DNA of 64,000 nucleotides from a virus. Numbering within the stretch: position 1 is the first letter of the stretch; every line of letters starts with the position of its first letter. The stretch lies in the IMG/VR virus record IMGVR_UViG_3300009320_000004, positions 1 to 64,000 of that record. One strand, given 5' to 3'. A program made the position numbers and the translations under genes. The notes under the pieces were generated by a model that worked only from the letters and a program-made list of their open reading frames with translations, had not been told where the DNA came from and searched no databases. Below are positions 1-64,000 of the stretch, piece after piece.

Positions 1-156
1 TTCATTATGGACATCATCAAGCTCATCATGAGTGTCACGCAGGGGGAGTCGGAGGGTTTCCTGTCCGAGGAGGGGCAACTGGCCCCCGCCGTGGGCATCG
101 AGGGAATCCCCGAGGAACCTCCCGTCCCGCCTGACCCCGAACCGGATGTGCTGTAG
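1..156 (+). CDS. C-terminal end of an unknown protein (partial)
   Basis: The reading frame is open from the first base and ends in TAG at 154-156. The visible 51 residues are hydrophobic and helical at first (IMDIIKLIM), then acidic, finishing in a proline-glutamate-aspartate tail (EEPPVPPDPEPDVL). The Shine-Dalgarno of the next gene starts right at the stop, so the two are probably cotranscribed. It lies just ahead of the baseplate genes and may be a virion or tail-chaperone-type protein, but the fragment is too short to name. Confidence 0.6.
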   Translation, partial: FIMDIIKLIMSVTQGESEGFLSEEGQLAPAVGIEGIPEEPPVPPDPEPDVL

Positions 157-164
157 GAGGTAGT

Positions 165-1055
165 GTGGCGTCCTTCTCGAAAATGAGCGTCTGGCCGGTC
201 GGTTACTTCAGGGCCACCACGAGCTGGCTCCTGCGGAACCGGAAGGCTGTGTCCGCTCGTGTCGGGGCGATTGACGCCGAGGTCGAACGCATTGGGTTCG
301 TGACCGTGGCCTACAAGCTGACCACGGAGGACGGTGAGACGAAAGCCACGGAGGAGCGCATCGGCTTCTCCGTCACGGAAGGGTCTTCACTGGGGAGGCT
401 CTGCCAAGCCTACGTGGCCAATGGGGGCAACCCGCTGGACATCTCCCCCTTCATGCACCCGGACAGCACCGAAATCGTTTCAGAGGATGCCGACGGCGGG
501 GTCAAGGTCCACCGGGTCTATCCTCACGGGGGCATCGTGGCTCCCATCTCGACAGACTACAACGACCCGATTGCCGTTGAGGGCAAAGAGACGGGCTACG
601 GCTCCTACAGGGGCGGATGGGTCGATGCGGACAGCTACTACCCAGCTCGACAGGGCGGGCGGCAGGACCGGGGCAACTTCGACTCCAACTCGGTCGTCCG
701 GTACATGCACCAGATTCGGAGCTGGGCGAATCAGGAAATCAAGGAACGCTTGCAGGACATCGAGTGGCAAATCATCAAGCTCTGTGACCTTCGGGAGCAA
801 CTGGAAAAGGAGCGGGATGAGGTTCTGGTGCAGGCTTTTGGCGGGGCGCTCTCTGGGGTCAGCGAGTTCGATTCCAATAGGTTCTCCCCTGACCTTCGGA
901 TGCAAGTGCTGATTCAGGATATGTACGAGATGCTCTACGAGACGGACAACGACGGAGAGGTGATTGCTTTCCGGGCCAATCAGGGCAAGGTGCCGTTCCT
1001 CGAATTCACGTTCCCCGATGTGTCGTCGGAGAACCGTGACCCGATGGGCGGATAG
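165..1055 (+). CDS. Hypothetical protein upstream of baseplate genes
   Basis: This 296-residue protein starts at GTG 165, preceded by a clear TAGGAGGT ribosome-binding site that overlaps the end of the previous gene. No family is recognised. Residues about 180-225 are charged and heptad-like (NQEIKERLQDIEWQIIKLCD, then LREQLEKERDE), which suggests a helical hairpin or coiled coil. The N-terminal half looks like a beta-rich domain, and no signal peptide or membrane segment is seen. Its place directly before the gp25-like and gpJ-like genes suggests a tail or baseplate assembly role, which is inference only. Confidence 0.65.
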   Translation: MASFSKMSVWPVGYFRATTSWLLRNRKAVSARVGAIDAEVERIGFVTVAYKLTTEDGETKATEERIGFSVTEGSSLGRLCQAYVANGGNPLDISPFMHPDSTEIVSEDADGGVKVHRVYPHGGIVAPISTDYNDPIAVEGKETGYGSYRGGWVDADSYYPARQGGRQDRGNFDSNSVVRYMHQIRSWANQEIKERLQDIEWQIIKLCDLREQLEKERDEVLVQAFGGALSGVSEFDSNRFSPDLRMQVLIQDMYEMLYETDNDGEVIAFRANQGKVPFLEFTFPDVSSENRDPMGG

Positions 1056-1069
1056 GCCGGGCGGTGTCT

Positions 1070-1094
1070 AGCCTATATGGTCCATTCAATGAGG
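1070..1094 (+). promoter_or_regulatory. Candidate phage promoter, CCTATATG type
   Basis: The intergenic stretch before 1111 contains AGCCTATATGGTCC followed by ATT and GAGG. A closely similar string occurs at 8248-8273 and a weaker one at 52583-52607, each a few tens of bases upstream of a start codon. A shared CTATA core is compatible with a phage-specific promoter, but only conservation by eye supports it. Confidence 0.35.
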
Positions 1095-1110
1095 AAACGT
1101 AGGCGCGAAG

Positions 1111-1902
1111 ATGGCGAAGGATTTTCAACTGGCTTGGCCCTATGACCTCCCCGAGATGGGGGTCTACCAGATTACCTGTGCTGCTTCCGGGCAGGTGTAC
1201 GTTGGGCAATCCCGTCGAATCCGAGGGCGCTGGCGGGACCATGTGAAGGAGCTAAGGGCGGGGAGAGGATGCCCCAGACTTCAGAAGGCGTGGGACCTTT
1301 ACGGCGGGGATTCCTTTACATTTCGGATATTGGAGGAGGTCCCCGACCCGGACCAGTTGGCGGTCCGTGAACAGCACTATATGGATGCTTGCGATGCGTG
1401 CGGTCAGAAGGGCATGAATACTCTCCCGACTGCGGGCAGCTTCAAAGGCTATACCCCAAACGCTGAAGCTCGGGCAAAGATTGGGGATGCGACTCGTCGG
1501 AGGCTGGTGGCGGACCCGACTTTCCAACCAAAGATGGTGAAGGCGGCACTAGACTCGGGGTATGTCCCGACTCAAAGACATCGGGAGAGAGTTGCTGAAG
1601 CCCAGAGAGGGGTGCCAAAAGGGTCAATGTCAGCGGCCCATAAACAGGCGATTTCGGATGCAAAGAAAGGTCAGCCCCCCTTGGCCGCGATTGCAGCGAG
1701 GACGGGTTCGACCCAAAGCCCCGAGACGAAACGCAAGATTGGGGAGGCCAATCGTGGGCGACGTTGGTCAGAGGAACAGCGTCAAAAGATAACGGGCCTC
1801 AAGCGCAGTGAAGCCACTTGCCGGAGGATGAGCGCCGCCCGTAAGGGGATTCCTTGGACCGAAGCCCGGCGAGCGGCACAGCGTAGGAAGGTCAAGGCAT
1901 GA
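1111..1902 (+). CDS. GIY-YIG homing endonuclease (free-standing)
   Basis: This 263-residue protein carries the GIY-YIG nuclease signature: GVY at residues 17-19 and VYVG at 29-32, followed by an Arg-rich helix (RRIRGRWRDH) and the glutamate helix (VREQHYMD). The C-terminal half is a chain of NUMOD3-type DNA-binding repeats (SPETKRKIGEANRG, SEEQRQKITGLKRSE, SEATCRRMSAARKG), as in SegB/I-TevI relatives. It should make a site-specific double-strand break that spreads the gene by recombination. The stop overlaps the ATG of the gp25-like gene (ATGA). Its first residues, MAKDFQLAWP, mimic that gene's start, MSRDFALAWP. Its coding sequence is more AT-rich than its neighbours. Confidence 0.9.
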   Translation: MAKDFQLAWPYDLPEMGVYQITCAASGQVYVGQSRRIRGRWRDHVKELRAGRGCPRLQKAWDLYGGDSFTFRILEEVPDPDQLAVREQHYMDACDACGQKGMNTLPTAGSFKGYTPNAEARAKIGDATRRRLVADPTFQPKMVKAALDSGYVPTQRHRERVAEAQRGVPKGSMSAAHKQAISDAKKGQPPLAAIAARTGSTQSPETKRKIGEANRGRRWSEEQRQKITGLKRSEATCRRMSAARKGIPWTEARRAAQRRKVKA

Positions 1903-3101
1903 GTCGGGATTTCGCGCTTGCTTGGCCATGTCCCCACTTCACAGTGGAGGAGGTGGTGGCTCTAGGGAGCGACAGACGTTCTCTTGATACCCGGCAGCCT
2001 GTGGCTGCTTCCGGGCTGGTGCGTATCCTCGTCAACAATGAGCTGTTCATCCCGCAAGGTGGCCTGTTCTCCGTCGCCCAGCTCTACGGTGCAATCTCCG
2101 GTCCCTACGACCTCGTGGAGAACGAGGACACCCTGACCATCGAGTCCTCCGGGGGCAGCTCGACCATCACCTTCGGCGTTCGAGGCACCCAGCGTTGGAC
2201 CGCCGAGCAGGTCATCAAGGAGATTCTCAAGCAGGGGCTTATCAGCTCGATTCTCCCGGAAGACGTGAACGGGCATCTCCTGTTCTCGGACACCAATAAG
2301 GTCGGCATCGACTCCTTCATCAAGGTCAGCGGAACCGCCGCAGTCTCGTTGGGGTTCGGTGCGCCGACGGGAGTGGGCAACTGCGGAGGCGTCAACTACC
2401 AGTGGCGTGCCACCGGCCAGCAGCTCTATCCCGGCTGGGAACTCGTAATCCGCCCGGACGAAATCACCAACCGCTATCCCCAGTTCAGGGGGGTCATTCG
2501 CAACAACCCCCGATTCAAGGTCACGTACACGACGCCTCCCCAGCGGTGTCTCCGGTGTGGCGGGGGCTACATCGAAAACGACTTCCGGTACGACACGAGC
2601 GGGCTGTCCGTCCTCATCGAGAACGAAGACCTGCTGTATCAGGCCGTCCTCAAGATTCTCCTGACCGACCGTGGGAGCAACCCGTACCATCCGTGGTACG
2701 GCACCCAGCTCCGCTCGCGTATCGGCAGCAAGTCGCTGTCCGGGGTGTCCTCTGTCATCAGCGAGGATGTCCGGCGGGCGCTTTCCCGGTTGGAGTCCCT
2801 TCAGGAGGAGCAGGCCAAGTACCAGACCGTCACCTACAAGGAGCGTCTCTACTCGGTCCTGAACGTGGAGGTGTTGCCGCACGAGCAAGACCCGACCACC
2901 TTCATGATTGGGGTCGCGGTGCAGAACGCTTCGGGGCAGCCGGTCAACCTGAACATCGTGTTCACAGTCCCGGACGTGGTGGCGCTCATGGGGAGCAATG
3001 GCCTGATGTTGGGGACCGAGCAGGCGGGCCTGAGTGCCGAAGAAGCACGGACGATTTACGTTCCCGGTGGCAGTCGCCTTCAGTTGAACAGCGGGAGATA
3101 G
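1899..3101 (+). CDS. Baseplate wedge protein, gp25-like
   Basis: This is a 400-residue structural protein. The second half contains the pattern of gp25/gpW-type baseplate wedge proteins: a helix (LLYQAVLKILLTDRGSN) followed by YHPWYGTQLRSRIG, the usual place of the conserved proline and glycine next to the terminal beta part. A CLRCGGG pair of cysteines sits just before it, and the N-terminal 200 residues are an extra beta-rich domain not found in the short T4 gp25. It lies directly before the gpJ-like gene with a 1-bp gap, the standard order for contractile-tail baseplates. The start ATG overlaps the stop of the GIY-YIG gene, with the ribosome-binding site inside the nuclease coding sequence. 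Confidence 0.7.
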   Translation: MSRDFALAWPCPHFTVEEVVALGSDRRSLDTRQPVAASGLVRILVNNELFIPQGGLFSVAQLYGAISGPYDLVENEDTLTIESSGGSSTITFGVRGTQRWTAEQVIKEILKQGLISSILPEDVNGHLLFSDTNKVGIDSFIKVSGTAAVSLGFGAPTGVGNCGGVNYQWRATGQQLYPGWELVIRPDEITNRYPQFRGVIRNNPRFKVTYTTPPQRCLRCGGGYIENDFRYDTSGLSVLIENEDLLYQAVLKILLTDRGSNPYHPWYGTQLRSRIGSKSLSGVSSVISEDVRRALSRLESLQEEQAKYQTVTYKERLYSVLNVEVLPHEQDPTTFMIGVAVQNASGQPVNLNIVFTVPDVVALMGSNGLMLGTEQAGLSAEEARTIYVPGGSRLQLNSGR

Positions 3102-3102
3102 C

Positions 3103-6100
3103 ATGGCGAACACGCCCCAGTTCTACGGGCCGGATGGAGTGCTGAGAAGTGAGTACATCTTCTCCACGGACATCTCGACGCGATTCTTCCGGGGGACAAC
3201 TGACCCCGACACGGTAGACATACAGGTGTCCATCCGGGGCGGCGGCTTCACCTCGGACCCCGACTCCATCATCTTCGAGGGGACGGAGTTCACCATCCCC
3301 AACCCGTCGGCCTTCCCGGCTGGCTTGGAGCTGTACCCCGGCGACAACATCATCGAGGTGCGGGCTGTCCTCTCGAACGGTGAGACAACTGCGGTCGGCA
3401 CGGTCAACGCCCGGCTGGCCCTCGACCGGGACGTGAAGGCCGGGATTCTGGCCCCGTCCGGGGTGTCCATCGAGAAGCGGGACCACACGGTCCAAATCAT
3501 GTGCGAGGGACTGGTCGATTCCAACGTCGTCGGGTATCACTTCTACGCCTCTACCGACCCCGGAGGAGGGACCGCCGGGTACTTCCGCATCAACCCGGAG
3601 ATGGTCGTTTCCAGCAACACCACCGAGGAAACAGACGAGCTGGGGGACCTCACGGTGGACGCCACCGTGGCCACCAACGCCGACGGGGAACCCGCAGCGG
3701 ACCCGCTGTACCTGAACGTCATCGGCCAGCAGGTGGACCGCATCGGGACTGTCTTCCAGACCGACTACAACCAAGCCTTCCCGATTCCCGAGGTGGTGAC
3801 ACACCTCAAGACCACCGTGACCGTGGAGTCCGTGCGCCGGGTGCAGATGTTCTCATTCACCCACGACCGGCGGTCCACCACAACCTCGTCGGACAATCCG
3901 GCCATCCCGAATTCGGCGTTCCTTGCGCTCCCGGACCAAGACCCCCTGTACTACGTCGTCACGGCGGTCTACCTCATTGGTGGAGACGAGTACGAGTCGG
4001 TCTTCAGCCCGGAACTGGCAGCCGCGCCGCTCATCATCACCCCGACGTTGGCGTTGCTGCCCCCTGTCACCCACCAGCAGGTGGTCCGGGACACCGCTCT
4101 GGCCCTCTTCCGTTCGCAGCCCGAGCTGGACATCAAGCCGGGCGCACCCCTGCGGGATACCTTCATCGACCCGTTCGCAACCGAGGCGGAGCGTATCCGA
4201 TTCGTTCTGGGGTTCGTGCAGGCTGCCCAGAGCTTCTCCTCGTTGCTGGCCATCGACGACCCCGGCAACTCCGGGACTTCGTTGCCGGTGAACCAGTCTC
4301 CTTACAAGGTGGCCCTGAAGCAGGCGTTCTTCCTTCAGTCCGACGCCGACACCCAGCTCGTCATCGACAACGCCTTCGACGCTCTGGCCGCCCGGAGAGG
4401 GGCCGTCCGCCGGACCGGCTACCGCGCTCGCGGCGAGGTGACGGCCTACATGACCACCCAGCCGACGACGACACAGCAGCTCGTCATCGGGATGCAGGCG
4501 ACCGGCGGGGGCATCAACTTCCGGCTCACCTCGGCAGGGGCCATCGCAGCCACGGGTGCCGGGACGACGTACAACCCCCAGACGGGCCGCTACTCGACGC
4601 GGGTGTTTATCCAAGCCGAAGACGCCGGAGAGGCGGGGAACCTTGCTCCGGGCCAAATCAAGTCGCTGCTGAACGGGCCTCCGGGAGTTCAGGTCGTCAA
4701 CGAGGGCTACACCTTCGGCGGGCGCAACGCGGAGACGAACCGGGAGCTGGCCACCCGTGCCGACGGGCTTCTGTCCGCCGTGGACTCCGGCACCTACCGG
4801 GGCTACGTGCAGACCACCATCGACGTGCCGGGCGTTCGGCAGGTCAACGTGGTGGACGCGGGCCATGCCCTGATGATGCGTGACTGGGACTCCGACTACG
4901 AGAAGCACACGGGCGGCAAGGTGGATGTGTGGTGCCGGGGCGAGAGCCTTGCGACGCTCACGGACGGCTTCGCCTTCAGGTTCGACTTCAGGTTCAACCA
5001 GCAGTTCGAGCCGGTCGGGGACATCCAGAACCTCCAATTCCGGGCCATCGACGATGCCTTGTCGGACGACAACCCGCTCATTGAGATGCTGGACAACCCT
5101 GACTGGGATTTCGTGTTCGAGGACCACACCACGGGCTTCGTGTTCGACCTGACCGACGTGCAGGTCATCGCGCCGGACGGCATCCAGCTCTCGCAGGCCA
5201 ACAACGACCCGGTGAACATCTCCTTGACGGATGTGTTCCGGGGGTCGTACCGCTACCGCACGAGCAACAAGCACATCTTCACCCGGCAGCCGGTCCGGGA
5301 AATTGTCACGTTTGCGGGCGACCCAACCCGCTCGGGGGTCATTGACCCCAGCGCCTACCGGCTGTTCACAGGGCTTCCCCTGCTCATGGGAAGGTCCTCC
5401 GAGGCTGGGGACTACGTGCAGGTCGTCGTCCCCACGGACGGGACCGAACCCATCGAAGTTCCCTCGGGCGACCCCATCGTGGTCACGGGAGAGGAGCATG
5501 TCATCCTCGAAGGCCCGGAGTACCTGAACAGCCTCGGGGCCAACAAGACCACGGTCAGAATCTACACCGTGGACCGTGTTACGGAGTATTACGGCCCCTT
5601 CCATCCGGGAGACGTGCAGGACTTCACCTTCCTCGACGAGGAGGGCGAGAACCCGCTCGCGTTCGTCCTGACCGACGACTCCCGTATCGAGGAGGGGACC
5701 ACCGTCATCGTGGACTACCAGCACGATGAGAACTTCGTGGTCACGTACCAGTCCAACGCCCTCGTGGCCGTGGCCCAGAACGCCATCCGGTCCATGAGGC
5801 ACGTCACGGCGGATGTCCTCGTGAAGGACGCCCTCCCGACGGGCGTGGACATCTCCGGCACCATCGTCATGGTGAAGGGCAAGTCCAAGGATGTCGTGGA
5901 CAGCGCGGTACGGACGAACCTCTCACGCCTGTTCGGGGCCGTCTCCCTCGGGCAGCCCCTCCGCCAGTCGGACATTATCGGGGTCATCGAACAGGCGACC
6001 GATGTGTCCTACGTGGTGACGCCGCTGGTCAAGATGGCCAAGACGGACGGCTCCATGGTGGTCCGGGAGGTCATGCGGACCGGAGAGGACACCGACGTTG

Positions 6101-6621
6101 AACTCATCACGGCGTGGTCCAGCGACCTCGTGAAGGTCTACCTGCTCGGAGTGGACGTGGCCTTGGAGAGCGGCACCATCGACGGCGGGGGTTCCTTCAA
6201 TGAGCCTCGCGGCGTGTTCCGCGACGAGGTGGCGTTCACCCTGTTCGACACGCCCCCGAACTACAACGGGGTGCCGCTCAAGTACGCAGCCATGGGTGCC
6301 TACATCATCGGCAACGACGGCTTGAACATTCCCGGCTTCAGCGACGACGCGACGCTGGCCGCCGAATACCCGCTGGCCAGCGGGGACGAGCTGGACACCC
6401 TGCGACAGCAGATTACGGCCCGGCGTGTGCTGGTCACAGTGGTCACGGGGGATGACCCCACGACGAACGAGTGGACCGTGACCTACATGGTCTACGGGGA
6501 CACCGGGGTCAAGAACATCGAACCGGGGCCGACGGAGTACCTGCAACTCGGGGACTTGGACTTCAGCTACGACGAGGACACGGACTTCTCGGCGCTGGTG
6601 AAGGGGAGGCGCGGTAACTGA
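3103..6621 (+). CDS. Baseplate J-like protein
   Basis: This 1172-residue protein is much larger than P2 gpJ (about 300). The baseplate J signature is clear around residues 490-570: GEAGNLAPGQIKSLL, then GVQVVNEGYTFGG, then AETNRELATRAD and the helix VDSGTYRGYVQTTID, with VRQVNVVDAG after it. The N-terminal part (about 90-230) looks like a fibronectin/Ig-type beta domain (VQIMCEGLVDSNVVGYHFYA). The section after residue 700 probably adds beta domains exposed on the baseplate rim. It should join the wedge to the tail hub or fibres. Its stop overlaps the next start as TGATG, so translation is coupled. Confidence 0.85.
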   Translation: MANTPQFYGPDGVLRSEYIFSTDISTRFFRGTTDPDTVDIQVSIRGGGFTSDPDSIIFEGTEFTIPNPSAFPAGLELYPGDNIIEVRAVLSNGETTAVGTVNARLALDRDVKAGILAPSGVSIEKRDHTVQIMCEGLVDSNVVGYHFYASTDPGGGTAGYFRINPEMVVSSNTTEETDELGDLTVDATVATNADGEPAADPLYLNVIGQQVDRIGTVFQTDYNQAFPIPEVVTHLKTTVTVESVRRVQMFSFTHDRRSTTTSSDNPAIPNSAFLALPDQDPLYYVVTAVYLIGGDEYESVFSPELAAAPLIITPTLALLPPVTHQQVVRDTALALFRSQPELDIKPGAPLRDTFIDPFATEAERIRFVLGFVQAAQSFSSLLAIDDPGNSGTSLPVNQSPYKVALKQAFFLQSDADTQLVIDNAFDALAARRGAVRRTGYRARGEVTAYMTTQPTTTQQLVIGMQATGGGINFRLTSAGAIAATGAGTTYNPQTGRYSTRVFIQAEDAGEAGNLAPGQIKSLLNGPPGVQVVNEGYTFGGRNAETNRELATRADGLLSAVDSGTYRGYVQTTIDVPGVRQVNVVDAGHALMMRDWDSDYEKHTGGKVDVWCRGESLATLTDGFAFRFDFRFNQQFEPVGDIQNLQFRAIDDALSDDNPLIEMLDNPDWDFVFEDHTTGFVFDLTDVQVIAPDGIQLSQANNDPVNISLTDVFRGSYRYRTSNKHIFTRQPVREIVTFAGDPTRSGVIDPSAYRLFTGLPLLMGRSSEAGDYVQVVVPTDGTEPIEVPSGDPIVVTGEEHVILEGPEYLNSLGANKTTVRIYTVDRVTEYYGPFHPGDVQDFTFLDEEGENPLAFVLTDDSRIEEGTTVIVDYQHDENFVVTYQSNALVAVAQNAIRSMRHVTADVLVKDALPTGVDISGTIVMVKGKSKDVVDSAVRTNLSRLFGAVSLGQPLRQSDIIGVIEQATDVSYVVTPLVKMAKTDGSMVVREVMRTGEDTDVELITAWSSDLVKVYLLGVDVALESGTIDGGGSFNEPRGVFRDEVAFTLFDTPPNYNGVPLKYAAMGAYIIGNDGLNIPGFSDDATLAAEYPLASGDELDTLRQQITARRVLVTVVTGDDPTTNEWTVTYMVYGDTGVKNIEPGPTEYLQLGDLDFSYDEDTDFSALVKGRRGN

Positions 6622-6878
6622 TGGCTGCCCCGATGGCAATTTTAGTTCTGGCCGATGCAGCCGGGCAACGAACCGAGCTGCCGTGGATTCTCGGAGCTTC
6701 AGTCCCCGCCGGATTGACGGTGAGGGAGATGGTCCTGAACAACACCCCCTCCTACTGGGAGTTCCATACCCTGTGGGGCATCGTGGCCTCTGCCGGGGAG
6801 GCGTTGCGTTGGCGATACAAGGACTGGGTGGGTTGGCAGCATGGCTGCTTCGGTGAATTGGCCGGGGCATACGAGTAG
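6621..6878 (+). CDS. Small hypothetical protein between baseplate genes
   Basis: This 85-residue protein starts at an ATG overlapping the stop of the J-like gene (TGATG), with AGGGGAGG upstream. It is rich in tryptophan (TPSYWEFHTLWGI, then WRYKDWVGWQ), a composition often seen in small interaction domains. There is no signal peptide or clear membrane span. Being wedged between the gpJ-like and gpI-position genes with almost no spacing, it is probably a minor baseplate component. No family is recognised. Confidence 0.6.
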   Translation: MAAPMAILVLADAAGQRTELPWILGASVPAGLTVREMVLNNTPSYWEFHTLWGIVASAGEALRWRYKDWVGWQHGCFGELAGAYE

Positions 6879-6880
6879 AG

Positions 6881-8245
6881 ATGGCAGACAGGCCAGAAGA
6901 CAAAACGACGCTTCCGGGTCTGGTCCCCCAGAACCCTGCACCCTTCGACGAGGACAGTCAGGGCCGCAAGAACGCGGTGGGTTCACAGGTGGACCGCATC
7001 ATGGAGGTGTTCCTCAAGCTCCTGCCGAGCAACTACGTCTCGCAGGTGACGGGGCCGAACTACACCCTTCAGTATCAGGCGGCTGCCGAACAGATTGCCT
7101 CGTTCCAGATTTCCGCGCAGGAGGTCTGGGCCGACTCGGTGTACGACTACACCCGGTCCGAGGTCCTCTATCAGATTCTCGGGGCGCTCGTGTTCCCGGA
7201 TGCCGAGTCAGATGGCTGGCCCGAGCTGGAAGGCGACCTCACCTATCGGCAGTTCCTCAAGAGGATGGTCATCCTGCTTCTGCAAGGAGCGACAGCCGCG
7301 ACGGTGAAGGAAGGGGTCGAGCTGCTCACCGACGCCCTCGTCGAAGTCATCGAGAAGTCCGTGGCCGCCCGCACGACACCGAACTCAGCATGGGGGCCTG
7401 CGGACCAGTTCACCTTCGAGGTGAACGTCACCGGCTCGCGGACCCTCGTAGTCGGTGAAGAAACCATCACGCTCGAAGACTTCCCGGACGACCCCTTCGT
7501 CCTCCTGAGTAATGTCTCCATCGTGATGCGGGCCTTGAAGGCGGCCCACACCCTTTACGACTACCGGCACTTGTTCCGGGAGTCCTTCGGGACGCTGTTC
7601 TCCGACACGATGGCGTTCGACTACGACATCTATCATTACGACGACTTACGGAAGTTCTGCCTCGGAGCGGAGCGGGTCACGGGGACCGACGGAATCACCC
7701 TGACAGACCGTTCCCTGTTCAGCGATGCCAATCGGGACTTCACCTCGATTGCACCCGGAGCCGTCCTCACGATTCTGTCCGGGCCGAACGCCACGGATGC
7801 CAGCTCCACGGATGAGGGCTGGGTAGGCCGCTACAGGGTCGAGGAAATCCGGGTCTTCCCAGTAGGGGACGACACTACTGCGAGGGCGTACACGACCGTT
7901 AGCGGCCTCTCAGGGACCGCTACGGTGTCCGGGGATGTCATCACGGACCCGTCCCAGAACTGGGCGCTGGCCCCCGAGGGGGACATCCTGACCTTCACGA
8001 CCGGGCCGAACGCGGGCAATTACCGCCTCAAGACAGTTCTGGGGAGCAACGGCGGCCCGGTCGGATTCGTGGACCCGGCGCATGTGGCGACTCAGGTGCG
8101 GGCCGCCCCCAGTCTCCTGAGAATTCGCAACCGAATGGCCCAAGCAGTCACGGGTCAGGATTACATGGTGACTGTGGACAGACTCGGCGTGCAGGTGCCA
8201 AGGCCCGTGGTTGGGGAAGATGCTTCCGAGTTCTTCTTCCGATGA
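6881..8245 (+). CDS. Probable baseplate/tail-tip protein in the gpI position
   Basis: This is a 454-residue protein. Residues 35-155 are helical, with repeated leucines and conserved-looking turns (VDRIMEVFLKLLPSNY, YRQFLKRMVILLLQGAT), as in gpI-like proteins that bridge wedge and fibre. The remainder is beta-rich. The identification rests mainly on gene order: gp25-like, gpJ-like, then this protein, then fibres, as W-J-I-H in P2-type phages. Two similar segments (SDANRDFTSIAPGAVLTILSG and DPSQNWALAPEGDILTFTTG) look like duplicated small beta units. It ends a tight baseplate run, and a promoter-like element follows its stop. Confidence 0.55.
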   Translation: MADRPEDKTTLPGLVPQNPAPFDEDSQGRKNAVGSQVDRIMEVFLKLLPSNYVSQVTGPNYTLQYQAAAEQIASFQISAQEVWADSVYDYTRSEVLYQILGALVFPDAESDGWPELEGDLTYRQFLKRMVILLLQGATAATVKEGVELLTDALVEVIEKSVAARTTPNSAWGPADQFTFEVNVTGSRTLVVGEETITLEDFPDDPFVLLSNVSIVMRALKAAHTLYDYRHLFRESFGTLFSDTMAFDYDIYHYDDLRKFCLGAERVTGTDGITLTDRSLFSDANRDFTSIAPGAVLTILSGPNATDASSTDEGWVGRYRVEEIRVFPVGDDTTARAYTTVSGLSGTATVSGDVITDPSQNWALAPEGDILTFTTGPNAGNYRLKTVLGSNGGPVGFVDPAHVATQVRAAPSLLRIRNRMAQAVTGQDYMVTVDRLGVQVPRPVVGEDASEFFFR

Positions 8246-8247
8246 TT

Positions 8248-8273
8248 GGCCTATATGTCCGGTTCTATGGAGG
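8248..8273 (+). promoter_or_regulatory. Candidate phage promoter, CCTATATG type
   Basis: Directly after the stop of the gpI-position gene comes GGCCTATATGTCCGG, then CTATGGAGG. It matches the element at 1070-1094 over most positions and lies about 50 bp before the next ATG at 8303. It could start a transcript for the fibre genes. A SigA/RpoD-type -35 is not evident. Confidence 0.35.
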
Positions 8274-8302
8274 CCCTGCTTTGACGGTCTGAGGGAGATA
8301 AC

Positions 8303-10243
8303 ATGCCTGCCAGCATCACAACGACTTTCCTGAACCATCCCGGCGGGACTCCCGTCGGGCCGGTAACGGTTGACGCGAGCCGGGACGACCTGCTCAAGGG
8401 TTATCAGGTCGTCAGCACGTCCGTCCACGACGCCTCGACCTACGCTTGGACCTTGGCGTTCAAGCCGGACTCGGCAGGGCCGTCGGCGTCTTCAGGCGAC
8501 GACTACGAGGGCGACCCCTCGGACGCCCAGTTGCTCGCCCCTGAAGGCACGACCTCCAAGACATGCCGGTTCAACGCGGACTGGAACGGTTCGTACCTGC
8601 TCCGGCTCGTGGTGGACGCCGGACTGCCGACCGAAGACACCATGTTCCTTCGGTTCCGCATCCTGACCACCTTCGCCAACCTCAAGCTCGTGGCAGCGGG
8701 CGAAAGGCGCGACTCGAACGGCATCGTTCCCGTGGACGCTTCAGCAGAGGGCTGGGCGGACGACCAGAACTCGAACATCCTGCGCCTGCTCGCGCTCACC
8801 CGACGGGCAGCCATGTCCGGGCGAGTCCTCTACGTGGACGCCAACAGGGGCCGGGACAACGCCGAAACCCAGAACGACCCGAGCAACGTCATCAAGATGC
8901 CCGGCCCGGACTCGGCGGCTCTGGACGAGACGGGGATTCGCATCGCAGCTCAGGGCTTTGCGGACTTCTCCTCCATCAATGCGGCCATCACCTACGCGAG
9001 CGCATGTGCAGCTCGCGGGGAAGCACCGCTGGAAGACGAGAACCCCTACGTCATCATGGTCGCCCCCGGTTACTACGAGGAAGCACTGGCCATCGTGCCG
9101 CACGTCTTCCTCGTCAACGCGGGTGAAGCCGGGATGACGTTCGCTGCCGACGACACCACTTTCCCAGCGGGGTCAGTCCTTGTCCGGGCAGTCACGGGCT
9201 ATCACTCCATGATAGGGGTTCCGACCTCGCCGCCGTCCTCAACGAACCCCATGATTCTGCGGGGCATCACGCTGGAAAGCACCGTGGCGACCGACAGCCC
9301 CGCTCTGCTCGTGGACGGTGGCTCGGCCTTCCTGCTTGAGTCCTCTGTCATCAAGAATGCGGACTTGGGGACCGCCCTGACCCTCGGGGACACCACCGAC
9401 TGGGCCTTCTTGAGTGCAGGCCGAAGCATGATTCAGGGGCCGGACCCGACTGTCGTCGCTCCGGGCGAAGAACCCTGCGGTCTTCTACTGGCCGGAGGGG
9501 GGATGTGCTTCGCGGTTCTGGCCGAGACAACTGTCACCGGGGCTGACGCGATTTTGAGTCCCAGCCCCTCGGCGGAACTCACCCTGAACTATTCGTCCGC
9601 CCATTGCGGGAAAGCGGACAACTGGTGCTACAAGGGAATCGCCAAGAGCTTGGTCATGGACTACTGCCATTTGGGCCACGGCACCGGGGCAGGCGGGGGT
9701 TCCGTGGGCGTCGGCGTTGGTGCGGCGGCGGGGGCATCTACCGAAAACATGGAGGTGATGGTCCGCCACAGCGACTTCTCCGGTGTCTACCGGGTACTCG
9801 GGGCCGCCACGACAGGCACCGTCGGTGTGACTTCCGGTGCGGTCACGCTGGATGACCTGAGCGACCTCGACCTCGTGGGCGGCAATATCACGCACACCGT
9901 TCTCCCCATCATCGGGGGCAGTGGCGGCAGCTCCGACGTATGGGAACCAGCCGAAGTAAATGCGGGCAACACCCCGTACTCGATGCAGTCCGGTGAGGTC
10001 ATCGCGGTCTGCATGACGACCGCCTCCGCAGTCGAAGTCGTGTTGCCCGATACTCCCACTGACGGGCGTCTCATCGTGGTCAAGGACCAGCAGGGCAATG
10101 CCGCGATTAACAACATCACCGTGACCTGTCAGGGAACGGACCTGTTCAACGCCGCACTGGGCGGGTTGGCGACGTACATCATCAACACCAACGGGGCGGC
10201 GATGACGTTCTTCTACTACGACGGTGTATGGTCCGCGATTTAG
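8303..10243 (+). CDS. Tail fibre/spike protein with pectate-lyase-like beta-helix
   Basis: This is a 646-residue virion protein. The N-terminal 130 residues form a beta domain with a Ser/Gly-rich linker (PDSAGPSASSGDDYEG). From about 170 to 480 the sequence resembles right-handed beta-helix proteins of the pectin-esterase type (SINAAITYASACAARGEAP, then VIMVAPGYYEEALAIVPHV). The C-terminal 90 residues look like a small beta cap (NAGNTPYSMQSGEVIAVCMT) with a GTDLFNAALGG stretch. It probably binds or cuts a surface polysaccharide, but catalytic residues are not identifiable by eye. A GAGGGAGA ribosome-binding site precedes the ATG. Confidence 0.65.
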   Translation: MPASITTTFLNHPGGTPVGPVTVDASRDDLLKGYQVVSTSVHDASTYAWTLAFKPDSAGPSASSGDDYEGDPSDAQLLAPEGTTSKTCRFNADWNGSYLLRLVVDAGLPTEDTMFLRFRILTTFANLKLVAAGERRDSNGIVPVDASAEGWADDQNSNILRLLALTRRAAMSGRVLYVDANRGRDNAETQNDPSNVIKMPGPDSAALDETGIRIAAQGFADFSSINAAITYASACAARGEAPLEDENPYVIMVAPGYYEEALAIVPHVFLVNAGEAGMTFAADDTTFPAGSVLVRAVTGYHSMIGVPTSPPSSTNPMILRGITLESTVATDSPALLVDGGSAFLLESSVIKNADLGTALTLGDTTDWAFLSAGRSMIQGPDPTVVAPGEEPCGLLLAGGGMCFAVLAETTVTGADAILSPSPSAELTLNYSSAHCGKADNWCYKGIAKSLVMDYCHLGHGTGAGGGSVGVGVGAAAGASTENMEVMVRHSDFSGVYRVLGAATTGTVGVTSGAVTLDDLSDLDLVGGNITHTVLPIIGGSGGSSDVWEPAEVNAGNTPYSMQSGEVIAVCMTTASAVEVVLPDTPTDGRLIVVKDQQGNAAINNITVTCQGTDLFNAALGGLATYIINTNGAAMTFFYYDGVWSAI

Positions 10244-10255
10244 TGAGATGGAAGA

Positions 10256-13200
10256 ATGGCCAACGGCTCTCCTGATTGTTGGGACACCGGGCCTTTCGGG
10301 TTCGGCCCGTTCCCTCCATGCCCATCCGTGCTGGTCTGCCCTCCGCACCCGGAGGCTTCCGGCTACGGCGGCGTAGGCTGGTCCGAGAGTCCCCTCACGC
10401 CACCTCCGGCGGGAGCGGCCTACGGCTTCTACCCTTACGGTGGTGCAGGCGGCTTCCCCGACCCGAAGATTCCCATCGACGGCGGCTTCGGCGGCGACCC
10501 CTACGGCCTCGGTCCTTACGGGTCCGTGGACAAGACACCCCCGCAGGTCGCGTCCGCTCTGAGCATCTCCGGCTGGGAAATCGAGGTCTTCTTCACCGAA
10601 CCGATGGACCCCCTCAATCCGGCTCTGCTTGACCCGGCGTCCTACACGCTGACCCCGGTGGCAGGGGCGGCTCCATCCGTCACCATCGAGAGCGTGCGGA
10701 TAGAAACGCTGGGTGAGGTGGACAGCACCCTCGGGACCGCCGGGGCCATGTCCGTCATCCTGAAGCACACGGGGACGACGCAGGGAGGCACCTACAGCAT
10801 CGTGGTAGTCGGCCCGACCGATATGTCCGGGAACCCCCTGCTGGATACGGGGCCGATTGTCCTCCTGTGCCGTGGCGAAGCACCGCCCTACACAGTCACC
10901 CCTATCGACCAAGAGATGCTCCGGCTGACCTTTGCCTACCCGATGCTGACAGCGGCGCTGGAACCGCACCCCGGTTCTGGCATCGACAATCCCAGTTCCT
11001 ACTCCTTCACCTCGGACCCGGACTACCCCATAGCCATCAGGGTGTCGGCGGCCACGCACCCCTTTGAAGGGAGCGCCGCCAAGGTGGGTCTGACCACCAC
11101 TGGGATGACCCGGCTCGACTACACCTGCATCGCCACCAACTCGACCGCCGTGGAGTACGACGGCAGCGTTCTTCCCTCGGCGGCCACCGGGTGTGACGGG
11201 CAAGAGCAGAACCCCCAGAACGGCTCCTCCGAAGTATCGGGCGGCCTGCTCCGGCTGAACCGGCCCGGCCCCGCTTGGGGTCCGTATGGCTGGGGCTTCT
11301 TCGAGCCTACGGTCCCGAGCGTCGCCCACATCACCCCGGACTCCACGACGCGCATGGACTTCACCTTCAACGCAGGGCAGGGCCTTTACAGCCCGGCGCT
11401 CGACGACCTTCCTGAATTCACGCTCGGGGAGGTCATCTTTCAGAACGGCCCGGCGACACAGGGGCTTGGCGTCCGGGTGGGCCTGAAGCGCGACGCGGCT
11501 GGGACGGACCTTCTCAGCTTCACCAACAACGCCTTCACGGTCGATGTTCTGGGGGATTGGAGTACCGGCACCCACACGCTGTCCCTTGTCTGGAACCAGA
11601 AGGCAGAGACGGCGGCCCTTCTGCTCGATGGGTTGCCGGTCGCGGTCACACCTTTCACGAACCTCACCGTGACAGATGACGCTGGGCCGGGTGTGACGTG
11701 GCTGTTCTTGGACGCCCCGACCAGCGTGACGGGCTTCCAGATTCTCGGCGTCGAGGCAACCTCCACCTATACGGTCTTTTCGGAGGCGTGGAACTTCCTT
11801 CACAACCACGAATCCGAGTTCGAGGGTGCCTACGCGGATACGAGGGACTGGCTTCAGACCCAACGCGGTCCGCTGGTCAAGGGTTGGGGCGACGCGACCC
11901 CGGCAACCAAGCAGGACGTGACCGTCTTGGTCAACGGGGTCGAGGTCGGTGTCGAGGACGTGAACCCGTACATCGGGCGCATCCAGCTCACCACACCGAT
12001 TCCATTCATGCCGCCGGGCGACATCGACGTGAAGGTGGACTACAAGTGGTTTGCCACGCCGACGATGGAACTGGCCGGGCTGAATACGCTGGGCCTCGTC
12101 CTCAACAAGTGGGACCGGGGCATTGGACACCATGACCCGGCGGCCCACGGGGAACAGAATCAAGACTTGCCGGACCATCCCAAGGGGAGGCCCGACACGG
12201 CGCGGTTCCCCATGGCGGTTGTCCTTGGTCCCATGACGCGCCCGTCGCCCATGCTCATCGGCCACCGATACCTCGGCTTCGAGCGGGAATACTCGGCGCT
12301 CCTGAACAGCCCCACGACGCTGCTCCTGAACACGAACCCGCACCAGACCTCCACAGATGCCTTCGAGGAGGCCGTGGGTGGGTCTACAGTGGCTTACGAG
12401 GCTACAGGCAGCCCTCGGGCGGCCACGCCTCCTTGGACGCTTCAGGGGACCGACACGGGCGCGTACAACACTGGGCAGGGGACGTGGACCCTCATCGACG
12501 CCCAGAGTGGCTCCTACGACCCGGACGACGCCCAGACAGCCATGTATTGGCGTGAGCTGGACCTCACATTCCCGTCGGCCATCACGCTCAACACGCGGTT
12601 CACCATCCCGGACACCTCGGCCATCAACCCGGACGGTGTGTTCACCGGGGTCGGCTTCGGGTTCCACAACAACCACGAGCTGTACCTCGTGGGGGCGCTG
12701 CTCGTGAACGGCCTTCAGCATGTGGGGATGCTCATCGACCCCCGCAAGGTCCAGCAGGTCGGCGCGTGGGAGATTGGCCCCGAGACGACTGCGACCATCA
12801 CCAGCACGACGACCATGAGCGTGCCGTCGGCGGAGGTGCCGACCGACTTCAAGGATGGCGACCGCTTCCAGATTCTCGAAGGCCCGCAGGCAGGGGTCCA
12901 CACGGCGACCCACGTCGTCGCCCAGTGCGACGGGACATCGACCTGCACCGTCAGCCCGGCCTTCCCGGCGGACCCGACCAAGTACGGGAACAACTACCCG
13001 ACCGCCATCTTCGAGACTCCGTGGAACGGCCTCTCGACCTACAGGCTCGTGGCGGACCCGGACCAGAAGGTCGCAACCTTGGCCATGTCCGGGACGACCA
13101 CCTCGGACATCGTTACCCTCGACGGTAACGTCCCGGTCCTCCCAATGCCCGCCGAGACTTCCCTCATCTTGACCCAGACGGGTGAGGGGCAGGTGTTCTG

Positions 13201-16200
13201 GGGTTCCCTGAGCCGGATGGCCACGAACACCAGCACATGGTCCTTCGTTCGTTACGGCATCACGCCGGACCAGTCCTACTTCCGCAGCCACTCGAAGGCG
13301 GTGGCAACCGAGATGGGGGTGGTGCCGGAGCATGACCCGAATTTCGAGTGGTACACCCAGCAAACTTTCGGTTACTCGAAGGCGCTAAGTAACGATGACG
13401 ACGTGCTTCTCAAGGCTACGAGTGCCTCGGAAAGTTTGAAGTTTCTGTTTGGGTACAAGCGAATCGAACCCTTCTTCGCTCCTGATTCAAACTTGGACCT
13501 TCGGGCAAACTTTCGGATGGACACAGGCACGTTAGGGGCCGGGGACACCGAAATTGTCCTGAACGACGGCAACCGGGAGATACGGCTTGCAACCCTCCTC
13601 TACGTGAAATGTCCGGGGCAACTCTGCTACCGACGACTCATCGACCTCCCGGTCATCAGCATGGCCGGGCTGCTCGCGCCGTTGGCGCAGGACTGGACGG
13701 AAGTGGCCGGGTCCTCTGGGACTGGGGCATCTCACATCTCGGACTTCATCACGTCCCAGTCGGTGGGTGAGAGCCTCCGTTACACCGGCAACCTCGACAC
13801 GGCTGGGCTGTGCTTCTCGGAGGAAGGCGACCGGGTACTGGAAGCTCGGTTCGCCGTGGACTCCGTGACGTTCAACGGGGACGACTCCGGCATCTTCATC
13901 GGTGGGGATTTCGGCCAAGCCAATTACTACGGCGAGATTCGGCTCATCGATGGAGGGGTGCGCCTGCTGGACGCCAACGGCGTCACCGTGCAGGATTACA
14001 CCTTCGACTGGGACGACGGCGAGTTCCACACCTACAGGCTCGTGGCCTCTCAGGGCGTCGTGACCCTGTTCCTCGATGATGAGGCCGTGACCCCGACACT
14101 CGTGGACACCCAGTTCCCCGGCGGGACGGGCAACGACACCTGCTTGTGGGGCGTCCACGACGCGGCTGGACTGACGGCTAGCTCAGTTCGCTGGCGCTCG
14201 TTGTCGTACTCGATGCTGCCGCCTCCTCTGTCTTACCGCACGCTGGGCGTGTGGAAAGGCGGGGACAAGAGCGACATCGACAACTGGGAGATTCCCCGGA
14301 CCGACGCGACGGACACCAAGAACTCGGCAGAGACAGGCCCGGTCGTGGAGGACATGGACTGGCGGGAGTGGACCGAGGTCCGCATCCTCCGCACCCCGAC
14401 GTGGGGTGTGACGGTCTTCCGCCCGGACATGCCTCTGCCTCCTTACTACCAGCCGGAGACGCCCGGTGTTCCCGGCAGCGGCTTCACCAACGAGACGACA
14501 GAACCGTCGGCGGGCTGGATTAACCTCGAATACCCGGTGCTGCCTCGCGTGCCGTCCACCTTTGGGTTCGTGGGCTTCGGTTCCTTCGACCCACGCTCTG
14601 TCACCCAGCAGCGATGGGACTTCGTGCGCTACCGCTTGTTCAAGGTGGCCACGGTGGACTTCATGCAGCCGCAGGGCATGGTCCTCAACCGGGCCAACAT
14701 CATCAACAGCGGCGAGCGCACGCAGGACGTGACCTACGAACGTATCGCGGTGCAGACCCTCGACAAGAGGCGGCTCTCCCTGCGCCCGACCCAGATGTAC
14801 GCGAGCAGTGTCTACAAGGTCATCGACGGGACGACCATCTACACCTACATGCAGTACACCTTCGACGAGGACTCTCAAGTCCTGACGCTGGGGAGGGACT
14901 CGGACGGCAACGATTACGAGTTCTCCGGCGAGACAGTCTCCGTCGAGGTCATCTTCATCCCCGGCCAAGCCACGGTGACGTACCTTCAGAACCAGCCGCT
15001 CCTTGACGGTGTGACCCTCCTGAACGAGGGGACGCCGCCGGTCCCCAAGAGTCAGACCGGGGACTCGGAGTGGGAAGAGGTCAACGGGACGCGGCTCAAC
15101 GACCCGGACGACACGCTGAACGACCCCGGCGTGGCACTGAACGACCCGTATCGAATCCTGACCCACCGCGACCCCGAGGGCGCTCGCTACGAGTCGCTGG
15201 ACTTCATCGAGGTGGACAACGATGGGTCGGAAGACCTCATCTCGTCCATCTGTGAAGGGACACTCCCGCAGGGCTTCTCGGGCCTCGACCCGGACTGCGG
15301 CGACGACATCTACACGAACGATGGGGCATCCGTCGGTAGCACCGGAGGCGACCCCCTCGATGGCGCAGGGGCCAGCGCGGACTTGCAGACAACCGGGGAC
15401 AAGGTGGGCTGCCCAGTTGGCGCTCATGTCCTCGAACTCAGCGGCACGATGCTCTGGGACAAGGCGGAGTTCCCCAAGCAGCCCGACTTCGAGCAGGGCG
15501 GCGGGATGCCCGGCCATGTCCTGTTTGCCTCGGGGGGCGGCTACCTCGGTCCCGTTGTGGACGGCGACGGCAACCCCATCGGCCAGCAACCTCTCGGTGG
15601 GACTCTGGGTCCGGGGACTGCTGTCCTGTGGCCGAACTACCCCTCCAAGGAGGGCCGCGCTGGTCGCGGCGAGGGCAGAATCTACCAGCGGACCGACTGG
15701 CACCTGCAACTGTGGTCGGTCATGTCCGTTCCTGCCGGGAGCGTCGGGTCGGTCGGCCCCGGCCCTGCGGTGGAGACTCCTCTGGAAGAAGACTGGGATT
15801 GGGCCGCTGTGGACAACACGCCCCCGTCCCGGCCCCACAACTGGACCCGTAACCCGTCCGGCCCGGCTCCCTCGAACGGGATGGGGGCGGCCTTTGCAGA
15901 GATGACCGGGGCCGGGGACTACTCGCACATCGGGCCATGGGGTGGCCTCGACACGCTGACCCCGGAAAGGGACCACGGCTTCTTCGAGTTCCTCACCACG
16001 GACCCCGACGCCCTCGATGGCGTGCAGGTCCGGCTCGAAGACGAATTCGTCGGTGGGGGAGTGACCCTCACTGGCCGCAAAGTCCCCTTGGTTTCAACAG
16101 ACTTCGGGGTGATGGTCCAGCCGCATGTGCAGCTCGCGGAAGCCATCAACCGGCAAACCAGTGTGCCTACCCTCATCGCCTTTGCAGGCGTTACATTGGC

Positions 16201-16510
16201 TGGACGGCCCACTGTGATGGTGGAATCCATCATGCCAGTCAGTACGTCCTACTTGCCCGTCATCACCACCATCATGCCAAGCCTCATCGTACTGGCCGGG
16301 GTCGCCCCGGACATCACGCCTCCCCCAGTCGGGGAGTCCGGGGTGTTGACCGGAGGAGCTGGAATTCGGCAAAGCTCACTCCTCGCGGGCGGCTTTTCGA
16401 CTGTCGTGGGCGGTGTTCACGACCCTTGGCTCGGTATTGTGTGTGAAGGGGGACACTCGTTGCCGCCGGGTGTTGTGTCCACCCGAATAATTCGGGCGGC
16501 TAACCCTTGA
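10256..16510 (+). CDS. Giant tail protein with Ig-like and LamG-like domains
   Basis: This is a 2084-residue virion protein. The first 90 residues are rich in Gly, Pro and Tyr (FGGDPYGLGPYG). An Ig-like domain follows (QVASALSISGWEIEVFFTEP). At least two stretches have the concanavalin/laminin-G pattern in which an alanine or leucine strand carries a short DG or DD turn: around residues 365-500 (WSTGTHTLSLVWNQ) and 1160-1310 (DDGEFHTYRLVASQGVVTLF). The section between them looks like a further related copy (STYRLVADPDQKVATLAM). The C-terminal 100 residues are hydrophobic and Gly-rich. It is probably a fibre or tail-tip protein with several carbohydrate-binding modules. Just before the stop a perfect 6-bp palindrome (CCCGAA/TTCGGG) is present in the DNA. 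Confidence 0.65.
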   Translation: MANGSPDCWDTGPFGFGPFPPCPSVLVCPPHPEASGYGGVGWSESPLTPPPAGAAYGFYPYGGAGGFPDPKIPIDGGFGGDPYGLGPYGSVDKTPPQVASALSISGWEIEVFFTEPMDPLNPALLDPASYTLTPVAGAAPSVTIESVRIETLGEVDSTLGTAGAMSVILKHTGTTQGGTYSIVVVGPTDMSGNPLLDTGPIVLLCRGEAPPYTVTPIDQEMLRLTFAYPMLTAALEPHPGSGIDNPSSYSFTSDPDYPIAIRVSAATHPFEGSAAKVGLTTTGMTRLDYTCIATNSTAVEYDGSVLPSAATGCDGQEQNPQNGSSEVSGGLLRLNRPGPAWGPYGWGFFEPTVPSVAHITPDSTTRMDFTFNAGQGLYSPALDDLPEFTLGEVIFQNGPATQGLGVRVGLKRDAAGTDLLSFTNNAFTVDVLGDWSTGTHTLSLVWNQKAETAALLLDGLPVAVTPFTNLTVTDDAGPGVTWLFLDAPTSVTGFQILGVEATSTYTVFSEAWNFLHNHESEFEGAYADTRDWLQTQRGPLVKGWGDATPATKQDVTVLVNGVEVGVEDVNPYIGRIQLTTPIPFMPPGDIDVKVDYKWFATPTMELAGLNTLGLVLNKWDRGIGHHDPAAHGEQNQDLPDHPKGRPDTARFPMAVVLGPMTRPSPMLIGHRYLGFEREYSALLNSPTTLLLNTNPHQTSTDAFEEAVGGSTVAYEATGSPRAATPPWTLQGTDTGAYNTGQGTWTLIDAQSGSYDPDDAQTAMYWRELDLTFPSAITLNTRFTIPDTSAINPDGVFTGVGFGFHNNHELYLVGALLVNGLQHVGMLIDPRKVQQVGAWEIGPETTATITSTTTMSVPSAEVPTDFKDGDRFQILEGPQAGVHTATHVVAQCDGTSTCTVSPAFPADPTKYGNNYPTAIFETPWNGLSTYRLVADPDQKVATLAMSGTTTSDIVTLDGNVPVLPMPAETSLILTQTGEGQVFWGSLSRMATNTSTWSFVRYGITPDQSYFRSHSKAVATEMGVVPEHDPNFEWYTQQTFGYSKALSNDDDVLLKATSASESLKFLFGYKRIEPFFAPDSNLDLRANFRMDTGTLGAGDTEIVLNDGNREIRLATLLYVKCPGQLCYRRLIDLPVISMAGLLAPLAQDWTEVAGSSGTGASHISDFITSQSVGESLRYTGNLDTAGLCFSEEGDRVLEARFAVDSVTFNGDDSGIFIGGDFGQANYYGEIRLIDGGVRLLDANGVTVQDYTFDWDDGEFHTYRLVASQGVVTLFLDDEAVTPTLVDTQFPGGTGNDTCLWGVHDAAGLTASSVRWRSLSYSMLPPPLSYRTLGVWKGGDKSDIDNWEIPRTDATDTKNSAETGPVVEDMDWREWTEVRILRTPTWGVTVFRPDMPLPPYYQPETPGVPGSGFTNETTEPSAGWINLEYPVLPRVPSTFGFVGFGSFDPRSVTQQRWDFVRYRLFKVATVDFMQPQGMVLNRANIINSGERTQDVTYERIAVQTLDKRRLSLRPTQMYASSVYKVIDGTTIYTYMQYTFDEDSQVLTLGRDSDGNDYEFSGETVSVEVIFIPGQATVTYLQNQPLLDGVTLLNEGTPPVPKSQTGDSEWEEVNGTRLNDPDDTLNDPGVALNDPYRILTHRDPEGARYESLDFIEVDNDGSEDLISSICEGTLPQGFSGLDPDCGDDIYTNDGASVGSTGGDPLDGAGASADLQTTGDKVGCPVGAHVLELSGTMLWDKAEFPKQPDFEQGGGMPGHVLFASGGGYLGPVVDGDGNPIGQQPLGGTLGPGTAVLWPNYPSKEGRAGRGEGRIYQRTDWHLQLWSVMSVPAGSVGSVGPGPAVETPLEEDWDWAAVDNTPPSRPHNWTRNPSGPAPSNGMGAAFAEMTGAGDYSHIGPWGGLDTLTPERDHGFFEFLTTDPDALDGVQVRLEDEFVGGGVTLTGRKVPLVSTDFGVMVQPHVQLAEAINRQTSVPTLIAFAGVTLAGRPTVMVESIMPVSTSYLPVITTIMPSLIVLAGVAPDITPPPVGESGVLTGGAGIRQSSLLAGGFSTVVGGVHDPWLGIVCEGGHSLPPGVVSTRIIRAANP

Positions 16511-16519
16511 GTCAATAGA

Positions 16520-16535
16520 GCGCCTATCTCGGCGC
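16520..16535 (+). other. Short intergenic hairpin between virion genes
   Basis: GCGCC and GGCGC flank a 6-base loop (TATCTC) in the 59-bp gap before 16570. The loop overlaps a CCTAT string like the promoter-type elements elsewhere. No T-run follows, so it is not a classical terminator; it may be a processing site or leader hairpin. Confidence 0.3.
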
Positions 16536-16569
16536 ACAAGTAGGAACTGCGGTTTATTTGGAGAGGGAT

Positions 16570-17244
16570 ATGTCCCAAGTCTTCCGTGACCGTGTAAAGA
16601 TGGGCGGGGATGCCATGCAGGCGGCCTGTCTCGACCTTGGGGTGTTCCCTGAGAGCTTCCTCTGCGGACCCAAGAAGGGGCAACTGTTCATCGAGATGAT
16701 TGACGCCCGGACCGGCGAAGTGCTGGACGAGCGCGAGCTGGACAACATCATCACTCTCGATGCGGGCATCTTGGCTGCCCGGCTGTTCAAGGACAGCGAG
16801 ACGCCCACGGCGGGCCGCAACAACGGCCTCATCATGCTCGGGGTCGGGACCGGAGCGCCGGGCAACCTGCTCTCCCCGGATGCCCCGCAGCGGGAGCAGC
16901 GTCGCCTCGTAGTGGAGATTGGCCGCAAGGCGTTCTCCTCCACGCAGTTCCGCAACGCCGATGGCGTGGCCGTGGCGTACCCCACGAACATCGTGGACTT
17001 CACCACCACCTTCGGGGAAGGCGAAGCAGTCGGGCCGCTCAATGAGATGGGCCTGATGAACACCTACTCCCTCTCCCCGGCCACCCGGAATCCCATCGAC
17101 AACGGGCCGGGAACCCCCACTCCCACCTACGACCCGACCATCGACGTGACCGGACACGACATTCTGGCCAACTACCTGACTTTCTCGGTCATCACGAAAC
17201 CGTCAACCGCTGTCCTCAGCATAACGTGGAGGCTCACCTTCTGA
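16570..17244 (+). CDS. Tail-associated protein
   Basis: This 224-residue protein is placed at ATG 16570 because TTGGAGAGGG lies just upstream; a TTG at 16558 in the same frame would bury that site. The pattern DNIITLDAGILAARLF followed by GLIMLGVGTGAPG is one I associate with short virion proteins next to tail fibres in large phages. The C-terminus ends in alternating beta residues (STAVLSITWRLTF). No signal peptide or membrane span is present. It may be a fibre-connecting or tail-decorating protein. Its stop overlaps the next start (TGATG). Confidence 0.6.
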   Translation: MSQVFRDRVKMGGDAMQAACLDLGVFPESFLCGPKKGQLFIEMIDARTGEVLDERELDNIITLDAGILAARLFKDSETPTAGRNNGLIMLGVGTGAPGNLLSPDAPQREQRRLVVEIGRKAFSSTQFRNADGVAVAYPTNIVDFTTTFGEGEAVGPLNEMGLMNTYSLSPATRNPIDNGPGTPTPTYDPTIDVTGHDILANYLTFSVITKPSTAVLSITWRLTF

Positions 17245-18068
17245 TGCAGGCTTCCGCGTCCAACGCCCGAGAGGGTATCGGCAGTAACGTGGTTGGTCAG
17301 GCTCCGTCCGTGGTGTCCTGCCGCATCTGCGGGGCCGAGAGGAAGCAGCTTGGGAGGCACCTGAGAGCCGCACACGACATCTCTCCGGCCAACTACCTTG
17401 CTCGGTTCCCCGGAGCCTTGACGGATGCACCGGCCAGCAGGAGCCGTTCACAGGATTGCCGGAGGAAGCAAGCCGCAGCCGCGAGCAAGCGGTGGGGGTC
17501 CGCCCAAGAGAGGAAGGCCCAGTCGGAGAGAATGAAGCTGTCCGCCCCGTGGACGGGCAAGTCCCTGACGGATGAACATCGGGACGCCATCAGCCGGGGT
17601 TGTACGGGAAAGACCAAGGTGCGGAGGGAATCGACGGACGGGTTCTCCCCCAGACGCTACCGGACGCACGGTGGGCGTGCCAGAGGAGGCAGGCGACCGG
17701 ACATACCGCACGCTTGCCGTTCCTTGATGGAGGCGAACTTCGCCCGAGTCCTTCTTCGGGAGGGCGTCCCATACGAGTACCGCCCCAGTGTGGTCGGACT
17801 CGACTGGGTGCCGTCGTTTCGGTTGCTCAGACCGCTGTGGGAACTGGTCCCCTCGGGATGGGTGGAAGTGGTCGGATGGAGCAGGCGCACAGGCTTCTTG
17901 CCGAAGTCTCTGGCCACTCGGCTGGCCCAATTCGAGGGCCAAACCGGGACCAAGGTTTCCACGGTGTGCCTGAACAGCACTCTGTGGAGGGCCATGGAGG
18001 GCATCTATTCTCCGCTCATCCCCCAGTGGGAGCGGAGAGGGGTGGACCCGGACGTGAGGCGCACATGA
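17244..18068 (+). CDS. Putative homing endonuclease: MucR-like finger, NUMOD repeats, PD-(D/E)XK-like core
   Basis: This is a 274-residue basic protein. Residues 25-55 resemble the Ros/MucR zinc finger (CRICGAERKQLGRHLRAAHD, then SPANYLARFPG). Residues about 85-125 contain NUMOD-type repeats (QSERMKLSAPWTGKS, TDEHRDAISRGCTGKTK). The C-terminal third has the layout of a restriction-type nuclease: a helix with a glutamate (SLMEANFARVLLREG), YEYRP, a strand with VPSFRLL, then WVEVVGW. This resembles the YxPDF...EVKG core of nucleases in Vsr-like or PD-(D/E)XK homing enzymes, but the aspartate and lysine of the canonical motif are replaced (PSF, EVVG), so activity is uncertain. The ATG overlaps the previous stop, which is typical of a homing gene settled at a gene junction. 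Confidence 0.6.
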   Translation: MQASASNAREGIGSNVVGQAPSVVSCRICGAERKQLGRHLRAAHDISPANYLARFPGALTDAPASRSRSQDCRRKQAAAASKRWGSAQERKAQSERMKLSAPWTGKSLTDEHRDAISRGCTGKTKVRRESTDGFSPRRYRTHGGRARGGRRPDIPHACRSLMEANFARVLLREGVPYEYRPSVVGLDWVPSFRLLRPLWELVPSGWVEVVGWSRRTGFLPKSLATRLAQFEGQTGTKVSTVCLNSTLWRAMEGIYSPLIPQWERRGVDPDVRRT

Positions 18069-18093
18069 CGGCAAGGCTACGAGGACGCGACGC

Positions 18094-21000
18094 ATGGCTG
18101 TAAAGGACCGCGACAGGAATTATGACGAGTTGGGCGACGCTACCAGCGTCGGCTACACTCCGAACACTGTGTCCCGGAACCTCAAAACCGGGGACAGGGC
18201 TTACACCGATGTCGTCTGGCAGTCGGGCAAGCCGGTCCTCGATTCTGAGCTTCAGCTCGGGCAGGATGCCGCGTGGTGGCAGAACTATCTGCTGCGCCGC
18301 TGGCAAGCCCCGTCTGGGTGGCTCCGGGGCCAGAGCCGGTACGATGTGTATTGCGACTACACATTGGAATCAGCGCCGGTTGAGGTGGTGGACGACAGCG
18401 GCGGGGGAGGGTCGGTCGGTTCCATCGGCTCGCTTGGCCCCGGCTCCATCGGCGGTGGCGACCATATCCTGTCGGACCGCACCATCATCGACGCAGTTCT
18501 GCTCCCTCGTCTGGAAGCCATGGTGGCCGGATGGCCCGTGGTCGTGGAATACACCAACACCCGGACGACGGGCTGGAATCTTGTCGTCCTCGACCCACCC
18601 CGGTTGTACGACGGGACCGAAGCCTCCATCAAGCGCACGGACTTTCTGTTCCTCGAAGTCTGGGTCACGCTCGTCGCCCCAAGCGTGAAAGCAACCGGGG
18701 CCGTGCAGGTGGCGTCGAACGCCGACCTCGCGGCTGGCGATACCATCACCATCAACGGAGTCGTCCTGACAGCAGTGGTCGGCGTTCCGGGTGTGGATGA
18801 GTTCGCCATCGGGGCCAGCGAGTCCGCGACGGCGGTCAACATCGCGGACGCCCTCAACGACGCGGCCAACTCCTTCCATACCTTTGTGGCGGCGCGGGCC
18901 AACACCGACATCGTGACTATCGAGGCCGTCACCCCCGGAGTGGCGGGCAACCTCATTACGCTCGCAGTGGCCACGGCGGTTATTGGCTCTCTGGCCGCAT
19001 CCGGCGCGACTTTCACGGGAGGCGAGGACCGGCCCAACAAGCCGGACCAGACTCACATCTACCGTCACGGCAACGTCGATTCCCCCCTCATCGCGGCTCT
19101 CCCGGACACCCTCATGGACCCGGTGGTCAACACCGAGTCCTCCCAGCGGGTGCAGGTCCAGTACCGCATCCGGCATACGGGGACCGACGAGGCCGTCAAC
19201 TACAAGAAGCATCCCGACGGGTTCTCGAACCTGAATCTGGGGCCGCCCAGCACCCCGACCGTGTACGCACAGGCCGCCCGGTCCAACCCGGCTTCGGCAG
19301 CCAATGTCGGTGGTGGGCGCTTCTATCCTTTCGTCCCGGCGGACGAGGCTTCGGTTTGGGGCAACTCCTCTGCCGCGACCTATGGGCTGGAAGACACTGG
19401 CCTCTGGGTCGCCGGAGATGGTTCCGACCAGTCCACGGCAGACCTCGGGACGCTGGACGGTTACGTCTACGCCATCCCGCTGGGCTTCGTGTTCCGGCAC
19501 AACGATGTTTCGAGTCCCCCCTTGGGCTTCAAGGGCTTTGACCCGCTGGCCAACACCAACGGAGCGCCGCTCTACCAGCACACGGGCTATAACGGACCCC
19601 TCGGCCCCATCCCGGCGGGGAGGTCGGACCGGCCTGACGGCGAGTTCGCGGATGTCATCACCCAGAACAACCTGCTGGACCTCCGGCGACACATCGCCTT
19701 CCCCGGCCACGACTTCGCCGGGCAGCTTCAGTACCAGATGCAGTCCCTCCTCGATGGCAGCCTGCGGACGTGGCAGGTGGACATCGCCTCGAAGCAGGTC
19801 ATGGGAGGCGACTCCGGGGATGTCTCGACCCGCTATCTCGTGTGCAACGAGGTGGGGCGCGGAGCCGACGGCGCTCCGCCCATCTCCGGGGATACCGAAC
19901 GTGGGGAGTTCATCCGCAACTTCGACCACTGCTGCCGTCGCTTCGGCTCGCAGGGTGTCTGTGAACGGGTGGTGTTCTCCTTCTATCCCGGCGACCGCGA
20001 AGTCGGCCCGGTTGTGGCTCCCGGCACGGTCAACACAGGGAAGTACGTCGAGAAAGCCGGAGGTTCCCCCGCTGACTCGTGGTACTTCGAGGACGCCCTT
20101 CACATCGACCTCGAACACTTCGACGCGACGACCCTCGGGGGAGTCTTTCAGGGTCAGGACGGAGGAGGCACCTCGGGTGTGGGTCTTCCCGACCCAGCCG
20201 TCTCCCATTTCGCGCCGTTGGGGACGGTCATCTCGGACGTGCTGTCCGTGTGGCATGACGACGGCCACTACGGCACCCCGGTCCCCCAGCAGGTCGAGCC
20301 GCTCCTCATCGAGGGACTCGGCACGCGGCACCTCTACATGGAGCTGGACCTCAACGACCGGGTGGTGAACGGGGGCGACCCCGCCAACCCGGACTACCAG
20401 ATGGTGGGTCGGGCTGCCGGGCCTCATGTCGGGTCCGACCGCCGTATCTTCGTCGAGGTCGAACTGACCTATCCCATCGGGGACAACGGCACGACGGACA
20501 CCCCGGACCACGAGGTCGTTCCTGATTCTGTGGTCTACGACGGGGGAGTCGGGCCTGCTGGCCCCGGCCCGGTCATCGAGGATGCCCCGGCCCAGCGCCC
20601 CAACGACTTCGAGGACTTGCTCGCACCGGAATTCCGGGAAGGCTACCGTGAAGTCGCGTTGGAGTACGTCCCGAACAACACGCAGGTCCACAACCCCGCA
20701 GGCCAGCAGCCCGGAGTCCCGGTGGATGAAACCATCGTCAGCCGGGCCACGACCGAGCTGTTCCCGCCCCGAAGGCTCTATGGCCTCGAAGGCACTCCCC
20801 CAGTGGTGACGGACCTCGTAGCGGCAGTGGGACGCACGGTGGACGACACCTTGACCGAGTACGGGTGCAGCACACGCAAGCTCGTCCTCGCGCAGACACT
20901 CTCGGCGCAGCAGTGCTTGACGAGGGTCCAGTATTTCCCGCAGGACGCCATCCCCAACTACGGGGCGATGGGCGGAGGCTACCAGCTCTCCATCTACTTC

Positions 21001-21705
21001 CGCTCGAACGTCCCGCAGACGGCGGGCGTGAAGGAAGGGGCCATCGGGACGACGGATGACGGTGTGCTGCCGACGACCCTGCCGGTCGAACCCCTCTACG
21101 GCAGCCCGAACCTCTGGACCGGGCAGGTAGGTATGGGGTCCGTGGACATGGGCTACCCCTACACCGGGCCGCTGGACCAGATTGCCATCAACGACGGCTC
21201 TCCCCTGAACATCGTGGACCAAGTGGCAGGAACCACGCAGGAGTGGTTCTACTGTGCCACCGCCGACATCACCATCGACGACTTTGACGCACAGACCGGC
21301 CTGCTCGCGTTGCACCCATTCGTGCAGGCGGACGGGCAGGATGTTCTTTCAATCGGTGGGACGACCAACGAGCAGAAGCCGAGGAAAGACGCGGAGTTCC
21401 GTGCCTACTACCCGTTCGTGGACGATGAGGCATACCGCCCGACCATCATGTCCCAGCCTCTCTTCGGGTCAACAAGGCACAAGGTGTTCTTCCCGTTCCT
21501 CGCAAGGGCCGTGGAAGACCTCCCCGGCATCACGGGAGGGTTGCTGTTCCGCAAGAACGAGCTGCTGCTCATCGTTCTGAGCCGTCACGCAGAGCTGGAC
21601 GACGAGAACAACGTCCGGTTCACCGACACGGACAACCGGACCGCCGCTGCCGTGTACCGGACCCGCAACCTCCTGTGTGTTGTGGGTGATAGACAGTGTG
21701 ACTGA
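18094..21705 (+). CDS. Large virion protein, paralogue of the 33697-40020 gene
   Basis: This is a 1203-residue tail protein. The N-terminus contains VVWQSGKPVLDSELQLGQDA, matched by MVFQKGKPPLDAELNLAGQV near the start of the 2107-residue protein. LMDPVVNTESSQRVQVQYRIR is likewise matched there by EDPTIGFETTERLQLQYRIR, so the two share an N-terminal module. Residues about 200-310 look like an inserted tail domain (GVVLTAVVGVPGVDEFAIGA, then TPGVAGNLITL and FTGGED). No enzyme motif is seen. It is probably a fibre- or collar-type structural protein. Translation starts at ATG 18094 after GAGGACG. Confidence 0.65.
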   Translation: MAVKDRDRNYDELGDATSVGYTPNTVSRNLKTGDRAYTDVVWQSGKPVLDSELQLGQDAAWWQNYLLRRWQAPSGWLRGQSRYDVYCDYTLESAPVEVVDDSGGGGSVGSIGSLGPGSIGGGDHILSDRTIIDAVLLPRLEAMVAGWPVVVEYTNTRTTGWNLVVLDPPRLYDGTEASIKRTDFLFLEVWVTLVAPSVKATGAVQVASNADLAAGDTITINGVVLTAVVGVPGVDEFAIGASESATAVNIADALNDAANSFHTFVAARANTDIVTIEAVTPGVAGNLITLAVATAVIGSLAASGATFTGGEDRPNKPDQTHIYRHGNVDSPLIAALPDTLMDPVVNTESSQRVQVQYRIRHTGTDEAVNYKKHPDGFSNLNLGPPSTPTVYAQAARSNPASAANVGGGRFYPFVPADEASVWGNSSAATYGLEDTGLWVAGDGSDQSTADLGTLDGYVYAIPLGFVFRHNDVSSPPLGFKGFDPLANTNGAPLYQHTGYNGPLGPIPAGRSDRPDGEFADVITQNNLLDLRRHIAFPGHDFAGQLQYQMQSLLDGSLRTWQVDIASKQVMGGDSGDVSTRYLVCNEVGRGADGAPPISGDTERGEFIRNFDHCCRRFGSQGVCERVVFSFYPGDREVGPVVAPGTVNTGKYVEKAGGSPADSWYFEDALHIDLEHFDATTLGGVFQGQDGGGTSGVGLPDPAVSHFAPLGTVISDVLSVWHDDGHYGTPVPQQVEPLLIEGLGTRHLYMELDLNDRVVNGGDPANPDYQMVGRAAGPHVGSDRRIFVEVELTYPIGDNGTTDTPDHEVVPDSVVYDGGVGPAGPGPVIEDAPAQRPNDFEDLLAPEFREGYREVALEYVPNNTQVHNPAGQQPGVPVDETIVSRATTELFPPRRLYGLEGTPPVVTDLVAAVGRTVDDTLTEYGCSTRKLVLAQTLSAQQCLTRVQYFPQDAIPNYGAMGGGYQLSIYFRSNVPQTAGVKEGAIGTTDDGVLPTTLPVEPLYGSPNLWTGQVGMGSVDMGYPYTGPLDQIAINDGSPLNIVDQVAGTTQEWFYCATADITIDDFDAQTGLLALHPFVQADGQDVLSIGGTTNEQKPRKDAEFRAYYPFVDDEAYRPTIMSQPLFGSTRHKVFFPFLARAVEDLPGITGGLLFRKNELLLIVLSRHAELDDENNVRFTDTDNRTAAAVYRTRNLLCVVGDRQCD

Positions 21706-21716
21706 GGGAGACTGAG

Positions 21717-24700
21717 ATGCCTCGTAAGGTAGACCCCGGTAGCATCAGAACCGGCTCCGGTAAGACGGTCCCGGCAGAAAGCCCTTACAGCCTCGGTGGC
21801 GTAGTCCCCGGCAGCCCGACCATCGGGTATCCCGAGTACGACGGCCCCAAGCCCGAAGGCGGGGCCGGTGGGCTGGCCGGACTGGACGCTCACATCCACG
21901 ACCCGTCGGGCGCTCACCCGGCCTCGGCCATCAGTGTCTCTCCTTTCCCGGACCTCCTGCTCGGCTCCCGGAACGTGGAGCAGAGCCTTGACGGGCTGAC
22001 CTCGGGGATGCCTCCTCAGCCGACCATGAACGGCATCCTGCGGCTTGACCGGCTGTGGAGTACCGTCCCAGTCTGGGGGATGCTGGACTTGGGGGACTCG
22101 AACCTCGTAGAGCGTAACTTGGTCCCCGGAGTTTCGGAGGACCCCTACGAGTACCCTCCCGCCATGAACAACCCGGACGATGTGTACCCCTACTTCTTCG
22201 CGGCGACTGCCCCGACTCTCAACTTCAACGGCATCTGGCAAGAGGAGCCGGAGTACGACACTCTGGATACCGAACCGGCTGCCGGGGAGGACTTGCGAGG
22301 CGGCAGCCTTGAGAGCAGGGACCTCGAAGTCTGGAATGTCAGCACGGTTCGGGGTGGAGGCCAAGGCGAAGCCTACGCCGGAGCTTTCACCGATGTAGGC
22401 GACGCTGTGCGGCGGACGACTGCGGCGCTCCCTCTTCAGCCTCCGGGCAGCGTCGGACCGGGACCGGACCACTTCCCCGCCTGCATGGTTGGCAACATCT
22501 TCCCGGCGGACCGGGGTGTGCTGGCCCTCATCCGCTGGCCTCACAATGGCGACGTGGCGGACTTTCTCGCAGAGGACCTGCTGGACCGCGTGGTGGCCGC
22601 CATCCTGCTGGGCCAAGGCATCACGGGTGGTGACTGTATTCGCTGGGATGAGTCCATCGGCGCTCCCCTCGTCTGTGACGGCGACCCCGGAGGTATTTTC
22701 GCGGTAGGGACGGACGAGAACGGCAACTACGACCCCATGGCCTATCCCGGTCAGGCAACGGGTCAGTACAACCTCGATGAAATCTTCACGGGAGTCTCCA
22801 CTATCGCGCCGGAGCAACTCCCTCCTCCGTGGAACGACTTTGACGGCGACGGCAACGTGGGCGCTCCCCGCCACCCCAACTCGGAAATCCCGGCACCGGG
22901 CCAAGTCCGGCTGGGGACCGTGGCAGAAGCCATCTGTGGGGAACCCCCCAAGCTGCCCTACGGCATCCCGATTCTGGGGGCAGGGCCGAACGCCTACGAG
23001 GACTACACCATCCACGCTGGCATGGTGGACGGCGTTTACGCCATCGGGTTGACCTTCCTCGAAACGAGCAACTTCTTCTCGTACCGGCTCCCGGTCATGG
23101 CCTCTTACTCCCGGCGGACCGGCATCCGGTTCACCCCGAGGGGCATCGACCCCCTGACGACCAAGGAGACGGCCCGGTACTTCTTCGTAGAGGAGCCGTT
23201 CGATAACGGCGATGACTCCATGGTGGAAGAAATCGAACCCGGAGTCTGGGTGCTGCGAAATGCAGGCGGCTACACATGGGGGACGGACATCAACGTCGAA
23301 GGTCCGGCAGACGCAGGAGGGACAGTTCAGGAAGGGGTGGACGAAGCACCCTTCAACATGCCCTTCCTTCAGGACGCATGGCTCTGGCAACTGGCCAAGT
23401 ACCGGCACTCGTTCTACGTGCTGGACTCGGACACCAAGGGGGCCAAGGGGACCTACTGGTTCTTCCACTTCAAGCAGGAAGAGGACTTCGAGAAGTTCGT
23501 CCGTGACGGCATCATGCCGTGGGACGCGACCGACGGATACGAACTGTACGGGGCCTACCCGAACGCGGGTGCCATCGAGGACTACGGGAACCTCGTCAAC
23601 GAGGACGACGGCACCGGGGTCAACCCCCACATGGCTCCCCAGTACGGCTACAAGTCTCTCGGGTACTTCCTGAACAGGTCGTCCATCTACGTGGCCGACG
23701 AGGACCATCAGGACGACATCGTTTTCACGACCCACACATGGATGTGGGCAGACGCGGGGACGGGCGGCGAGTTCATGGCCTGCTCCGGCGTGACTTACTT
23801 CATCCCGAACGATGCTGTCACCGCTGCCCCCGCCTTCAGTATCGACACCCTGACTGCTGTTGTGACAGGTGGCGGGGTAGCAGACCCATGGACCGAGGTT
23901 TACAGGACGGACGACAACCCCATGTCCACGGGGGACGTGCCACCCGCGCAGGTGAGCAGCCCGGACCCGGCACTCCTGTACCTCGGTCATTTCTCTTACG
24001 ACGACGTGGCCGGAGTCCCCACCATGACGGTGACGCCCGGCTTCACGGACGCCCGAGGTGTGCGACCCCAGCGCATTGAGTTCCCCTACACGCATCTGGG
24101 AGCTTTCAGCGAAGTCGTCGGGCCGCTGTTCGGGGACAACCTGACCATCCAGCTCGCAGGTGGGGAAACCATCGTCCCGGACGGGGACGACGGCTACCCG
24201 GCCTTCACCATCAATGCACGGCCCCGTGCCTTCGTGCGCCGCCCTCTGGCCCATGCGACGTGGCAGGAGACGGTCCAGCCCACTTGGGCCGCAGGCGGAG
24301 CGGGGGCGGGGCAGGCGCTCGACGCCACCGACGGACGCGAGGTTCTGTTCCACTCGACCGCTTTCACCACCGCAGGTGGTGGAACGGCTCCTTACGGTAA
24401 CTTCACCACGGGCGCTGTGTCTCCGGCCTACGCTTCGCTGGCGACGGCGGGCAAGGACACAGAGGAGAGATTCCTCGACGAGGTGTACCGCTACACGAGG
24501 GACTTCGCCGGGGTAAACGCCGCCGCAGGTGGCGACCAGCTCCGTGGACCGGGCATGGCGGCTTGGGCTGCGGGCCTCATCGAGGTCCCCGTGCGGGCCG
24601 GGCATACCGTGGTTGCCCCATGGGACACGGCTTCGTGGGTGCAACTGGACCGTCATGAAACCGTTGATGTGCTGGACACCTTTGACGAGCTTCAAGTGGC

Positions 24701-25445
24701 GGGGATGCCCGACAGGAATCCGCCGCTTTCCGACTGGGCTATCTACGCGGCCCCCTCGGCTGGCCGCCTGATGTACCCCAAGGAGGACTACACCGCCGGG
24801 TACGCGCCCGGTGCCGGTGAGGGCATCACGCAATCGGATTACTCCACCACGACCGGGGACAAGGAATACGTCCGCTGCTTCGACGTGGCCTTCTCGAACG
24901 CCACTGAAGACGAGGACGTGGTGGGGTCCGCCCTCGTGACCTTCCGCATCGACGGCCTGAAGTACAACGAGTTCGGCTACGCAGCTCCGGGTCCGGGCCA
25001 TCCAACTCACGGCATCGCCATCATGGTCAAGGTGCCGGGGCTGACGACGTGGATGGACCTCGGGCGCAACGATGGCGGCGGCCCGAGCAAGCAAGACCCG
25101 GTGCGAGACGGCGCGGGATGCAGGGTGTTGGGCGAGTACACCTACGACTACTACGACCAACACACGGGTCAAGTCTACTGTCAGGTCCGGGCGAACGTCG
25201 GACCTGCGGCGACCCTTCAAGCCAGTGCCGACGGAACGGTCCCGATTCTGGTGAAGGTCATCATGAAGGACGGGGCTACCTCGCAGTCCACGAACTTCGA
25301 CTTCTGGCACGAGCGCATCGACCCCGCTTGGACCGGGACAACCGGCCCCGGTATCAGTCCGTACAATGTGCGGGGCATTTCGGGAATCCAAATCATCCGG
25401 GAGAGCGAGAAGGCGGCATTGCCGACCCCGCCAGTGACCACGTAG
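21717..25445 (+). CDS. Large tail fibre-type protein
   Basis: This is a 1242-residue protein starting after a clean GAGGGAGA ribosome-binding site. Residues 55-75 contain AHIHDPSGAHPASAISV, a motif common near the N-terminus of phage fibre and fibre-connector proteins. A calcium-loop-like DFDGDGNVGAP appears near residue 380. The rest is beta-rich with many Gly, Pro and aromatic residues and no recognisable enzyme. It lies in a run of very long same-strand virion genes, 11 bp after the previous one. A receptor-binding or decoration role is inferred from context. Confidence 0.6.
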   Translation: MPRKVDPGSIRTGSGKTVPAESPYSLGGVVPGSPTIGYPEYDGPKPEGGAGGLAGLDAHIHDPSGAHPASAISVSPFPDLLLGSRNVEQSLDGLTSGMPPQPTMNGILRLDRLWSTVPVWGMLDLGDSNLVERNLVPGVSEDPYEYPPAMNNPDDVYPYFFAATAPTLNFNGIWQEEPEYDTLDTEPAAGEDLRGGSLESRDLEVWNVSTVRGGGQGEAYAGAFTDVGDAVRRTTAALPLQPPGSVGPGPDHFPACMVGNIFPADRGVLALIRWPHNGDVADFLAEDLLDRVVAAILLGQGITGGDCIRWDESIGAPLVCDGDPGGIFAVGTDENGNYDPMAYPGQATGQYNLDEIFTGVSTIAPEQLPPPWNDFDGDGNVGAPRHPNSEIPAPGQVRLGTVAEAICGEPPKLPYGIPILGAGPNAYEDYTIHAGMVDGVYAIGLTFLETSNFFSYRLPVMASYSRRTGIRFTPRGIDPLTTKETARYFFVEEPFDNGDDSMVEEIEPGVWVLRNAGGYTWGTDINVEGPADAGGTVQEGVDEAPFNMPFLQDAWLWQLAKYRHSFYVLDSDTKGAKGTYWFFHFKQEEDFEKFVRDGIMPWDATDGYELYGAYPNAGAIEDYGNLVNEDDGTGVNPHMAPQYGYKSLGYFLNRSSIYVADEDHQDDIVFTTHTWMWADAGTGGEFMACSGVTYFIPNDAVTAAPAFSIDTLTAVVTGGGVADPWTEVYRTDDNPMSTGDVPPAQVSSPDPALLYLGHFSYDDVAGVPTMTVTPGFTDARGVRPQRIEFPYTHLGAFSEVVGPLFGDNLTIQLAGGETIVPDGDDGYPAFTINARPRAFVRRPLAHATWQETVQPTWAAGGAGAGQALDATDGREVLFHSTAFTTAGGGTAPYGNFTTGAVSPAYASLATAGKDTEERFLDEVYRYTRDFAGVNAAAGGDQLRGPGMAAWAAGLIEVPVRAGHTVVAPWDTASWVQLDRHETVDVLDTFDELQVAGMPDRNPPLSDWAIYAAPSAGRLMYPKEDYTAGYAPGAGEGITQSDYSTTTGDKEYVRCFDVAFSNATEDEDVVGSALVTFRIDGLKYNEFGYAAPGPGHPTHGIAIMVKVPGLTTWMDLGRNDGGGPSKQDPVRDGAGCRVLGEYTYDYYDQHTGQVYCQVRANVGPAATLQASADGTVPILVKVIMKDGATSQSTNFDFWHERIDPAWTGTTGPGISPYNVRGISGIQIIRESEKAALPTPPVTT

Positions 25446-25457
25446 TCGGTGGAGAGA

Positions 25458-25465
25458 CTATAAAT
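25458..25465 (+). promoter_or_regulatory. Candidate promoter core CTATAAAT
   Basis: The 48-bp gap before the 1823-residue spike gene contains CTATAAAT about 36 bp ahead of the ATG. It is close to the TATAAATA late-promoter core of T4-like phages and to the CCTATATG strings at 1070 and 8248. One isolated match is weak evidence. Confidence 0.3.
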
Positions 25466-25493
25466 CTGCTGAATTAGACGGCAGGAGAGAAAG

Positions 25494-28400
25494 ATGCCTG
25501 AAGACCCGAACGAGACGTTGGGAGCCAACCGGCTGACCAGCACGACGCAATCAGGCCGCGAGCCATGGCAAGAGAAGTTGTCCCGGCTCACGACCGTCCC
25601 CACCGGGAAGGTGGCTCAGGCGGCCCTCGTGACGCAGGGCCTCGGTGGCTCATGGGCTGGACAGTGGGGTGGTTTCCCCATCGCCACCGAGGATGACCAG
25701 CAGTCCCTCGGCCCCAACGCAGTCCAGACGGTCCCGTACATGCTCGGGCGTCTCGGGATGCAGGAAATCAACTTCGCCCCTTACGCGCACGGGACCAACC
25801 GCTTCGGCTCCAAGGGCGGCTCCCTGCTGGGCCATCCCATCTCCTTCGCTGTCGTCGGCCCGACCCTCAAGAACTGGCACACGAATATCCAATGGGTGCT
25901 TTTCGATAACGTCCCGGCCACCGGGCTACGCATGATTATCTGCCCCTCGGAGGCGTACAGCATTGCCTCCCCTCCGGGTCCGCCGCTGCCTGTCATCCCT
26001 TACGTTTTCCCCGATTACTACGGGTTCGACGGTTCCGACTGGGAGGCTCGCTTCCCCTGCGGACTGTACGTCGTGTTCACCCAGACGGGCGAGGAAGGCG
26101 CACTGGCCGGTCCTGCCATCGCTGGTGACGGCGGGTTGGGTGACGGGTATGTCAACCCCAGCGCAGGTGGATTCGTCAACATCGTTCCTCTCACGGACCA
26201 CTCGAAGCAGGAAATCTTCCGCGTCACCGACATCACGGGCAACACCGTCACGCTCGACCCCGCCAAACCACCCCGTGACTACTTCGAGTTCCCTGCACTC
26301 GTCCCCGGACAAGAGCATTGTTGTCGGCAAATCATGTTCCTTGAGCCGAAGGCCACCCGGTGCCTCGCAGTGCCGGACTCGGGCAACCCCACGGAGTCCA
26401 AGACCTTCGTGGTCATCCCGCCGGAGCGGTCGCTCAACGCGGACAACCAGTACCCCTACCACGAGTGGACGGCCAATCCCTTCTTCGAGGATGGCATCCC
26501 CGTCCCCGCCGACGGCACCAAGGCTGCCGACGACGACTACATCCAGATGCCGCAGCTCCCGGTTCCGAAGCCCTCGTTCACCACCACGGGCCGTCTCTGT
26601 GGCGAAGTGGGCGACCCCGCCGTTGTGGATTGGGGTCCGGCCCGGATGGGCATCAGGATTGACGAGCTTGGTGGCACGGCAGGCCGATGGATTGGCAGCA
26701 TCGTCCACATTACCCAAGTGGATGTGAAGCAGGACGGCCAACTGAACGTCGATGTGGCTTCGGGCTGGCAGGCTCCGTTGGAGTCCCTCCTCGGGTGGTT
26801 CGAGGTCGTTGACAAGGTTTTTGGGATTGACCTCTACGTGGTCCGGCGCATCGACGAGTACGACCCGGTGTCGGGGCGGGCCTTCTGGGGACCGTCCCTT
26901 GCGTTCAATCTGGAACAAATCGGCATCGCGGCGGGCGACGGAATCAACCTCAAGATAACGGTCCACGACTCCATCTCGTCGCTCTGGACCGGGGACCACT
27001 TCGACTACGACAAGGTGGACTCTGCCCGGCTGACCGTCCTCATCGACCCCAACTGGGTCAAGGCCAGCCTCAAGAACGACCTCCCCGGCCTCGGGCCGAA
27101 CCTTCCCGACCGGGCCATCTTCGACACCGGCTCCTCTGACGAGGGGGCATCGAACAGCAACGCGGACCCCGGAAACCTGTACGACCTCGGGTTCCGCATG
27201 GTCCTGTTCCCGGCCAAGCTGCACCCCATTTCCGGGGCCATCATCCCGGACTTCGACCGCCCGGTGGACTCCAACGAGGTGGTCCTGAACCCCAGTACCT
27301 ACAGCCTGTCCGAGCAATGGGTTGAAATCGACTACGCCAACGGCCTCATTCGTTGCTCGGAAGCCCCCAAGGAAGGCAGTGACCTGTGGCCGACGGTCGC
27401 GGGTGTGTTCACGGCCTCCGACAACCCCCGTGGTGAACTGGTCATCTTCTGCTCGTGCGTCCCCTATTCGAGGGAGGAGGGCCAGCTCGGGACCGCACCG
27501 CGAGCGACCGGCGTCGATAACTACACCGGAGGGGAAGCGGCCTGTGCCACGGGGGATACGCAGACAGACGGGCAGGATGTCTACGGTGAACGCTGCTACG
27601 TTCCGCTGGAAGCCCAGACCCTCGAATCCGTCAGCGTCCCTGACCCGACGATTGCCCCTCTCGAAATCGTCCTCACCGGGGAGGTCGCGGACCAGCTTCC
27701 GCAGACCGGCTTCATCGAGATTCTGGAAGGAACGACGCCCAACGGGGAGGCGGTCTACGAGGACACCGTGGTTCGCGCCACGACGTGGGGCTACTACGGG
27801 GCCGTGAACGATGCCGGAACGACCCGCCTCCGCAACATCTGGGGCGGAGGGCTGGACGGGGCTTCTCTGGCCATCACCGCTGGCACGCACGTCGCGGTCC
27901 TGCGGCGCAGCGTTCAGCTCCCGGTCCATGCGACGAATGGTCGATTCGGCACCGACTACCAGCAGGACACGACCTACGGACAAGCAAAGCGCGGCGCGGC
28001 CCTTCGCTTCGCGGACGCGCACGTCACGGACCAGCTCGACGGGTCCGTCTTGGTCACGCCCCGGAACACGCTGGGCAACTCCCAGACGGAGCTGCTCGAC
28101 GACCTGTTCTCCTCGTGGCTCCTCGAAGGCGGCGAGCTGGACCTCGGCTCGGCTGTCTTCGGCGCGACCGTGGACATCCCCTACTCCGAGTACACCATCA
28201 TCTTCGAGGGGAAACGCATCACGCTCCCGGCGGGCGTCGTGTCCCTCCCGGCGGTGGATGACACCTACTACCTCTATCTGGAAGAGAACGACCTGCCGGG
28301 GGACTGCCACGAATGGGCCATCTCTCCCGTCATTCCTGTCGTGACCCCCGGCACCATCCTCATGTACCGGGTGGACATTACGGGAGTCGGGACGGCCTTC

Positions 28401-30965
28401 GGGACCGTCATCGACATGCGCTACCCGCTCGAAGACATCGACCAGCGGGTGGACATCTACGTGGGCATGGTCGAAGGGCTGGAACCTCACACACCACATT
28501 TCGACAACCTCGCAGACGCTATTGCCTACGCGAGTGAGATTCAGACCCCCGAATCGGGCAACCCCGGTCGTCACGTCCACATAAAAGTCGTCGGGTACAC
28601 GGACGAGGACGATACCCGTGTCCCCATCCAGATTCAGTCTGACGGCATCATGGTGACGAGCAATCCTCGGGTAAATTGGACGACTGCGTGCAAGGTTCGG
28701 TGGGGTGAACCGGATAGCGCACTCATCGACCTCAATGGGCATGACGACATCGTTTTCCGAGGGGTTAATTTCGAGTGTACTGTCGCAGACCCCGGCCCGG
28801 ACAGGGACAAGGCAACGCCAGTCAGGCCAGTGTTCACCAACACCGGGCCTACCTGTAACCGGGTCATTCTGGACGACAACAGGGTCACGGGTCCAGCTCA
28901 AGGATTCTTCTCCGTGGACTCTGCGGTCTATGTCACCACAGGCAGCCTCGTGGACTCCCGCATCACGAACAACCACGGGGAGGCTTTGCTGGACTTCGGG
29001 TTGTATGGCTTCCCACAGAACCCGTACAGTATGTTTGTCCGGTGTGTCATCTCCGGTAACAGGTTTGTACAGGACTCGACCCCCGGCGGGATGCAGGCGG
29101 GCCACCCGGAAACCGGCGGCATTGTTTGGGGCATGGCCGCAACGCAGCCGACTTTTAACCCGGACAATGTGGTATCAGACAACTCCATCCTCCGATTCAG
29201 GAACGGAATCCGGGTGGAAGCCCAGCACAATGTCTTCTCTGGGAACGCCATCCAGTCCACACAAGACCTCGGGGTGAACCTCATTGATTGTGAGGACTGT
29301 TCGGTTCTGGACAATAACCTTCTCTTGGTCCACACAGGGGTCGCTGCCATCTACCCCGAAAAGCGCGGCCTGAACTTCATCAACACCACGAGATGCCGAG
29401 CCGAAGGAAACACCATCACAATAAGTGGAGGAGGGGTAGGCGACCGGGAAATCATGGTCGTGACTGGGGACACGGACCAAATCATCGCCAACTCGGGCAA
29501 TACCATGATGGTGGAATCACTCGACGCACGGGTCCACCGAAACAACGCTCCTACGGGCTTGATGATTGCCACTGGTGTCTCGGGTTCTGCGGGTACTGAA
29601 TGCCGGGACAACGACCTTGGGGTGCTTCAGGTCAACGAGACGGGGGTCCTTGTCAGTGGGAACTCGTGCCTGACCACCATGGCCATCAGGGGGAGTGAAT
29701 GCACGGTTGAAGGGAATTTCATCACCACGGACCTCACCATCGGGGTGGGCGGGACCGAAATCGACGATTGCCGTGTTGTGGACAATGCCGTCGGTGGGAA
29801 CGTAGCCGTGACTGGCGGGCAGAACATCCTCGCCAACAACACCGTCAGCGGCAATCTGACCGTCAACGTCAGCACCCTCCACTACAACAAGGTGCTGGGG
29901 AACTCCCTGCCGGTCGGGGGCGGCGACATCACCGTCAACGACAGCTTTACCACCGTCAACGGGAACCGAGCGGAGAATATCAACATCCTCGGCGGGGGTT
30001 GCACGGCTTCGGATAACCACAGCACCAGCGATTTCTCGATTTGCACGAGTAACACCATTGCGACGGAAGCCTGCGTGGTGTCAGGGAACTATGTTGGCGG
30101 CAAGATGACCATCGGGGATGTGACTTTGGCGCAAGGTCGCAACGGGATCAACTCCGTCATCGCGGACAACAACGTGGTCGAAGGTTTGCAGGGCTACGCC
30201 ACGGCAGACCTACTGGCCGTCACTGGGAACCGGATTCGCGGGGAGTGGGGCATAGGGGCCGAAAACGGCATCCAGCTTGCCGGGGACACTTGTACGGTCG
30301 TGGGCAACAACGTGACCGAGGAAGTGATAGTGGCCGCTGACACCTCAGTCACCGGCAACCGGGTCGGCAAGGACATTACGGCGAATGGTGCCAACTGCAA
30401 GGTGTCCGATAACGAAGTGACTGTGGGAAATATCACCACGAACAACTACACCACCGTTACGGGGAACAAGGTCAAGGCCGGGGCCATCACGGCTGGTGAC
30501 TTCAATACGATTACGGGGAATGAGGTCACAGGCGGCAACATCACCGAAGGCGACGCGGGGACTGTCTCTGGCAACACCCTGACCACGGGCAACATGACTC
30601 TCGGGAACTTCAACACGGTTGTCGGGAACAACATCTTGGAGGGGGACCTCACCACTGGCACCGGCTGTACGGTCGGAGACAACAAAGTGCGGGCGAGCGG
30701 CGGAACTGGCGGAAAAATCACGGTTGGCCCCAACACGACGGTCAATGGGAACGCGGCGGACGATGACATTGACCTCCCCGGAGCTACAGGCTGCACGGTG
30801 ATGGGCAACAGGTGTGCCAACATCACCAATACGGGCGCTGGCACGCCAGCCGACCCGGAGCTGGGGCCGCTTGTCACTCCTGTTATTGGTAACAGGTGTG
30901 CCAATATCTGGGGCGGCCTTGTACCGGCAGGTGGTGGGGCGGCATATCCGGGCAATGACAACTAA
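25494..30965 (+). CDS. Giant tail spike with C-terminal beta-solenoid
   Basis: This is a 1823-residue virion protein with a GGCAGGAGAG ribosome-binding site. The first 1000 residues are beta-rich domains without recognised enzymatic motifs. From about residue 1030 the sequence turns into parallel beta-helix coils with Asn ladders (NTGPTCNRVILDDNRVTG, then VVSDNSILRFRNGIRVEAQ). From 1600 to 1730 it becomes a strictly periodic 17-18 residue repeat with GN or DN at each turn (see the repeat entry). The end repeats MGNRCANI and IGNRCANI. Such solenoids form trimeric phage spikes that bind or depolymerise surface glycans, and the uniform rungs suggest a long rigid needle. The stop overlaps the convergent lipoprotein gene by 4 bp. 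Confidence 0.7.
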   Translation: MPEDPNETLGANRLTSTTQSGREPWQEKLSRLTTVPTGKVAQAALVTQGLGGSWAGQWGGFPIATEDDQQSLGPNAVQTVPYMLGRLGMQEINFAPYAHGTNRFGSKGGSLLGHPISFAVVGPTLKNWHTNIQWVLFDNVPATGLRMIICPSEAYSIASPPGPPLPVIPYVFPDYYGFDGSDWEARFPCGLYVVFTQTGEEGALAGPAIAGDGGLGDGYVNPSAGGFVNIVPLTDHSKQEIFRVTDITGNTVTLDPAKPPRDYFEFPALVPGQEHCCRQIMFLEPKATRCLAVPDSGNPTESKTFVVIPPERSLNADNQYPYHEWTANPFFEDGIPVPADGTKAADDDYIQMPQLPVPKPSFTTTGRLCGEVGDPAVVDWGPARMGIRIDELGGTAGRWIGSIVHITQVDVKQDGQLNVDVASGWQAPLESLLGWFEVVDKVFGIDLYVVRRIDEYDPVSGRAFWGPSLAFNLEQIGIAAGDGINLKITVHDSISSLWTGDHFDYDKVDSARLTVLIDPNWVKASLKNDLPGLGPNLPDRAIFDTGSSDEGASNSNADPGNLYDLGFRMVLFPAKLHPISGAIIPDFDRPVDSNEVVLNPSTYSLSEQWVEIDYANGLIRCSEAPKEGSDLWPTVAGVFTASDNPRGELVIFCSCVPYSREEGQLGTAPRATGVDNYTGGEAACATGDTQTDGQDVYGERCYVPLEAQTLESVSVPDPTIAPLEIVLTGEVADQLPQTGFIEILEGTTPNGEAVYEDTVVRATTWGYYGAVNDAGTTRLRNIWGGGLDGASLAITAGTHVAVLRRSVQLPVHATNGRFGTDYQQDTTYGQAKRGAALRFADAHVTDQLDGSVLVTPRNTLGNSQTELLDDLFSSWLLEGGELDLGSAVFGATVDIPYSEYTIIFEGKRITLPAGVVSLPAVDDTYYLYLEENDLPGDCHEWAISPVIPVVTPGTILMYRVDITGVGTAFGTVIDMRYPLEDIDQRVDIYVGMVEGLEPHTPHFDNLADAIAYASEIQTPESGNPGRHVHIKVVGYTDEDDTRVPIQIQSDGIMVTSNPRVNWTTACKVRWGEPDSALIDLNGHDDIVFRGVNFECTVADPGPDRDKATPVRPVFTNTGPTCNRVILDDNRVTGPAQGFFSVDSAVYVTTGSLVDSRITNNHGEALLDFGLYGFPQNPYSMFVRCVISGNRFVQDSTPGGMQAGHPETGGIVWGMAATQPTFNPDNVVSDNSILRFRNGIRVEAQHNVFSGNAIQSTQDLGVNLIDCEDCSVLDNNLLLVHTGVAAIYPEKRGLNFINTTRCRAEGNTITISGGGVGDREIMVVTGDTDQIIANSGNTMMVESLDARVHRNNAPTGLMIATGVSGSAGTECRDNDLGVLQVNETGVLVSGNSCLTTMAIRGSECTVEGNFITTDLTIGVGGTEIDDCRVVDNAVGGNVAVTGGQNILANNTVSGNLTVNVSTLHYNKVLGNSLPVGGGDITVNDSFTTVNGNRAENINILGGGCTASDNHSTSDFSICTSNTIATEACVVSGNYVGGKMTIGDVTLAQGRNGINSVIADNNVVEGLQGYATADLLAVTGNRIRGEWGIGAENGIQLAGDTCTVVGNNVTEEVIVAADTSVTGNRVGKDITANGANCKVSDNEVTVGNITTNNYTTVTGNKVKAGAITAGDFNTITGNEVTGGNITEGDAGTVSGNTLTTGNMTLGNFNTVVGNNILEGDLTTGTGCTVGDNKVRASGGTGGKITVGPNTTVNGNAADDDIDLPGATGCTVMGNRCANITNTGAGTPADPELGPLVTPVIGNRCANIWGGLVPAGGGAAYPGNDN
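30291..30683 (+). repeat. Coding repeats: seven 17-18 residue beta-solenoid coils
   Basis: Inside the spike gene, residues 1600-1730 contain GN or DN pairs spaced 17, 18, 18, 18, 18, 18 and 18 residues apart. Example coils are NTITGNEVTGGNITEGDA, GTVSGNTLTTGNMTLGNF and NTVVGNNILEGDLTTGTG. Each coil splits into three hexads, with GN or GD at the same place in most of them, so one coil equals three six-residue strands. That geometry is the one known from left-handed beta-helices (18 residues per turn). Confidence 0.7.
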
Positions 30966-31840
30966 TTGGCAAGGGGCGCGGCCTGTTCTTGGTCCGTCCG
31001 GTCTGCGAAAGTCAGGTCGGGCCGTTCGGTTCCGGTCCCCTGACACACCGTACCGAGGGCATTGCATGTCCCAAGAACGGGGCATCCGGGTTCACTTCCT
31101 TCCGCCGGGATGAAGAAGTCACTGTAGACCTTCCCTTCGCAGTAACCATATTGGGGTGCCGTGAGAATCACGCCACCTTCAAAGGGGCCAGCGTAGTACA
31201 CGGCGAATAGTGTTTTGTCGCAGTCCTCATAAGTCGTTTCGGGCGGGACACACCCCGCCATCTGGCACTTGAGATTCGGGCTGTCCGGGTCGCCCGCGCA
31301 CATCAAGGGGAGGCACAGGTCAGGGTCAGCCACATTCAGCGGGGAATCGAAGGCGCATGTAAATTCGAGTTCCGTATCCCAATAGCACAGCCTGTCTTCC
31401 GGCCACGGTTCACCGATGAGGGTCTTCCCTGCCGCGACTCCGGGGCATTCCACCACTTCCAGCCTCGGCGGTACGATGGTGCCGTCCGGGCCGATGATGG
31501 GGAACTTCTCGCACTTGGCCCCACCGGCACTTCCGGGGTTGCAGATTTCGGGACAGACCTCCTTCAAGTCATTCGCACCCGAATACCCGTTGCCCTCGGC
31601 GTCGAAATGGATTGTACGCAGCTCCGTGAACCCGCTTGCCGGGGTGTCTGACGGGTAGAGGCAGTAGAGCTGCTCATCCCCCTCGGGGTGGACGCAGCAC
31701 CGTACCTGCGAGTCCACGTAGTCCAGCGTCGAGAACTGGTCAGGATTCCACGTAATCAGCTCGGGATTCGGGCCGTCGGCTCCGCATCCCAGCGCCATGG
31801 CCGTGATGGCCAAAATGAGCATCAGCTTCAAGGTCTTCAT
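30962..31840 (-). CDS. Cysteine-rich secreted lipoprotein (moron-like)
   Basis: This is a 292-residue protein on the opposite strand to all tail genes around it. The N-terminus is a classical lipoprotein signal: MKTLKLM, a hydrophobic core, then MALGC with Cys19 as the lipidation site. The mature part has more than fifteen cysteines in scattered pairs (VRCCVHPEG, CPEICNPG, CYWDTELEFTC), suggesting a disulphide-rich exported domain. It probably sits on the host envelope, where phage lipoproteins often block superinfection or alter receptors; that role is inferred. It has its own upstream element, identical over 32 bp to the one before the WGR gene, and an AGGAGG ribosome-binding site. Its stop overlaps the spike gene stop. 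Confidence 0.75.
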   Translation of the reverse strand: MKTLKLMLILAITAMALGCGADGPNPELITWNPDQFSTLDYVDSQVRCCVHPEGDEQLYCLYPSDTPASGFTELRTIHFDAEGNGYSGANDLKEVCPEICNPGSAGGAKCEKFPIIGPDGTIVPPRLEVVECPGVAAGKTLIGEPWPEDRLCYWDTELEFTCAFDSPLNVADPDLCLPLMCAGDPDSPNLKCQMAGCVPPETTYEDCDKTLFAVYYAGPFEGGVILTAPQYGYCEGKVYSDFFIPAEGSEPGCPVLGTCNALGTVCQGTGTERPDLTFADRTDQEQAAPLAN

Positions 31841-31873
31841 CGTTTGGCCTCCTTGGAAATTCTCCTCTCATGT

Positions 31874-31905
31874 ACTCAACTCGCCAGTTTCGGCTCTAAG
31901 CCCCC
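31874..31905 (-). promoter_or_regulatory. GGGGGCTTAGAG element, copy A (lipoprotein leader)
   Basis: On the minus strand this reads GGGGGCTTAGAGCCGAAACT and continues to GAGTTGAGT. All 32 bases are identical to 44910-44941 on the plus strand. TATTCA lies immediately upstream and could be a -10 hexamer. The RNA could form two small hairpins: GGCT-TAG-AGCC and AACT-GGCG-AGTT. It ends about 33 bp before the lipoprotein ATG, so it is probably a promoter start region plus 5-prime leader. Confidence 0.65.
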
Positions 31906-32124
31906 TGAATAGGGAAATATTCGCAAGGTCGTCTAGGGCAGCGGTATGATGTCTAATACGTTCTTTGAAAACCAGTGGTTGCTGGTTCTTCCAAGAAGTT
32001 TGGAAGGCAAAACCACTGACGAATCAAGGGGCGGTCAGTTAGGTCGGTTTTTCCTCTATTTTAGGACAAAGGTGAAAGCCTGTTCTAAAAAGAGGCTATC
32101 GAAACGCACGACGGGAGGCTCAGG
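31906..32124 (+). other. Non-coding leader between lipoprotein and virion gene
   Basis: Between the divergent starts at 31840 and 32125 lie 284 bp with no supported gene. The plus-strand part is AT-richer than the surroundings. It contains a 6-bp hairpin (AACCAG/CTGGTT, 31970-31987) and a stronger one with arms 32053-32067 (CCTCTATTTTAGGAC) and 32082-32095 (GTTCTAAAAAGAGG), one bulge and one G-U pair. The second lies 30 bp ahead of the ATG and may be an mRNA leader structure. A D-loop-like AGGGCAGCGGTA at 31936 does not extend into a tRNA. Confidence 0.45.
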
Positions 32125-32955
32125 ATGCGAGTCCTTGTTGATTGGAGAACGCACGCGGCAGGCGCTCCCAGCGTCACACAGGTCGAGAAAGTCCCGTCCG
32201 AAGACACCCCGATTCCCATCAATGGGAAGTACGCCCTCCCCATCGTTCACGGCGTGGACTTCGAGGTCGAGGACACCGACTACGTGCTGCCCATCGATGG
32301 CGGCGATATTTCGAGCAAGGCGTATGCCCAGCTCGTCGCCATGTACCCGATGTTCGAGTACATCTACTTCAACCCGCTGCTGACCGAGGCGCACGTCGAT
32401 GAGCTGGACGTGGACGCAGAGTTCGCGGACTACGACGCCCCGGCTCCTTGGGGACCGTCCCCGCCCAACGCGCCGGTTCTGTACCCATGCAGATGTCAGG
32501 TAGGCCGCCCGGCCTCGTACCCGGAGGACCACGGCACCTTCCCGATGCTGACGGCCCTCCTTCCGGCCAACGAGGCGGTGCCGTCCACGCAACCTCCCAA
32601 TCCGGGGATGCTCATCACCGACAACATCGACATCTCCGCCTACACGGGTGCGGCTGGGGCCGACGAGTTCATGGTCTATTGGAAGCTCTACGCTTTCGAT
32701 GTGACGGATGACCGACAGGCCAATTACGGGGCGCACGCGGGGGAGAACACCCCGGCATACCGCAACCTGTACGAGACGGACCAAGAGCCGGACGGGTTCA
32801 CCGTCTGGATTTCTCCCGATGACGGTGGCCACTGGTGCGAAGTGGGGCTTCTGGAAGGCATCGCCTTCACCTCCGGCACCACGGCCTTCAGGCTGGCGTT
32901 CAAGAACACGACCAGCGACAAGATTTACATCGCGGCCTTCGCGGTACTTTTTTGA
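32125..32955 (+). CDS. Virion-associated protein
   Basis: This 276-residue protein starts with ATG after GGGAGG. It is acidic and beta-rich (FEVEDTDYVLPIDGG, then DISAYTGAAGADEFMVYWKL) and ends in alternating hydrophobic residues (DKIYIAAFAVLF), as in virion proteins that close on a beta sheet. No cysteine motif, signal peptide or enzyme signature is visible. It is the first gene after the leader and is translationally coupled to the HNH gene (TGATG). Its place among the fibre genes suggests a tail or fibre-base component; the name is by context only. Confidence 0.55.
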   Translation: MRVLVDWRTHAAGAPSVTQVEKVPSEDTPIPINGKYALPIVHGVDFEVEDTDYVLPIDGGDISSKAYAQLVAMYPMFEYIYFNPLLTEAHVDELDVDAEFADYDAPAPWGPSPPNAPVLYPCRCQVGRPASYPEDHGTFPMLTALLPANEAVPSTQPPNPGMLITDNIDISAYTGAAGADEFMVYWKLYAFDVTDDRQANYGAHAGENTPAYRNLYETDQEPDGFTVWISPDDGGHWCEVGLLEGIAFTSGTTAFRLAFKNTTSDKIYIAAFAVLF

Positions 32956-33695
32956 TGACTGCCCGTATTCTAGGAACCCTCTGTAAAAGAGGGCATGAGT
33001 CAGCCCCCGGCAGCGGGAAAAGTTGGCGCAGACTTGTACTCACAGGAGCCAAAGCCGGAACTCCCACGGAATGCTTGGAATGCAAAGCACTTACGGACAG
33101 AAGGTACAGGCAAACGGACAAATATAAGTTGCAATGCACCGCCTACAATAAGAAGTACGCTGCCACAGCAAGGGGCAGAGAGTTGCGAAAAGAGGGTACT
33201 GCCCGATACCTCAAATCGGAGAAATACCGCGCCACGAAAAAGGCTTGGAGGGACAAGCATCCTGAAACAGTAGCCGCTTCGCAACGCAGAGCTTGGGAAA
33301 AAATAAAAGGGAACCCCGAAAAGCGGACCCGAACCCTATTGCGTGTCGCATTCCATAACAGGATGAAAATCCTGTCGAAATCGGGGAAACGCCGCCCCGC
33401 CAAAGAATACGGGGTAGATTACGAAGCAATCTTTAACGAATTAGGTCCTCGTCCTTCTTCAGAGCATTGGCTGGACCACATCGTACCTGCGGGATACTTC
33501 GACCATGAGGATTCAGACCAAATTGCGATTTGCTGGTCCCCTGCGAATCTGAGGTGGATTCCCCGACAGGAGAACCAGAAAAAGAACGGCAAGCTGCCAG
33601 TGAGGTGGCCTACGGGTCTTCCCTTTATTCTTGGTACAGGACCCCTAGCCCGCGCCAACCCTGAAGGGGTACAGTGTTTGGCAGGTGGAGGCTGA
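32955..33695 (+). CDS. HNH homing endonuclease (free-standing)
   Basis: This is a 246-residue basic protein. The C-terminal HNH core is clear: DHIVPAGYF (His175), PANLRW (Asn198) and RQENQKKNGK (Asn207) form the H-N-N metal-binding and catalytic set. The N-terminus has two cysteine pairs (LCKRGH, CLECKALTD) typical of HNH nucleases with a small zinc-binding knuckle, followed by a long lysine/arginine-rich helical linker. The ATG overlaps the preceding stop (TGATG), and the stop lies inside the ribosome-binding region of the next gene. The coding sequence is clearly more AT-rich than the flanking structural genes, consistent with recent transfer as a homing gene. Confidence 0.9.
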   Translation: MTARILGTLCKRGHESAPGSGKSWRRLVLTGAKAGTPTECLECKALTDRRYRQTDKYKLQCTAYNKKYAATARGRELRKEGTARYLKSEKYRATKKAWRDKHPETVAASQRRAWEKIKGNPEKRTRTLLRVAFHNRMKILSKSGKRRPAKEYGVDYEAIFNELGPRPSSEHWLDHIVPAGYFDHEDSDQIAICWSPANLRWIPRQENQKKNGKLPVRWPTGLPFILGTGPLARANPEGVQCLAGGG

Positions 33696-33696
33696 C

Positions 33697-36600
33697 ATGA
33701 GCAAAGACCTTGGAAACGGCGTCTCCCGTACCCTCGATGCCGTTCATCGGCAGTTCGCAGGGATGGTGTTCCAGAAGGGAAAGCCTCCTCTCGACGCCGA
33801 GCTGAACCTCGCAGGGCAGGTGGACTGGGAGAACCAGCGGCAGGCGGTCCAGTCCATGATGCCGTCCGGGTTCTTCCTCGACCCAACGCGCCCCATGCAG
33901 GACTACCAGTTCGCGCAGGCGTGGTCCAATTACTTCACCCTCGGCAACCCCAAGACCCCCGTGGGAGTTCACGAGGGCGACCGGGAGTTCCCGGTGGTCT
34001 GGGCGAACGTCAACGGCTGGGTGTTCCCCATCGTCGGGACCGACGTGGACCACGAGGGCGACCTCCGCAACCTCGTCAAGCTGTACCCGCCCCCGGAGTC
34101 GGATGCCCGTATCGACCTCGTGTTCCTCGAAGCATGGCTCACGAACGTCGCACCGAACCCTTCGACCGTGAACAAGCCCGCCGTGGACAAGCTGTGGAAG
34201 TACGGCAACGTCCAGTACGGCGGGACGAATCTGGCGGATGACCTTGAAGACCCGACCATCGGGTTCGAGACGACCGAGCGCCTTCAGCTCCAATACAGAA
34301 TCCGGGTCTTCGGGTCCGGTGCCGGGCTGGGCGCGAGTGTGGCCCTCGACATCTATCCCGACGGACTGGGCGACCCCAACGTCCTCGGGCAGGGGACCGC
34401 GACTCTTCCGGTGGCTGGCCTCTACTACACGAACATGGGCAAGGAGCTGGGCGACCCGGCGCTGTGGCGTGCCGGTGACGGCGACCCGAACAACTCTCTC
34501 GGCACCTACGACGGTTACACCTACGCGACCCCCATTGCCGCCGTGTTCCGCCGCAACTCGAACGTCTACGTGGCCGTGACCCAGAGCGGCAACCCGAACC
34601 AGAACGGAGCCTTCGACCGCTCCCCCGGCACCAAGTACCTGCCGGACCCGCTCACCGGGTGCCGGACGCTCCTGACCGCGACGCTGACCTCGGACCTGAA
34701 CGACACCGACGGCGTGGCGGCCCTTGCGACCATCGACGTGACCAACCTGAACGGCTCCGGCTGGGAGGACGACAAGCACGTCCTCACGTCCTGCTTCATG
34801 GTCCTCGACGACGAAATCATCGGCATCGGGGCGGTGGACCTCATCGCCAACACCGTCACCATCCCCGCCGGGGGTCGTGGTCGGTACGCTTCTGCCGTGG
34901 GGGGTCATGCCGCCGGTACTCCCATCCTCTTCTACCAGCCGCGCCCGGACGGCCTGTACGCCGACCAGATTGCCGAGACGGACGTTCTCGACCTCCGGCG
35001 TGGTGCGAACGCCAACGACTGGGACTACACCCGCCTGCTGTCGCACAACGTGGCAGCCATCCTGCGCGGGGACCTGCACACCGCATGGAAACGCTCGGGA
35101 CCGGGCGATACCCAAGGCCCGGTGGTCCACGAGGTGGACTACCTGTTCGCGGACGGCTCGACCGCCGTACCGAACCACACCGAGGCACTCGACGGGCCGG
35201 ACGGCATCCGGCAGGTCTGGTCCGACGGGGCGGCCATTCAGCGCGACCTGACGCTGATGCTCGACAACGACGCGACGCAGGACCAGAACACGGTCGGCTT
35301 CACCAACAACACCTTCGACGCCACCTGCCAGTGGGACGTGGGGCCGGACTTCCGACCCAGCGGCTTCATGAACGTGGCCGGACTGGCATCCTCCAACGTC
35401 TGGACCAACGGCACGAGCATCTTCCTCTACATCGGGGGCGAGGATGGCTCCTCGGGCGCTCGTGGCACCTTCAGGGATGGTTCCGAGCGGGCTGTCCGGT
35501 TCCTGACCCCTCGGGAATACTGGAAGTCGGGATACCCCACTCTGGCACCGGACAACGGCGACCAGTACCCGTGGTCCATGCGCTTCGTCGATGACGGCGC
35601 TCTGGCCCCGGCGACCACCATGCGGGCCTTCGAGCCAGCTCCTCCCGGCCTCTCCGCCGCCGAGGCAGCCCGGCACGTCGGACCCATGTACCCGTGGCGG
35701 CACCTGTGGTTCGAGTACCCCTACGTGGTCCTCGGCGGACTCCTGCGGCCCGGACTCAAGCTCTCCGTGGCCGCCGCCGACCTCTCAGTCCATGCCAACC
35801 CGGCTTTCGTCGAGCTGGACACCGGCATCGACTTCGACGCGGCTGGGGTCTACTACTCCAAGGACGCCGCCGGGAACTTCGAGAACACCCCCGCCAACGT
35901 CTCGGCTCCCCTACTGCGGGACAGCCGGACTCTGTTCGGGATGCTGACAGCCGACGGGAAAGACCGCTCCGGTTACTCCTCCGAAGTCTACCTCGTCCTT
36001 TACGGCGACACTGTGGACAGGAACAACAACGGCGCGTTCCGTGTCGTGGGGGCAGGCACAGCCGCCTCCGGGTACACCGAGTACCGGGCCAGCAACGCGA
36101 CCTCCCTCGTCCTCGCCCCCTTGAGCGCGGACTTCACGGCCATCGACAACACGACCGGCGAAACCCTCGAATGCGAGTTCCGGTCGCAGGAACACAACGC
36201 CGACACGGCTTCCTCCCATGTCGGGGGTTCTTCCGACCTCTGCATCGTGATGACCGACCTCGGTGGCCAGTTGACCTCCGCATTGGCCGGACTCGACCCC
36301 GACCACCCGTGGAAGGCGGCGCACCTCGGTCACGGCGAAGCCTATGACCTTGAGATGCCGCTGGACGGCTCGGGCGTTCCCATCATCGAGAACAAGATGG
36401 TCCTGAACATGACCCTCCTCTACCATCCGGGCAGGGGAGGCACGGCCCGCGTCGCTGACGAGTTCGTCCGCTTTGCCATGAAGGGCGGCAGCACCACCCA
36501 GACGGTCAACGGATACCTGCGCCAGAACCGGGCAGCACTCGACACCACCTTCTCGGCCTTCTCCGGCATCCCGTCGGACGAGACATTCTGGGATGCCGTC

Positions 36601-39600
36601 CACATCCAGACGTGGAACCGGCTCCCCGCCGACGGCTGGCACGCCCCGGATGGCGCGGACATGGGCGGTGGGCTGGCGAGCTTCACCGAGACAACCCGCG
36701 AACATGAGCTGTTCATCGACCGAGGCAGCAAGACGGTCGTCTTCCGCCCCTTCAGGGACATGGAGATGACTCTCCACACCTTCTCCTTCGACGACGTGAT
36801 GGGCGGGACCGAGTGCCTGTTGGGCGGCTACAACTACCCGACGGGGGCGATGGCCGCCAAGGACGGCCTGCAAATCTTCACCGGCAGCGACACCTCCGGG
36901 AAGCAGATGGGCTTCGTGGTCCCGAGGGAGTTCATGCCCCGCTTCGGCAGGCAGGACATCCCCTATTTCAACAGGCTCGGCGCGACCGACCCGTTCTTGC
37001 CCGGAATCAACCACCTGTTCATCGACTCCGCCACCCTCACGAGGGGCGTGTTCAACATCATCGGCGGCTGGTCGAACCTCGGCTCCGGCCCCGAGGTCAA
37101 CCCGCTGTTCTTCACGACTGACGACCCAACCCACTACGGCGAGTCCGCCACGGTGGTCGGCACCGTGAACAACCATCCCCAGTACAAGGCCCGCAAGACG
37201 ACGGACATCGACGAGAACATCGCGCTGGCCCCCAACGTCATCGCGGACCTCGAAGCCGTCAACTCCGCCGACTTGGGCAAGGGGCTGAAGGGTATTCAGC
37301 TTCCTCCGTACCTCGGCATCGCCCGGCTCTACGGCGTGTATGACCTCCGCGACTGGGAAACCAAGGGCGGACGGACGTGGAAGACCAACCGCTACGAGGT
37401 GGAGGACGACCCGGCACCGAACCTGTTGAGGGACGACGCCACGCAGCAGACTCTCTTCATCTTGCAAGACGGAGCGCAAGACCTGACACAGGGGACGGGC
37501 GACCACACCTACATCGTCCCCTCGAACGTCATCGACATCACCCGCGCCCTTCAGTACGCGGACGGCGATGAGTTCGAGGACTACGACTACGTGGTCGAGG
37601 CGACCATCTTCGGCTTCGCCCATGGCTTCATCGACGAGAACAACTACGTCCTCGTGCGCCACTTCAACGGCGCAGGGACTCCTCCGAACATCGACGGCAC
37701 GGACATGGAAATCGAGGGCGTTCACATGGTCGTACCCACGGCTGCCGGGTACAACCACCAGTGCTACGCCGCCTACGACCGGACGGTCTATCAGGGCGAC
37801 CCCTACATGACCCGCTCCGGCGACGCCAAGACCAACTCCGACTACGAGCATCGCTATGGCCAGCTCGCCATGTCGCACCAGTGGGCCGTGGAGACGGTCA
37901 TCCAGCAGTACGACTCGAACGGCAACTTCGTCCCGGAAATTCCGAACGCCCGCGCCTTCGAGGTTCTGGCGACGATGGACTTCTACACCACGATGGGGAC
38001 CGGGAAAATCGGGGGCATCATGCGCCCCGGCACCTCCCTCGACATCGGGTACACCGAGATGCAGAGTGCCAACGGGCTGCCCGACTACCGCGCCCCGGAC
38101 GCGACGGACTCCCCGGCGTGGCGCATTCTGCCGAGGGCATACACCGAGGGGCAGGTGACGAACCCCAACCGGGCATCCATCGGTCTTCAGGGCTGGACAG
38201 AGGGGTGGAACCCGTCCGACACCCAATACCTCATCGTCCGCATCAACAAGCTCGACGGGACAGCCGTGGACCTCTACGCCTCGACCCCGGACAACGTGGC
38301 GGTCCTGACTGCTGCGCCCTACAACGTACCTGCGGGCAACATCTTCCTCGTGGACGAGTTCGGGAAACTGACGACCTACAAGGAGACGGTCAACATTGCC
38401 GGTCCCACAACTGTTGAGCCGGGCCAAGTTCTGATGGTGGGGACCGCCACGGGCGAACTGGCCAACGCGGCAGTCGGGGATGCCGTCATCGTCAACCCCC
38501 GTGTCGCAACGCTGGATGATATGTACTTCGTCGGGCGGGCCGGGGCCGGGGGTGTCAGCATCTACATGGTCAATCGTTGGGGCTGTGCCTTCGAGCAGGA
38601 GGTCAGCGTCTACGACTCCGTGTTCGACCAGAACTTCGACCTCAGTCTCATCTTCCCCGCTCCGGGCAACATTCCAGTCGGGTCTTCCGTGGTCGGGACC
38701 ACCACCATCACGGGAATCGGGGCCGAAGCCAACACGGCTCTCATCGTTGCAGACCCCCAGACGGGGACTCTGGCGGACGGTCTGGTGTTCACGGCATCCG
38801 TGACCAACCCCGGCACTGACGAAGTGACCCTCGTGGTTCACAACCTCACGAATGCGGCTGTAGTCAGCGCAGGGCGGCCAGACCAGACCTTCCACATTTG
38901 CATCCTGAAGGAGTCCGAACAGGCGACCCGACGGGTGAACTTGAACAACTACGACCTCGAAGTGACAGTCATTCACCGCGAGGAGAACATCGCGGGGACC
39001 ATGCGGAACCTCAACGACCTCATCTGGCAGCACCCGGACCTGTACCAGACGCTCTGGGGCGAGAACGATGCCGGGGATGCCAAGGTCACTCTCCGGGCTG
39101 TGCCGACAGGAGCCGAAGGCAACGGAATCTCGGTCGAGGTGCGGTCTGAAGGTGTGTTCCCGGACACGATGGCCCACTACATCACGGTCATGACCGAGTG
39201 GCCGAACCAGCTCCCGTACACCGGGCTGACCACCTTCGGCCACCTCCAAGGCGGAGAGGACATCCCGATGAACGGGGGTGAAGGCACGAGCCAACTCTCC
39301 CTCACGGGCATGACCGAACGTCTGCCCATGGGTGTCCTCTTGCAGGACAGCGACTTCATCTGTGAGAACCCGCTGCGGGACAACGCCACGGCGATGAACG
39401 CACGTCCGGCTGGCCCAAGGCCGGTCCAGACCCAGATACCGCTCACCACGGGCGGCGTGGAGTACACGCGCTCGATGGGCGAACCGGGCGAACTCATCGC
39501 GTTGGCCGACGGCTCTGTCTCGGTGTCCAGCTTCGCGGCGTGGACAGAGGCAACCCCGACGGGTTCGAGACGCTTCCGCATCTTCCGTGGAGGAGGCTCG

Positions 39601-40020
39601 GCCTACATTCTGTCCGGGGACAATCCCGGTGGACCCATCGACTGGGTGTCCGACACCTTCCCGGCGGCAAGCCTGCCCGTCCTCAAGGGCGGCGTGCTGG
39701 CCTGCCGGGCCATGCTGGTGCGGAACTTCTACGAGGAAGCGAACCCGGCGGGCGGACCCTACAAGGTGTCCGACGGCGACGAAATCCAGATGGTCGTTCT
39801 CACCTACGGGATTCTGGGACACCCCGGCGAGCAGGAGGACGGCATCCTCCTCCGGGGACTCATCGGGCCGTCAGGGTATGGCGAGGGGTACGCGGCGGCA
39901 GACCGCTACCGCATTGATGGACGGCCCATGGTTCGGGCTTTCACTCAGGAAACCCCGAACCCGGCCTTGGTTCAGGTCGCCCCTCACCCGAACGACCGCA
40001 GCCCTGAGAGGCGGGAATGA
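33697..40020 (+). CDS. Giant virion protein, paralogue of the 18094-21705 gene
   Basis: This is a 2107-residue protein. ATG 33697 was chosen over an in-frame GTG 12 bp upstream because GGTGGAGG lies between them. The N-terminal module (MVFQKGKPPLDAELNLAGQV, then LFLEAWLTNVAP-like text as FLEAWLTNVAPNP and LQLQYRIR) is shared with the 1203-residue protein. Later parts include beta-rich domains, one near residue 1800 with LRAVPTGAEGNGI and LQGGED resembling a domain in the paralogue. No catalytic motif is seen. It is likely a long fibre or tail-tip component. Its stop overlaps the next start (ATGA). Confidence 0.65.
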   Translation: MSKDLGNGVSRTLDAVHRQFAGMVFQKGKPPLDAELNLAGQVDWENQRQAVQSMMPSGFFLDPTRPMQDYQFAQAWSNYFTLGNPKTPVGVHEGDREFPVVWANVNGWVFPIVGTDVDHEGDLRNLVKLYPPPESDARIDLVFLEAWLTNVAPNPSTVNKPAVDKLWKYGNVQYGGTNLADDLEDPTIGFETTERLQLQYRIRVFGSGAGLGASVALDIYPDGLGDPNVLGQGTATLPVAGLYYTNMGKELGDPALWRAGDGDPNNSLGTYDGYTYATPIAAVFRRNSNVYVAVTQSGNPNQNGAFDRSPGTKYLPDPLTGCRTLLTATLTSDLNDTDGVAALATIDVTNLNGSGWEDDKHVLTSCFMVLDDEIIGIGAVDLIANTVTIPAGGRGRYASAVGGHAAGTPILFYQPRPDGLYADQIAETDVLDLRRGANANDWDYTRLLSHNVAAILRGDLHTAWKRSGPGDTQGPVVHEVDYLFADGSTAVPNHTEALDGPDGIRQVWSDGAAIQRDLTLMLDNDATQDQNTVGFTNNTFDATCQWDVGPDFRPSGFMNVAGLASSNVWTNGTSIFLYIGGEDGSSGARGTFRDGSERAVRFLTPREYWKSGYPTLAPDNGDQYPWSMRFVDDGALAPATTMRAFEPAPPGLSAAEAARHVGPMYPWRHLWFEYPYVVLGGLLRPGLKLSVAAADLSVHANPAFVELDTGIDFDAAGVYYSKDAAGNFENTPANVSAPLLRDSRTLFGMLTADGKDRSGYSSEVYLVLYGDTVDRNNNGAFRVVGAGTAASGYTEYRASNATSLVLAPLSADFTAIDNTTGETLECEFRSQEHNADTASSHVGGSSDLCIVMTDLGGQLTSALAGLDPDHPWKAAHLGHGEAYDLEMPLDGSGVPIIENKMVLNMTLLYHPGRGGTARVADEFVRFAMKGGSTTQTVNGYLRQNRAALDTTFSAFSGIPSDETFWDAVHIQTWNRLPADGWHAPDGADMGGGLASFTETTREHELFIDRGSKTVVFRPFRDMEMTLHTFSFDDVMGGTECLLGGYNYPTGAMAAKDGLQIFTGSDTSGKQMGFVVPREFMPRFGRQDIPYFNRLGATDPFLPGINHLFIDSATLTRGVFNIIGGWSNLGSGPEVNPLFFTTDDPTHYGESATVVGTVNNHPQYKARKTTDIDENIALAPNVIADLEAVNSADLGKGLKGIQLPPYLGIARLYGVYDLRDWETKGGRTWKTNRYEVEDDPAPNLLRDDATQQTLFILQDGAQDLTQGTGDHTYIVPSNVIDITRALQYADGDEFEDYDYVVEATIFGFAHGFIDENNYVLVRHFNGAGTPPNIDGTDMEIEGVHMVVPTAAGYNHQCYAAYDRTVYQGDPYMTRSGDAKTNSDYEHRYGQLAMSHQWAVETVIQQYDSNGNFVPEIPNARAFEVLATMDFYTTMGTGKIGGIMRPGTSLDIGYTEMQSANGLPDYRAPDATDSPAWRILPRAYTEGQVTNPNRASIGLQGWTEGWNPSDTQYLIVRINKLDGTAVDLYASTPDNVAVLTAAPYNVPAGNIFLVDEFGKLTTYKETVNIAGPTTVEPGQVLMVGTATGELANAAVGDAVIVNPRVATLDDMYFVGRAGAGGVSIYMVNRWGCAFEQEVSVYDSVFDQNFDLSLIFPAPGNIPVGSSVVGTTTITGIGAEANTALIVADPQTGTLADGLVFTASVTNPGTDEVTLVVHNLTNAAVVSAGRPDQTFHICILKESEQATRRVNLNNYDLEVTVIHREENIAGTMRNLNDLIWQHPDLYQTLWGENDAGDAKVTLRAVPTGAEGNGISVEVRSEGVFPDTMAHYITVMTEWPNQLPYTGLTTFGHLQGGEDIPMNGGEGTSQLSLTGMTERLPMGVLLQDSDFICENPLRDNATAMNARPAGPRPVQTQIPLTTGGVEYTRSMGEPGELIALADGSVSVSSFAAWTEATPTGSRRFRIFRGGGSAYILSGDNPGGPIDWVSDTFPAASLPVLKGGVLACRAMLVRNFYEEANPAGGPYKVSDGDEIQMVVLTYGILGHPGEQEDGILLRGLIGPSGYGEGYAAADRYRIDGRPMVRAFTQETPNPALVQVAPHPNDRSPERRE

Positions 40021-40415
40021 TTCACGACCCTTGTTCCATTGACCGTTTTATCGAAGTCCTGAACTCCATGTTGGAGGCGGACCCGGTTGCAACCCGCGCA
40101 CTCGTGGAGACGCGAGTGCCGTGCAATGCGACCATGGCAGCCCATCCCACCGTTCAGGTGTTGACAGACCCCAACAACCCGGAGAGCTACTCTGTGGGCC
40201 TTCTGGGCGTCGTGAACGGCATCGGGGGCATCGACGATAAAGACTACGGCCCCATCTCGGCCCACTTCGATGTCGTCTGCACCATGAAGGGCTGCATGGT
40301 GACGCCCGAGGAAATCGGGGACTTGCAGGAAGGCGAACTATGTCCCAACTGCGGGAAGCCCCTCGAAGTCGGGGACTTGACCCACTTCGCCCGGACAGTG
40401 CACAAGGAGGAGTGA
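40017..40415 (+). CDS. Small zinc-ribbon protein
   Basis: This 132-residue protein is translationally coupled to the giant virion gene (ATGA overlap). The C-terminal half has two cysteine pairs (VVCTMKGC and LCPNCGKPLEVGD) forming a likely zinc ribbon. The N-terminal half is helical, with a GLLGVVNGIGGIDD turn. Similar small zinc-ribbon proteins are common next to phage structural genes, but no function can be assigned from sequence. It is followed closely by the SAP-like protein, with AAGGAGGAG across the stop. Confidence 0.65.
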   Translation: MIHDPCSIDRFIEVLNSMLEADPVATRALVETRVPCNATMAAHPTVQVLTDPNNPESYSVGLLGVVNGIGGIDDKDYGPISAHFDVVCTMKGCMVTPEEIGDLQEGELCPNCGKPLEVGDLTHFARTVHKEE

Positions 40416-40416
40416 G

Positions 40417-40800
40417 ATGCCTTTCGTGTCACGACAACAAGCGGACCCCAAGGTTCGGGTTCTGCACGAGAAGAAGCACCAGCGTCAGCTCAAGCAGCAG
40501 CTCCGCCTGCCGGGCCTCTCTCCGGCGCAGGTCAAGGCCATCCAAGAGGAGCTGAACTCGGTGCCTTACGCTCGGGTCTACACGGACAAGAAACCGCCCA
40601 AGGCCGGGGCTATCAAGCTCGAACCCCACCCCATTGAGGCACCCAAGCGTGCCGCGTCCGCGACCCCGCGTCGCGCTCCTTCCAAGGCGCAAGAACTGTC
40701 CGCGCTCAAGAAGACGGAACTGGTGAAGCTGGCCAAGCGCCTTCACGTCCCTGTTTCGGGGACGAAGAAGGACTTGCTTGACCGTATCAAGTCCAAGTAG
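40417..40800 (+). CDS. Small basic protein with C-terminal SAP-like motif
   Basis: This is a 127-residue lysine/arginine-rich protein. The last 35 residues (LKKTELVKLAKRLHVP, then SGTKKDLLDRIK) match the helix-turn-helix layout of SAP or Rho-N-type nucleic-acid-binding modules. A basic helix (HEKKHQRQLKQQLRLPG) and a proline/alanine linker precede it. It may bind DNA during packaging or late expression; this is inferred from the domain alone. It is the second of three short genes after the fibre block, each with a strong ribosome-binding site. Confidence 0.6.
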   Translation: MPFVSRQQADPKVRVLHEKKHQRQLKQQLRLPGLSPAQVKAIQEELNSVPYARVYTDKKPPKAGAIKLEPHPIEAPKRAASATPRRAPSKAQELSALKKTELVKLAKRLHVPVSGTKKDLLDRIKSK

Positions 40801-40811
40801 GAGGTTACTCC

Positions 40812-41366
40812 ATGAAACGTCTCATCCTTACCGTGGCCATCATGATGATGCTGGCCGTACCGGCAATCGCACAGGAGACAGACCCCGACGCGGGGGTCAC
40901 GGCTGTCGAGGTCATGGAACCAGCAGCCGTTGTCGCTGACGAAGCCCCGGTCGTGGCCGCTGCCCCCGAAAAGGTCGAAGCTCCGGCAGCCCCAGAACCT
41001 CCACCCGTCCCCGCTGCGGTGAAGCCGCCCGAGACACCCGAGGAGGCAGCCCAGATGATGGGGCAGGTCCTCGCCGGAGGAGGGAGTTGGACAGTCCTCG
41101 CCGGGCTTATCATCATGGTCTGCATCTGGGTCATCCGTCGAAGAGGGTGGTTGGGCCAGCTCAAGAAGTCCGTCCCGTGGATTTCCTTCGTGGTCGGGGG
41201 CCTCGCCACGTTCGCCAGCTATCTGGCAGCGGGGTACAGCATCGAGAACGCAGCGGTGTTCGCCTTCCTTGCCGGTGGTCAGGGCATCGCGTACTGGGAG
41301 ATGGCGTTCAAGCACGTAGACAAGAAGATTCCGGCGAAGAAGCCGCCGGTCCCGGCCCCTCAGTGA
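40812..41366 (+). CDS. Exported/membrane protein, possible holin-like
   Basis: This 184-residue protein starts after TAGGAGG. Residues 1-20 form a signal peptide ending in VPAIAQ. An Ala/Pro/Glu-rich stretch (25-80) follows. Two hydrophobic segments (VLAGLIIMVCIWVI, then WISFVVGGLATFASYLAAGY) and a third weaker one (NAAVFAFLAGGQGIAYW) suggest two or three membrane spans, with a basic proline-rich tail. A signal peptide plus spans at the end of the late genes fits a lysis or envelope protein such as a holin, but no endolysin lies beside it, so this remains a guess. Confidence 0.6.
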   Translation: MKRLILTVAIMMMLAVPAIAQETDPDAGVTAVEVMEPAAVVADEAPVVAAAPEKVEAPAAPEPPPVPAAVKPPETPEEAAQMMGQVLAGGGSWTVLAGLIIMVCIWVIRRRGWLGQLKKSVPWISFVVGGLATFASYLAAGYSIENAAVFAFLAGGQGIAYWEMAFKHVDKKIPAKKPPVPAPQ

Positions 41367-41372
41367 GGGCTA

Positions 41373-41421
41373 GGAGGCCCAGCCGGTAGAGGCCGAGACG
41401 ATGGCGTCCGGCTGGACCTCC
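41373..41421. terminator. Long hairpin in a convergent gap, probable bidirectional terminator
   Basis: The gap between the convergent genes ending at 41366 (+) and 41450 (-) contains a 13-bp stem with one mismatch: GGAGG, C, CCAGCCGG pairing with CCGGCTGG, A, CCTCC around a 21-base loop. No U-run follows on either strand, so it would act as a strong stem rather than a textbook intrinsic terminator, or as a 3-prime end stabiliser. Its position is what supports a termination role. Confidence 0.5.
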
Positions 41422-41449
41422 CGATTCCTGCTTTCATCGCACCTCCCTG

Positions 41450-42415
41450 TTAAGCCAAATACTGTCCGTAGAACTGACCGATGAGGCCAGCGACGGTCAC
41501 AAAGTGTTTCGCCTTCACCCGCCAGTGCTTGTTCACGGTGTCCCATGCACGGTCGCGGTAGGGGACCGCGTTCTTGAGGGCAGCCACGAACCCCGAATCG
41601 TAGGGGGTGATGACTTCGAGGAGTCCCTGTCCGTTGAGGTTCACACAGACTTCCCCCGGCACGAACCCGCTGCCTGCCCCGGTCGTTCCGGTGGACGGGG
41701 CAGGGATGGATGTCGGCTGTGCGGTCCGGTGGCGGAAGGCCAGCACGTTGCGCCAGTAGGTCTTGACGATGGTCCAGACCCGTTCCTTGGCCCCGGTGGG
41801 GTTATCCCCACAGGCCAGCTCCCGTCCGTAGTGAAGGCCGAGGATGGCCAAGAAGTGGCCCTTCTCCGCGTAGGGGATGGTCCACTTGACCTTGGTCCCG
41901 ACCTTGGAGTTCTCGTCCTTGACCGCGCCCTGCACGAAGCCCATGTCCTTCTCGAACTTGTACTTGGTGCCGACGTAGACCACCCACTCGGTGCCGGTGT
42001 CCACCATCCGGGCTGCGGTGCGGTCGATTTCGAGCTTGTCCGCCAGCTCCGTGTACCCGAGGGTGCGGATGATGGCGGAGCAGCGGAAGACCTCCTCCCG
42101 GTTGTCGTAGTTGCATGAGGCCCAATAGATGAGCAGGTTGCAGCCCTTCCGAGCATTCACCTTGTCGTTGTTCACGAGCTGAAGGAAGCCATCCACGATG
42201 TTGTCCGGCAGCCCTGACACGGCCACGAGGCCGAGGGCGTCCAGCACCATGTCGTCGGTCGGCTGATGCTCGGGGTTGTAGTATTTCTTGGAGCATACAG
42301 GACCTATGCCATGCTCTAAGGACTCTGCATCAGTCAATCGGGCGTGACAAACACAGCAATTTGTGGCGGTCATCAGGGCGATACGGTCAAGTTGCGCTCT
42401 TGTTGAGGGTTTCAT
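41450..42415 (-). CDS. DUF6011-like zinc-finger protein
   Basis: This is a 321-residue protein. ATG 42415 was chosen because TAGGAGG lies directly upstream; the open frame runs further but has no better start. The N-terminus (NCCVCHARLTDAESLEHGIG followed by PVCSKKYY) is the DUF6011-type zinc knuckle found in many phage and actinobacterial proteins. The C-terminus (FVAALKNAVPYRDRAWDTV, NKHWRV) resembles the short module seen in HARP/SNF2-like helicases (K...VP...R.WD...K.W), suggesting nucleic-acid binding. It follows the LAGLIDADG gene on the same strand, with copy D of the GGGGGCTTAGAG element and a 7-bp hairpin in its leader. A shortened second copy of its zinc finger lies at 44330-44458. 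Confidence 0.7.
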   Translation of the reverse strand: MKPSTRAQLDRIALMTATNCCVCHARLTDAESLEHGIGPVCSKKYYNPEHQPTDDMVLDALGLVAVSGLPDNIVDGFLQLVNNDKVNARKGCNLLIYWASCNYDNREEVFRCSAIIRTLGYTELADKLEIDRTAARMVDTGTEWVVYVGTKYKFEKDMGFVQGAVKDENSKVGTKVKWTIPYAEKGHFLAILGLHYGRELACGDNPTGAKERVWTIVKTYWRNVLAFRHRTAQPTSIPAPSTGTTGAGSGFVPGEVCVNLNGQGLLEVITPYDSGFVAALKNAVPYRDRAWDTVNKHWRVKAKHFVTVAGLIGQFYGQYLA

Positions 42416-42431
42416 GTGACACCTCCTACAG

Positions 42432-42463
42432 TTTCTACTCTGTAGAAAGCTCTCTAAGCCCCC
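42432..42463 (-). promoter_or_regulatory. GGGGGCTTAGAG element, copy D, with leader hairpin
   Basis: On the minus strand GGGGGCTTAGAG (42463-42452) is followed by the hairpin TTTCTAC-AGA-GTAGAAA (42448-42432) and then the TAGGAGG of the DUF6011-like gene. It overlaps the last codons and stop of the LAGLIDADG gene. No convincing -10 is present (CACAAAT), so this copy is weaker than A-C. Confidence 0.45.
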
Positions 42464-43094
42464 ATTTGTGGGCCATGCAGGTTGGTTCAAGATAGGGGTG
42501 TGTGATGGACAGGAACTTCTCGGCTTCACCTTTTGACATCCAAATCCCTTTGTAAGGGGATTTCGGTTTTCGCTTGTTGGGCTGTTTCCAGATATGTGCC
42601 TCAATCTCAAAACGCTCTTGTAGCATGGTTATCAAGGCTTTGTTTTCTTTCGGGGTGAATGAGAAGGACGCGATTCGGATGAGCTTGTAGACGGTGCCAT
42701 CTTTGTTCAATTTAGTCAGAAATGACCCATCATCCATGTACCAGATAGCGAGAGCCAAAGGTCCGACTTGGGAAATCAGTTCCGGCGGGACGATTTTCTT
42801 CTTGGCCGGGACTGCCAGAGAAGCCCATTCTGTGAGGTGCGGGTGCCTCACTGTTCTGACTCGTACCCGTTCCGTTGGGTGGTCTACTTTTGAAACTAGG
42901 GGGCCGAGTAGGTTGGCTTTGTGCAGGGCATAAGGTTCTTGTTTCAGGCCGTGCTTAATACCCAATCCCCAATTCAGGCTTCCGGGAGGAGGTCTTTCAA
43001 GATGCCCGTCTCCCAAGATGGACCCCATTATCACTTGGTCCATTGCCGGGGAGACGACGATTTTGGCATTTGCTTCCATGGGGAAGCGGCCCAC
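42435..43094 (-). CDS. LAGLIDADG homing endonuclease (free-standing)
   Basis: This is a 219-residue protein from GTG 43094; an ATG five codons later is an alternative, and neither has a strong Shine-Dalgarno. Two LAGLIDADG motifs are visible: QVIMGSILGDGHLE near residues 20-33 and LALAIWYMDDGSF near 115-127, with a catalytic acid (D) at the end of each. That makes it a single-chain pseudo-dimeric enzyme. Basic C-terminal text (KQPNKRKPKSPYKG) fits DNA contacts. It sits between a methyltransferase and a zinc-finger gene, and its last codons are shared with the promoter-like element of the following gene. It is AT-rich compared with the tail genes. Confidence 0.85.
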   Translation of the reverse strand: MGRFPMEANAKIVVSPAMDQVIMGSILGDGHLERPPPGSLNWGLGIKHGLKQEPYALHKANLLGPLVSKVDHPTERVRVRTVRHPHLTEWASLAVPAKKKIVPPELISQVGPLALAIWYMDDGSFLTKLNKDGTVYKLIRIASFSFTPKENKALITMLQERFEIEAHIWKQPNKRKPKSPYKGIWMSKGEAEKFLSITHPYLEPTCMAHKWGLRELSTE

Positions 43095-43109
43095 GCGCCT
43101 GTTGGGTGT

Positions 43110-43919
43110 CTAAATACATCTCAGTATTTCGTAAGCAACCTGTGGGACTATCGCATTTCCGTAGCCGCTAATTTCGCCCATCCTGCCGGGTACATCATCA
43201 GTAATCCGATCCATTCTGGGTTCAGGTACCCATCCTTCTCGTCCAAGAAAGCGGCCTGATTCCGCAGGCGGCAACTGCTTGTATGTTTCTCCTGCAAATA
43301 CTTTACCCAAGCTCTCTGTGATCCTTGCCGCTTCGCATCCTCCACCGTCGGAGTTTGCAATAATCCACGTTCTTTCCCGTTGATGTGAGGCACCAACGCA
43401 GGCTGCTGATATAATATGCCATTCCGCATCGAACCCGAGCGTCCATAAATCTTGCAGGATGGACGCAAGCCCATTACCTCGCAGGGAGCTGGCATTTTCA
43501 ATAATGACCCATTTTGGCCGAACTTCTCCAATAACTCTGAACATTTCCGACCAAAGACTGGATCTATGCCCAGACAAGCCCGCTCCGGTCCCGGCTCTGC
43601 TAATGTTTTGACATGGGAATCCCCCTGTGATGATGCCAATCCCTTCATATTTGCTCCCTTCTAATTCTCTAATGTCTTTGTGTATCGGTATGCCCGGAAA
43701 GTTCTTGCTTAATACCCTCCTGGAAAAATCTTCTATCTCACAAAACGCCACAGTTTTAAGCCCTGCCCATCTTGCAGCAAGAGCAAAGCCACCAATACCA
43801 CTAAATAAATCTAGGTGGGTTCTGGCTTGGGTGCTACGACTCCCAACAAGACGTTCAACGCCGACTGGCGAGCAGTTGCGATCTTTTGGTGCGCTATCAA
43901 AAAGTAGTAGTTGTTTCAT
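43110..43919 (-). CDS. DNA cytosine-5 methyltransferase
   Basis: This 269-residue protein starts at ATG 43919 with GAGGAG just upstream; a GTG at 43928 has no ribosome-binding site. The conserved C5-methyltransferase motifs are in order: I (LDLFSGIGGF, 36-45), IV (GGFPCQNIS, with catalytic Cys103), VI (ENAS, 141-144), VIII (QRER, 180-183) and X (GYGNAIVPQVAYEIL) at the C-terminus. The target-recognition region is short. It would protect phage DNA from restriction or modify it for regulation. Two thirds of it overlaps a second plausible coding frame (43148-43648). It is AT-richer than the structural genes and lies in the accessory block next to the LAGLIDADG gene. Confidence 0.95.
   Translation of the reverse strand: MKQLLLFDSAPKDRNCSPVGVERLVGSRSTQARTHLDLFSGIGGFALAARWAGLKTVAFCEIEDFSRRVLSKNFPGIPIHKDIRELEGSKYEGIGIITGGFPCQNISRAGTGAGLSGHRSSLWSEMFRVIGEVRPKWVIIENASSLRGNGLASILQDLWTLGFDAEWHIISAACVGASHQRERTWIIANSDGGGCEAARITESLGKVFAGETYKQLPPAESGRFLGREGWVPEPRMDRITDDVPGRMGEISGYGNAIVPQVAYEILRCI
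43148..43648 (-). CDS. Overprinted ORF inside the methyltransferase gene
   Basis: This is a 166-residue frame shifted +1 relative to the methyltransferase and running the same way over its residues 91-257. It starts at ATG with GAAGGGAG five bases upstream. Its sequence (SQGDSHVKTLAEPG; IYGRSGSMRNGILYQQP; GLLQTPTVEDAK; LNPEWIGLLMMYPAGWAKL) resembles a phage protein family I remember as separate small genes beside C5 methyltransferases, with MRNG..Y.LP, LPTP and NPxWVEWLMGxPxGWTxL motifs. Either both frames are translated, or the remembered family reflects the same frame of related methyltransferase genes being annotated. Confidence 0.45.
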   Translation of the reverse strand: MKGLASSQGDSHVKTLAEPGPERACLGIDPVFGRKCSELLEKFGQNGSLLKMPAPCEVMGLRPSCKIYGRSGSMRNGILYQQPALVPHINGKERGLLQTPTVEDAKRQGSQRAWVKYLQEKHTSSCRLRNQAAFLDEKDGYLNPEWIGLLMMYPAGWAKLAATEMR

Positions 43920-43954
43920 GCTCCTCACTTCGGGCGTTGGCCAGCGGGTTAACT

Positions 43955-44086
43955 TTAGTCGTTATTTGTTGCTTTACATTCAGGGCAGAGCCGGTTTGCC
44001 AAATCCTTATACGTGATTCTGTAACCCGGATTCTTAACTCGTCGTCCGCAGTCCCGACACCGAATGTTGTCGAGGTCGATACTCAT
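43955..44086 (-). CDS. Tiny zinc-ribbon protein
   Basis: This 43-residue frame is MSIDLDNIRCRDCG, then RVKNPGYRITYKDLANRLCPECK and a short tail. Two CxxC pairs separated by about 20 residues make a textbook zinc ribbon, which is why the ORF is called despite its size. It lies between the methyltransferase and a small membrane protein on the same strand with no overlaps. The upstream sequence has no clear Shine-Dalgarno (ATACCATCCAACC), so translation may depend on the neighbours. Confidence 0.55.
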   Translation of the reverse strand: MSIDLDNIRCRDCGRRVKNPGYRITYKDLANRLCPECKATNND

Positions 44087-44117
44087 GGTTGGATGGTATC
44101 AGGGTCCGATGCCGTGG

Positions 44118-44339
44118 TCAACTTTCTTCAGATTTCCGCAATTCCCTGAAGCTACGTCTTCTTGCAAGATAGACCGGGAATGTGATGGGCCAGAACAGTA
44201 GGCAAAGAACAAACCACTCGAAAGGGGCAAGCTGAACTTGTCCTCGGTCGTACAATTTGGGAACACCAAGGGCGCGGGCATCCGCCCATACCCAAACCGA
44301 TGTAGCCACAATGACCACGGGCAATAAGATTACAGGCAT
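44118..44339 (-). CDS. Small two-span membrane protein
   Basis: This 73-residue protein starts after GGAGGGAGG. The first hydrophobic segment (VILLPVVIVATSVWVWAD) and the second (FEWFVLCLLFWPITFPVYLA) flank a short polar loop (ARALGVPKLYDRGQ), and an RRR-rich end should stay in the cytoplasm. The pattern W.WADARALGVPK...P..W.....LLFWP..FP.YL is common in small bacterial inner-membrane proteins of unknown role. A host-membrane location is likely; a role in exclusion or lysis timing is speculation. Confidence 0.7.
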   Translation of the reverse strand: MPVILLPVVIVATSVWVWADARALGVPKLYDRGQVQLAPFEWFVLCLLFWPITFPVYLARRRSFRELRKSEES

Positions 44340-44458
44340 CGAACCCTCCCTCCGATACCATGCTCCACGGACTCGGCGTCGGTCAGGTGCGCCCGGCAGA
44401 CACAGCAGTTGGTCGCCGTGACCTGCGCGATGGCAGCGTGGTCAACGTGAGTCGTCAT
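44330..44458 (-). CDS. Truncated copy of the DUF6011-like zinc finger
   Basis: This 42-residue frame has the same core as the N-terminus of the 41450-42415 protein: TATNCCVCRAHLTDAESVEHG against TATNCCVCHARLTDAESLEHG, but then breaks off before the PVCSKKYY half of the finger. It starts after AGGAGG and overlaps the ends of both neighbours. It is either a small remnant after duplication, disrupted where the membrane gene was joined on, or a minimal half-finger. The lost second cysteine makes a normal zinc site unlikely. Confidence 0.5.
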   Translation of the reverse strand: MTTHVDHAAIAQVTATNCCVCRAHLTDAESVEHGIGGRVRCL

Positions 44459-44786
44459 AGTCCTTCCTCCTGATGGCCCCCACCAGCAAGTAGATGATGA
44501 TGGCCAATACCAGAGCCATGCCGACGAGCATCAGGGGCGTCCCCCAAACGGGGTGTTTGATGTGGAAGGCAGGCGTTTCGTCCATCCACGGGACGGCGCT
44601 CCGAACGGCGGGGACGAACTCGATGGCCATTATCAACGCCCAGCTCAGGAGCAGGGTGGAGAACCTCGTGATGTCCCATGTCCGTTCGCGGACGTAGGGT
44701 TGGATGATGTCCATGGCGGCCAAGAAAAGACCGGCAGCTCCGCCCACGACGACCGACCTCCACGGGAACTCCGTGAAGCCGGACAT
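44442..44786 (-). CDS. Small membrane protein with three spans
   Basis: This 114-residue protein has hydrophobic segments near 13-27 (VVVGGAAGLFLAAMD), 40-60 (RFSTLLLSWALIMAIEFVPA) and 82-105 (GTPLMLVGMALVLAIIIYLL), with a basic tail (GAIRRKDYDDSR). It is the first gene behind copy C of the GGGGGCTTAGAG element, with a leader of about 80 nt. The ATG lacks a strong Shine-Dalgarno (only GGGA eight bases upstream). It heads a cluster of tiny genes of the kind many phages express early, but no family is recognised. Confidence 0.65.
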   Translation of the reverse strand: MSGFTEFPWRSVVVGGAAGLFLAAMDIIQPYVRERTWDITRFSTLLLSWALIMAIEFVPAVRSAVPWMDETPAFHIKHPVWGTPLMLVGMALVLAIIIYLLVGAIRRKDYDDSR

Positions 44787-44867
44787 GAGAATCCCGAAGA
44801 CGACCCCGAGGAAACGGCAACATCGTCATCACCTCATCTTCCTACGTACCCCACTCGCGTCACGCGA

Positions 44868-44880
44868 CTCTAAGCCCCCC
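44868..44880 (-). promoter_or_regulatory. GGGGGCTTAGAG element, copy C
   Basis: On the minus strand GGGGGGCTTAGAG is followed at once by the hairpin TCGCG-TGA-CGCGA. TATGAA lies just upstream (44887-44882) as a possible -10. It reads toward the membrane protein gene starting at 44786. It forms an inverted pair with copy B, arms of 13 bp, across a 28-bp AT-rich spacer. Confidence 0.55.
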
Positions 44881-44901
44881 TTTCATAAAAGAAAAATAAA
44901 C

Positions 44902-44941
44902 TACAATCGGGGGGCTTAGAGCCGAAACTGGCGAGTTGAGT
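44902..44941 (+). promoter_or_regulatory. GGGGGCTTAGAG element, copy B, with -10-like box
   Basis: TACAAT (44902-44907) is followed by the G-run and the 32-bp element at 44910-44941, identical to copy A. It ends 26 bp before the WGR gene ATG. No -35 of the RpoD type is evident at the right spacing, so a phage-specific polymerase or activator may be used. Together with copy C it forms a divergent promoter region. Confidence 0.6.
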
Positions 44942-44967
44942 GCTTGAGGCGAGAGAGGTTTTTGACG

Positions 44968-45600
44968 ATGGCCAGTTTGACAATCACCGATGCCGAAGGG
45001 CTGGCGACGCGGAAACGCCCGTGGTCCTTCAGGCTGGAATTCCGAGGCCCGAACTCTGCGAACGCCGGGGGATGGTCGGAGAAGTTTTGGTTCGCCACCG
45101 GACGCGCCCATGACGAGATGGTCGAGGTCGGTTGGGGAGCCGTTGGTTCGAGCGCCCAGACCACGTTGATTACGTGGTCCAAGCTCCGTGACAAGGTGGA
45201 AGAGAAGCTGAACAAGGGCTACGGCTACGTGGATGCCCCCTACCGGCGCATGTCCCCCAAGAGCATTGCGAAGCTCGGCGGGGCCGTCGCCTCGGCGGTA
45301 GCCACGGGAACCGGCCCGGCTCCTGCTCCGGCAGCGGTCGTGGCGGCTCCGCCCCCGGCACCGGCAACCGTGAAGGGTCAGCCGGTGGCTTTCACGCCCA
45401 CGGCGGCACAGGTCGCGTTGGGCGAGCCGTGGTCGCTGGTCCACGCGCTCAAGATGAACCGGCACGGGACGACCGTGCAGGGGTACGAGGCGCAGGACGC
45501 CAACGGCGACAAGCTGTTCGACTTCGACTCCGTGGGCGGCATCGAATTCTCCCGTGAACATGGCGTGCAAATCATCGACCTGCTTCCGCAGGGCGTGTAG
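44968..45600 (+). CDS. WGR-domain protein
   Basis: This is a 210-residue protein. ATG 44968 follows GAGAGAGG; an upstream in-frame TTG is inside the leader. Residues 15-85 match a WGR domain: a first strand (SFRLEFRGPNSANAGG), KFWFATGR, VEVGWGAVGSSAQT, then a helix and strand (KLRDKVEEKLNKGYGYVD). WGR domains occur in PARPs and in small bacterial proteins with nucleic-acid-binding roles. A long Ala/Pro linker (115-145) leads to a C-terminal beta-rich domain (VQGYEAQDANGDKLFDFD) of unknown type. It is controlled by the same leader as the lipoprotein. Confidence 0.7.
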   Translation: MASLTITDAEGLATRKRPWSFRLEFRGPNSANAGGWSEKFWFATGRAHDEMVEVGWGAVGSSAQTTLITWSKLRDKVEEKLNKGYGYVDAPYRRMSPKSIAKLGGAVASAVATGTGPAPAPAAVVAAPPPAPATVKGQPVAFTPTAAQVALGEPWSLVHALKMNRHGTTVQGYEAQDANGDKLFDFDSVGGIEFSREHGVQIIDLLPQGV

Positions 45601-45637
45601 GTGGGTAGAGCTTCGATACGATTGGGGTAGTAGTGAC

Positions 45638-46288
45638 ATGAAGAAAAAAGCAGCCAGCAAGCCGGAAATGCAGCAGGAGGGCAAGTACCTCGTTGTCTAC
45701 CGGCAAGGTTTCCGCGACCCCAGAGCCAAGAACGCAGTCCCGGCCCAAGGCGACATCAACGATGTGCAGGTCGGGGACGTGGTTTCCTATTGGGACGGCA
45801 ACGGCGCACAGGCTTCGGCCTATGTCCAGAACGCCGCTGTGCCAGCCGGGAAGATTAAGACGGTCGTCAGCAAGTACGGCAACCATGTGATGAACCCCTC
45901 CGTGGTCGTCACCTTCGACCGCATCACTCAAGTCCTGCGCCCCATCGACAACAAGGCGATGGAGAAGCGGTTGGCGGAAGAGAACCAGAAGGCTGCGGAG
46001 GTCAGCGCGAAGAAGAAGGCACAGCAGGAGAAACTGGCCGCGCTCAAGGCCGCCGACGAGGAACGTCGCAGGAAGAAGGCCATCGCCTACAAGGCGAAGC
46101 AGGACAAGCTGCGGAAGGCCCAGATGGCCGCAGCCCGGAAAGCGAGGGTGGCAGAACTCAAGGCTGCGGCCACGATGAGCGGAGACACCCCCAAGAAGGC
46201 ATCCAAAGGGAACGGCAAGAGCAACGGGAAGCCGAAGACCCGGAAGGCCGTGAAACGCCCGTCAGGGGGTCATTCGGCAGCAGCATGA
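45638..46288 (+). CDS. Basic coiled-coil protein
   Basis: This 216-residue protein starts at ATG 45638. Residues 15-100 form a beta domain with paired glycines (GKYLVVYRQGFRD, GDVVSYWDGNGAQAS). Residues 105-185 form an uninterrupted charged helix rich in Ala, Lys and Glu (KAAEVSAKKKAQQEKLAALK), ending in a lysine-rich disordered tail (KKASKGNGKSNGKPKTRKAV). This suggests nucleic-acid binding and oligomerisation. It follows the WGR gene and overlaps the convergent gene by 19 bp. No known family was recognised. Confidence 0.6.
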   Translation: MKKKAASKPEMQQEGKYLVVYRQGFRDPRAKNAVPAQGDINDVQVGDVVSYWDGNGAQASAYVQNAAVPAGKIKTVVSKYGNHVMNPSVVVTFDRITQVLRPIDNKAMEKRLAEENQKAAEVSAKKKAQQEKLAALKAADEERRRKKAIAYKAKQDKLRKAQMAAARKARVAELKAAATMSGDTPKKASKGNGKSNGKPKTRKAVKRPSGGHSAAA

Positions 46289-48018
46289 ATGATGGCCCGA
46301 AGCTCGTCGGCCCCGACCCGGTGCTGGCGTAGGTTTCGTTCGAGGGCGGCTTCCTGCTTCGAGCTGAGTTCCAACCCTTTCTTGAGACGCTCCCCGATAC
46401 TCTGTGCGAAGTCCATCAACCACGGGTCGCCCTTCTTCTTGGCCACGGTCCACAGCAACCGAAGTCGCTCAACCATCTTCTGGTCGATAACAGGCTTGGC
46501 CGGGGAGGACTTGGCGTCGTGCTTGAGGGTGCTTTCCAGCAGGGCCAACTGCTTCATGGTCAGGACGCCGCCCCGTTGCACCCGTGAATAGAAGTCGGAC
46601 AGAGTGTTGTCAGACTCCCAGCCCTCGAAGGCCACGATTCTGTCAAGGATGTCCTCCCTGTACTTGTCCCGGTCGTCAATTTCGGCCAGTGCGTCGTAGA
46701 ACCCCTGCGACTTCTTGTAGGCGGCTACCATCCGGTCGAACCCGATCTTCCACGTCTTCTTCCAGTTCGTCGTCCGCTTGAAGTAGGACTGGCCCATCGC
46801 CTTCTTGTTCAGAACCTTGCCGGTGATGAGGGAGACGAGGGCCAGATTCATGCTGGCTTTGCCACGGCCCATGCCGGTGTCCTTCGAGCCGATGGTCGAG
46901 GACAAGGAGATACCGACCGACTTGCTGATGGGCAGGAGGTAGATGCTGACGCGGCCCGTCTTGAGCTTCCACTTCCCCTTCAGGGGCAGCGTGTTCAGCC
47001 ATGCCTCCAAGTCCTCGCGGGTGATTTCGACGAATGAGTCGGGGGCGGCGAACTTCCACAGCATGTCCGTCTCGTCCATCCGGTCCAGTTCGGCGTCCCA
47101 CCCGTCCCGGTTGAGGGTCGTGTCGAGCTGCGCCCAGAGGTCGCTCACCGCGTCGGTCGTCACGTCCACCCGGTCCCCGATGGGCCGTCCTTTGAGGTCG
47201 CGCCGTTCGGCCCATGCCTGCGAGAATATCTCGGGCCGGACCTGAAACAGCGGGTCTGCGAAGGTGTCCTCGGAGGGGACCTCTCTGTGGGTGCGGATGA
47301 ACTCCATCAGTGCGTCTGCGAAGGCTTCCCCGTACCTCTCGGTGAGCAGGCGACGGGCTTCCCTGACGGCCTGCGGGTGGTCCCGTAGGTAGGTCCGGTA
47401 GGTCATCCATTCAACGGGGTTGGCCATGTGGGATTTCTTCTTGATTTTCTTGAGTTTCTTGACCCCTTCAAAGATGGCATGGCCCTTGGAACCCCTTTCA
47501 ATCAGCCAACCGTACACTTCTCTTTTCAGTATCTTCCTGATGCGTTGCAGAGGCCAAGACATCTCCTCCCGCATGGTGCTGAATTCTGTTTCCTCGTAGA
47601 GGCCCAAAGACGATGGGTCGAGCATAAGACCCCTGATGTCCTCCAATATCTTGACCACTTCTTTCAAAGTGGAACCCGTCAGGTACTTCTTGAAATAGGC
47701 AATGGCCGCGTCCACATTGGTCGTGTCGTAAGCCTCGGAGGTGGCTCTCCTCCGGGCCATTGCATATTCGTACAAGGCCCTAGTCGCCGCGTACCAAGGG
47801 GTATTGGGTTCCCCCCACCCGATGCCCCGCTTGATGTAGTTGTCGATGTCCCCGGTGACTTTCTTGACTGCCCGAGAACTCTTCGCCTTTTCGAGGTCTT
47901 TCAACAACTGAAGAAGTCCCGCAGCTCGGGGGAATTCGACATTTGGGTTCTTCCTCTCGAACTTGTCCATCTTGGCAATCAGAGCGGCTATGGCTTTGGG
48001 ATTCAAGGGTTTCGCCAT
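46270..48018 (-). CDS. Large hypothetical protein
   Basis: This 582-residue protein starts 2 bp after the helicase stop with CAGGAGGAC upstream. The first 190 residues are helical and basic and are encoded by less GC-rich DNA; a lysine stretch (KKLKKIKKKSH) separates them from a second part beginning MANPVEWMTYRTYLRD, so it looks like a fusion. The second part includes beta strands (GRVSIYLLPISKSVGISLS) and an acidic helical end. No catalytic motif is recognised. Cotranscription with the helicase suggests a role in DNA metabolism or late structure, which is inference. Confidence 0.55.
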   Translation of the reverse strand: MAKPLNPKAIAALIAKMDKFERKNPNVEFPRAAGLLQLLKDLEKAKSSRAVKKVTGDIDNYIKRGIGWGEPNTPWYAATRALYEYAMARRRATSEAYDTTNVDAAIAYFKKYLTGSTLKEVVKILEDIRGLMLDPSSLGLYEETEFSTMREEMSWPLQRIRKILKREVYGWLIERGSKGHAIFEGVKKLKKIKKKSHMANPVEWMTYRTYLRDHPQAVREARRLLTERYGEAFADALMEFIRTHREVPSEDTFADPLFQVRPEIFSQAWAERRDLKGRPIGDRVDVTTDAVSDLWAQLDTTLNRDGWDAELDRMDETDMLWKFAAPDSFVEITREDLEAWLNTLPLKGKWKLKTGRVSIYLLPISKSVGISLSSTIGSKDTGMGRGKASMNLALVSLITGKVLNKKAMGQSYFKRTTNWKKTWKIGFDRMVAAYKKSQGFYDALAEIDDRDKYREDILDRIVAFEGWESDNTLSDFYSRVQRGGVLTMKQLALLESTLKHDAKSSPAKPVIDQKMVERLRLLWTVAKKKGDPWLMDFAQSIGERLKKGLELSSKQEAALERNLRQHRVGADELRAIIHAAAE

Positions 48019-48019
48019 G

Positions 48020-51000
48020 TCACTGTCCTCCTGTGAGCTTCTGTTCGATGGCGTAGCCGAGGTCCATCAGCTCCTCTATCTCATCCCGAGCAGGCTGCCA
48101 CGCGGCTGTCTTCGGAACCTTCCCCTCACCGTCGGCAGGCATCCCCTCCGGTTGCACACAGGCTTCTGCGAGGAACTGGCTCCGGTGGCCGGTCTTGGGG
48201 TTGGGGATGTCGAGGACACAGCAGCGTTGCTCGGCGCGGGTGATGGCCACGTAGGCAAGACGACGCTCGGACCACAGGTCCGGGCTTTCCAGCGCCGTAC
48301 CATCCGGCCCGGTCCGGGGGAACTTGCCGCCGACCATGGGGGCGTAGACGTTGGGGCATTCGAGGCCCTTCCACGAGTGCATGGTCCCGATGGTCACGGC
48401 GTCGCGGTCCAGCTCCTCCTCGGTGTCCTTGGAAGTCACCTTGTCGTTGACCGCCCGGAGCTTGCGGACGAAGGTCATCGCAGGCCCCAGTTCCTCCTTG
48501 CCGGACATGAGGCCGATGAGAGGTTCGACCGGCGCGAGGGCCGCTTCGTCGAGCTGCTCCTGTGTGACAACGCCCCCCTCGGAGGCGGCGGCCAGCTCGG
48601 CCATGATGTCCTCGTTCTCGGCCACACTGCGAATCATTCCGGTCTGCATCGAGGTTCCATCCACCCCGTTGAACAGCATGATTTTCCCCAGAATGTCCGG
48701 GGGTGTGCCGGTGAGCTTCGAGGCAGCCTTGATGTTCTCTGCGAAGTGTTCGAGAAATCCCTTCCACGGGTCGCGCCGGTAGATGGTGGAGGCGTTGTCC
48801 ACGAGGTACTTGGTCCACGGAGTGCCGCCCGCGTCCTCCATCAAGGTGTTCAGGAGAGCCTTTCCGAGGCGGCTGTAGGGAGCCTTCATGGCATCCTTGA
48901 CCGCCTGCTCCATCATGGCCGGAGGGCCGTCGATACCGTTCTCCGCGATGGTGAGCCAGCCGATGAGCGCCTTGGTGTTCGGGTCGCTGAAGAACCGGGC
49001 GTTGGACTTGAAGGGGATGCCCCGCTTGAGCATCTCCAACCCGTAGTGGTATGCCTCGGCGTTCGAGCGGACAGCGACACCGAAGTCGATGTACTTCGAG
49101 GCATCGTCCTCTGCCGTCTCCATCATGGACTCGATTTCTTCGGCCACCAGCACACCGGCCTCGGCGGAGTCTTCCGCTGGACGGCTGATGAGCTGCCCTG
49201 TGCCGTTGCGGTCCACGTTGGCCTTGCAGACCATCGGCACCTGTTTGGAATTATGACTCAGGATTCCCCCTCCAAAGAAATTGCAAGTTCCTTCGATGCC
49301 TAAGTCCAAGAAGGTGCCTTTTGTTCTTTGGATAGACTGGATACGTTGGAGTGTCACCATACCCTCATCTAACACCGGAATCATCATCCCTTCCATTAAG
49401 GCTGAAGCAGTCATCAGGTGCAACTCGGCGTCCTCGATTTGCATTTTCTCGATGATGGTATGTCCAGTTCCCCGACTTAGGCCCCAAACAAATTGTTGGG
49501 CTTCCTCGTAGACCGCAAACTGTTTCCGGGTATGAATATCCCCATCTACTCCTCGGAGGTAAACCTGACTCCCCCGTGCGCCGTGAGCGATGAAGGAAAT
49601 CACCTCCCGGTTGCGGCCATGCCCGCGTTGGGAACGGGCAGCCCAATGGGGGTACTCAGGGGACAGGTGCCGTTCTTCCAATAGGCGTAATCCATTACTC
49701 CCAAACTCTTGAAAAATGCGAACAATTCGGTCATCCGAAGGCGTCCTCCCCCTGTTGCGGAATACCGTCATAGGGATGCTGTACCGAAGGGATAGGATGC
49801 TTTCTTGATGGAGTGCTTCATCTACTGTGGGGTATACCCCGATAATCCACATTCTTTCTCCATGTTCCATCGCAGCCCTAGCCCCTAAAGACTGAGGATA
49901 ATTAGAACCTTGAGAAACACGCCCCCCGCAAGAAGTGGTCCCAATGCGATACCCGAAATCCTCCCGGTACATCAGGTATACCGAAACCATGTTGTCCGGG
50001 ATTAGAGGTTCGGATGCCCACAGGCGATGGTTCGGAGACATGACAATCTCATGACCTTTGTGGGTGCGTATACAAAACCCTTCAGTCCATAGGGACTCAT
50101 GTATCTCAGATACCTGTCCCGTGACAACTTCACCATTCCGGTAGGTCAGGATTGAATCCCCGATTTGGAGGTCAGAGGCTTTTCGGTCCCCTTGGGGGGT
50201 GTTAATGGGGGTGGCCTCCTCGATGCAGTTGTGGGCGATGAGCCGGTTGGCCCCCTGAACGATGGCCTCGCCGGACCGGAAGTTCAGGTCCAGAATCTTG
50301 GTCGAGAAGTTGTCGCCGCCTTCGGTGAGGTTGGATTTGTCAATAAATTCACCGGGGTCCGCGCCGCGAAACTCGTAAATCGCCTGTTTATCGTCGCCAA
50401 TCAGGCAGTAGGTGTCGGCGCTCATGTGCTTGTCGGCGTGGGGTTCGAGCGTCTCGGCGTCGAGGTAGCCCGCCATCAGGCCGAACAGGAGATGCTGCAC
50501 ACGGTTGAGGTCTTGGGCTTCATCAATGAGCAGAACTTTGTACTGGGCCTCCATCTGCCGACGGAGGGTCGGGCTTCCCACCAGTGCCTTCACGGTGTCG
50601 ATGAGGATGTCATCCATGTCGCCCGTGGACTGGAACTCCGGCTCCCCGTTGCTGCCTTTGAGCCACTCGTAGGCGGCGTAGACGGCTGCGGCGTCAGACG
50701 CTTCACCGTAGGGGCCGTCCTGTCCGGTCCATGCTTCGGACGGGGAGATGCCCTTGCCTTTGAGGATGGAGATGGCGTTCTTGAACTCCCCGAGCGGGAT
50801 GCCCATCTCGGCACCCTCCCCGATTTCTCGGGTGAGCTTGCGACCGAGGTTGAACCACTGCCCTGCGGGCCTCTTGTAGTAGGTGTAGTCGTCGAGCTTC
50901 TTCTTCTGCTGCTTCGGCTCCGGGGGTGCCTCGTCCTCTTTCTTCTTGGCGGCGACACGGTATTGGACCCGCTTGACCTTGGGGAACACACTCTTGTTGA

Positions 51001-52486
51001 GCCAGTCTTTCTGCCGAGGAGTGAGCTGGCTGGGCGGCGTGCTGCGGATGGCCATGAGGTCTGCGGCGACACGCCCAGCCCAGTCGGCAGCTTTCTGGTT
51101 GCCGGGCCGGTTCCTCCACGGCTTTTGCCAGTTCTCGGAAGCCCAGCGATAGAACCCGATGGCGTCGTCAACGGCGGCTTGGTAGTCCGCCATGTCGGTA
51201 TCCTGCCCCGGCGGGGTGTCCGGCACGAAGGCGTCCTCCCAGAAACCCTTGGGCTGGGGTGCGAGATGCTCCCCGCCGCCGGTCATCTGGACCTGCTCCA
51301 TGGCCAGCCGGATGAGGAGGGACTGCTTCCACATCTCCTTCTTGCCGATGTACTTGGGACGCCGGAACGCGGTTGCCCGGCGGTTGAGCATCTTGCCAGC
51401 GATGGAGTGGGTGGTCCCGAAGTTGTCGTCCGCGACACCCTCGATGACGGCCCCGTAGTCGGCCACCCTCTTCTTCAGCTCGCCTGCGGCCTTCGTGGTG
51501 AAGGTGGTGGCGAGGATGGCCGTGGGGTCAACCCCCAGCTCATTGATGTGGTAGGCGACCTTCGAGGCCAGCACGCGGGTCTTGCCGGAGCCTGCGCCCG
51601 CAGCGATGATGGCCCTCCCCTGCGCTATCATCGCCGCCTCTTGGTCAATGGTGTGACCCAGACGGCGGCCCGTTTCGGTGGCGTGGTCCGACATCTGCTG
51701 GACAGACCCGGCGACGGCTCGGACGGTATCCGGGCTGTCGGATTCTTCCGCCATCTGTTCGATACGGGCCAGAATCTCGGTCCGCCTTTCTTCCAGCGCG
51801 GCGGCTTCGGGTGTGTTGGGTTGGGCAACGGCGAGGTCCGTCTCGGCGGACTTGAGGTCCTCTCCGAGTGCCTTGGCCAGCTTCGCGTCCACCATCGTCA
51901 GCTCGGTGCTGGTCAGCTCCGCCCCGGCGGCCTTGGCTGCCTTCGTAATCCACTGGGAGGGGATTCGCAGGCCGGACACCGGCATGATGTTGGCGGACTT
52001 GTTCAGGAGCGCCGGGAAGGACTCTTCTTGGGCCGCGTTGGCGACCATGCGGGCAGCCTTGGCCACCTTCCCTTGGAACATCCCCCGGAAGATGGCCTGC
52101 TTCGTCAACATCCACGGGAGAACCGTCTGGAACATATCCGCGTGGCGGCCCATCGTGACCACCGGATTTCCTGCTCTCTGTGACTTTCGGATGGCGGGCG
52201 CGACGGCTGCCGCCTTGCTGTCGTCCATCAGTGGGGCGATGTGCTGGGACGTGCCGTTGACCAGCTCGACCATATACCGGCGACCCAACTTGAACCCGGC
52301 ACCGTAGAGCGCGTCCTTGCTCCCGTCTTGGCCCGCTTCGACCAGCCAGTTGCCGTAGGCTCTGAAGGCCAGAGCGAAATTGGCAAGGTCGATGAGGCGG
52401 CCCGCGCCGACCGGCTTGGGGTCGGGGGTCGCGGACATCTTCGAGGCCAGATAGCGTCGGGCGACTCGTTTGGAGGCGTTACTCAC
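48020..52486 (-). CDS. UvrD/Rep-like SF1 helicase containing an intein
   Basis: This 1488-residue precursor starts at GTG 52486 after GGAG. Helicase motif I is AAGAGSGKT with Lys302; motif Ia is TTFTTKAAGELKKR; motif II is LIDEAQDLNRV with Asp655-Glu656; motif III is GDDKQAIYEFRGA; motif IV-like is LDLNFRSGEAIV; the C-terminal part has GTMHSWKGLEC and YVAITRAEQRC. Residues 1-290 are an extra domain. An intein of 326 residues (754-1079) interrupts the region just after motif IV; the spliced product would be 1162 residues. It should unwind DNA in repair or replication. The downstream unknown protein follows at 2 bp. Confidence 0.92.
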   Translation of the reverse strand: MSNASKRVARRYLASKMSATPDPKPVGAGRLIDLANFALAFRAYGNWLVEAGQDGSKDALYGAGFKLGRRYMVELVNGTSQHIAPLMDDSKAAAVAPAIRKSQRAGNPVVTMGRHADMFQTVLPWMLTKQAIFRGMFQGKVAKAARMVANAAQEESFPALLNKSANIMPVSGLRIPSQWITKAAKAAGAELTSTELTMVDAKLAKALGEDLKSAETDLAVAQPNTPEAAALEERRTEILARIEQMAEESDSPDTVRAVAGSVQQMSDHATETGRRLGHTIDQEAAMIAQGRAIIAAGAGSGKTRVLASKVAYHINELGVDPTAILATTFTTKAAGELKKRVADYGAVIEGVADDNFGTTHSIAGKMLNRRATAFRRPKYIGKKEMWKQSLLIRLAMEQVQMTGGGEHLAPQPKGFWEDAFVPDTPPGQDTDMADYQAAVDDAIGFYRWASENWQKPWRNRPGNQKAADWAGRVAADLMAIRSTPPSQLTPRQKDWLNKSVFPKVKRVQYRVAAKKKEDEAPPEPKQQKKKLDDYTYYKRPAGQWFNLGRKLTREIGEGAEMGIPLGEFKNAISILKGKGISPSEAWTGQDGPYGEASDAAAVYAAYEWLKGSNGEPEFQSTGDMDDILIDTVKALVGSPTLRRQMEAQYKVLLIDEAQDLNRVQHLLFGLMAGYLDAETLEPHADKHMSADTYCLIGDDKQAIYEFRGADPGEFIDKSNLTEGGDNFSTKILDLNFRSGEAIVQGANRLIAHNCIEEATPINTPQGDRKASDLQIGDSILTYRNGEVVTGQVSEIHESLWTEGFCIRTHKGHEIVMSPNHRLWASEPLIPDNMVSVYLMYREDFGYRIGTTSCGGRVSQGSNYPQSLGARAAMEHGERMWIIGVYPTVDEALHQESILSLRYSIPMTVFRNRGRTPSDDRIVRIFQEFGSNGLRLLEERHLSPEYPHWAARSQRGHGRNREVISFIAHGARGSQVYLRGVDGDIHTRKQFAVYEEAQQFVWGLSRGTGHTIIEKMQIEDAELHLMTASALMEGMMIPVLDEGMVTLQRIQSIQRTKGTFLDLGIEGTCNFFGGGILSHNSKQVPMVCKANVDRNGTGQLISRPAEDSAEAGVLVAEEIESMMETAEDDASKYIDFGVAVRSNAEAYHYGLEMLKRGIPFKSNARFFSDPNTKALIGWLTIAENGIDGPPAMMEQAVKDAMKAPYSRLGKALLNTLMEDAGGTPWTKYLVDNASTIYRRDPWKGFLEHFAENIKAASKLTGTPPDILGKIMLFNGVDGTSMQTGMIRSVAENEDIMAELAAASEGGVVTQEQLDEAALAPVEPLIGLMSGKEELGPAMTFVRKLRAVNDKVTSKDTEEELDRDAVTIGTMHSWKGLECPNVYAPMVGGKFPRTGPDGTALESPDLWSERRLAYVAITRAEQRCCVLDIPNPKTGHRSQFLAEACVQPEGMPADGEGKVPKTAAWQPARDEIEELMDLGYAIEQKLTGGQ
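49250..50227 (-). mobile_element. Intein in the UvrD-like helicase, GIY-YIG-like endonuclease insert
   Basis: This is a 326-residue intein. It starts with Cys (CIEEATPINTPQGDRKASDL), has a block B of EIVMSPNHRLW, and ends with block F (LDLGIEGTCNFFGGGILSHN) followed by Ser as the +1 residue. The central region has YLMYREDFGYRIGTT, an Arg/Ser-rich stretch, and a helix with a glutamate (EALHQESILSLRYSIP), an arrangement like a diverged GIY-YIG nuclease, also seen in other UvrD-type phage inteins I recall. Its base composition is clearly more AT-rich than the flanking helicase, which fits mobile origin. Confidence 0.88.
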
Positions 52487-52582
52487 ATCAAGGCTCCGTT
52501 GAAGACACCGAACTCATTAGAGGGTGCGGATAGACTCTCTATTGCCCGCACGGGGTAAAATGGAGTGTCGCCGTCGGTAGGC

Positions 52583-52607
52583 AGCCTATCCCGTCCATTA
52601 GAGGAGG
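52583..52607 (+). promoter_or_regulatory. Candidate phage promoter, CCTAT type, in a divergent gap
   Basis: The 126-bp gap between the divergent helicase and the gene at 52613 contains AGCCTATCCCGTCCATTA followed by GAGGAGG. It matches the element at 1070-1094 in AGCCTAT, GTCCATT and GAGG. The second half doubles as the ribosome-binding site. A separate TAAAAT at 52556-52561 is another possible -10. Confidence 0.3.
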
Positions 52608-52612
52608 CGTGA

Positions 52613-53377
52613 ATGCAGCGCGAGACTCTCATCAACTTCCGGGGTCTGCTTCTGACCCAAGATACCGCCCATCTCGTGCAATCGCTCGAAGCCAACGCGG
52701 GTGCGACCGGCTGGCAGTTGGAGCTGCTCGGCCCCAAAGCAGGCAGCGCCGATGGAGAGATTCTGTCTCTCGCTCCGGCGGGGCGGGAGCTGCATCTCAC
52801 GTTGACCCGGAAAGAAGAACACGACCCCCAGAGCGCCCTGAACGCTCTCTGGGGCTACGCCGTACCCCTCGGGGTCACTCCTTGGGACCGCTATCCCATC
52901 GTCGGGGACATCAACTACATCTACCACTTCCTCGGTCCGTGGCAGCCACTCTACGACCGCCTGTTGGCCGAAGGTCGGGGTCATCTGGCGTGGCCCTCGG
53001 TCTGTTGCGCCGCCCAGTGCGACGTGGGCCAGTGGAAGGGAGACAAGCCGGACGAGCGGTTCGCGCAGGCCCAGCTCCACCGGGTTGGTCGTAACTGTGG
53101 CCCCATCGACGGCATCATCGGTCCCCGGACGGCAGAGTCCATCCGTTCGCTCGGACTCGAACGGTCTTCCTTCGCCCAAGTGCTGGCCCATCTGAAGGAG
53201 CGGGAGACACCGCTGCCGTCCCGGCAGGACCGCCGGGTGGGCCACATCACGGTTCCGGGCCGTCAGGTGGCAGTGACGCCCACCGAGGGCATCAAAGTGA
53301 CCCGGACGATGCACGGTGCTTCTTTGGTGGTGGACCAGCCGGGACGGGTCATTGTGGACATCGGGGAGCCGTCGTGA
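52613..53377 (+). CDS. Protein with peptidoglycan-binding-like repeat
   Basis: This 254-residue protein starts after TTAGAGGAGG. Residues about 150-185 (QAQLHRVGRNCGPIDGIIGP, then RTAESIRSLGL) follow the PG_binding_1 pattern, with GxIDGIxGPxT. The N-terminal 120 residues are an unrecognised alpha/beta domain, and the C-terminus is a beta unit (HGASLVVDQPGRVIVDIG). There is no signal peptide, and no amidase or lysozyme motif is seen. Such a domain can also occur in virion or non-lytic proteins. It opens the replication-side operon and overlaps the next gene (GTGA). Confidence 0.55.
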   Translation: MQRETLINFRGLLLTQDTAHLVQSLEANAGATGWQLELLGPKAGSADGEILSLAPAGRELHLTLTRKEEHDPQSALNALWGYAVPLGVTPWDRYPIVGDINYIYHFLGPWQPLYDRLLAEGRGHLAWPSVCCAAQCDVGQWKGDKPDERFAQAQLHRVGRNCGPIDGIIGPRTAESIRSLGLERSSFAQVLAHLKERETPLPSRQDRRVGHITVPGRQVAVTPTEGIKVTRTMHGASLVVDQPGRVIVDIGEPS

Positions 53378-53973
53378 AGACCAACTGGAAAGCCATCCAT
53401 CAGAAGCTCTTTGGCCGTGGCATCGGCCAGCCCGAGACGGAAGAGAACAAGCTCCTCGCCAGAATCATGAAGGACTTTGAGGCAGTCGTCCTGAAGCAGG
53501 GCAAAGCCTTCGTCCGGCAGGTCGCCATCGAGTCCGACAAAGCGGGCGTCCCGATGGAGTGGCTCCCCTACATCTTCTTCCTCCTCAAAGAGCAACGGAA
53601 AAACTGGCCCGACATGCCGAAGAAGCAGGAGCGGGCGCTCGCAGTCGGGCGTGACATCATGGACGCCGCCGGAGACACACCCCCGTACCACGCTGCCCTC
53701 CGCCTGCCCCCGAGCGAAATCGAGGAGGCTGTGGACACGGCCTTTCAGAACTTGGCCCTGTGGTGCCAGACGATTCTGGCCTCGACCATCGGGCAGGGAC
53801 TCGTCAAAATCTTCAAAAAGTACGCGAAGGCCATCGAGAAGCTGCGCCCCGATGTCCCCAAGAGGCGAGGTCCGATTTACCTGCGGGCAGCCGTCATGCT
53901 GGCCCTCGAAACACGCCCTACGCAGTTTCCGCACGGTCTTCTCCTCTGGGACGTACTTTACGTCCTGTTGTAG
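53374..53973 (+). CDS. Hypothetical protein
   Basis: This 199-residue protein starts at GTG 53374, overlapping the previous stop (GTGA). It appears mostly helical, with basic residues (FKKYAKAIEKLRPDVPKRRG) and a C-terminal hydrophobic end (PHGLLLWDVLYVLL). It has no signal peptide, zinc motif or nucleotide-binding motif. It stands in the operon before the SF2 helicase, so a role in replication or host takeover is possible. No family is recognised. Confidence 0.5.
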   Translation: MKTNWKAIHQKLFGRGIGQPETEENKLLARIMKDFEAVVLKQGKAFVRQVAIESDKAGVPMEWLPYIFFLLKEQRKNWPDMPKKQERALAVGRDIMDAAGDTPPYHAALRLPPSEIEEAVDTAFQNLALWCQTILASTIGQGLVKIFKKYAKAIEKLRPDVPKRRGPIYLRAAVMLALETRPTQFPHGLLLWDVLYVLL

Positions 53974-54027
53974 GGGACTCATTTCCCAGCGCATCGGGTA
54001 AAGATAAAGACGCCCTCGGAGTGACAA

Positions 54028-56994
54028 ATGGACCCCGACTCTCAGCTTGCGAAGACCTACAAGAAGCTCAAGACCATGCGGACGCGGACCGACCTGAAGT
54101 TGAAGCGGACCACGCACCTCAAGGAGACGTACACGGACTTCGACGGGACGGAGAAGCCTCTCCGCATCCGCTATTATCAGGCGCAAGGCATCATGCACCT
54201 CGTGGGGATGCGCCGGTTCGTCCTCGGAGACGACACGGGACTGGGCAAGTGCGTGACAGGGCCGACCCTGATGGAAACAAATCAAGGTTTAGTGCGTATC
54301 CGTGACCTGTGCCCCGCTGGGATGAAGCCGGATACCTTTTGCCCCGCACCGTCAAGTAGTAATTGGCGAATCCGCGTAGGGGAAGAGGGGCGCACCGCCC
54401 CTATCCGGGCTTTTTATTACGGGGGATACAAGCCCACTCGTAGAGTAAGAAGTCGGTACGGGTTTGAAGTTGAGGGTTCCTTTGTCCATCCCTTATATAT
54501 GCGTGGTAGTTCTGGTGAGGAATTCCAGCAGCTTCAACACCTTGAGCGAGGGGATTATGTGTGTATTCCCCGAAGCCGGGGGGTGTTCCCAATGCAAGAA
54601 CCCGCTTTGCAACTTCCGTCAGTGGCGGGAAACGCTCGTGTCTTTGATGTACCTGATGTAATGAATCCAGAATTGGCCCGTCTTCTCGGTTACATTGTGG
54701 CGGAAGGCTGGGTCAATAATCGGTATAAGTTCACCATATCACAATCCCCAGTGAAAAATCCCATGGTGTGGAAAGACATCCGGCGCTTGTTGGGGGTTCA
54801 ACTTGGTTTTGATGCTCGGCGTGTTCAGACGGACACCAATATCGACAGTGTTTTTCTTCGCCGGTATTTAGAGGGGATGGGTGTGGATTACACCCTCTCG
54901 GCAGACAAGAGGGTGCCGGACCCAATTTTGAGGGCAACGGAGAGGTCCGTCCGGGAATTCCTGCGGGGGTTGTTTGAAGGAGACGGGGGAGCCGTGTCCA
55001 CTGGGGGTATTGAGTATTCCACAGCTTCGGAACAACTTGCCCGAGAGGTTCAAATTCTCCTGCTCAAGTTCGGCATAGTGGCTAAACGAAGCACAAAGAT
55101 AGCGACTGGTCACGCCCATACGTATTGGAGACTGACCATCTTTGGAAATGATGCCCGGCAATTCCAAAAAGTAATCGGGTTTATCTCGCCCCGGAAACAA
55201 GAACGGCTGCAAGGGATATTGCCTGACCTCTCGAATCCGAATCATGATGTGATTCCTTTTGCCAAGGAGCTTGTCGAAAATCTGAGGGCAGAGATTTACG
55301 AGAAAGCCGGTCTTCATGGGCATAGTGGAGAAGGCATCTCAACTCGGTGGGGGAGTGGTTTCTATACTACTATGGGCCACATCCGGCAGGGAACTCGGAA
55401 TCCCACTTATGCCTATTTGGAGAAGATGCTGGAAGTGGCCGCTGAAGTCGATGTTCCTTCTGACCATCCGTCAGTTGTAGCTGTTCGGAATGTCTGCCAA
55501 CAAAAGTTTTTTTACGACCCTATAGAAAAGGTCACGGAGGGTTTCAAAGAGGTCTTTGACATTGAAGTTGATGACCCCGCTCACTCTTTCGTCGGCAATG
55601 GCCTCATTAACCACAACACCCTCGAAACCATCGCGGCGCTCTGCCACATCTGGGAGAAGGACCCGACGCAGAAGGTCGTGGTCCTGACCACCAAGTCAGG
55701 CACTACCCAATGGGTCCGGGAGTTCTCCAAGTTCACCCGGAACGTCCGGGTCATCGGGTGCCGTGGGACACCCACCCAGCGCATGAAGGCCATCGACTAC
55801 TGGGAGAAGTCCACGGGTCCGTGCGTCGTCGTGATGGGCTACAGGAGCGCCGTCAGGGACATCTCCCGGATTCAGGGGTTGACGGACTACATCGTGGTCT
55901 TCGACGAAGCCACGGCCTTCAAGAACCCCCGGACGCAGGTCCATCAGGTTTGCAAGTTCATGGCCGCCAGTGCCAAGCGGGCATGGGGGTTGACCGCGAC
56001 CCTCATCAAGAATCATCTCATGGAGGGCTACGGCATCTATCAGGTGGTCATGCCCGGCCTGTTCGGCATGAACCACAACAAGTTCATGATGTACTACTGC
56101 GTCGTTCGGATGCAGCAAATTCCCCGGTCCAACCGGCATGTGCCGGTCATCATCGGGTACACCCCGGAGCGGATTCAGGAGTTCAAGGATGTCATCGACC
56201 CTTACTTCCTCGGCAGGCCCAAGCACGAGGTGGCCTCCGAGCTGCCCGTCCTGATTCCGCAGGTCGTGGAAATCCCCCTCACCGACGAACAGCAGGGAAA
56301 GTACGACGAGGCTCTGGCCGGTCTGTTGGAGAAGGGGACCGGGGAAGTCACCGAGGTCACGAAGCTGACGGCCATCACCTACTGCCAGCAGATATGCAAT
56401 GACCTCGAACTCCTCGGCATCGAAACCGAGTCCCCCAAGCTGACCCAGCTCACCGACATGCTGACCGAAGGCGACCTTGCCGAAGAGAACGTCATCGTGT
56501 TTTCCCGGTTCCGCAAGATGATTGACATCATCATGCCCACTCTCAAGACCAAGAAAGTCGAGGCCGTCCGCATCACCGGGTCCGAAAACGAAGCCCAGCG
56601 GCAGGACGCCATGGCCACCTTCCAGAACCCGGAGAGCGGGACGCGAGTATGCTGCATCACCGCCGCCGGGTCCGAGGCAATCAACCTGCAAGCGGCGAAG
56701 GCAGTCATCTGTGTGGACACCCCGTGGTCTGCCGGAGACTTCCTTCAGCTCGTGGGCCGGATGATTCGCATCGGGTCGCTGCACGACCGCTGCTACGTCA
56801 TCCACCTTGTGGCCAAGGGTAGGTCGAAGACCGTTGACCATCGGGTAATGGAAGTGTTGCGGAAGAAGATGAAGCTGGTAGAGGCCGTCTTGGGGAAACG
56901 CATCAAGGGCGAAGACGACGACACCATCATCGCCGCCGAGAACGAGATTTCAGACCTGTTCCATGCGCTCCGTGAGGACGCCAAGGACCAATGA
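54028..56994 (+). CDS. SF2/SNF2-like helicase with intein in Walker A
   Basis: This is a 988-residue precursor. The extein begins LGDDTGLGK and is interrupted at Cys75; removal of residues 75-530 restores GDDTGLGKTLETIAAL, a classical SNF2/DEAD-type Walker A. Motif II is VVFDEATAF (Asp626); later motifs include ATLIKN and LQLVGRMIRIG, with GSEAINLQ before it. The spliced protein of 532 residues is an SF2 ATPase of the kind used as branch-migration or replication helicase in phages. The intein occupies the ATP-binding loop itself, so the host protein is inactive until splicing. It is followed by a 4-bp overlap with the next gene. Confidence 0.92.
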   Translation: MDPDSQLAKTYKKLKTMRTRTDLKLKRTTHLKETYTDFDGTEKPLRIRYYQAQGIMHLVGMRRFVLGDDTGLGKCVTGPTLMETNQGLVRIRDLCPAGMKPDTFCPAPSSSNWRIRVGEEGRTAPIRAFYYGGYKPTRRVRSRYGFEVEGSFVHPLYMRGSSGEEFQQLQHLERGDYVCIPRSRGVFPMQEPALQLPSVAGNARVFDVPDVMNPELARLLGYIVAEGWVNNRYKFTISQSPVKNPMVWKDIRRLLGVQLGFDARRVQTDTNIDSVFLRRYLEGMGVDYTLSADKRVPDPILRATERSVREFLRGLFEGDGGAVSTGGIEYSTASEQLAREVQILLLKFGIVAKRSTKIATGHAHTYWRLTIFGNDARQFQKVIGFISPRKQERLQGILPDLSNPNHDVIPFAKELVENLRAEIYEKAGLHGHSGEGISTRWGSGFYTTMGHIRQGTRNPTYAYLEKMLEVAAEVDVPSDHPSVVAVRNVCQQKFFYDPIEKVTEGFKEVFDIEVDDPAHSFVGNGLINHNTLETIAALCHIWEKDPTQKVVVLTTKSGTTQWVREFSKFTRNVRVIGCRGTPTQRMKAIDYWEKSTGPCVVVMGYRSAVRDISRIQGLTDYIVVFDEATAFKNPRTQVHQVCKFMAASAKRAWGLTATLIKNHLMEGYGIYQVVMPGLFGMNHNKFMMYYCVVRMQQIPRSNRHVPVIIGYTPERIQEFKDVIDPYFLGRPKHEVASELPVLIPQVVEIPLTDEQQGKYDEALAGLLEKGTGEVTEVTKLTAITYCQQICNDLELLGIETESPKLTQLTDMLTEGDLAEENVIVFSRFRKMIDIIMPTLKTKKVEAVRITGSENEAQRQDAMATFQNPESGTRVCCITAAGSEAINLQAAKAVICVDTPWSAGDFLQLVGRMIRIGSLHDRCYVIHLVAKGRSKTVDHRVMEVLRKKMKLVEAVLGKRIKGEDDDTIIAAENEISDLFHALREDAKDQ
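54250..55617 (+). mobile_element. LAGLIDADG intein in the SF2 helicase P-loop
   Basis: This is a 456-residue intein, from Cys75 (CVTGPTLMETNQGLVRIRDL) to His-Asn before Thr. Block B is GSFVHPLY; the nuclease motifs are ARLLGYIVAEGWVNN and FLRGLFEGDGGAVS, a two-motif LAGLIDADG enzyme. Block F is VFDIEVDDPAHSFVGNGLIN, then HN. Insertion lies between Lys and Thr of the Walker A motif. The DNA is far more AT-rich than the extein, a sign of recent invasion. Confidence 0.93.
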
Positions 56995-57803
56995 GCGACT
57001 ATCCGCAAGGTGACGGGAAGGTAGATTGCCCTCACTGCCACGGCAGGGGGGTTATACCCATCCCGGCGGAGGAGCAGACCGGCATCACGGGCGGTCAGAC
57101 CCGTATCTGCACCTGCGTCGTCGTCAGGGACGTGAAGGCCAACGTCGAGCGCGGTTGGAAGGGTCTTGGGGACGCCCGGCCCATCCCCGAATCACCTCTC
57201 TGGGGACGTGACAAGGAGTGCCTGCGTATCACGTCCCCGGACGTGGCCCTGAAGGAGCATCTGCGCCATGTGGCCATCCGCATGGGGCCTCGGTGGTACT
57301 TCGCCGTCGTCTCGGACACCGACCTCATGGATGCGTGGCTCTCCGGGGCCAACGAAGTCGTAGACCCAGATGTGGACGTGAGCCGCCGTAGACGCCCCTC
57401 TAACCGATTTGGAAGTCTCGCGGACCTCACTGAGCCTCCCGAGCTGCTAATCATCATTGTGGGGGTCAAGGTGGCCCGCAACGCGGCAATGCCGGAGGTG
57501 TTGCTCGAAGCCATCACCCACCGGCTCCATCTCGACAAGCCGACATGGGTTGTGGACCACCCTCTCAAGAGGCTCAACCACGAACATATCTCGTGGGATT
57601 CCCACGTCGAGAACACCCTCTGCCTGTGGCCTGCAATCGAGCTGGAAGGCTCAACCCTTCCTGAAGGGGTCGAGCCTGCGTTCCCGACAGCCGGGACTAC
57701 GGGAGTCGCGCCGACCATGAGCCAAGGGTTCAAGGATGAGTCAGCGACATCCATGCTGGACCAGACCGTGACCGAGAATCCGAAGAAGGGAGGGAAGAGA
57801 TGA
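56991..57803 (+). CDS. Zinc-finger protein in the helicase-loader position
   Basis: This is a 270-residue protein. The N-terminus has a CPHCHGRG pair and a later CTC, a DnaJ-type zinc knuckle. The middle carries beta-strands (PPELLIIIVGVKVARNAAMP) and a helix (EVLLEAITHRLHLDKPTWV) resembling an alpha/beta core, but no Walker A lysine is visible. It sits between the SF2 helicase and the DnaB-like helicase with 4-bp overlaps on both sides, the usual slot for a helicase-loader or accessory protein. The assignment is by position and fold impression only. Confidence 0.55.
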   Translation: MSDYPQGDGKVDCPHCHGRGVIPIPAEEQTGITGGQTRICTCVVVRDVKANVERGWKGLGDARPIPESPLWGRDKECLRITSPDVALKEHLRHVAIRMGPRWYFAVVSDTDLMDAWLSGANEVVDPDVDVSRRRRPSNRFGSLADLTEPPELLIIIVGVKVARNAAMPEVLLEAITHRLHLDKPTWVVDHPLKRLNHEHISWDSHVENTLCLWPAIELEGSTLPEGVEPAFPTAGTTGVAPTMSQGFKDESATSMLDQTVTENPKKGGKR

Positions 57804-59542
57804 AAACCCTCCTGCGCTCTTGTTTCGCCAGCAAACCCACGGATGACAAAGAGCTTTTGCTCCGCAACTATCGGCTCCTGAACGCCAGCGGGCTGCCCTT
57901 CGAGGTGCCGGAAGACGGCATCGTCTGGAACGAGGTCCGGGACTTCGTTCTTCAGCACAACCATGTCCCCGACGTGACCACCCTCAAGAGCCGTTTCAAG
58001 CTCCAAGGGGAAGACGCCATCGTCAGTCGCCTCGGGGTACTCGAAGACCTCCCGCTGTTCGTGCTGGGAGACTTCGAGACACGGGTAGAGGACAAGGCCA
58101 AGGACCGGCGGTGGAGGGCAGCCACCGAGATGTTCAAGGAGGCCAACGCCATCCTCACGTCCGGCATCGACATCAAGGACGCCAAGGGCAAGGTCACGCA
58201 CCTTCAGGGTGAGATTGACGCCGTGCGTTTCGTCCTCGACCGGAGCCATGACATTGTGGCCCCGACCTTCGGGACGCGCCTCTCTGGGGAAGCCACGACG
58301 GACGGGGATGACCTCAAGAACGAGTACATCCGGGTCGAGGAAGACCCGCTGGCCGGGGTTGGCTCCCATACCGGCATCGAGCAGATAGACAACGCCCTGA
58401 ACGGGGCCAAGAAGTTCGAGCTGTGGATTCACGCCGCCTTCACCGGGGGCATGAAGTCCACGTTCATGCTCAACTGGGCCTACAATCAGGCGGTCTTCTA
58501 CCGCTACAGCTCGCTGTGCTTCTCGCTGGAAATGCCCTACAACCAGTGTCGCCGGATGCTCTACGCCATGCACTCCGCCCACGACAAGTTCAAGCTCATC
58601 CGGTTTGGCCTCGGCCTTCAAAAAGACCCGACGGCCTGCGTGGGACTGCCCTATCAGGACGTTCGGGACGGCACCCTCCACGAATGGGACGGGAGCCTCC
58701 TCAAGTGCAACGGCAACAAGAAGAAAGCCGTCGCCATGTCCCCGGCCCGACGGTTCCTCATGGATTACGTCATCCCCGACTTCAATGGGGAGACGAAGAA
58801 GGTGAAGGGCAAGGACACCGGGCTGCCGCTGGTGGACGTGGACCACCATCCCGACACGGGCGAGGACTTCATCGACCCCGAGTCCAAGATGCCGTTCAAG
58901 GCCAGCCTTCAAGCATCCACAGGTAAGCCGTGGCCGTGGCCCTACGGCAAGATTCACATCGAGGTGGCCGACCCCGACAAGTCCGACTTCACCTTGGCGG
59001 ACCTGCGGCACCGGGCAGAGGTCATCTACACCCAGACTCCGTTCCGCACTATCTTCGTGGACCATGTGGGCCTTATGTCCCCCCGGAAGTGGGTGTCCAG
59101 CACGACCGACCGGCTGAACGAAATCATCCGTGACCTCAAGCGGCTGGCCATGTCGTTCCACCGTGGGCAGGGCATCGCCACCGTGGCCCTGTTCCAAATT
59201 AACCGCGAGGGCTACAAGGCCGCGACGAAGCGGAAGGAGAAGGGCGGCAGGCCGTCCTACGACCTCACCCACCTGTCCTACGCGAACGAGGCGGAGCGGA
59301 GTGCCGACATCGTGACTACCTCGTGGATTGACAAGGACCTCATCAAGGCGAACCGGGTGCAGTACCAAAATCTCAAGAACCGGGACGGAGCGCCGTTCGA
59401 GATGTTCGACGCACGGGTGGAGTGGCCCTGTCGCCGCATCCTGACATGCCACGAGGTGACGATGACGCCGCAAGAGAACGCGGCGGTCGGGGACGCTATC
59501 GACGAGCAGGAGATGAAGAACTTGGACTTGGACGAGGTTTAG
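57800..59542 (+). CDS. dnaB-like: DnaB-like replicative helicase
   Basis: This 580-residue protein overlaps the previous stop (ATGA), with GGGAGGGAAG upstream. The RecA core has a Walker A variant AAFTGGMKST with Lys219, CFSLEMPYNQCRR (the DnaB SLEM motif), a Walker B-like IFVDHVGLM, and ATVALFQINREG as the next core strand. About 120 residues between SLEM and Walker B are an insertion with no parallel in ordinary DnaB. The N-terminal 180 residues are a helical domain. It should be the ring helicase of the replisome. The changed P-loop (GGMKS for GxGKS) is unusual but keeps the lysine and serine. Confidence 0.85.
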   Translation: MKTLLRSCFASKPTDDKELLLRNYRLLNASGLPFEVPEDGIVWNEVRDFVLQHNHVPDVTTLKSRFKLQGEDAIVSRLGVLEDLPLFVLGDFETRVEDKAKDRRWRAATEMFKEANAILTSGIDIKDAKGKVTHLQGEIDAVRFVLDRSHDIVAPTFGTRLSGEATTDGDDLKNEYIRVEEDPLAGVGSHTGIEQIDNALNGAKKFELWIHAAFTGGMKSTFMLNWAYNQAVFYRYSSLCFSLEMPYNQCRRMLYAMHSAHDKFKLIRFGLGLQKDPTACVGLPYQDVRDGTLHEWDGSLLKCNGNKKKAVAMSPARRFLMDYVIPDFNGETKKVKGKDTGLPLVDVDHHPDTGEDFIDPESKMPFKASLQASTGKPWPWPYGKIHIEVADPDKSDFTLADLRHRAEVIYTQTPFRTIFVDHVGLMSPRKWVSSTTDRLNEIIRDLKRLAMSFHRGQGIATVALFQINREGYKAATKRKEKGGRPSYDLTHLSYANEAERSADIVTTSWIDKDLIKANRVQYQNLKNRDGAPFEMFDARVEWPCRRILTCHEVTMTPQENAAVGDAIDEQEMKNLDLDEV

Positions 59543-59551
59543 GAGCCAGAG

Positions 59552-59818
59552 ATGAAATGGGCCATTCTGATACTCGTCCTCGTGTGCTGGTCTGGCGAGC
59601 TGCACGCGAAGATTAACCCTCCCAAGCCCGGCGTCGTGGTGCGCTCCATCGAGTCCACCAAGTACAAGTGCGGCTCCCCGCTGTGCGAGGAGTACGTGCT
59701 GGCGCAGGACCGGGCGGAGAGCCTCAAGAGGGCGCTGGCAGCCGCCAAGAGGGAAGCTGCGGCGCTGAAGAAGCGGTGCCGGAGGGAGTGCCGCACATGG
59801 GAGCCTCCGACCGACTAG
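59552..59818 (+). CDS. Small exported protein
   Basis: This 88-residue protein starts after GGAGCC. The N-terminus is a signal peptide (KWAILILVLVCWSG, then ELHAKI). The rest has two cysteine pairs (YKCGSPLCEE, KKRCRRECRTW) and an alanine/lysine-rich helix (DRAESLKRALAAAKREAAAL). The build, an exported helix with cysteines, is like small spanin or envelope-associated phage proteins, but it lacks a lipobox and sits away from any lysis genes. It overlaps the start of the next gene by 22 bp. Confidence 0.6.
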   Translation: MKWAILILVLVCWSGELHAKINPPKPGVVVRSIESTKYKCGSPLCEEYVLAQDRAESLKRALAAAKREAAALKKRCRRECRTWEPPTD

Positions 59819-60234
59819 AGCGGCCAAGATTCTACCACCAGACCACCTCTGAGCGGTGGGCGGAGATACAGCGCGAGGGTGTCCTCTGGGGCAGCCCCCT
59901 GTTCTGGCGGACGGGAGAGAAAGGGGGATACCGCTACACCTACCTCTCCCCGACCCTGTTCTACGACGACCCCAAGTTCGATGTCGTCCTTGAAGTCGAG
60001 TACACGCCGGTCGGTATTGATGGGCCGGATGGCGTTGGCATCGACAACTACGGGTTCGACCCGCCGGAGGGGATGCACTGCTTCCAGTTCAGCGTCTTCG
60101 TGCCAATCCCCCTTTCGCAGGTACGGGTCATCGACCCCGCTACGATGCCCCCACCGGACGAGCTGATAGCGGCGTCGCGGCTGCTGAAACCCCCGGCAAA
60201 GTCAGGGGGGCCGAGTCCTTCTGCCAAGGGGTAG
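59797..60234 (+). CDS. Small protein with ART/2-prime-phosphotransferase-like N-terminus
   Basis: This 145-residue protein starts at ATG 59797, with GGAGGGAGTG upstream and inside the previous gene. The first strand and helix (FYHQTTSERWAEIQREGVLWG) follow the H-T-T...W..I...G layout of ADP-ribosyltransferase-fold proteins (Tpt1, DarT, DUF952-like), and YLSPTLFYDDPKF plus DVVLEVEY could be the next core strands. The decisive glutamate later in such proteins cannot be fixed by eye. If correct it would modify a host protein or nucleic acid. It lies in the replication operon. Confidence 0.4.
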   Translation: MGASDRLERPRFYHQTTSERWAEIQREGVLWGSPLFWRTGEKGGYRYTYLSPTLFYDDPKFDVVLEVEYTPVGIDGPDGVGIDNYGFDPPEGMHCFQFSVFVPIPLSQVRVIDPATMPPPDELIAASRLLKPPAKSGGPSPSAKG

Positions 60235-60261
60235 AAGAGATGTCTCTTACCGGGCAAGACG

Positions 60262-60864
60262 ATGGCGACACGCAACGAACGACGCAAGGATAGGGTCAAG
60301 AACGACATTCCCATCGCCCAACTTCTGTTGGACCTCGGATACCCCGTTCGAGGCGACAGCGGCGACCGGGAGGAGCAGTTCCCCTGCGACATGCACGGGG
60401 ACGGGCTGGACAACAAGCCCTCCGCCCGTATCTACCCCGAAAGCAACTCGTGGTACTGCTTCGCCTGTGGTGTCGCCCGTGACACCATCGACACCGTGCA
60501 GGCCAAGCACGACCTCACTTTCATGCAGGCCCTCGACTGGTTGGAGAAGAAGTACGGCCTCACCCCCATGTCCTTCGAGCCGGAGGACTACGAGCTGTCC
60601 CCGGTCCAGCAGGCCCAGAAAGACCTCGCTGCAAAATTGGACACGACCAAGAGCTTCGAGGATGACGCCAAGCAGTACCGGGCGTTCCTCAACAGCCTGA
60701 CCATGGACCGTGACCTCCCGATGACGATGACTTTGAGGTTCTGGGAGGGACTTGACCAGCTTTGCTACTGGCTGACGAAGGAGCTGATACCCGAGACGAA
60801 GGCACGGCTGGCCCTCAAGGAACTTTACGGACGGTTGGAGCTGGCCGCCAAGGAAGCGATGTGA
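60262..60864 (+). CDS. CHC2 zinc-finger primase-like protein
   Basis: This is a 200-residue protein. Residues 35-80 carry the CHC2 primase zinc finger (CDMHGDG, PSARIYPESNSWYCFACG), giving Cys-x2-His and Cys-x2-Cys. A helical part follows, but no TOPRIM (E...DxD) domain is present, so it is a primase zinc-binding module alone, about a third of full DnaG. It may recognise priming sites for a separate catalytic subunit outside this window. It overlaps the next gene by 4 bp (GTGA) and lies just ahead of the polymerase. The start has only a weak ribosome-binding site. Confidence 0.75.
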   Translation: MATRNERRKDRVKNDIPIAQLLLDLGYPVRGDSGDREEQFPCDMHGDGLDNKPSARIYPESNSWYCFACGVARDTIDTVQAKHDLTFMQALDWLEKKYGLTPMSFEPEDYELSPVQQAQKDLAAKLDTTKSFEDDAKQYRAFLNSLTMDRDLPMTMTLRFWEGLDQLCYWLTKELIPETKARLALKELYGRLELAAKEAM

Positions 60865-61295
60865 GAATCGTCGAGTACACCCTCGACACCCCCGAGTTCG
60901 GCATCGTGCTGTTGGGTCGGCCCCTCCCTGTCGCGGGCGACTCGTGGGGATGCCTCGCGCCGCTTCGAGGGACCGCGTGGGAGAGCCTCTTCCCGACTGT
61001 GACCGGGGAGAACCTGTCCAACGCCATCCACGGCCACGCCAAGCCCCTGATGGAGTCCATCGGGCCGGACCCCCGCAGCCTGATGAGGCTCGTCCCAGAA
61101 CCTCGACTGTGCGCGGACATCAAGACCTGCGTGATGCGGGCAGAGAAGAAATGCCACCCCTGCAAGAAAGTCCCGGACTGTTATCTGGCTCCGGGGCTGG
61201 ATATGGACGCTCAGGCCGCCGCCAGCGTGGTTGTGCTGGCGTGGAGGGAAGGGCGGTATATTGTAATCGTAGAAGGGGATGAGTTCAGCCTCTAA
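60861..61295 (+). CDS. Cysteine-rich hypothetical protein
   Basis: This 144-residue protein starts at GTG 60861, overlapping the previous stop (GTGA), with AAGGA upstream. It has two alpha/beta-looking halves; the second contains a cluster of five cysteines (LCADIKTCVMRAEKKCHPCK, then VPDCYL) that could bind zinc or an iron-sulphur cluster. The C-terminus is beta-like (GRYIVIVEGDEFSL). No family is recognised. It stands between the primase-like protein and the polymerase and may be a replisome accessory protein. Confidence 0.5.
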   Translation: MRIVEYTLDTPEFGIVLLGRPLPVAGDSWGCLAPLRGTAWESLFPTVTGENLSNAIHGHAKPLMESIGPDPRSLMRLVPEPRLCADIKTCVMRAEKKCHPCKKVPDCYLAPGLDMDAQAAASVVVLAWREGRYIVIVEGDEFSL

Positions 61296-61339
61296 TTCGG
61301 GTAGGAGGACTGTGAGACACCCCACACCACGGAGATGAG

Positions 61340-64000
61340 ATGGCAGGCGATGACTGGGATGCCCAGATTCCTGAAGCGTTCGAGGTGACAGACCACTACC
61401 AGAACCCCGGTGTCAAGCATCGGGACTGGATGGACGAAAAGGTGTTCACCCTTGCCACGGTGGACAATCTCACGGCCCTCATCGACACCTGCATCGCGGC
61501 TGACCGATTCTCCCTCGACTTGGAAACGTCGGGCCTCGACAACCGGGTGCTGTGCTTCGACGATGGCACCCGGCGGACCGTGGACCAGATTGCGGGGGTC
61601 TGCCTGTCCCCGGACGGTGTGAACGGCTACTACGTTCCGCTCCGGCACGTCCGGGTGAGCGAGACTGGTGGTCGGACTCCCCTCGAATGCAATATCCCCA
61701 TGGCCCTCTTCGACAAGGAGTTCCGACGGCTTATTGCTGCCGTCGATGCGGGCGAGACGGTCGCCATCTTCCACAACGGAAAGTTCGACCAAGAGTTCCT
61801 TCAGTTCCCCGGCGGAAAGCCCTACGGCGAGTGGGACAAGCCGAGCCACTGGGAGGACACCCTCATCCTCGCCTACCTCCGCAACTCCCGTGAACGGGAC
61901 AAGAGGCTCAAGTCGCTGTCCAAGGTGGAGCTGGGAATCGACCAAGTGGAGCTGGTCGAGCTGTTCCCGGAGGACACGCCGAAGGATAAGCTCGACTTCT
62001 CGACCCTCGACCCGACCGACCAAGGCGTCCTCTGGTACGGCGGGGGCGACGGTATCTGTACGTGGCTGCTCTACGACGTGCTGGCCCCGCCGGTCCTCAA
62101 CAACGACACCGACGGGCGCAACCAGAAAATCGTCTACCAGATTGAGAAGGGATGCGTTGCCGCGACCCGGTGGATGGAGCGAAACCAGATTCACGTTGAC
62201 ATCGGGAAGGTCCGTGAACTGGTCAATCTCGGCCAGCAGGAATGGTTCGACTCCATCGTGGAGGTCTACCGGGCGGCCAGCGAACTCCTTGGCCGGAACG
62301 TGATGCCCGGCAAGTACAAGGCACTCACCAAAAAGTTCGACGCCACCGACCCCCACAGTCTTCTGCCGGTGCAGCTCAAGCGGGCAGAGGCGAGAGGCAA
62401 GGCGGAGTACCCGGACCCGCCGGGAAAAATCAAGGACGACAACCGGAACAAGACCTTCCCGCTCATCTACGACGTGAACGCCCCGAAGCAACTGGGGCAG
62501 ATGTTCGACGAGATGGGTGTGCCGGGTCTGCGCCTGACGGAGAAGAGTGGCCAAATCAAGACCTCGAAGGACGAAATCGAGCGCGTCATCGAGGAGGCGG
62601 GCAAGAAGTTCCCGTTCATGGGCCTCATCAAGCGGTTCAGGGAAGTCAGCAAGGCGTTGTCCGGCTACCTCAACCCGATGCTCCTCGCGTGCGACCCCGA
62701 CAACCACACGATGCGAATCAACTTCAACGGCCACAAGGTCGATACGGGCCGGTTCTCCACCCCGGCCAAGGACAAGAACCGGGGCCACCTTCAGGGCTGG
62801 CCGCAGGTCAACCTGCAATCCATCCCGGCCACCTACGACCCGAACCGCCCGGAGTGTATGACCCGACTGCGGGAGTGCATCACGGCCCGCAAGAAGGGTG
62901 CGTACATCGTGGCCATCGACTACGCGGGCGTCGAGCTTCGCCTCGTTACCAACCTGTCCTACGAGCCGCTGTGGCTGGCGGAATTCTTCCACTGCGCCGA
63001 ATGCGACCGGACCTTCGAGAAGGGTGACGGTGAAGGGACGCCGATGCCCCCTCCGGCCCGCTGCCCCAACTGCGGCTCCGACAAGATTGGCGACCTTCAC
63101 ACCCTGACCGCTCTGTCCCTGTTCGGGGATGACGCCATGTCCAAGGACAACTGGAAGGCGCTCCGGGGCGATGCCAAGGCCACTAACTTCCTCCTGTGCT
63201 ACGGCGGAGGTGGGGCCGCTGTATCCCGCAGGACCGGCGTGGACAAGAACGAGGGCTGGCGCATAAAAAACGCCTTCGACCGGACCTATCTGGGCCTCAA
63301 ACGCTGGTGGCACACCCAGCACACCTTCGCCAAGCAGCACGGGTTCGTGCGGACGGCCATGGGCCGCAAGTATCCGGTGCCGGACATCAACAACCAAGAT
63401 GGCGGCTTCCGGTCCAAGGCCGAGCGCAACTCCGTGAACGGCCCGATTCAAGGGACCAGCGCCGACATCACCAAGACCGCCATGGTCCTCGTCTACAAGC
63501 TCTGCAAGAAGCGTGGCTGGCTCGACAAGGTGATGATGATTATCACCATGCACGATGAGCTGGTCTTCGAGATGGACGGCGACGTGATGCAGGAAGCCAT
63601 CAAGGCCATCATCCCGGTCATGACCCGCAACCCCTACGTCCTCAACCGCAAGTGGCCCATCCCGCTCACCTGTGACGTGGAAATCGGCCACGACTGGACG
63701 GTGCCGTGGGACTTGAACTCCATGCACTTCGGAGAGGTCAAGTTCATCGGGAACAAGAAAATCAAGGGCGCGAAGAAGACCCCCGACGGCCACCGCTGGG
63801 AAGACCTGCAATGCTACCCGGACGAGCTGGTGCCGTGGTTCGGGGAGGAGGAAGCCGCTTCAGCCGATGCCAGTCTTGCCTCGACCATGAACAGGGTGGG
63901 CGGGGAAGACGATGACCAGCCCCCGCCGAGCGCCCCTTCCGGTCCAGCCGAACCCGCACCGGAGACAGCCGCGACGGGCGCACAAGTGGCAGAGGAAATC
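61340..64000 (+). CDS. polA-like: DNA polymerase I family, with 3-prime-5-prime exonuclease (3-prime end missing)
   Basis: 887 codons are visible from ATG 61340 (after GGAG); the frame is open at the window end. The exonuclease has DxE (Asp60, Glu62), Asn146/Asp150 and Tyr233/Asp237. Polymerase motif A is VAIDYAGVELR (Asp527), motif B is RGDAKATNFLLCYG (Arg609, Lys613, Phe617, Tyr621) and motif C is HDE (738-740). No 5-prime-nuclease domain is present. Phe at the O-helix position equal to E. coli 762 is, by reported association, common in lytic phages. A zinc-ribbon-like CxxC...CxxC insert (Cys552, 555, 575, 578) lies between motifs A and B. The C-terminus is a proline/alanine/glutamate-rich tail. 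Confidence 0.95.
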   Translation, partial: MAGDDWDAQIPEAFEVTDHYQNPGVKHRDWMDEKVFTLATVDNLTALIDTCIAADRFSLDLETSGLDNRVLCFDDGTRRTVDQIAGVCLSPDGVNGYYVPLRHVRVSETGGRTPLECNIPMALFDKEFRRLIAAVDAGETVAIFHNGKFDQEFLQFPGGKPYGEWDKPSHWEDTLILAYLRNSRERDKRLKSLSKVELGIDQVELVELFPEDTPKDKLDFSTLDPTDQGVLWYGGGDGICTWLLYDVLAPPVLNNDTDGRNQKIVYQIEKGCVAATRWMERNQIHVDIGKVRELVNLGQQEWFDSIVEVYRAASELLGRNVMPGKYKALTKKFDATDPHSLLPVQLKRAEARGKAEYPDPPGKIKDDNRNKTFPLIYDVNAPKQLGQMFDEMGVPGLRLTEKSGQIKTSKDEIERVIEEAGKKFPFMGLIKRFREVSKALSGYLNPMLLACDPDNHTMRINFNGHKVDTGRFSTPAKDKNRGHLQGWPQVNLQSIPATYDPNRPECMTRLRECITARKKGAYIVAIDYAGVELRLVTNLSYEPLWLAEFFHCAECDRTFEKGDGEGTPMPPPARCPNCGSDKIGDLHTLTALSLFGDDAMSKDNWKALRGDAKATNFLLCYGGGGAAVSRRTGVDKNEGWRIKNAFDRTYLGLKRWWHTQHTFAKQHGFVRTAMGRKYPVPDINNQDGGFRSKAERNSVNGPIQGTSADITKTAMVLVYKLCKKRGWLDKVMMIITMHDELVFEMDGDVMQEAIKAIIPVMTRNPYVLNRKWPIPLTCDVEIGHDWTVPWDLNSMHFGEVKFIGNKKIKGAKKTPDGHRWEDLQCYPDELVPWFGEEEAASADASLASTMNRVGGEDDDQPPPSAPSGPAEPAPETAATGAQVAEEI

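Follow-up and report, generated by a model that had tools for sequence, protein, structure and literature searches.

A repeat in a jumbo-phage fragment is half of a two-part switch, and giant relatives suggest a separate control code for each virus

A bipartite element upstream of non-structural genes

A repeat first noticed in a 64,000-nt stretch of viral DNA (the window; positions 1 to 64,000 of IMG/VR record IMGVR_UViG_3300009320_000004) is half of a two-part switch. The window is part of a 122,781-bp record, a jumbo-phage fragment (G000), and the repeat, GGGGGCTTAGAG, corresponds to the 5′ box in a two-box element, G(G/A)GGGCTTAG-N13-GAGTWG, which has 18 copies in the whole record, four of them in the window. 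Judging from the sequence, the element probably (probability about 0.83) defines a private class of bipartite promoters, which this jumbo phage would use for a set of non-structural genes. Because its giant relatives G001 (436 kb) and G013 (536 kb) put their own uniform spelling before the same genes, the comparison suggests that every virus uses a control code of its own.

Scanning G000 for both boxes found 16 places at ≤1 mismatch and none in the reversed sequence; the remaining two copies carry two mismatches, and at this tolerance there are four places in the reversed control. The exact 5′-box pattern occurs seven times in the whole record, versus zero occurrences of the reversed pattern. 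Within the window, there were four matches at ≤1 mismatch where 0.33 were expected, and 0/100 shuffles reached four. GCTTA lies within the 5′ box of every G000 copy, and the boxes are 13 nt apart in 17/18 copies and 14 nt apart in the other. Logos for G000 and G001 have two conserved blocks separated by an unconserved spacer, there is no inverted-repeat symmetry between the boxes, and conservation does not extend upstream of the G-run. The initial annotation would have been refuted by many coding-region copies lacking an orientation bias; instead, all 18 copies point into a start codon, located 44–92 nt downstream.

The four window copies (Table 1) are those of the initial annotation, with one end coordinate corrected by a single base from 44880 to 44879. 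The 32 identical bases reported at 31874–31905 (minus) and 44910–44941 (plus) are also there, and their gaps to the ATG codons at 31840 and 44968 are as claimed. Since the spacer is unconserved among the other copies, this identity looks like a duplicated promoter cassette, spacer included. The annotation had proposed regulon-type transcription control of a distinct non-structural class, which is supported, together with a class-wide 5′ hairpin and TATTCA-like −10 boxes that would place the start at GGGGG or immediately before it, neither of which is supported. The 5′ box is often directly 3′ of the preceding gene’s stop codon, and TATTCA, TACAAT and TATGAA are single-copy features, with nothing conserved class-wide upstream of the G-run. 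A DUF6011 label was borne out for the 321-aa gene, while a WGR label for the 210-aa gene found no match at E 0.01; the 292-aa gene has no match in Pfam or PHROG. The annotation had missed both the second box, 13 nt downstream of GGGGGCTTAG, and the 18-copy total.

Table 1. Boxes of the four element copies in the window and the genes they read into
Feature	Position	Strand	Remarks
Copy 1, 5′ box GGGGGCTTAG	31896..31905	-	repeat copy 31894-31905
Copy 1, 3′ box GAGTTG	31877..31882	-	13 nt after 5′ box
292-aa gene read by copy 1	30962..31840	-	signal/lipobox-like N terminus by eye
Copy 2, 5′ box GGGGGCTTAG	42454..42463	-	repeat copy 42452-42463
Copy 2, 3′ box GAGTAG	42435..42440	-	
321-aa gene read by copy 2	41450..42415	-	N-terminal DUF6011, Pfam 8.5e-9
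Copy 3, 5′ box GGGGGCTTAG	44870..44879	-	repeat copy 44868-44879
Copy 3, 3′ box GAGTGG	44851..44856	-	
First gene(s) read by copy 3	44442..44832	-	start uncertain: frames 44455-44829, 44442-44786 differ
Copy 4, 5′ box GGGGGCTTAG	44910..44919	+	back to back with copy 3; repeat copy 44910-44921
Copy 4, 3′ box GAGTTG	44933..44938	+	
210-aa gene read by copy 4	44968..45600	+	

Placement in the relatives is selective too. Only 1/62 copies in G001 and 3/127 in G013 are intragenic, versus 88% and 83% of random positions. A same-strand start lies within 100 nt of 44/62 and 104/127 copies, versus 6.0% and 7.5% for random positions, with the proviso that the gene caller was home-made, so that starts and small genes are approximate. 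The same caller mis-calls some G000 genes, including a minus-strand call at 75909-78275 and the unit read by copy 3. Elements with no called same-strand start at that distance (18/62 in G001, 23/127 in G013) count against a promoter, although some of them precede RNA genes. In G001, one element is 31 nt before a tmRNA gene and another 26 nt before a tRNA gene, and G013 elements lie 45 and 89 nt before tRNA genes. No tRNA was found in G000. The 3′ box is mostly 24–70 nt before the start codon. Element pairs are divergent in 18 cases and convergent in none, and divergent 5′ boxes abut. The set of genes served includes a ligase, a tRNA and an rIIB-like gene, and the baseplate/tail region has no element copies.

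Different spellings before the same genes

In G001 the element reads G(G/T)CTTAYT-N13-GAGTAGTCT (62 copies), and in G013 it reads CTTACTT-N12-GCGTAGA (127 copies, versus one reversed). The strict G001 spelling has 54 copies, versus none reversed. The core of the 5′ box is KCTTA in G001 and RCTTA in G013, and 13–14 nt downstream of the 5′ box lie GAGTWG in G000, GAGTAGTCT in G001 and GCGTAGATN in G013. Copies are uniform within each phage, and the strict spelling of each of the three is absent from the other two.

The element is nevertheless retained at orthologs despite the changed letters. Three ortholog comparisons gave retention at 9/9 versus 5/61 other genes (p 3e-8), 8/8 versus 5/38 (p 5e-6) and 15/19 versus 27/171 (p 3e-8). 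For the 321-aa window gene, the G001 ortholog also has an element and the G013 ortholog heads an operon with one; orthologs of the 210-aa gene lie within element-headed operons in both phages.

In collection-wide scans, all 15 stretches matching the G001 spelling belong to G001, and the 75 matching the G013 spelling are mostly from G013, the others having single matches. The G000 spelling matched one or two isolated places in each of 27 stretches; judged by eye, these matches were set aside as chance because they lack repeated copies. The G000 spelling has no copies in 12/12 records of relatives reached via a baseplate protein, and the baseplate-region loci of relatives contain no relaxed copy save one isolated match in L052. 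In LR745208, the element does not appear in the 120 nt examined at the gene orthologous to 88093, and homology searches with two element-driven proteins reached G001 alone, or nothing.

Leader folding

The small hairpin described as conserved in the initial annotation was not confirmed: in G000, the stretch after CTTAG has a mean folding z of −0.43 ± 0.26 (s.e.m.), and none of the three phages has a stem excess over the spacer plus 3′ box (mean z −0.43, 0.06 and −0.13). Stem-loops at the probable start are in excess in G013 (98/127 copies versus a shuffled mean of 56.6), and there is no excess in G000 (9/18 versus 7.2) or G001 (34/62 versus 33.8). Stem-loops were dropped as an element feature for G000 and G001 and retained for G013 only, where they mostly begin at +14 to +16, the expected place of a start 7 nt after TAGATN; this hints indirectly at transcription beginning a fixed distance downstream.

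A promoter and its alternatives

If the element is a promoter, its 5′ box, in a role like that of an alternative −35 or a MotA box, would be read by a phage factor that redirects host RNA polymerase. The TAG box on the 3′ side would then fall in the −10 region, and transcription would begin ~15 nt beyond that box’s first base, leaving short leaders. A start downstream of both boxes is probable because of the second box, GAGTWG. Assignment of the 3′ box to the −10 is only tentative because GAGTWG, GAGTAGTCT and GCGTAGATN are a poor match to TATAAT. A start near +15 would leave many G001 leaders only ~10 nt long, cutting into the Shine-Dalgarno region. The genes served are probably early or middle genes.

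It is very unlikely that the element is instead transcribed as part of a structured or translation-controlling leader, with promoters further upstream, a view that the initial annotation took in part. Consistent with such a leader, the element stands close upstream of Shine-Dalgarno sequences, pyrimidine-rich spacers of some copies could, by eye, pair with them, and folding of the downstream leader in G000 is slightly stronger than that of shuffled sequence (z −0.99 ± 0.36). However, an Rfam scan of G000 gave 0 matches, the folding results for G001 and for the spacer and 3′ box do not favor a leader, and the element also precedes tmRNA and tRNA genes. Moreover, the adjoining divergent 5′ boxes argue against it, as does the absence of conserved upstream sequence able to serve as a promoter. 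Chance, or a repeat copied without function, is scarcely credible. Copying does happen, given the 32-bp identity and the cassettes that recur within G013, but the shuffled and reversed controls, the placement and the ortholog retention across changed letters contradict this explanation.

The other two alternatives are both unlikely. One is that the promoters belong to an RNA polymerase encoded by the phage itself and not to host polymerase aided by a phage factor, which would fit the private, strict promoter consensus of jumbo phages that have their own polymerases, such as AR9 (PMC5312081). Against this, PF00562 and PF04998 had no match in G000, G001, G013 or G016 while controls matched 14/14, bearing in mind that Pfam models can miss phage polymerases that have diverged and that G000 is a fragment. 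A PF00940 search for T7-type polymerases was void, since none of its controls gave a match. A site for a phage regulator, whether activator or repressor operator, on ordinary promoters would suit a 5′ box of the MotA-activator type, and regulators also co-vary with their sites. Yet the element has no conserved sigma70-type −35/−10 pair beside it. A sigma70-like pair lies downstream of 1/18, 2/62 and 2/127 copies in G000, G001 and G013, versus 0, 2 and 2 in reversed controls, numbers that are not above control. A second box at fixed spacing also suits a promoter. If the regulator is an activator, this alternative overlaps with the preferred promoter reading.

Parallels with known systems

SPO1-type alternative-sigma promoters have two boxes at promoter-like spacing and are unlike the host consensus, as is the element described here; their sequences differ from it. 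By box and gene set, the putative promoter class resembles the T4 middle promoters, which depend on a MotA box and AsiA/MotA sigma appropriation. T4 has ~58 middle promoters with a phage-specific box (a/t)(a/t)(a/t)TGCTTtA, centred on GCTT and lying 12 ± 1 bp from the −10; they serve genes of replication and of nucleotide metabolism as well as tRNA genes, and rIIB promoters are among those listed (PMC2988021). The present 5′ box is likewise centred on (G)CTTA, with ligase, tRNA and rIIB-like genes in the set. In contrast, where T4 has a TATAAT −10 at 12 ± 1 bp downstream, the present 3′ box is GAGTWG or a relative of it, and the upstream part in G000 is a G-run.

A further parallel is with the SAS and ESAS of cluster K mycobacteriophages. 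These are short oriented repeats upstream of non-structural gene starts that stay at the same gene families across phages, with an ESAS consensus that varies by subcluster (PMC3203893); all of these properties are shared with the present element. SAS overlap the ribosome-binding site, 3–7 bp before the start, and ESAS are 17-bp imperfect inverted repeats (PMC3203893), whereas the present element has no inverted repeat and its 3′ box lies further from the start. The phiKZ-like phage AR9, which has its own RNA polymerases, uses numerous private, strict early and late promoters that separate gene classes, and a tRNA gene is transcribed; its consensus sequences, AT-rich (AAATATATATTAT-6N-G) or AACA-6N-TA/G, belong to the phage polymerases (PMC5312081). 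A phage-private, numerous and strict consensus is common to both systems, but PF00562 and PF04998 detected no polymerase subunit in the four records searched here. Among the openly available papers listed in searches for a promoter motif of such phages, none named this element.

A candidate reading factor

One candidate for the trans-acting factor is a conserved tandem sigma-region-4-like protein. Such proteins are present in G001; none was found in the G000 fragment, which counts against the promoter reading. The predicted structure (mean pLDDT 71.5) has two HTH units, and its best Foldseek matches are largely sigma region 4 domains; because none reaches E 0.001, the sigma-like identity is a lead. 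Across eight homologs, the first HTH is variable and the second nearly invariant, a pattern compatible with reading either box or none. A sigma region 2 profile matched in 0/4 records (G000, G001, G013 and G016), G000 being a fragment.

A possible though doubtful extension is that each huge phage of the lineage has a private code. The spellings compared for the 5′ box are GGGGCTTAG, G(G/T)CTTAYT, RCTTACTT and perhaps GGTAAC in G016. The 5′ box, common to dozens or even more than a hundred promoters of a phage, would be re-spelled genome-wide in concert and the TAG-containing 3′ box left in place, because the 5′ box would be read on host polymerase by a phage factor that itself changes; this factor may be the tandem sigma-region-4-like protein.

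Implications

How uncultured jumbo phages control transcription has been little charted. A promoter class that is readable in the sequence of three related giants, and possibly of a fourth, would provide an annotation rule for non-structural operons and RNA genes and would help in tracking down the factor by which host polymerase is redirected. The relatives may also form a natural series in which a regulon-wide recognition sequence has changed while the gene set stayed constant. A private code, if true, would deny co-infecting relatives and host genes the use of the phage’s transcription apparatus.

The element and its versions in related phages

The 1172-aa protein of the window matches Baseplate_J, and relatives were found with it, among them a 435,804-bp virus record (G001; 63% identity). 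In the 122,781-bp record whose first 64,000 bases form the window (G000), 80 of 113 called genes have matches among the loci of the relatives, those from G001 being mostly collinear. G000 therefore probably represents part of the genome of a jumbo tailed phage.

The initial annotation described four copies of GGGGGCTTAGAG in the window, two sharing an identical 32-base sequence; all four are present, with a single coordinate off by 1 base, and the identity was confirmed. With up to one mismatch allowed, GGGGGCTTAGAG matches the window 4 times versus 0.33 expected from shuffles, and the 122,781 bases of G000 hold 7 exact copies versus 0 of the reversed pattern. When all occurrences of GGGCTTAG in G000 were listed (18 places), a second box was found downstream of every one. 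The full element reads G(G/A)GGGCTTAG-N13-GAGTWG, with 14-nt spacing in one copy and GAGTGG as the 3′ box of the third window copy. A two-box scan found these places with zero (11), one (5) or two (2) mismatches, versus 0, 0 and 4 places in reversed G000; matches with three or four mismatches were at background level and were discarded. In all 18 copies the 5′ box begins 44-92 nt upstream of a start codon with an open frame. In a logo of the 17 copies with N13 spacing, two blocks flank a weakly conserved spacer, and no conserved block appears farther upstream. TATTCA, TACAAT and TATGAA, noted in the initial annotation before three window copies, are thus properties of single copies.

Upstream regions of G001 orthologs carry a different yet related element with the 3′ box GAGTAGTCTRG (54 strict copies versus 0 reversed; working set of 62 with up to two mismatches). 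The 536,053-bp record G013, reached via a sigma-like protein of G001, has CTTACTT-N12-GCGTAGA at its orthologs, with 108 exact copies and 127 with up to one mismatch (reversed, 0 and 1). A weaker candidate in a fourth record (G016), GGTAAC-N15/16-GGTAG, occurs 27 times exactly versus 0 reversed, and 107 versus 36 times with one mismatch.

Placement, retention and the genes served

Elements lie inside genes in only 1/62 (G001) and 3/127 (G013) cases, versus 83-88% of random positions, and a same-strand start follows within 100 nt for 44/62 and 104/127 (random, 6.0% and 7.5%). The same gene caller gave 15/18 with a start within 100 nt (random, 4.6%) and 3/18 inside genes (random, 88%) for G000, where it missed some genes; direct listing gives a start for all 18. 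Divergent element pairs within 130 nt number 4, 8 and 6 in G000, G001 and G013, and convergent pairs 0.

Retention was assessed by reciprocal best hits, so that the counts cover those of the 18 G000 element genes with a reciprocal ortholog (9 lack one in G001 and 10 in G013). The element is kept by 9/9 in G001 (6 directly, 3 at the operon head) versus 5/61 other genes, and by 8/8 in G013 (6 and 2) versus 5/38. From G001 to G013, 15/19 element genes retain it versus 27/171 others.

Product scans covered all 18 G000 genes and 30 G001 genes; some 14 others that lie no more than 120 nt from an element in G001 were left out. Named matches include HD phosphohydrolase, PARP catalytic domain, NAD-dependent DNA ligase and DUF6011 in G000, and rIIB-like, anti-restriction, HNH endonuclease, nicotinamide phosphoribosyl transferase and nucleotidyl-transferase-like proteins in G001. 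Most scanned products have no match; in no case is a head or tail family the best match, and a terminase-small-subunit family appears among many short-domain matches of two G001 proteins. A window frame (43110-43928, minus strand) may, judging by eye, encode a C5 DNA methyltransferase. Orthologs of the window's baseplate/tail block sit in the largest element-free stretch of both G013 and G001 (71 kb each; see table); under a uniform model the G013 gap exceeds the 99.9% level, and the G001 gap falls between the 95% and 99.9% levels.

Two other recurring pairs were seen in the 202 element-free upstream regions of G001 and G000. GGG(G/T)-N19-22-GGTAG (14/202 versus 1 reversed) is possibly another promoter class, and C(C/T)TAT-N10-14-GTAG (9/202 versus 0), sometimes upstream of structural genes, is a candidate late promoter.

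Coordinates of features in G000, G001 and G013
Feature	Record	Position	Strand
Largest element-free stretch	G001	320193-391147	
Largest element-free stretch	G013	38094-109324	
GGG(G/T)-N19-22-GGTAG, examples	G001	49909, 51579, 54418	
GGG(G/T)-N19-22-GGTAG, examples	G000	67487, 68276	
C(C/T)TAT-N10-14-GTAG, examples	G001	337839, 428553	
C(C/T)TAT-N10-14-GTAG, example	G000	16570	
Divergent pairs with abutting 5′ boxes, examples	G001	237302/237348, 270812/270856	
Elements, no called gene close downstream	G001	391147, 192163, 192476, 251199	+, -, -, +
Possible suppressor tRNA (CTA or TTA)	G001	241943-242033	-
Possible suppressor tRNA (CTA or TTA)	G013	483473-483562	-
TTGACA-N16/17-TAnnnn after element	G001	84917, 135545	+, -
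TTGACA-N16/17-TAnnnn after element	G013	208006, 273543	+, -
Elements with recurring spacers, examples	G013	38094, 441960, 444344, 492464, 494675	+, +, +, -, -
Sigma-like 201-aa protein	G001	31416-32021	-

A probable promoter rather than a translation leader

Elements stand 31 nt before the tmRNA and 26 nt before a tRNA in G001, and 45 and 89 nt before two tRNAs in G013. Six more in relatives lie 145-337 nt before an RNA gene; for two of these a coding gene is closer by or within 251 nt. Since a translation leader would have no task before an RNA gene, these data support a promoter. The 5′ boxes of divergent pairs in G001 can abut, which would leave little room for separate upstream promoters.

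The hairpin reported at all four window copies did not hold for the class. Stems starting at +11 to +18 follow 98/127 G013 copies versus a mean of 56.6 and a maximum of 67 in 20 shuffles, with a peak between +14 and +16, roughly 7 nt past the TAGATN hexamer; G013 transcripts may thus begin with a stem-loop. No such excess was found in G001 (34/62 versus 33.8) or G000 (9/18 versus 7.2). Regulon-type control of non-structural units stands from the initial annotation; its start position and -10 boxes, like the hairpin, do not.

Predicted stem-loops follow four G001 elements that lack a called gene just downstream, and these folding sequences are possibly unknown small RNAs. ARAGORN calls possible suppressor tRNAs (anticodons CTA and TTA) in G001 and G013, preceded in each case by an element. 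TTGACA-N16/17-TAnnnn pairs follow the element at corresponding places in G001 and G013, the first tRNA cluster and the nicotinamide phosphoribosyl transferase gene; they are not enriched in number downstream of elements.

A candidate factor and known systems

Neither a beta or beta′ polymerase subunit nor sigma region 2 was detected in G000, G001, G013 or G016. The 201-aa G001 protein has sigma-factor matches (phrog_351, 6.7e-15), and homologs occur in the collection (33-71%), L131-L139 among them, as well as in LR745208 and other relatives. Its model has two HTH units, with best structural matches mostly to sigma region 4. The conserved family to which it belongs has two such units but no sigma region 2, and across 8 homologs the second HTH is almost invariant. 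This tandem sigma-region-4-like protein, not found in the G000 fragment, is a candidate for the factor that reads the element. A comparative survey (PMC7824862) reports a jumbo phage group that has minimal single-HTH sigma factors and probably recruits host polymerase.

The closest functional parallel is the T4 middle promoter (PMC2988021), but the present element lacks its TATAAT. Mycobacteriophage SAS/ESAS repeats show that start-associated repeats can persist at gene families across phages (PMC3203893); the present element differs in position and in lacking their inverted repeats. The jumbo phage AR9 has private promoter consensus sequences (PMC5312081), but differs in its polymerase, as far as tested.

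The spacer between the boxes repeats letter for letter at several G013 elements, so whole promoter cassettes have been copied within that genome, resembling the 32-bp pair of the window. The strict spellings never cross: 17 G000-type, 29 G001-type and 108 G013-type copies are each confined to their own record. That one recognition sequence changed in concert throughout a regulon, with the gene set constant, is the most interesting point.

Follow-up and report, generated by a model that had tools for sequence, protein, structure and literature searches.

A C5-cytosine DNA methyltransferase gene on a virus contig raises the question of whether a second protein is encoded in another frame of the same gene and, if so, what that protein would be. 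The gene lies in the window, which is the whole 64,000-nucleotide stretch analysed here and was taken from a virus record of 122,781 bases (IMG/VR record IMGVR_UViG_3300009320_000004, positions 1 to 64,000). The initial annotation had described a 166-codon open reading frame (ORF) starting with ATG at 43148-43648, in the +1 frame relative to the methyltransferase, and had suggested either true dual coding or a phage protein family, found next to such methyltransferases, that originated by overprinting one. Below, the methyltransferase polypeptide is called alpha and the product of the +1 frame beta.

Arrangement of the two reading frames

Coordinates and frame of the 166-codon ORF were found to be right; the strand, which had been left unstated, is minus (Table 1). 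The Shine-Dalgarno-like sequence reported five bases upstream of the beta ATG is present. The overlap spans residues 94-260 of the full-length alpha ORF, which agrees with the residues 91-257 given earlier if counting starts at Met4. As had been described, GDSHVKTLA results when motif IV (GGFPCQNIS) is read in the +1 frame; reading across GRMGEISG, immediately ahead of GYGNAI, in that frame gives GWAKL. The DNA of alpha motif IV (GGFPCQ) is shared with the start of beta, which is read in the other frame.

Alpha matched phrog_363 (5.8e-68) and, over residues 39-194 only, PF00145 (Pfam, E=1.4e-37). The PF00145-type motifs I, IV (PC), VI (EN) and VIII (QxRxR-like) were present, and P105, C106, E144, N145, R184 and R186 were conserved in the alpha alignment. 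Beta matched phrog_1008 (3e-12).

A gene for a LAGLIDADG endonuclease (42435-43094, minus strand; PF03161, 1.7e-25) starts 15 bases past the methyltransferase stop and is possibly a homing gene parked beside the methyltransferase. Elsewhere in the window, a 2111-aa ORF (33685-40020, plus strand) showed no match in Pfam.

Table 1. Features of the overlapping alpha and beta frames, in window coordinates
Feature	Position	Strand	Description	Basis
Alpha	43110..43928	minus	C5-cytosine methyltransferase large polypeptide, 272 aa	GTG start, ATG = residue 4; motifs I-VIII and X
Beta	43148..43648	minus	166-aa second protein, +1 frame of alpha; predicted small subunit	phrog_1008, shuffles, homologues
Beta start codon	43646..43648	minus	ATG	sequence; SD-preceded +1 ATG in relatives
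Shine-Dalgarno-like sequence	43654..43661	minus	GAAGGGAG, 5 nt before beta ATG	sequence
Alpha motif I	43788..43811	minus	DLFSGIGG	alignment columns invariant or nearly invariant
Alpha motif IV	43608..43625	minus	GGFPCQ, catalytic Pro-Cys	P105, C106 invariant in 40 sequences
Alpha motif VIII	43365..43385	minus	HQRERTW	H182, R184, R186 invariant
Beta variable region	43229..43357	minus	target-recognition-like, beta residues 98-140	beta-frame substitution pattern VIII-IX
Beta motif IX	43169..43228	minus	YLNPEWIGLLMMYPAGWAKL	hhalign; beta alignment columns; variants L154, L159, L175; alpha pLDDT
Alpha motif X	43134..43166	minus	GYGNAIVPQVA, partly downstream of beta	G257, N258, P262 nearly invariant

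Comparison of the window gene with shuffled genes

Many shadow ORFs of 100-200 aa were found in the same stretch of the window, and the length of beta is therefore no evidence by itself. For this reason the alpha protein was held constant and its synonymous codons were permuted, so that the null tests beta. No +1 stops were seen in the window gene compared to about 5.9 expected, and only one of 20,000 synonymous shuffles was open in +1. Against a beta profile made without the window sequence, the window beta scored 167 bits, which was higher than all of 1,000 shuffles scored on the same profile (77.5 ± 11.5 bits, maximum 118.6). The +1 ORF of the window gene is thus not a chance open frame.

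Relatives in phages and bacteria

A tblastn search of beta against phage records returned 54 records with 28-59% identity. In most of the 12 phage records that were opened, the match was the +1 frame of an annotated C5-methyltransferase, and in 3 of them the annotated gene was the beta frame itself. The opened records were annotated with only one of the two proteins, usually alpha and sometimes beta. The beta frame is annotated as a hypothetical protein in accession nos. MG592659, NC_028910 and PP395640; relatives annotate alpha as methyltransferase.

The scan of IMG/VR used a pattern taken from alpha motif IV only and was therefore blind to beta; all 80 loci obtained carried beta in the +1 frame. 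Overall, a beta homologue was found in +1 in 137 of 137 related loci, and among viruses beta was present in all alpha relatives of the same class examined. The phage family pointed to in the initial annotation corresponds to phrog_1008, which was matched by 40 of 40 aligned betas (best E 6.3e-62), and in every locus examined it was the +1 product of the methyltransferase gene. Dual coding was thus upheld, and the choice between dual coding and an overprinted family was not, as both hold together.

In the overlap of 120 distinct genes, 20 stops were observed in +1 compared to 533 expected from synonymous shuffling, and 111 of the genes were fully open in +1 (3.4 expected). No depletion was found in the +2 frame of the overlap (1196 stops, 1206 expected) or in the +1 frame upstream of the overlap (450 stops, 371 expected). 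Besides, 78 genes left out of the building of the beta profile were scored against it together with 20 synonymous shuffles of each, and all 78 scored higher than all of their own shuffles (median 163.8 vs 73.0 bits).

Among bacterial genes, the 46 tested ones with a strong beta contained a single +1 stop (121 expected), and 28 without a strong beta, including monomeric C5-methyltransferases with an in-frame motif IX, contained 88 (119 expected); this grouping was partly conditioned on openness, whereas the viral scan was not so conditioned. Bacterial carriers, as named in the records, included Bacteroidota, Bacillota, Actinomycetota, Pseudomonadota, and Spirochaetota. In the reverse control with shuffled beta codons, 0 alpha stops were found compared to 342 expected, a count that presupposes alpha, which was identified as an open frame in the first place. 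No beta lacking an overlapping alpha was found in the loci examined, which were mostly fetched by alpha. Together these comparisons indicate that both frames are protein-coding and under selection, and that the two-frame arrangement is real, ancient and common to many phages and bacteria.

Substitution patterns along the gene

Because the frames are offset by +1, the first, second and third positions of alpha codons are positions 3, 1 and 2, respectively, of beta codons. Differences per alpha codon position were counted in close pairs, which were few and not independent. Upstream of the overlap they followed an alpha pattern (.027/.003/.146), between motifs IV and VIII both frames were constrained (.014/.001/.034), between motifs VIII and IX a beta pattern was seen with beta as the main frame (.113/.038/.036), and at motif X the pattern was again that of alpha (.055/.027/.107). 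The proportion of synonymously changed codons in the close pairs was 0.038 in IV-VIII and 0.022 in VIII-IX compared to 0.141 upstream. The absence of family matches, stop codons in the alternate frame of close relatives, and normal synonymous variation across the overlap had been named beforehand as outcomes that would speak against the second protein. None of the three came true, since the 166-residue translation has family matches in phrog_1008, alternate-frame stops in relatives are strongly depleted, and synonymous variation over the overlap is depressed.

Pairwise comparisons of 11 disjoint pairs with at least 75% nucleotide identity in VIII-IX, and hence with homologous recognition regions, showed 20.7% differing residues in alpha and 9.4% in beta within that region, and 7.8% in alpha and 27.4% in beta upstream. 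In pairs with unrelated recognition regions the three codon positions were equally saturated and therefore uninformative. A recognition-type module (DNRDRGN...) detected in 9 divergent loci showed 55.7% identity in the beta frame vs 17.1% in the alpha frame, seed residues excluded. The window gene and its counterpart in phage record MW202483 shared 20 of 34 residues in beta and 12 of 34 in alpha, with 22/11/8 differences at the three codon positions. Across the variable region of beta (Table 1), alpha is a weakly constrained spacer. These patterns indicate that between motifs VIII and IX it is the beta frame, and not the alpha frame, that shows a normal coding substitution pattern.

Motif IX and structure models

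In C5-methyltransferases, motifs I-VIII are followed by the recognition domain and motif IX, and then by motif X. Alpha was found to contain motifs I-VIII and X, and motif IX was absent. The C-terminus of beta, LNPEWIGLLMMYPAGW, corresponds to C5-methyltransferase motif IX; the beta family consensus at this place is GxLNPxxVEWLMGFPxGWT, and in the beta alignment M151 was invariant and G152 and P154 nearly invariant. With hhalign, the stretch was placed exactly on motif IX of monomeric C5-methyltransferases as the best match (P = 0.0012 and 0.0002; probabilities of 20% and 48%, the motif being short). The alignments indicate that beta carries motif IX; the initial annotation did not recognise the C-terminal NPxWVEWLMGxPxGW as this motif.

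A search of the beta profile against Pfam, NCBIfam and PDB sequences gave no useful relatives, beta had no PF00145 match, and its N-terminal half had no known relative outside its own family. The label 'DNA methyltransferase' that phrog_1008 has in PHROGs v4 is an annotation; beta is unlike any C5-methyltransferase catalytic domain.

The AlphaFold2 (AF2) model of alpha showed a confident catalytic domain, with pLDDT exceeding 90 for most of the stretch 50-190. The segment immediately preceding motif X (residues 220-253) had pLDDT below 50, and residues 254-271 were modelled as confident helices. Foldseek aligned the alpha model best with M.HhaI, over about 170 columns, in keeping with the large domain alone. 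As modelled, alpha is without a small domain and is predicted to be disordered where motif IX would be. Beta alone was modelled poorly (AF2, pLDDT 58.8).

Beta ends in the motif IX that alpha lacks; between VIII and X, substitutions follow the beta frame and the alpha chain is predicted to be disordered. Target recognition and motif IX are therefore most likely contributed by beta, and motifs I-VIII and X by alpha. A C-terminus formed by motif IX also makes beta most likely a subunit of the same enzyme and not an unrelated protein, and alpha and beta would most likely form one heterodimeric enzyme.

Proposed mechanism and alternative explanations

We propose, with a probability of roughly 0.87, that the gene encodes a split C5-cytosine DNA methyltransferase in which a catalytic alpha and a beta made from an internal +1 start, carrying the recognition region and motif IX, are assembled into one enzyme. 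Alpha would be translated from the start of the gene, and beta from an internal start preceded by a separate Shine-Dalgarno sequence. In the putative heterodimer, alpha would catalyse and beta would bring the recognition region and motif IX; the enzyme would methylate cytosine within one particular sequence in the DNA of the phage, which would most likely protect that DNA from host restriction. An ATG in +1 preceded by a Shine-Dalgarno sequence was found in 62 of 130 relatives compared to 26 by chance. This count supports internal initiation, although not as universal in the simple Shine-Dalgarno-ATG form, and the mechanism by which beta is started may therefore vary. As to history, an ordinary monomeric enzyme may have had its C-terminal half shifted out of frame; the part of beta that covers motifs IV-VIII and the spacer of alpha from VIII to X would then be mutual overprints. 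It also seems probable that such reciprocal overprinting underlies a large class of C5-methyltransferases, of ancient origin, in phages and bacteria. One frame would code for the catalytic half and +1 for the recognition domain with motif IX; recognition modules would evolve and be swapped in +1, and the first frame would be kept open as a spacer.

It could be argued that the +1 ORF is open and conserved as a by-product of codon bias and of the conservation of the methyltransferase protein. Long shadow ORFs are indeed common in the window, some +1 similarity does follow from alpha conservation, as the shuffles still reached a median of 73 bits, and monomeric C5-methyltransferases gave weak +1 matches of 34-40 bits. 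However, +1 stops were little depleted in genes without a strong beta, mostly monomeric C5-methyltransferases (88 vs 119 expected), but nearly missing in genes of the beta class (1 vs 121), and the synonymous-shuffle nulls and the beta-frame codon pattern in VIII-IX also go against such a by-product. A chance open frame is hardly credible and was rejected on the frame-specific stop depletion, the codon-position pattern and the shuffle tests.

An improbable alternative is that a programmed +1 ribosomal frameshift after motif VIII would give a single chain containing I-VIII, the recognition region and motif IX. The missing motif IX is at the right place in the beta frame for this, the shifted product would resemble a C5-methyltransferase without motif X, and the beta frame even contains motif X in three relatives (L154, L159 and L175). 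A frameshift would, however, need the beta frame only past the slip site, yet stops in it were avoided across motifs IV-VIII (12 vs 327 expected), residues such as SSWRTSQ and SGMMRNG were conserved in beta across the same region, and the window gene has an ATG with a good Shine-Dalgarno sequence. Conservation and openness of beta well before any useful slip site thus make frameshifting less likely than internal initiation. Beta could also be real and yet not a subunit, being instead an independent protein, with a regulatory or anti-restriction function, that was overprinted on the gene, as its N-terminal half without known relatives outside the family would allow. We regard this as very improbable, given that beta ends in motif IX, that alpha has neither motif IX nor a folded recognition domain, that motif IX or X moves between the frames in some relatives, and that beta never occurred without an overlapping alpha in the loci examined (mostly fetched by alpha).

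Comparison with known systems

Arguments for long same-strand dual coding in prokaryotes usually rest on individual cases. The class described here comprises more than a hundred divergent genes, in phages and many bacterial groups, and its frame-specific signal is clear. All of this evidence is comparative or computational. If alpha is cloned alone, it may prove inactive and specificity may be mis-assigned.

In M.EcoHK31I, the small ORF is reportedly nested within the large one, in +1, and in this respect the window gene is arranged alike. M.EcoHK31I, a published precedent that the initial annotation overlooked, is a two-polypeptide C5-methyltransferase (YGGCCR) for which both polypeptides are needed (Lee et al., 1995, NAR 23:103, cited in PMC3404938). 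According to PMC3404938, its small polypeptide carries motif IX and its large one motifs I-VIII and X and a predicted recognition domain. The window gene shares with this description a large subunit with I-VIII and X but without IX, and a small polypeptide carrying motif IX. It differs in the location of the recognition domain, which for M.EcoHK31I is placed in the large subunit, as a literature prediction and not a proven or defining trait; the frame-resolved evidence for the window gene points instead to beta. Judged by the features compared, the window gene would work like M.EcoHK31I, a known enzyme type.

M.AquI is another two-polypeptide C5-methyltransferase (CYCGRG), described in PMC3404938 as split within the recognition region, with I-VIII in the large subunit and part of the recognition region and IX-X in the small one. 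Compared to that description, the window gene differs in having motif X in alpha and in that alpha overlaps beta over the whole length of beta; nearest to M.AquI are the variants with IX-X in beta (L154, L159 and L175). A hidden HNH endonuclease, the ShiLan domain, is likewise encoded as a second protein by a phage methylase gene read in an alternate frame (PMC11855218). It was set aside as a different phenomenon, since it is a homing insertion with its own endonuclease, whereas beta overlaps the methylase core and is most likely part of the enzyme. In the literature searched, which lacked most subscription journals, the breadth of the class, a recognition domain in beta, and variants whose motif IX or X lies in the other frame appear to be unreported.

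Variants among relatives

In the bacterial genomes of L154, L159 and L175, alpha stops right after motif VIII, and beta reads continuously through the recognition region, IX and X; judged from the sequences, these represent an alternative split of the same class. In one further relative (L090, 1483-2535), motif IX was found in the alpha frame, joined directly to motif X, and the beta frame ends before IX. This variant is possibly a reversion or an intermediate, or it may be an assembly error.

Homologues were also present in E. coli prophages (L218, 3935-4696, and L219). Both frames were interrupted at the same place in the E. coli prophage PCP07014, and E. coli PT62 contained two dual-frame methyltransferases close together; the PT62 prophage homologue at 3923-4660 of L219 is open in both frames. 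In Mycobacterium phage Llama (L002, 2133-2892), both alpha and beta are broken by a frameshift, and the gene is annotated as two adjacent DNA methylase genes.
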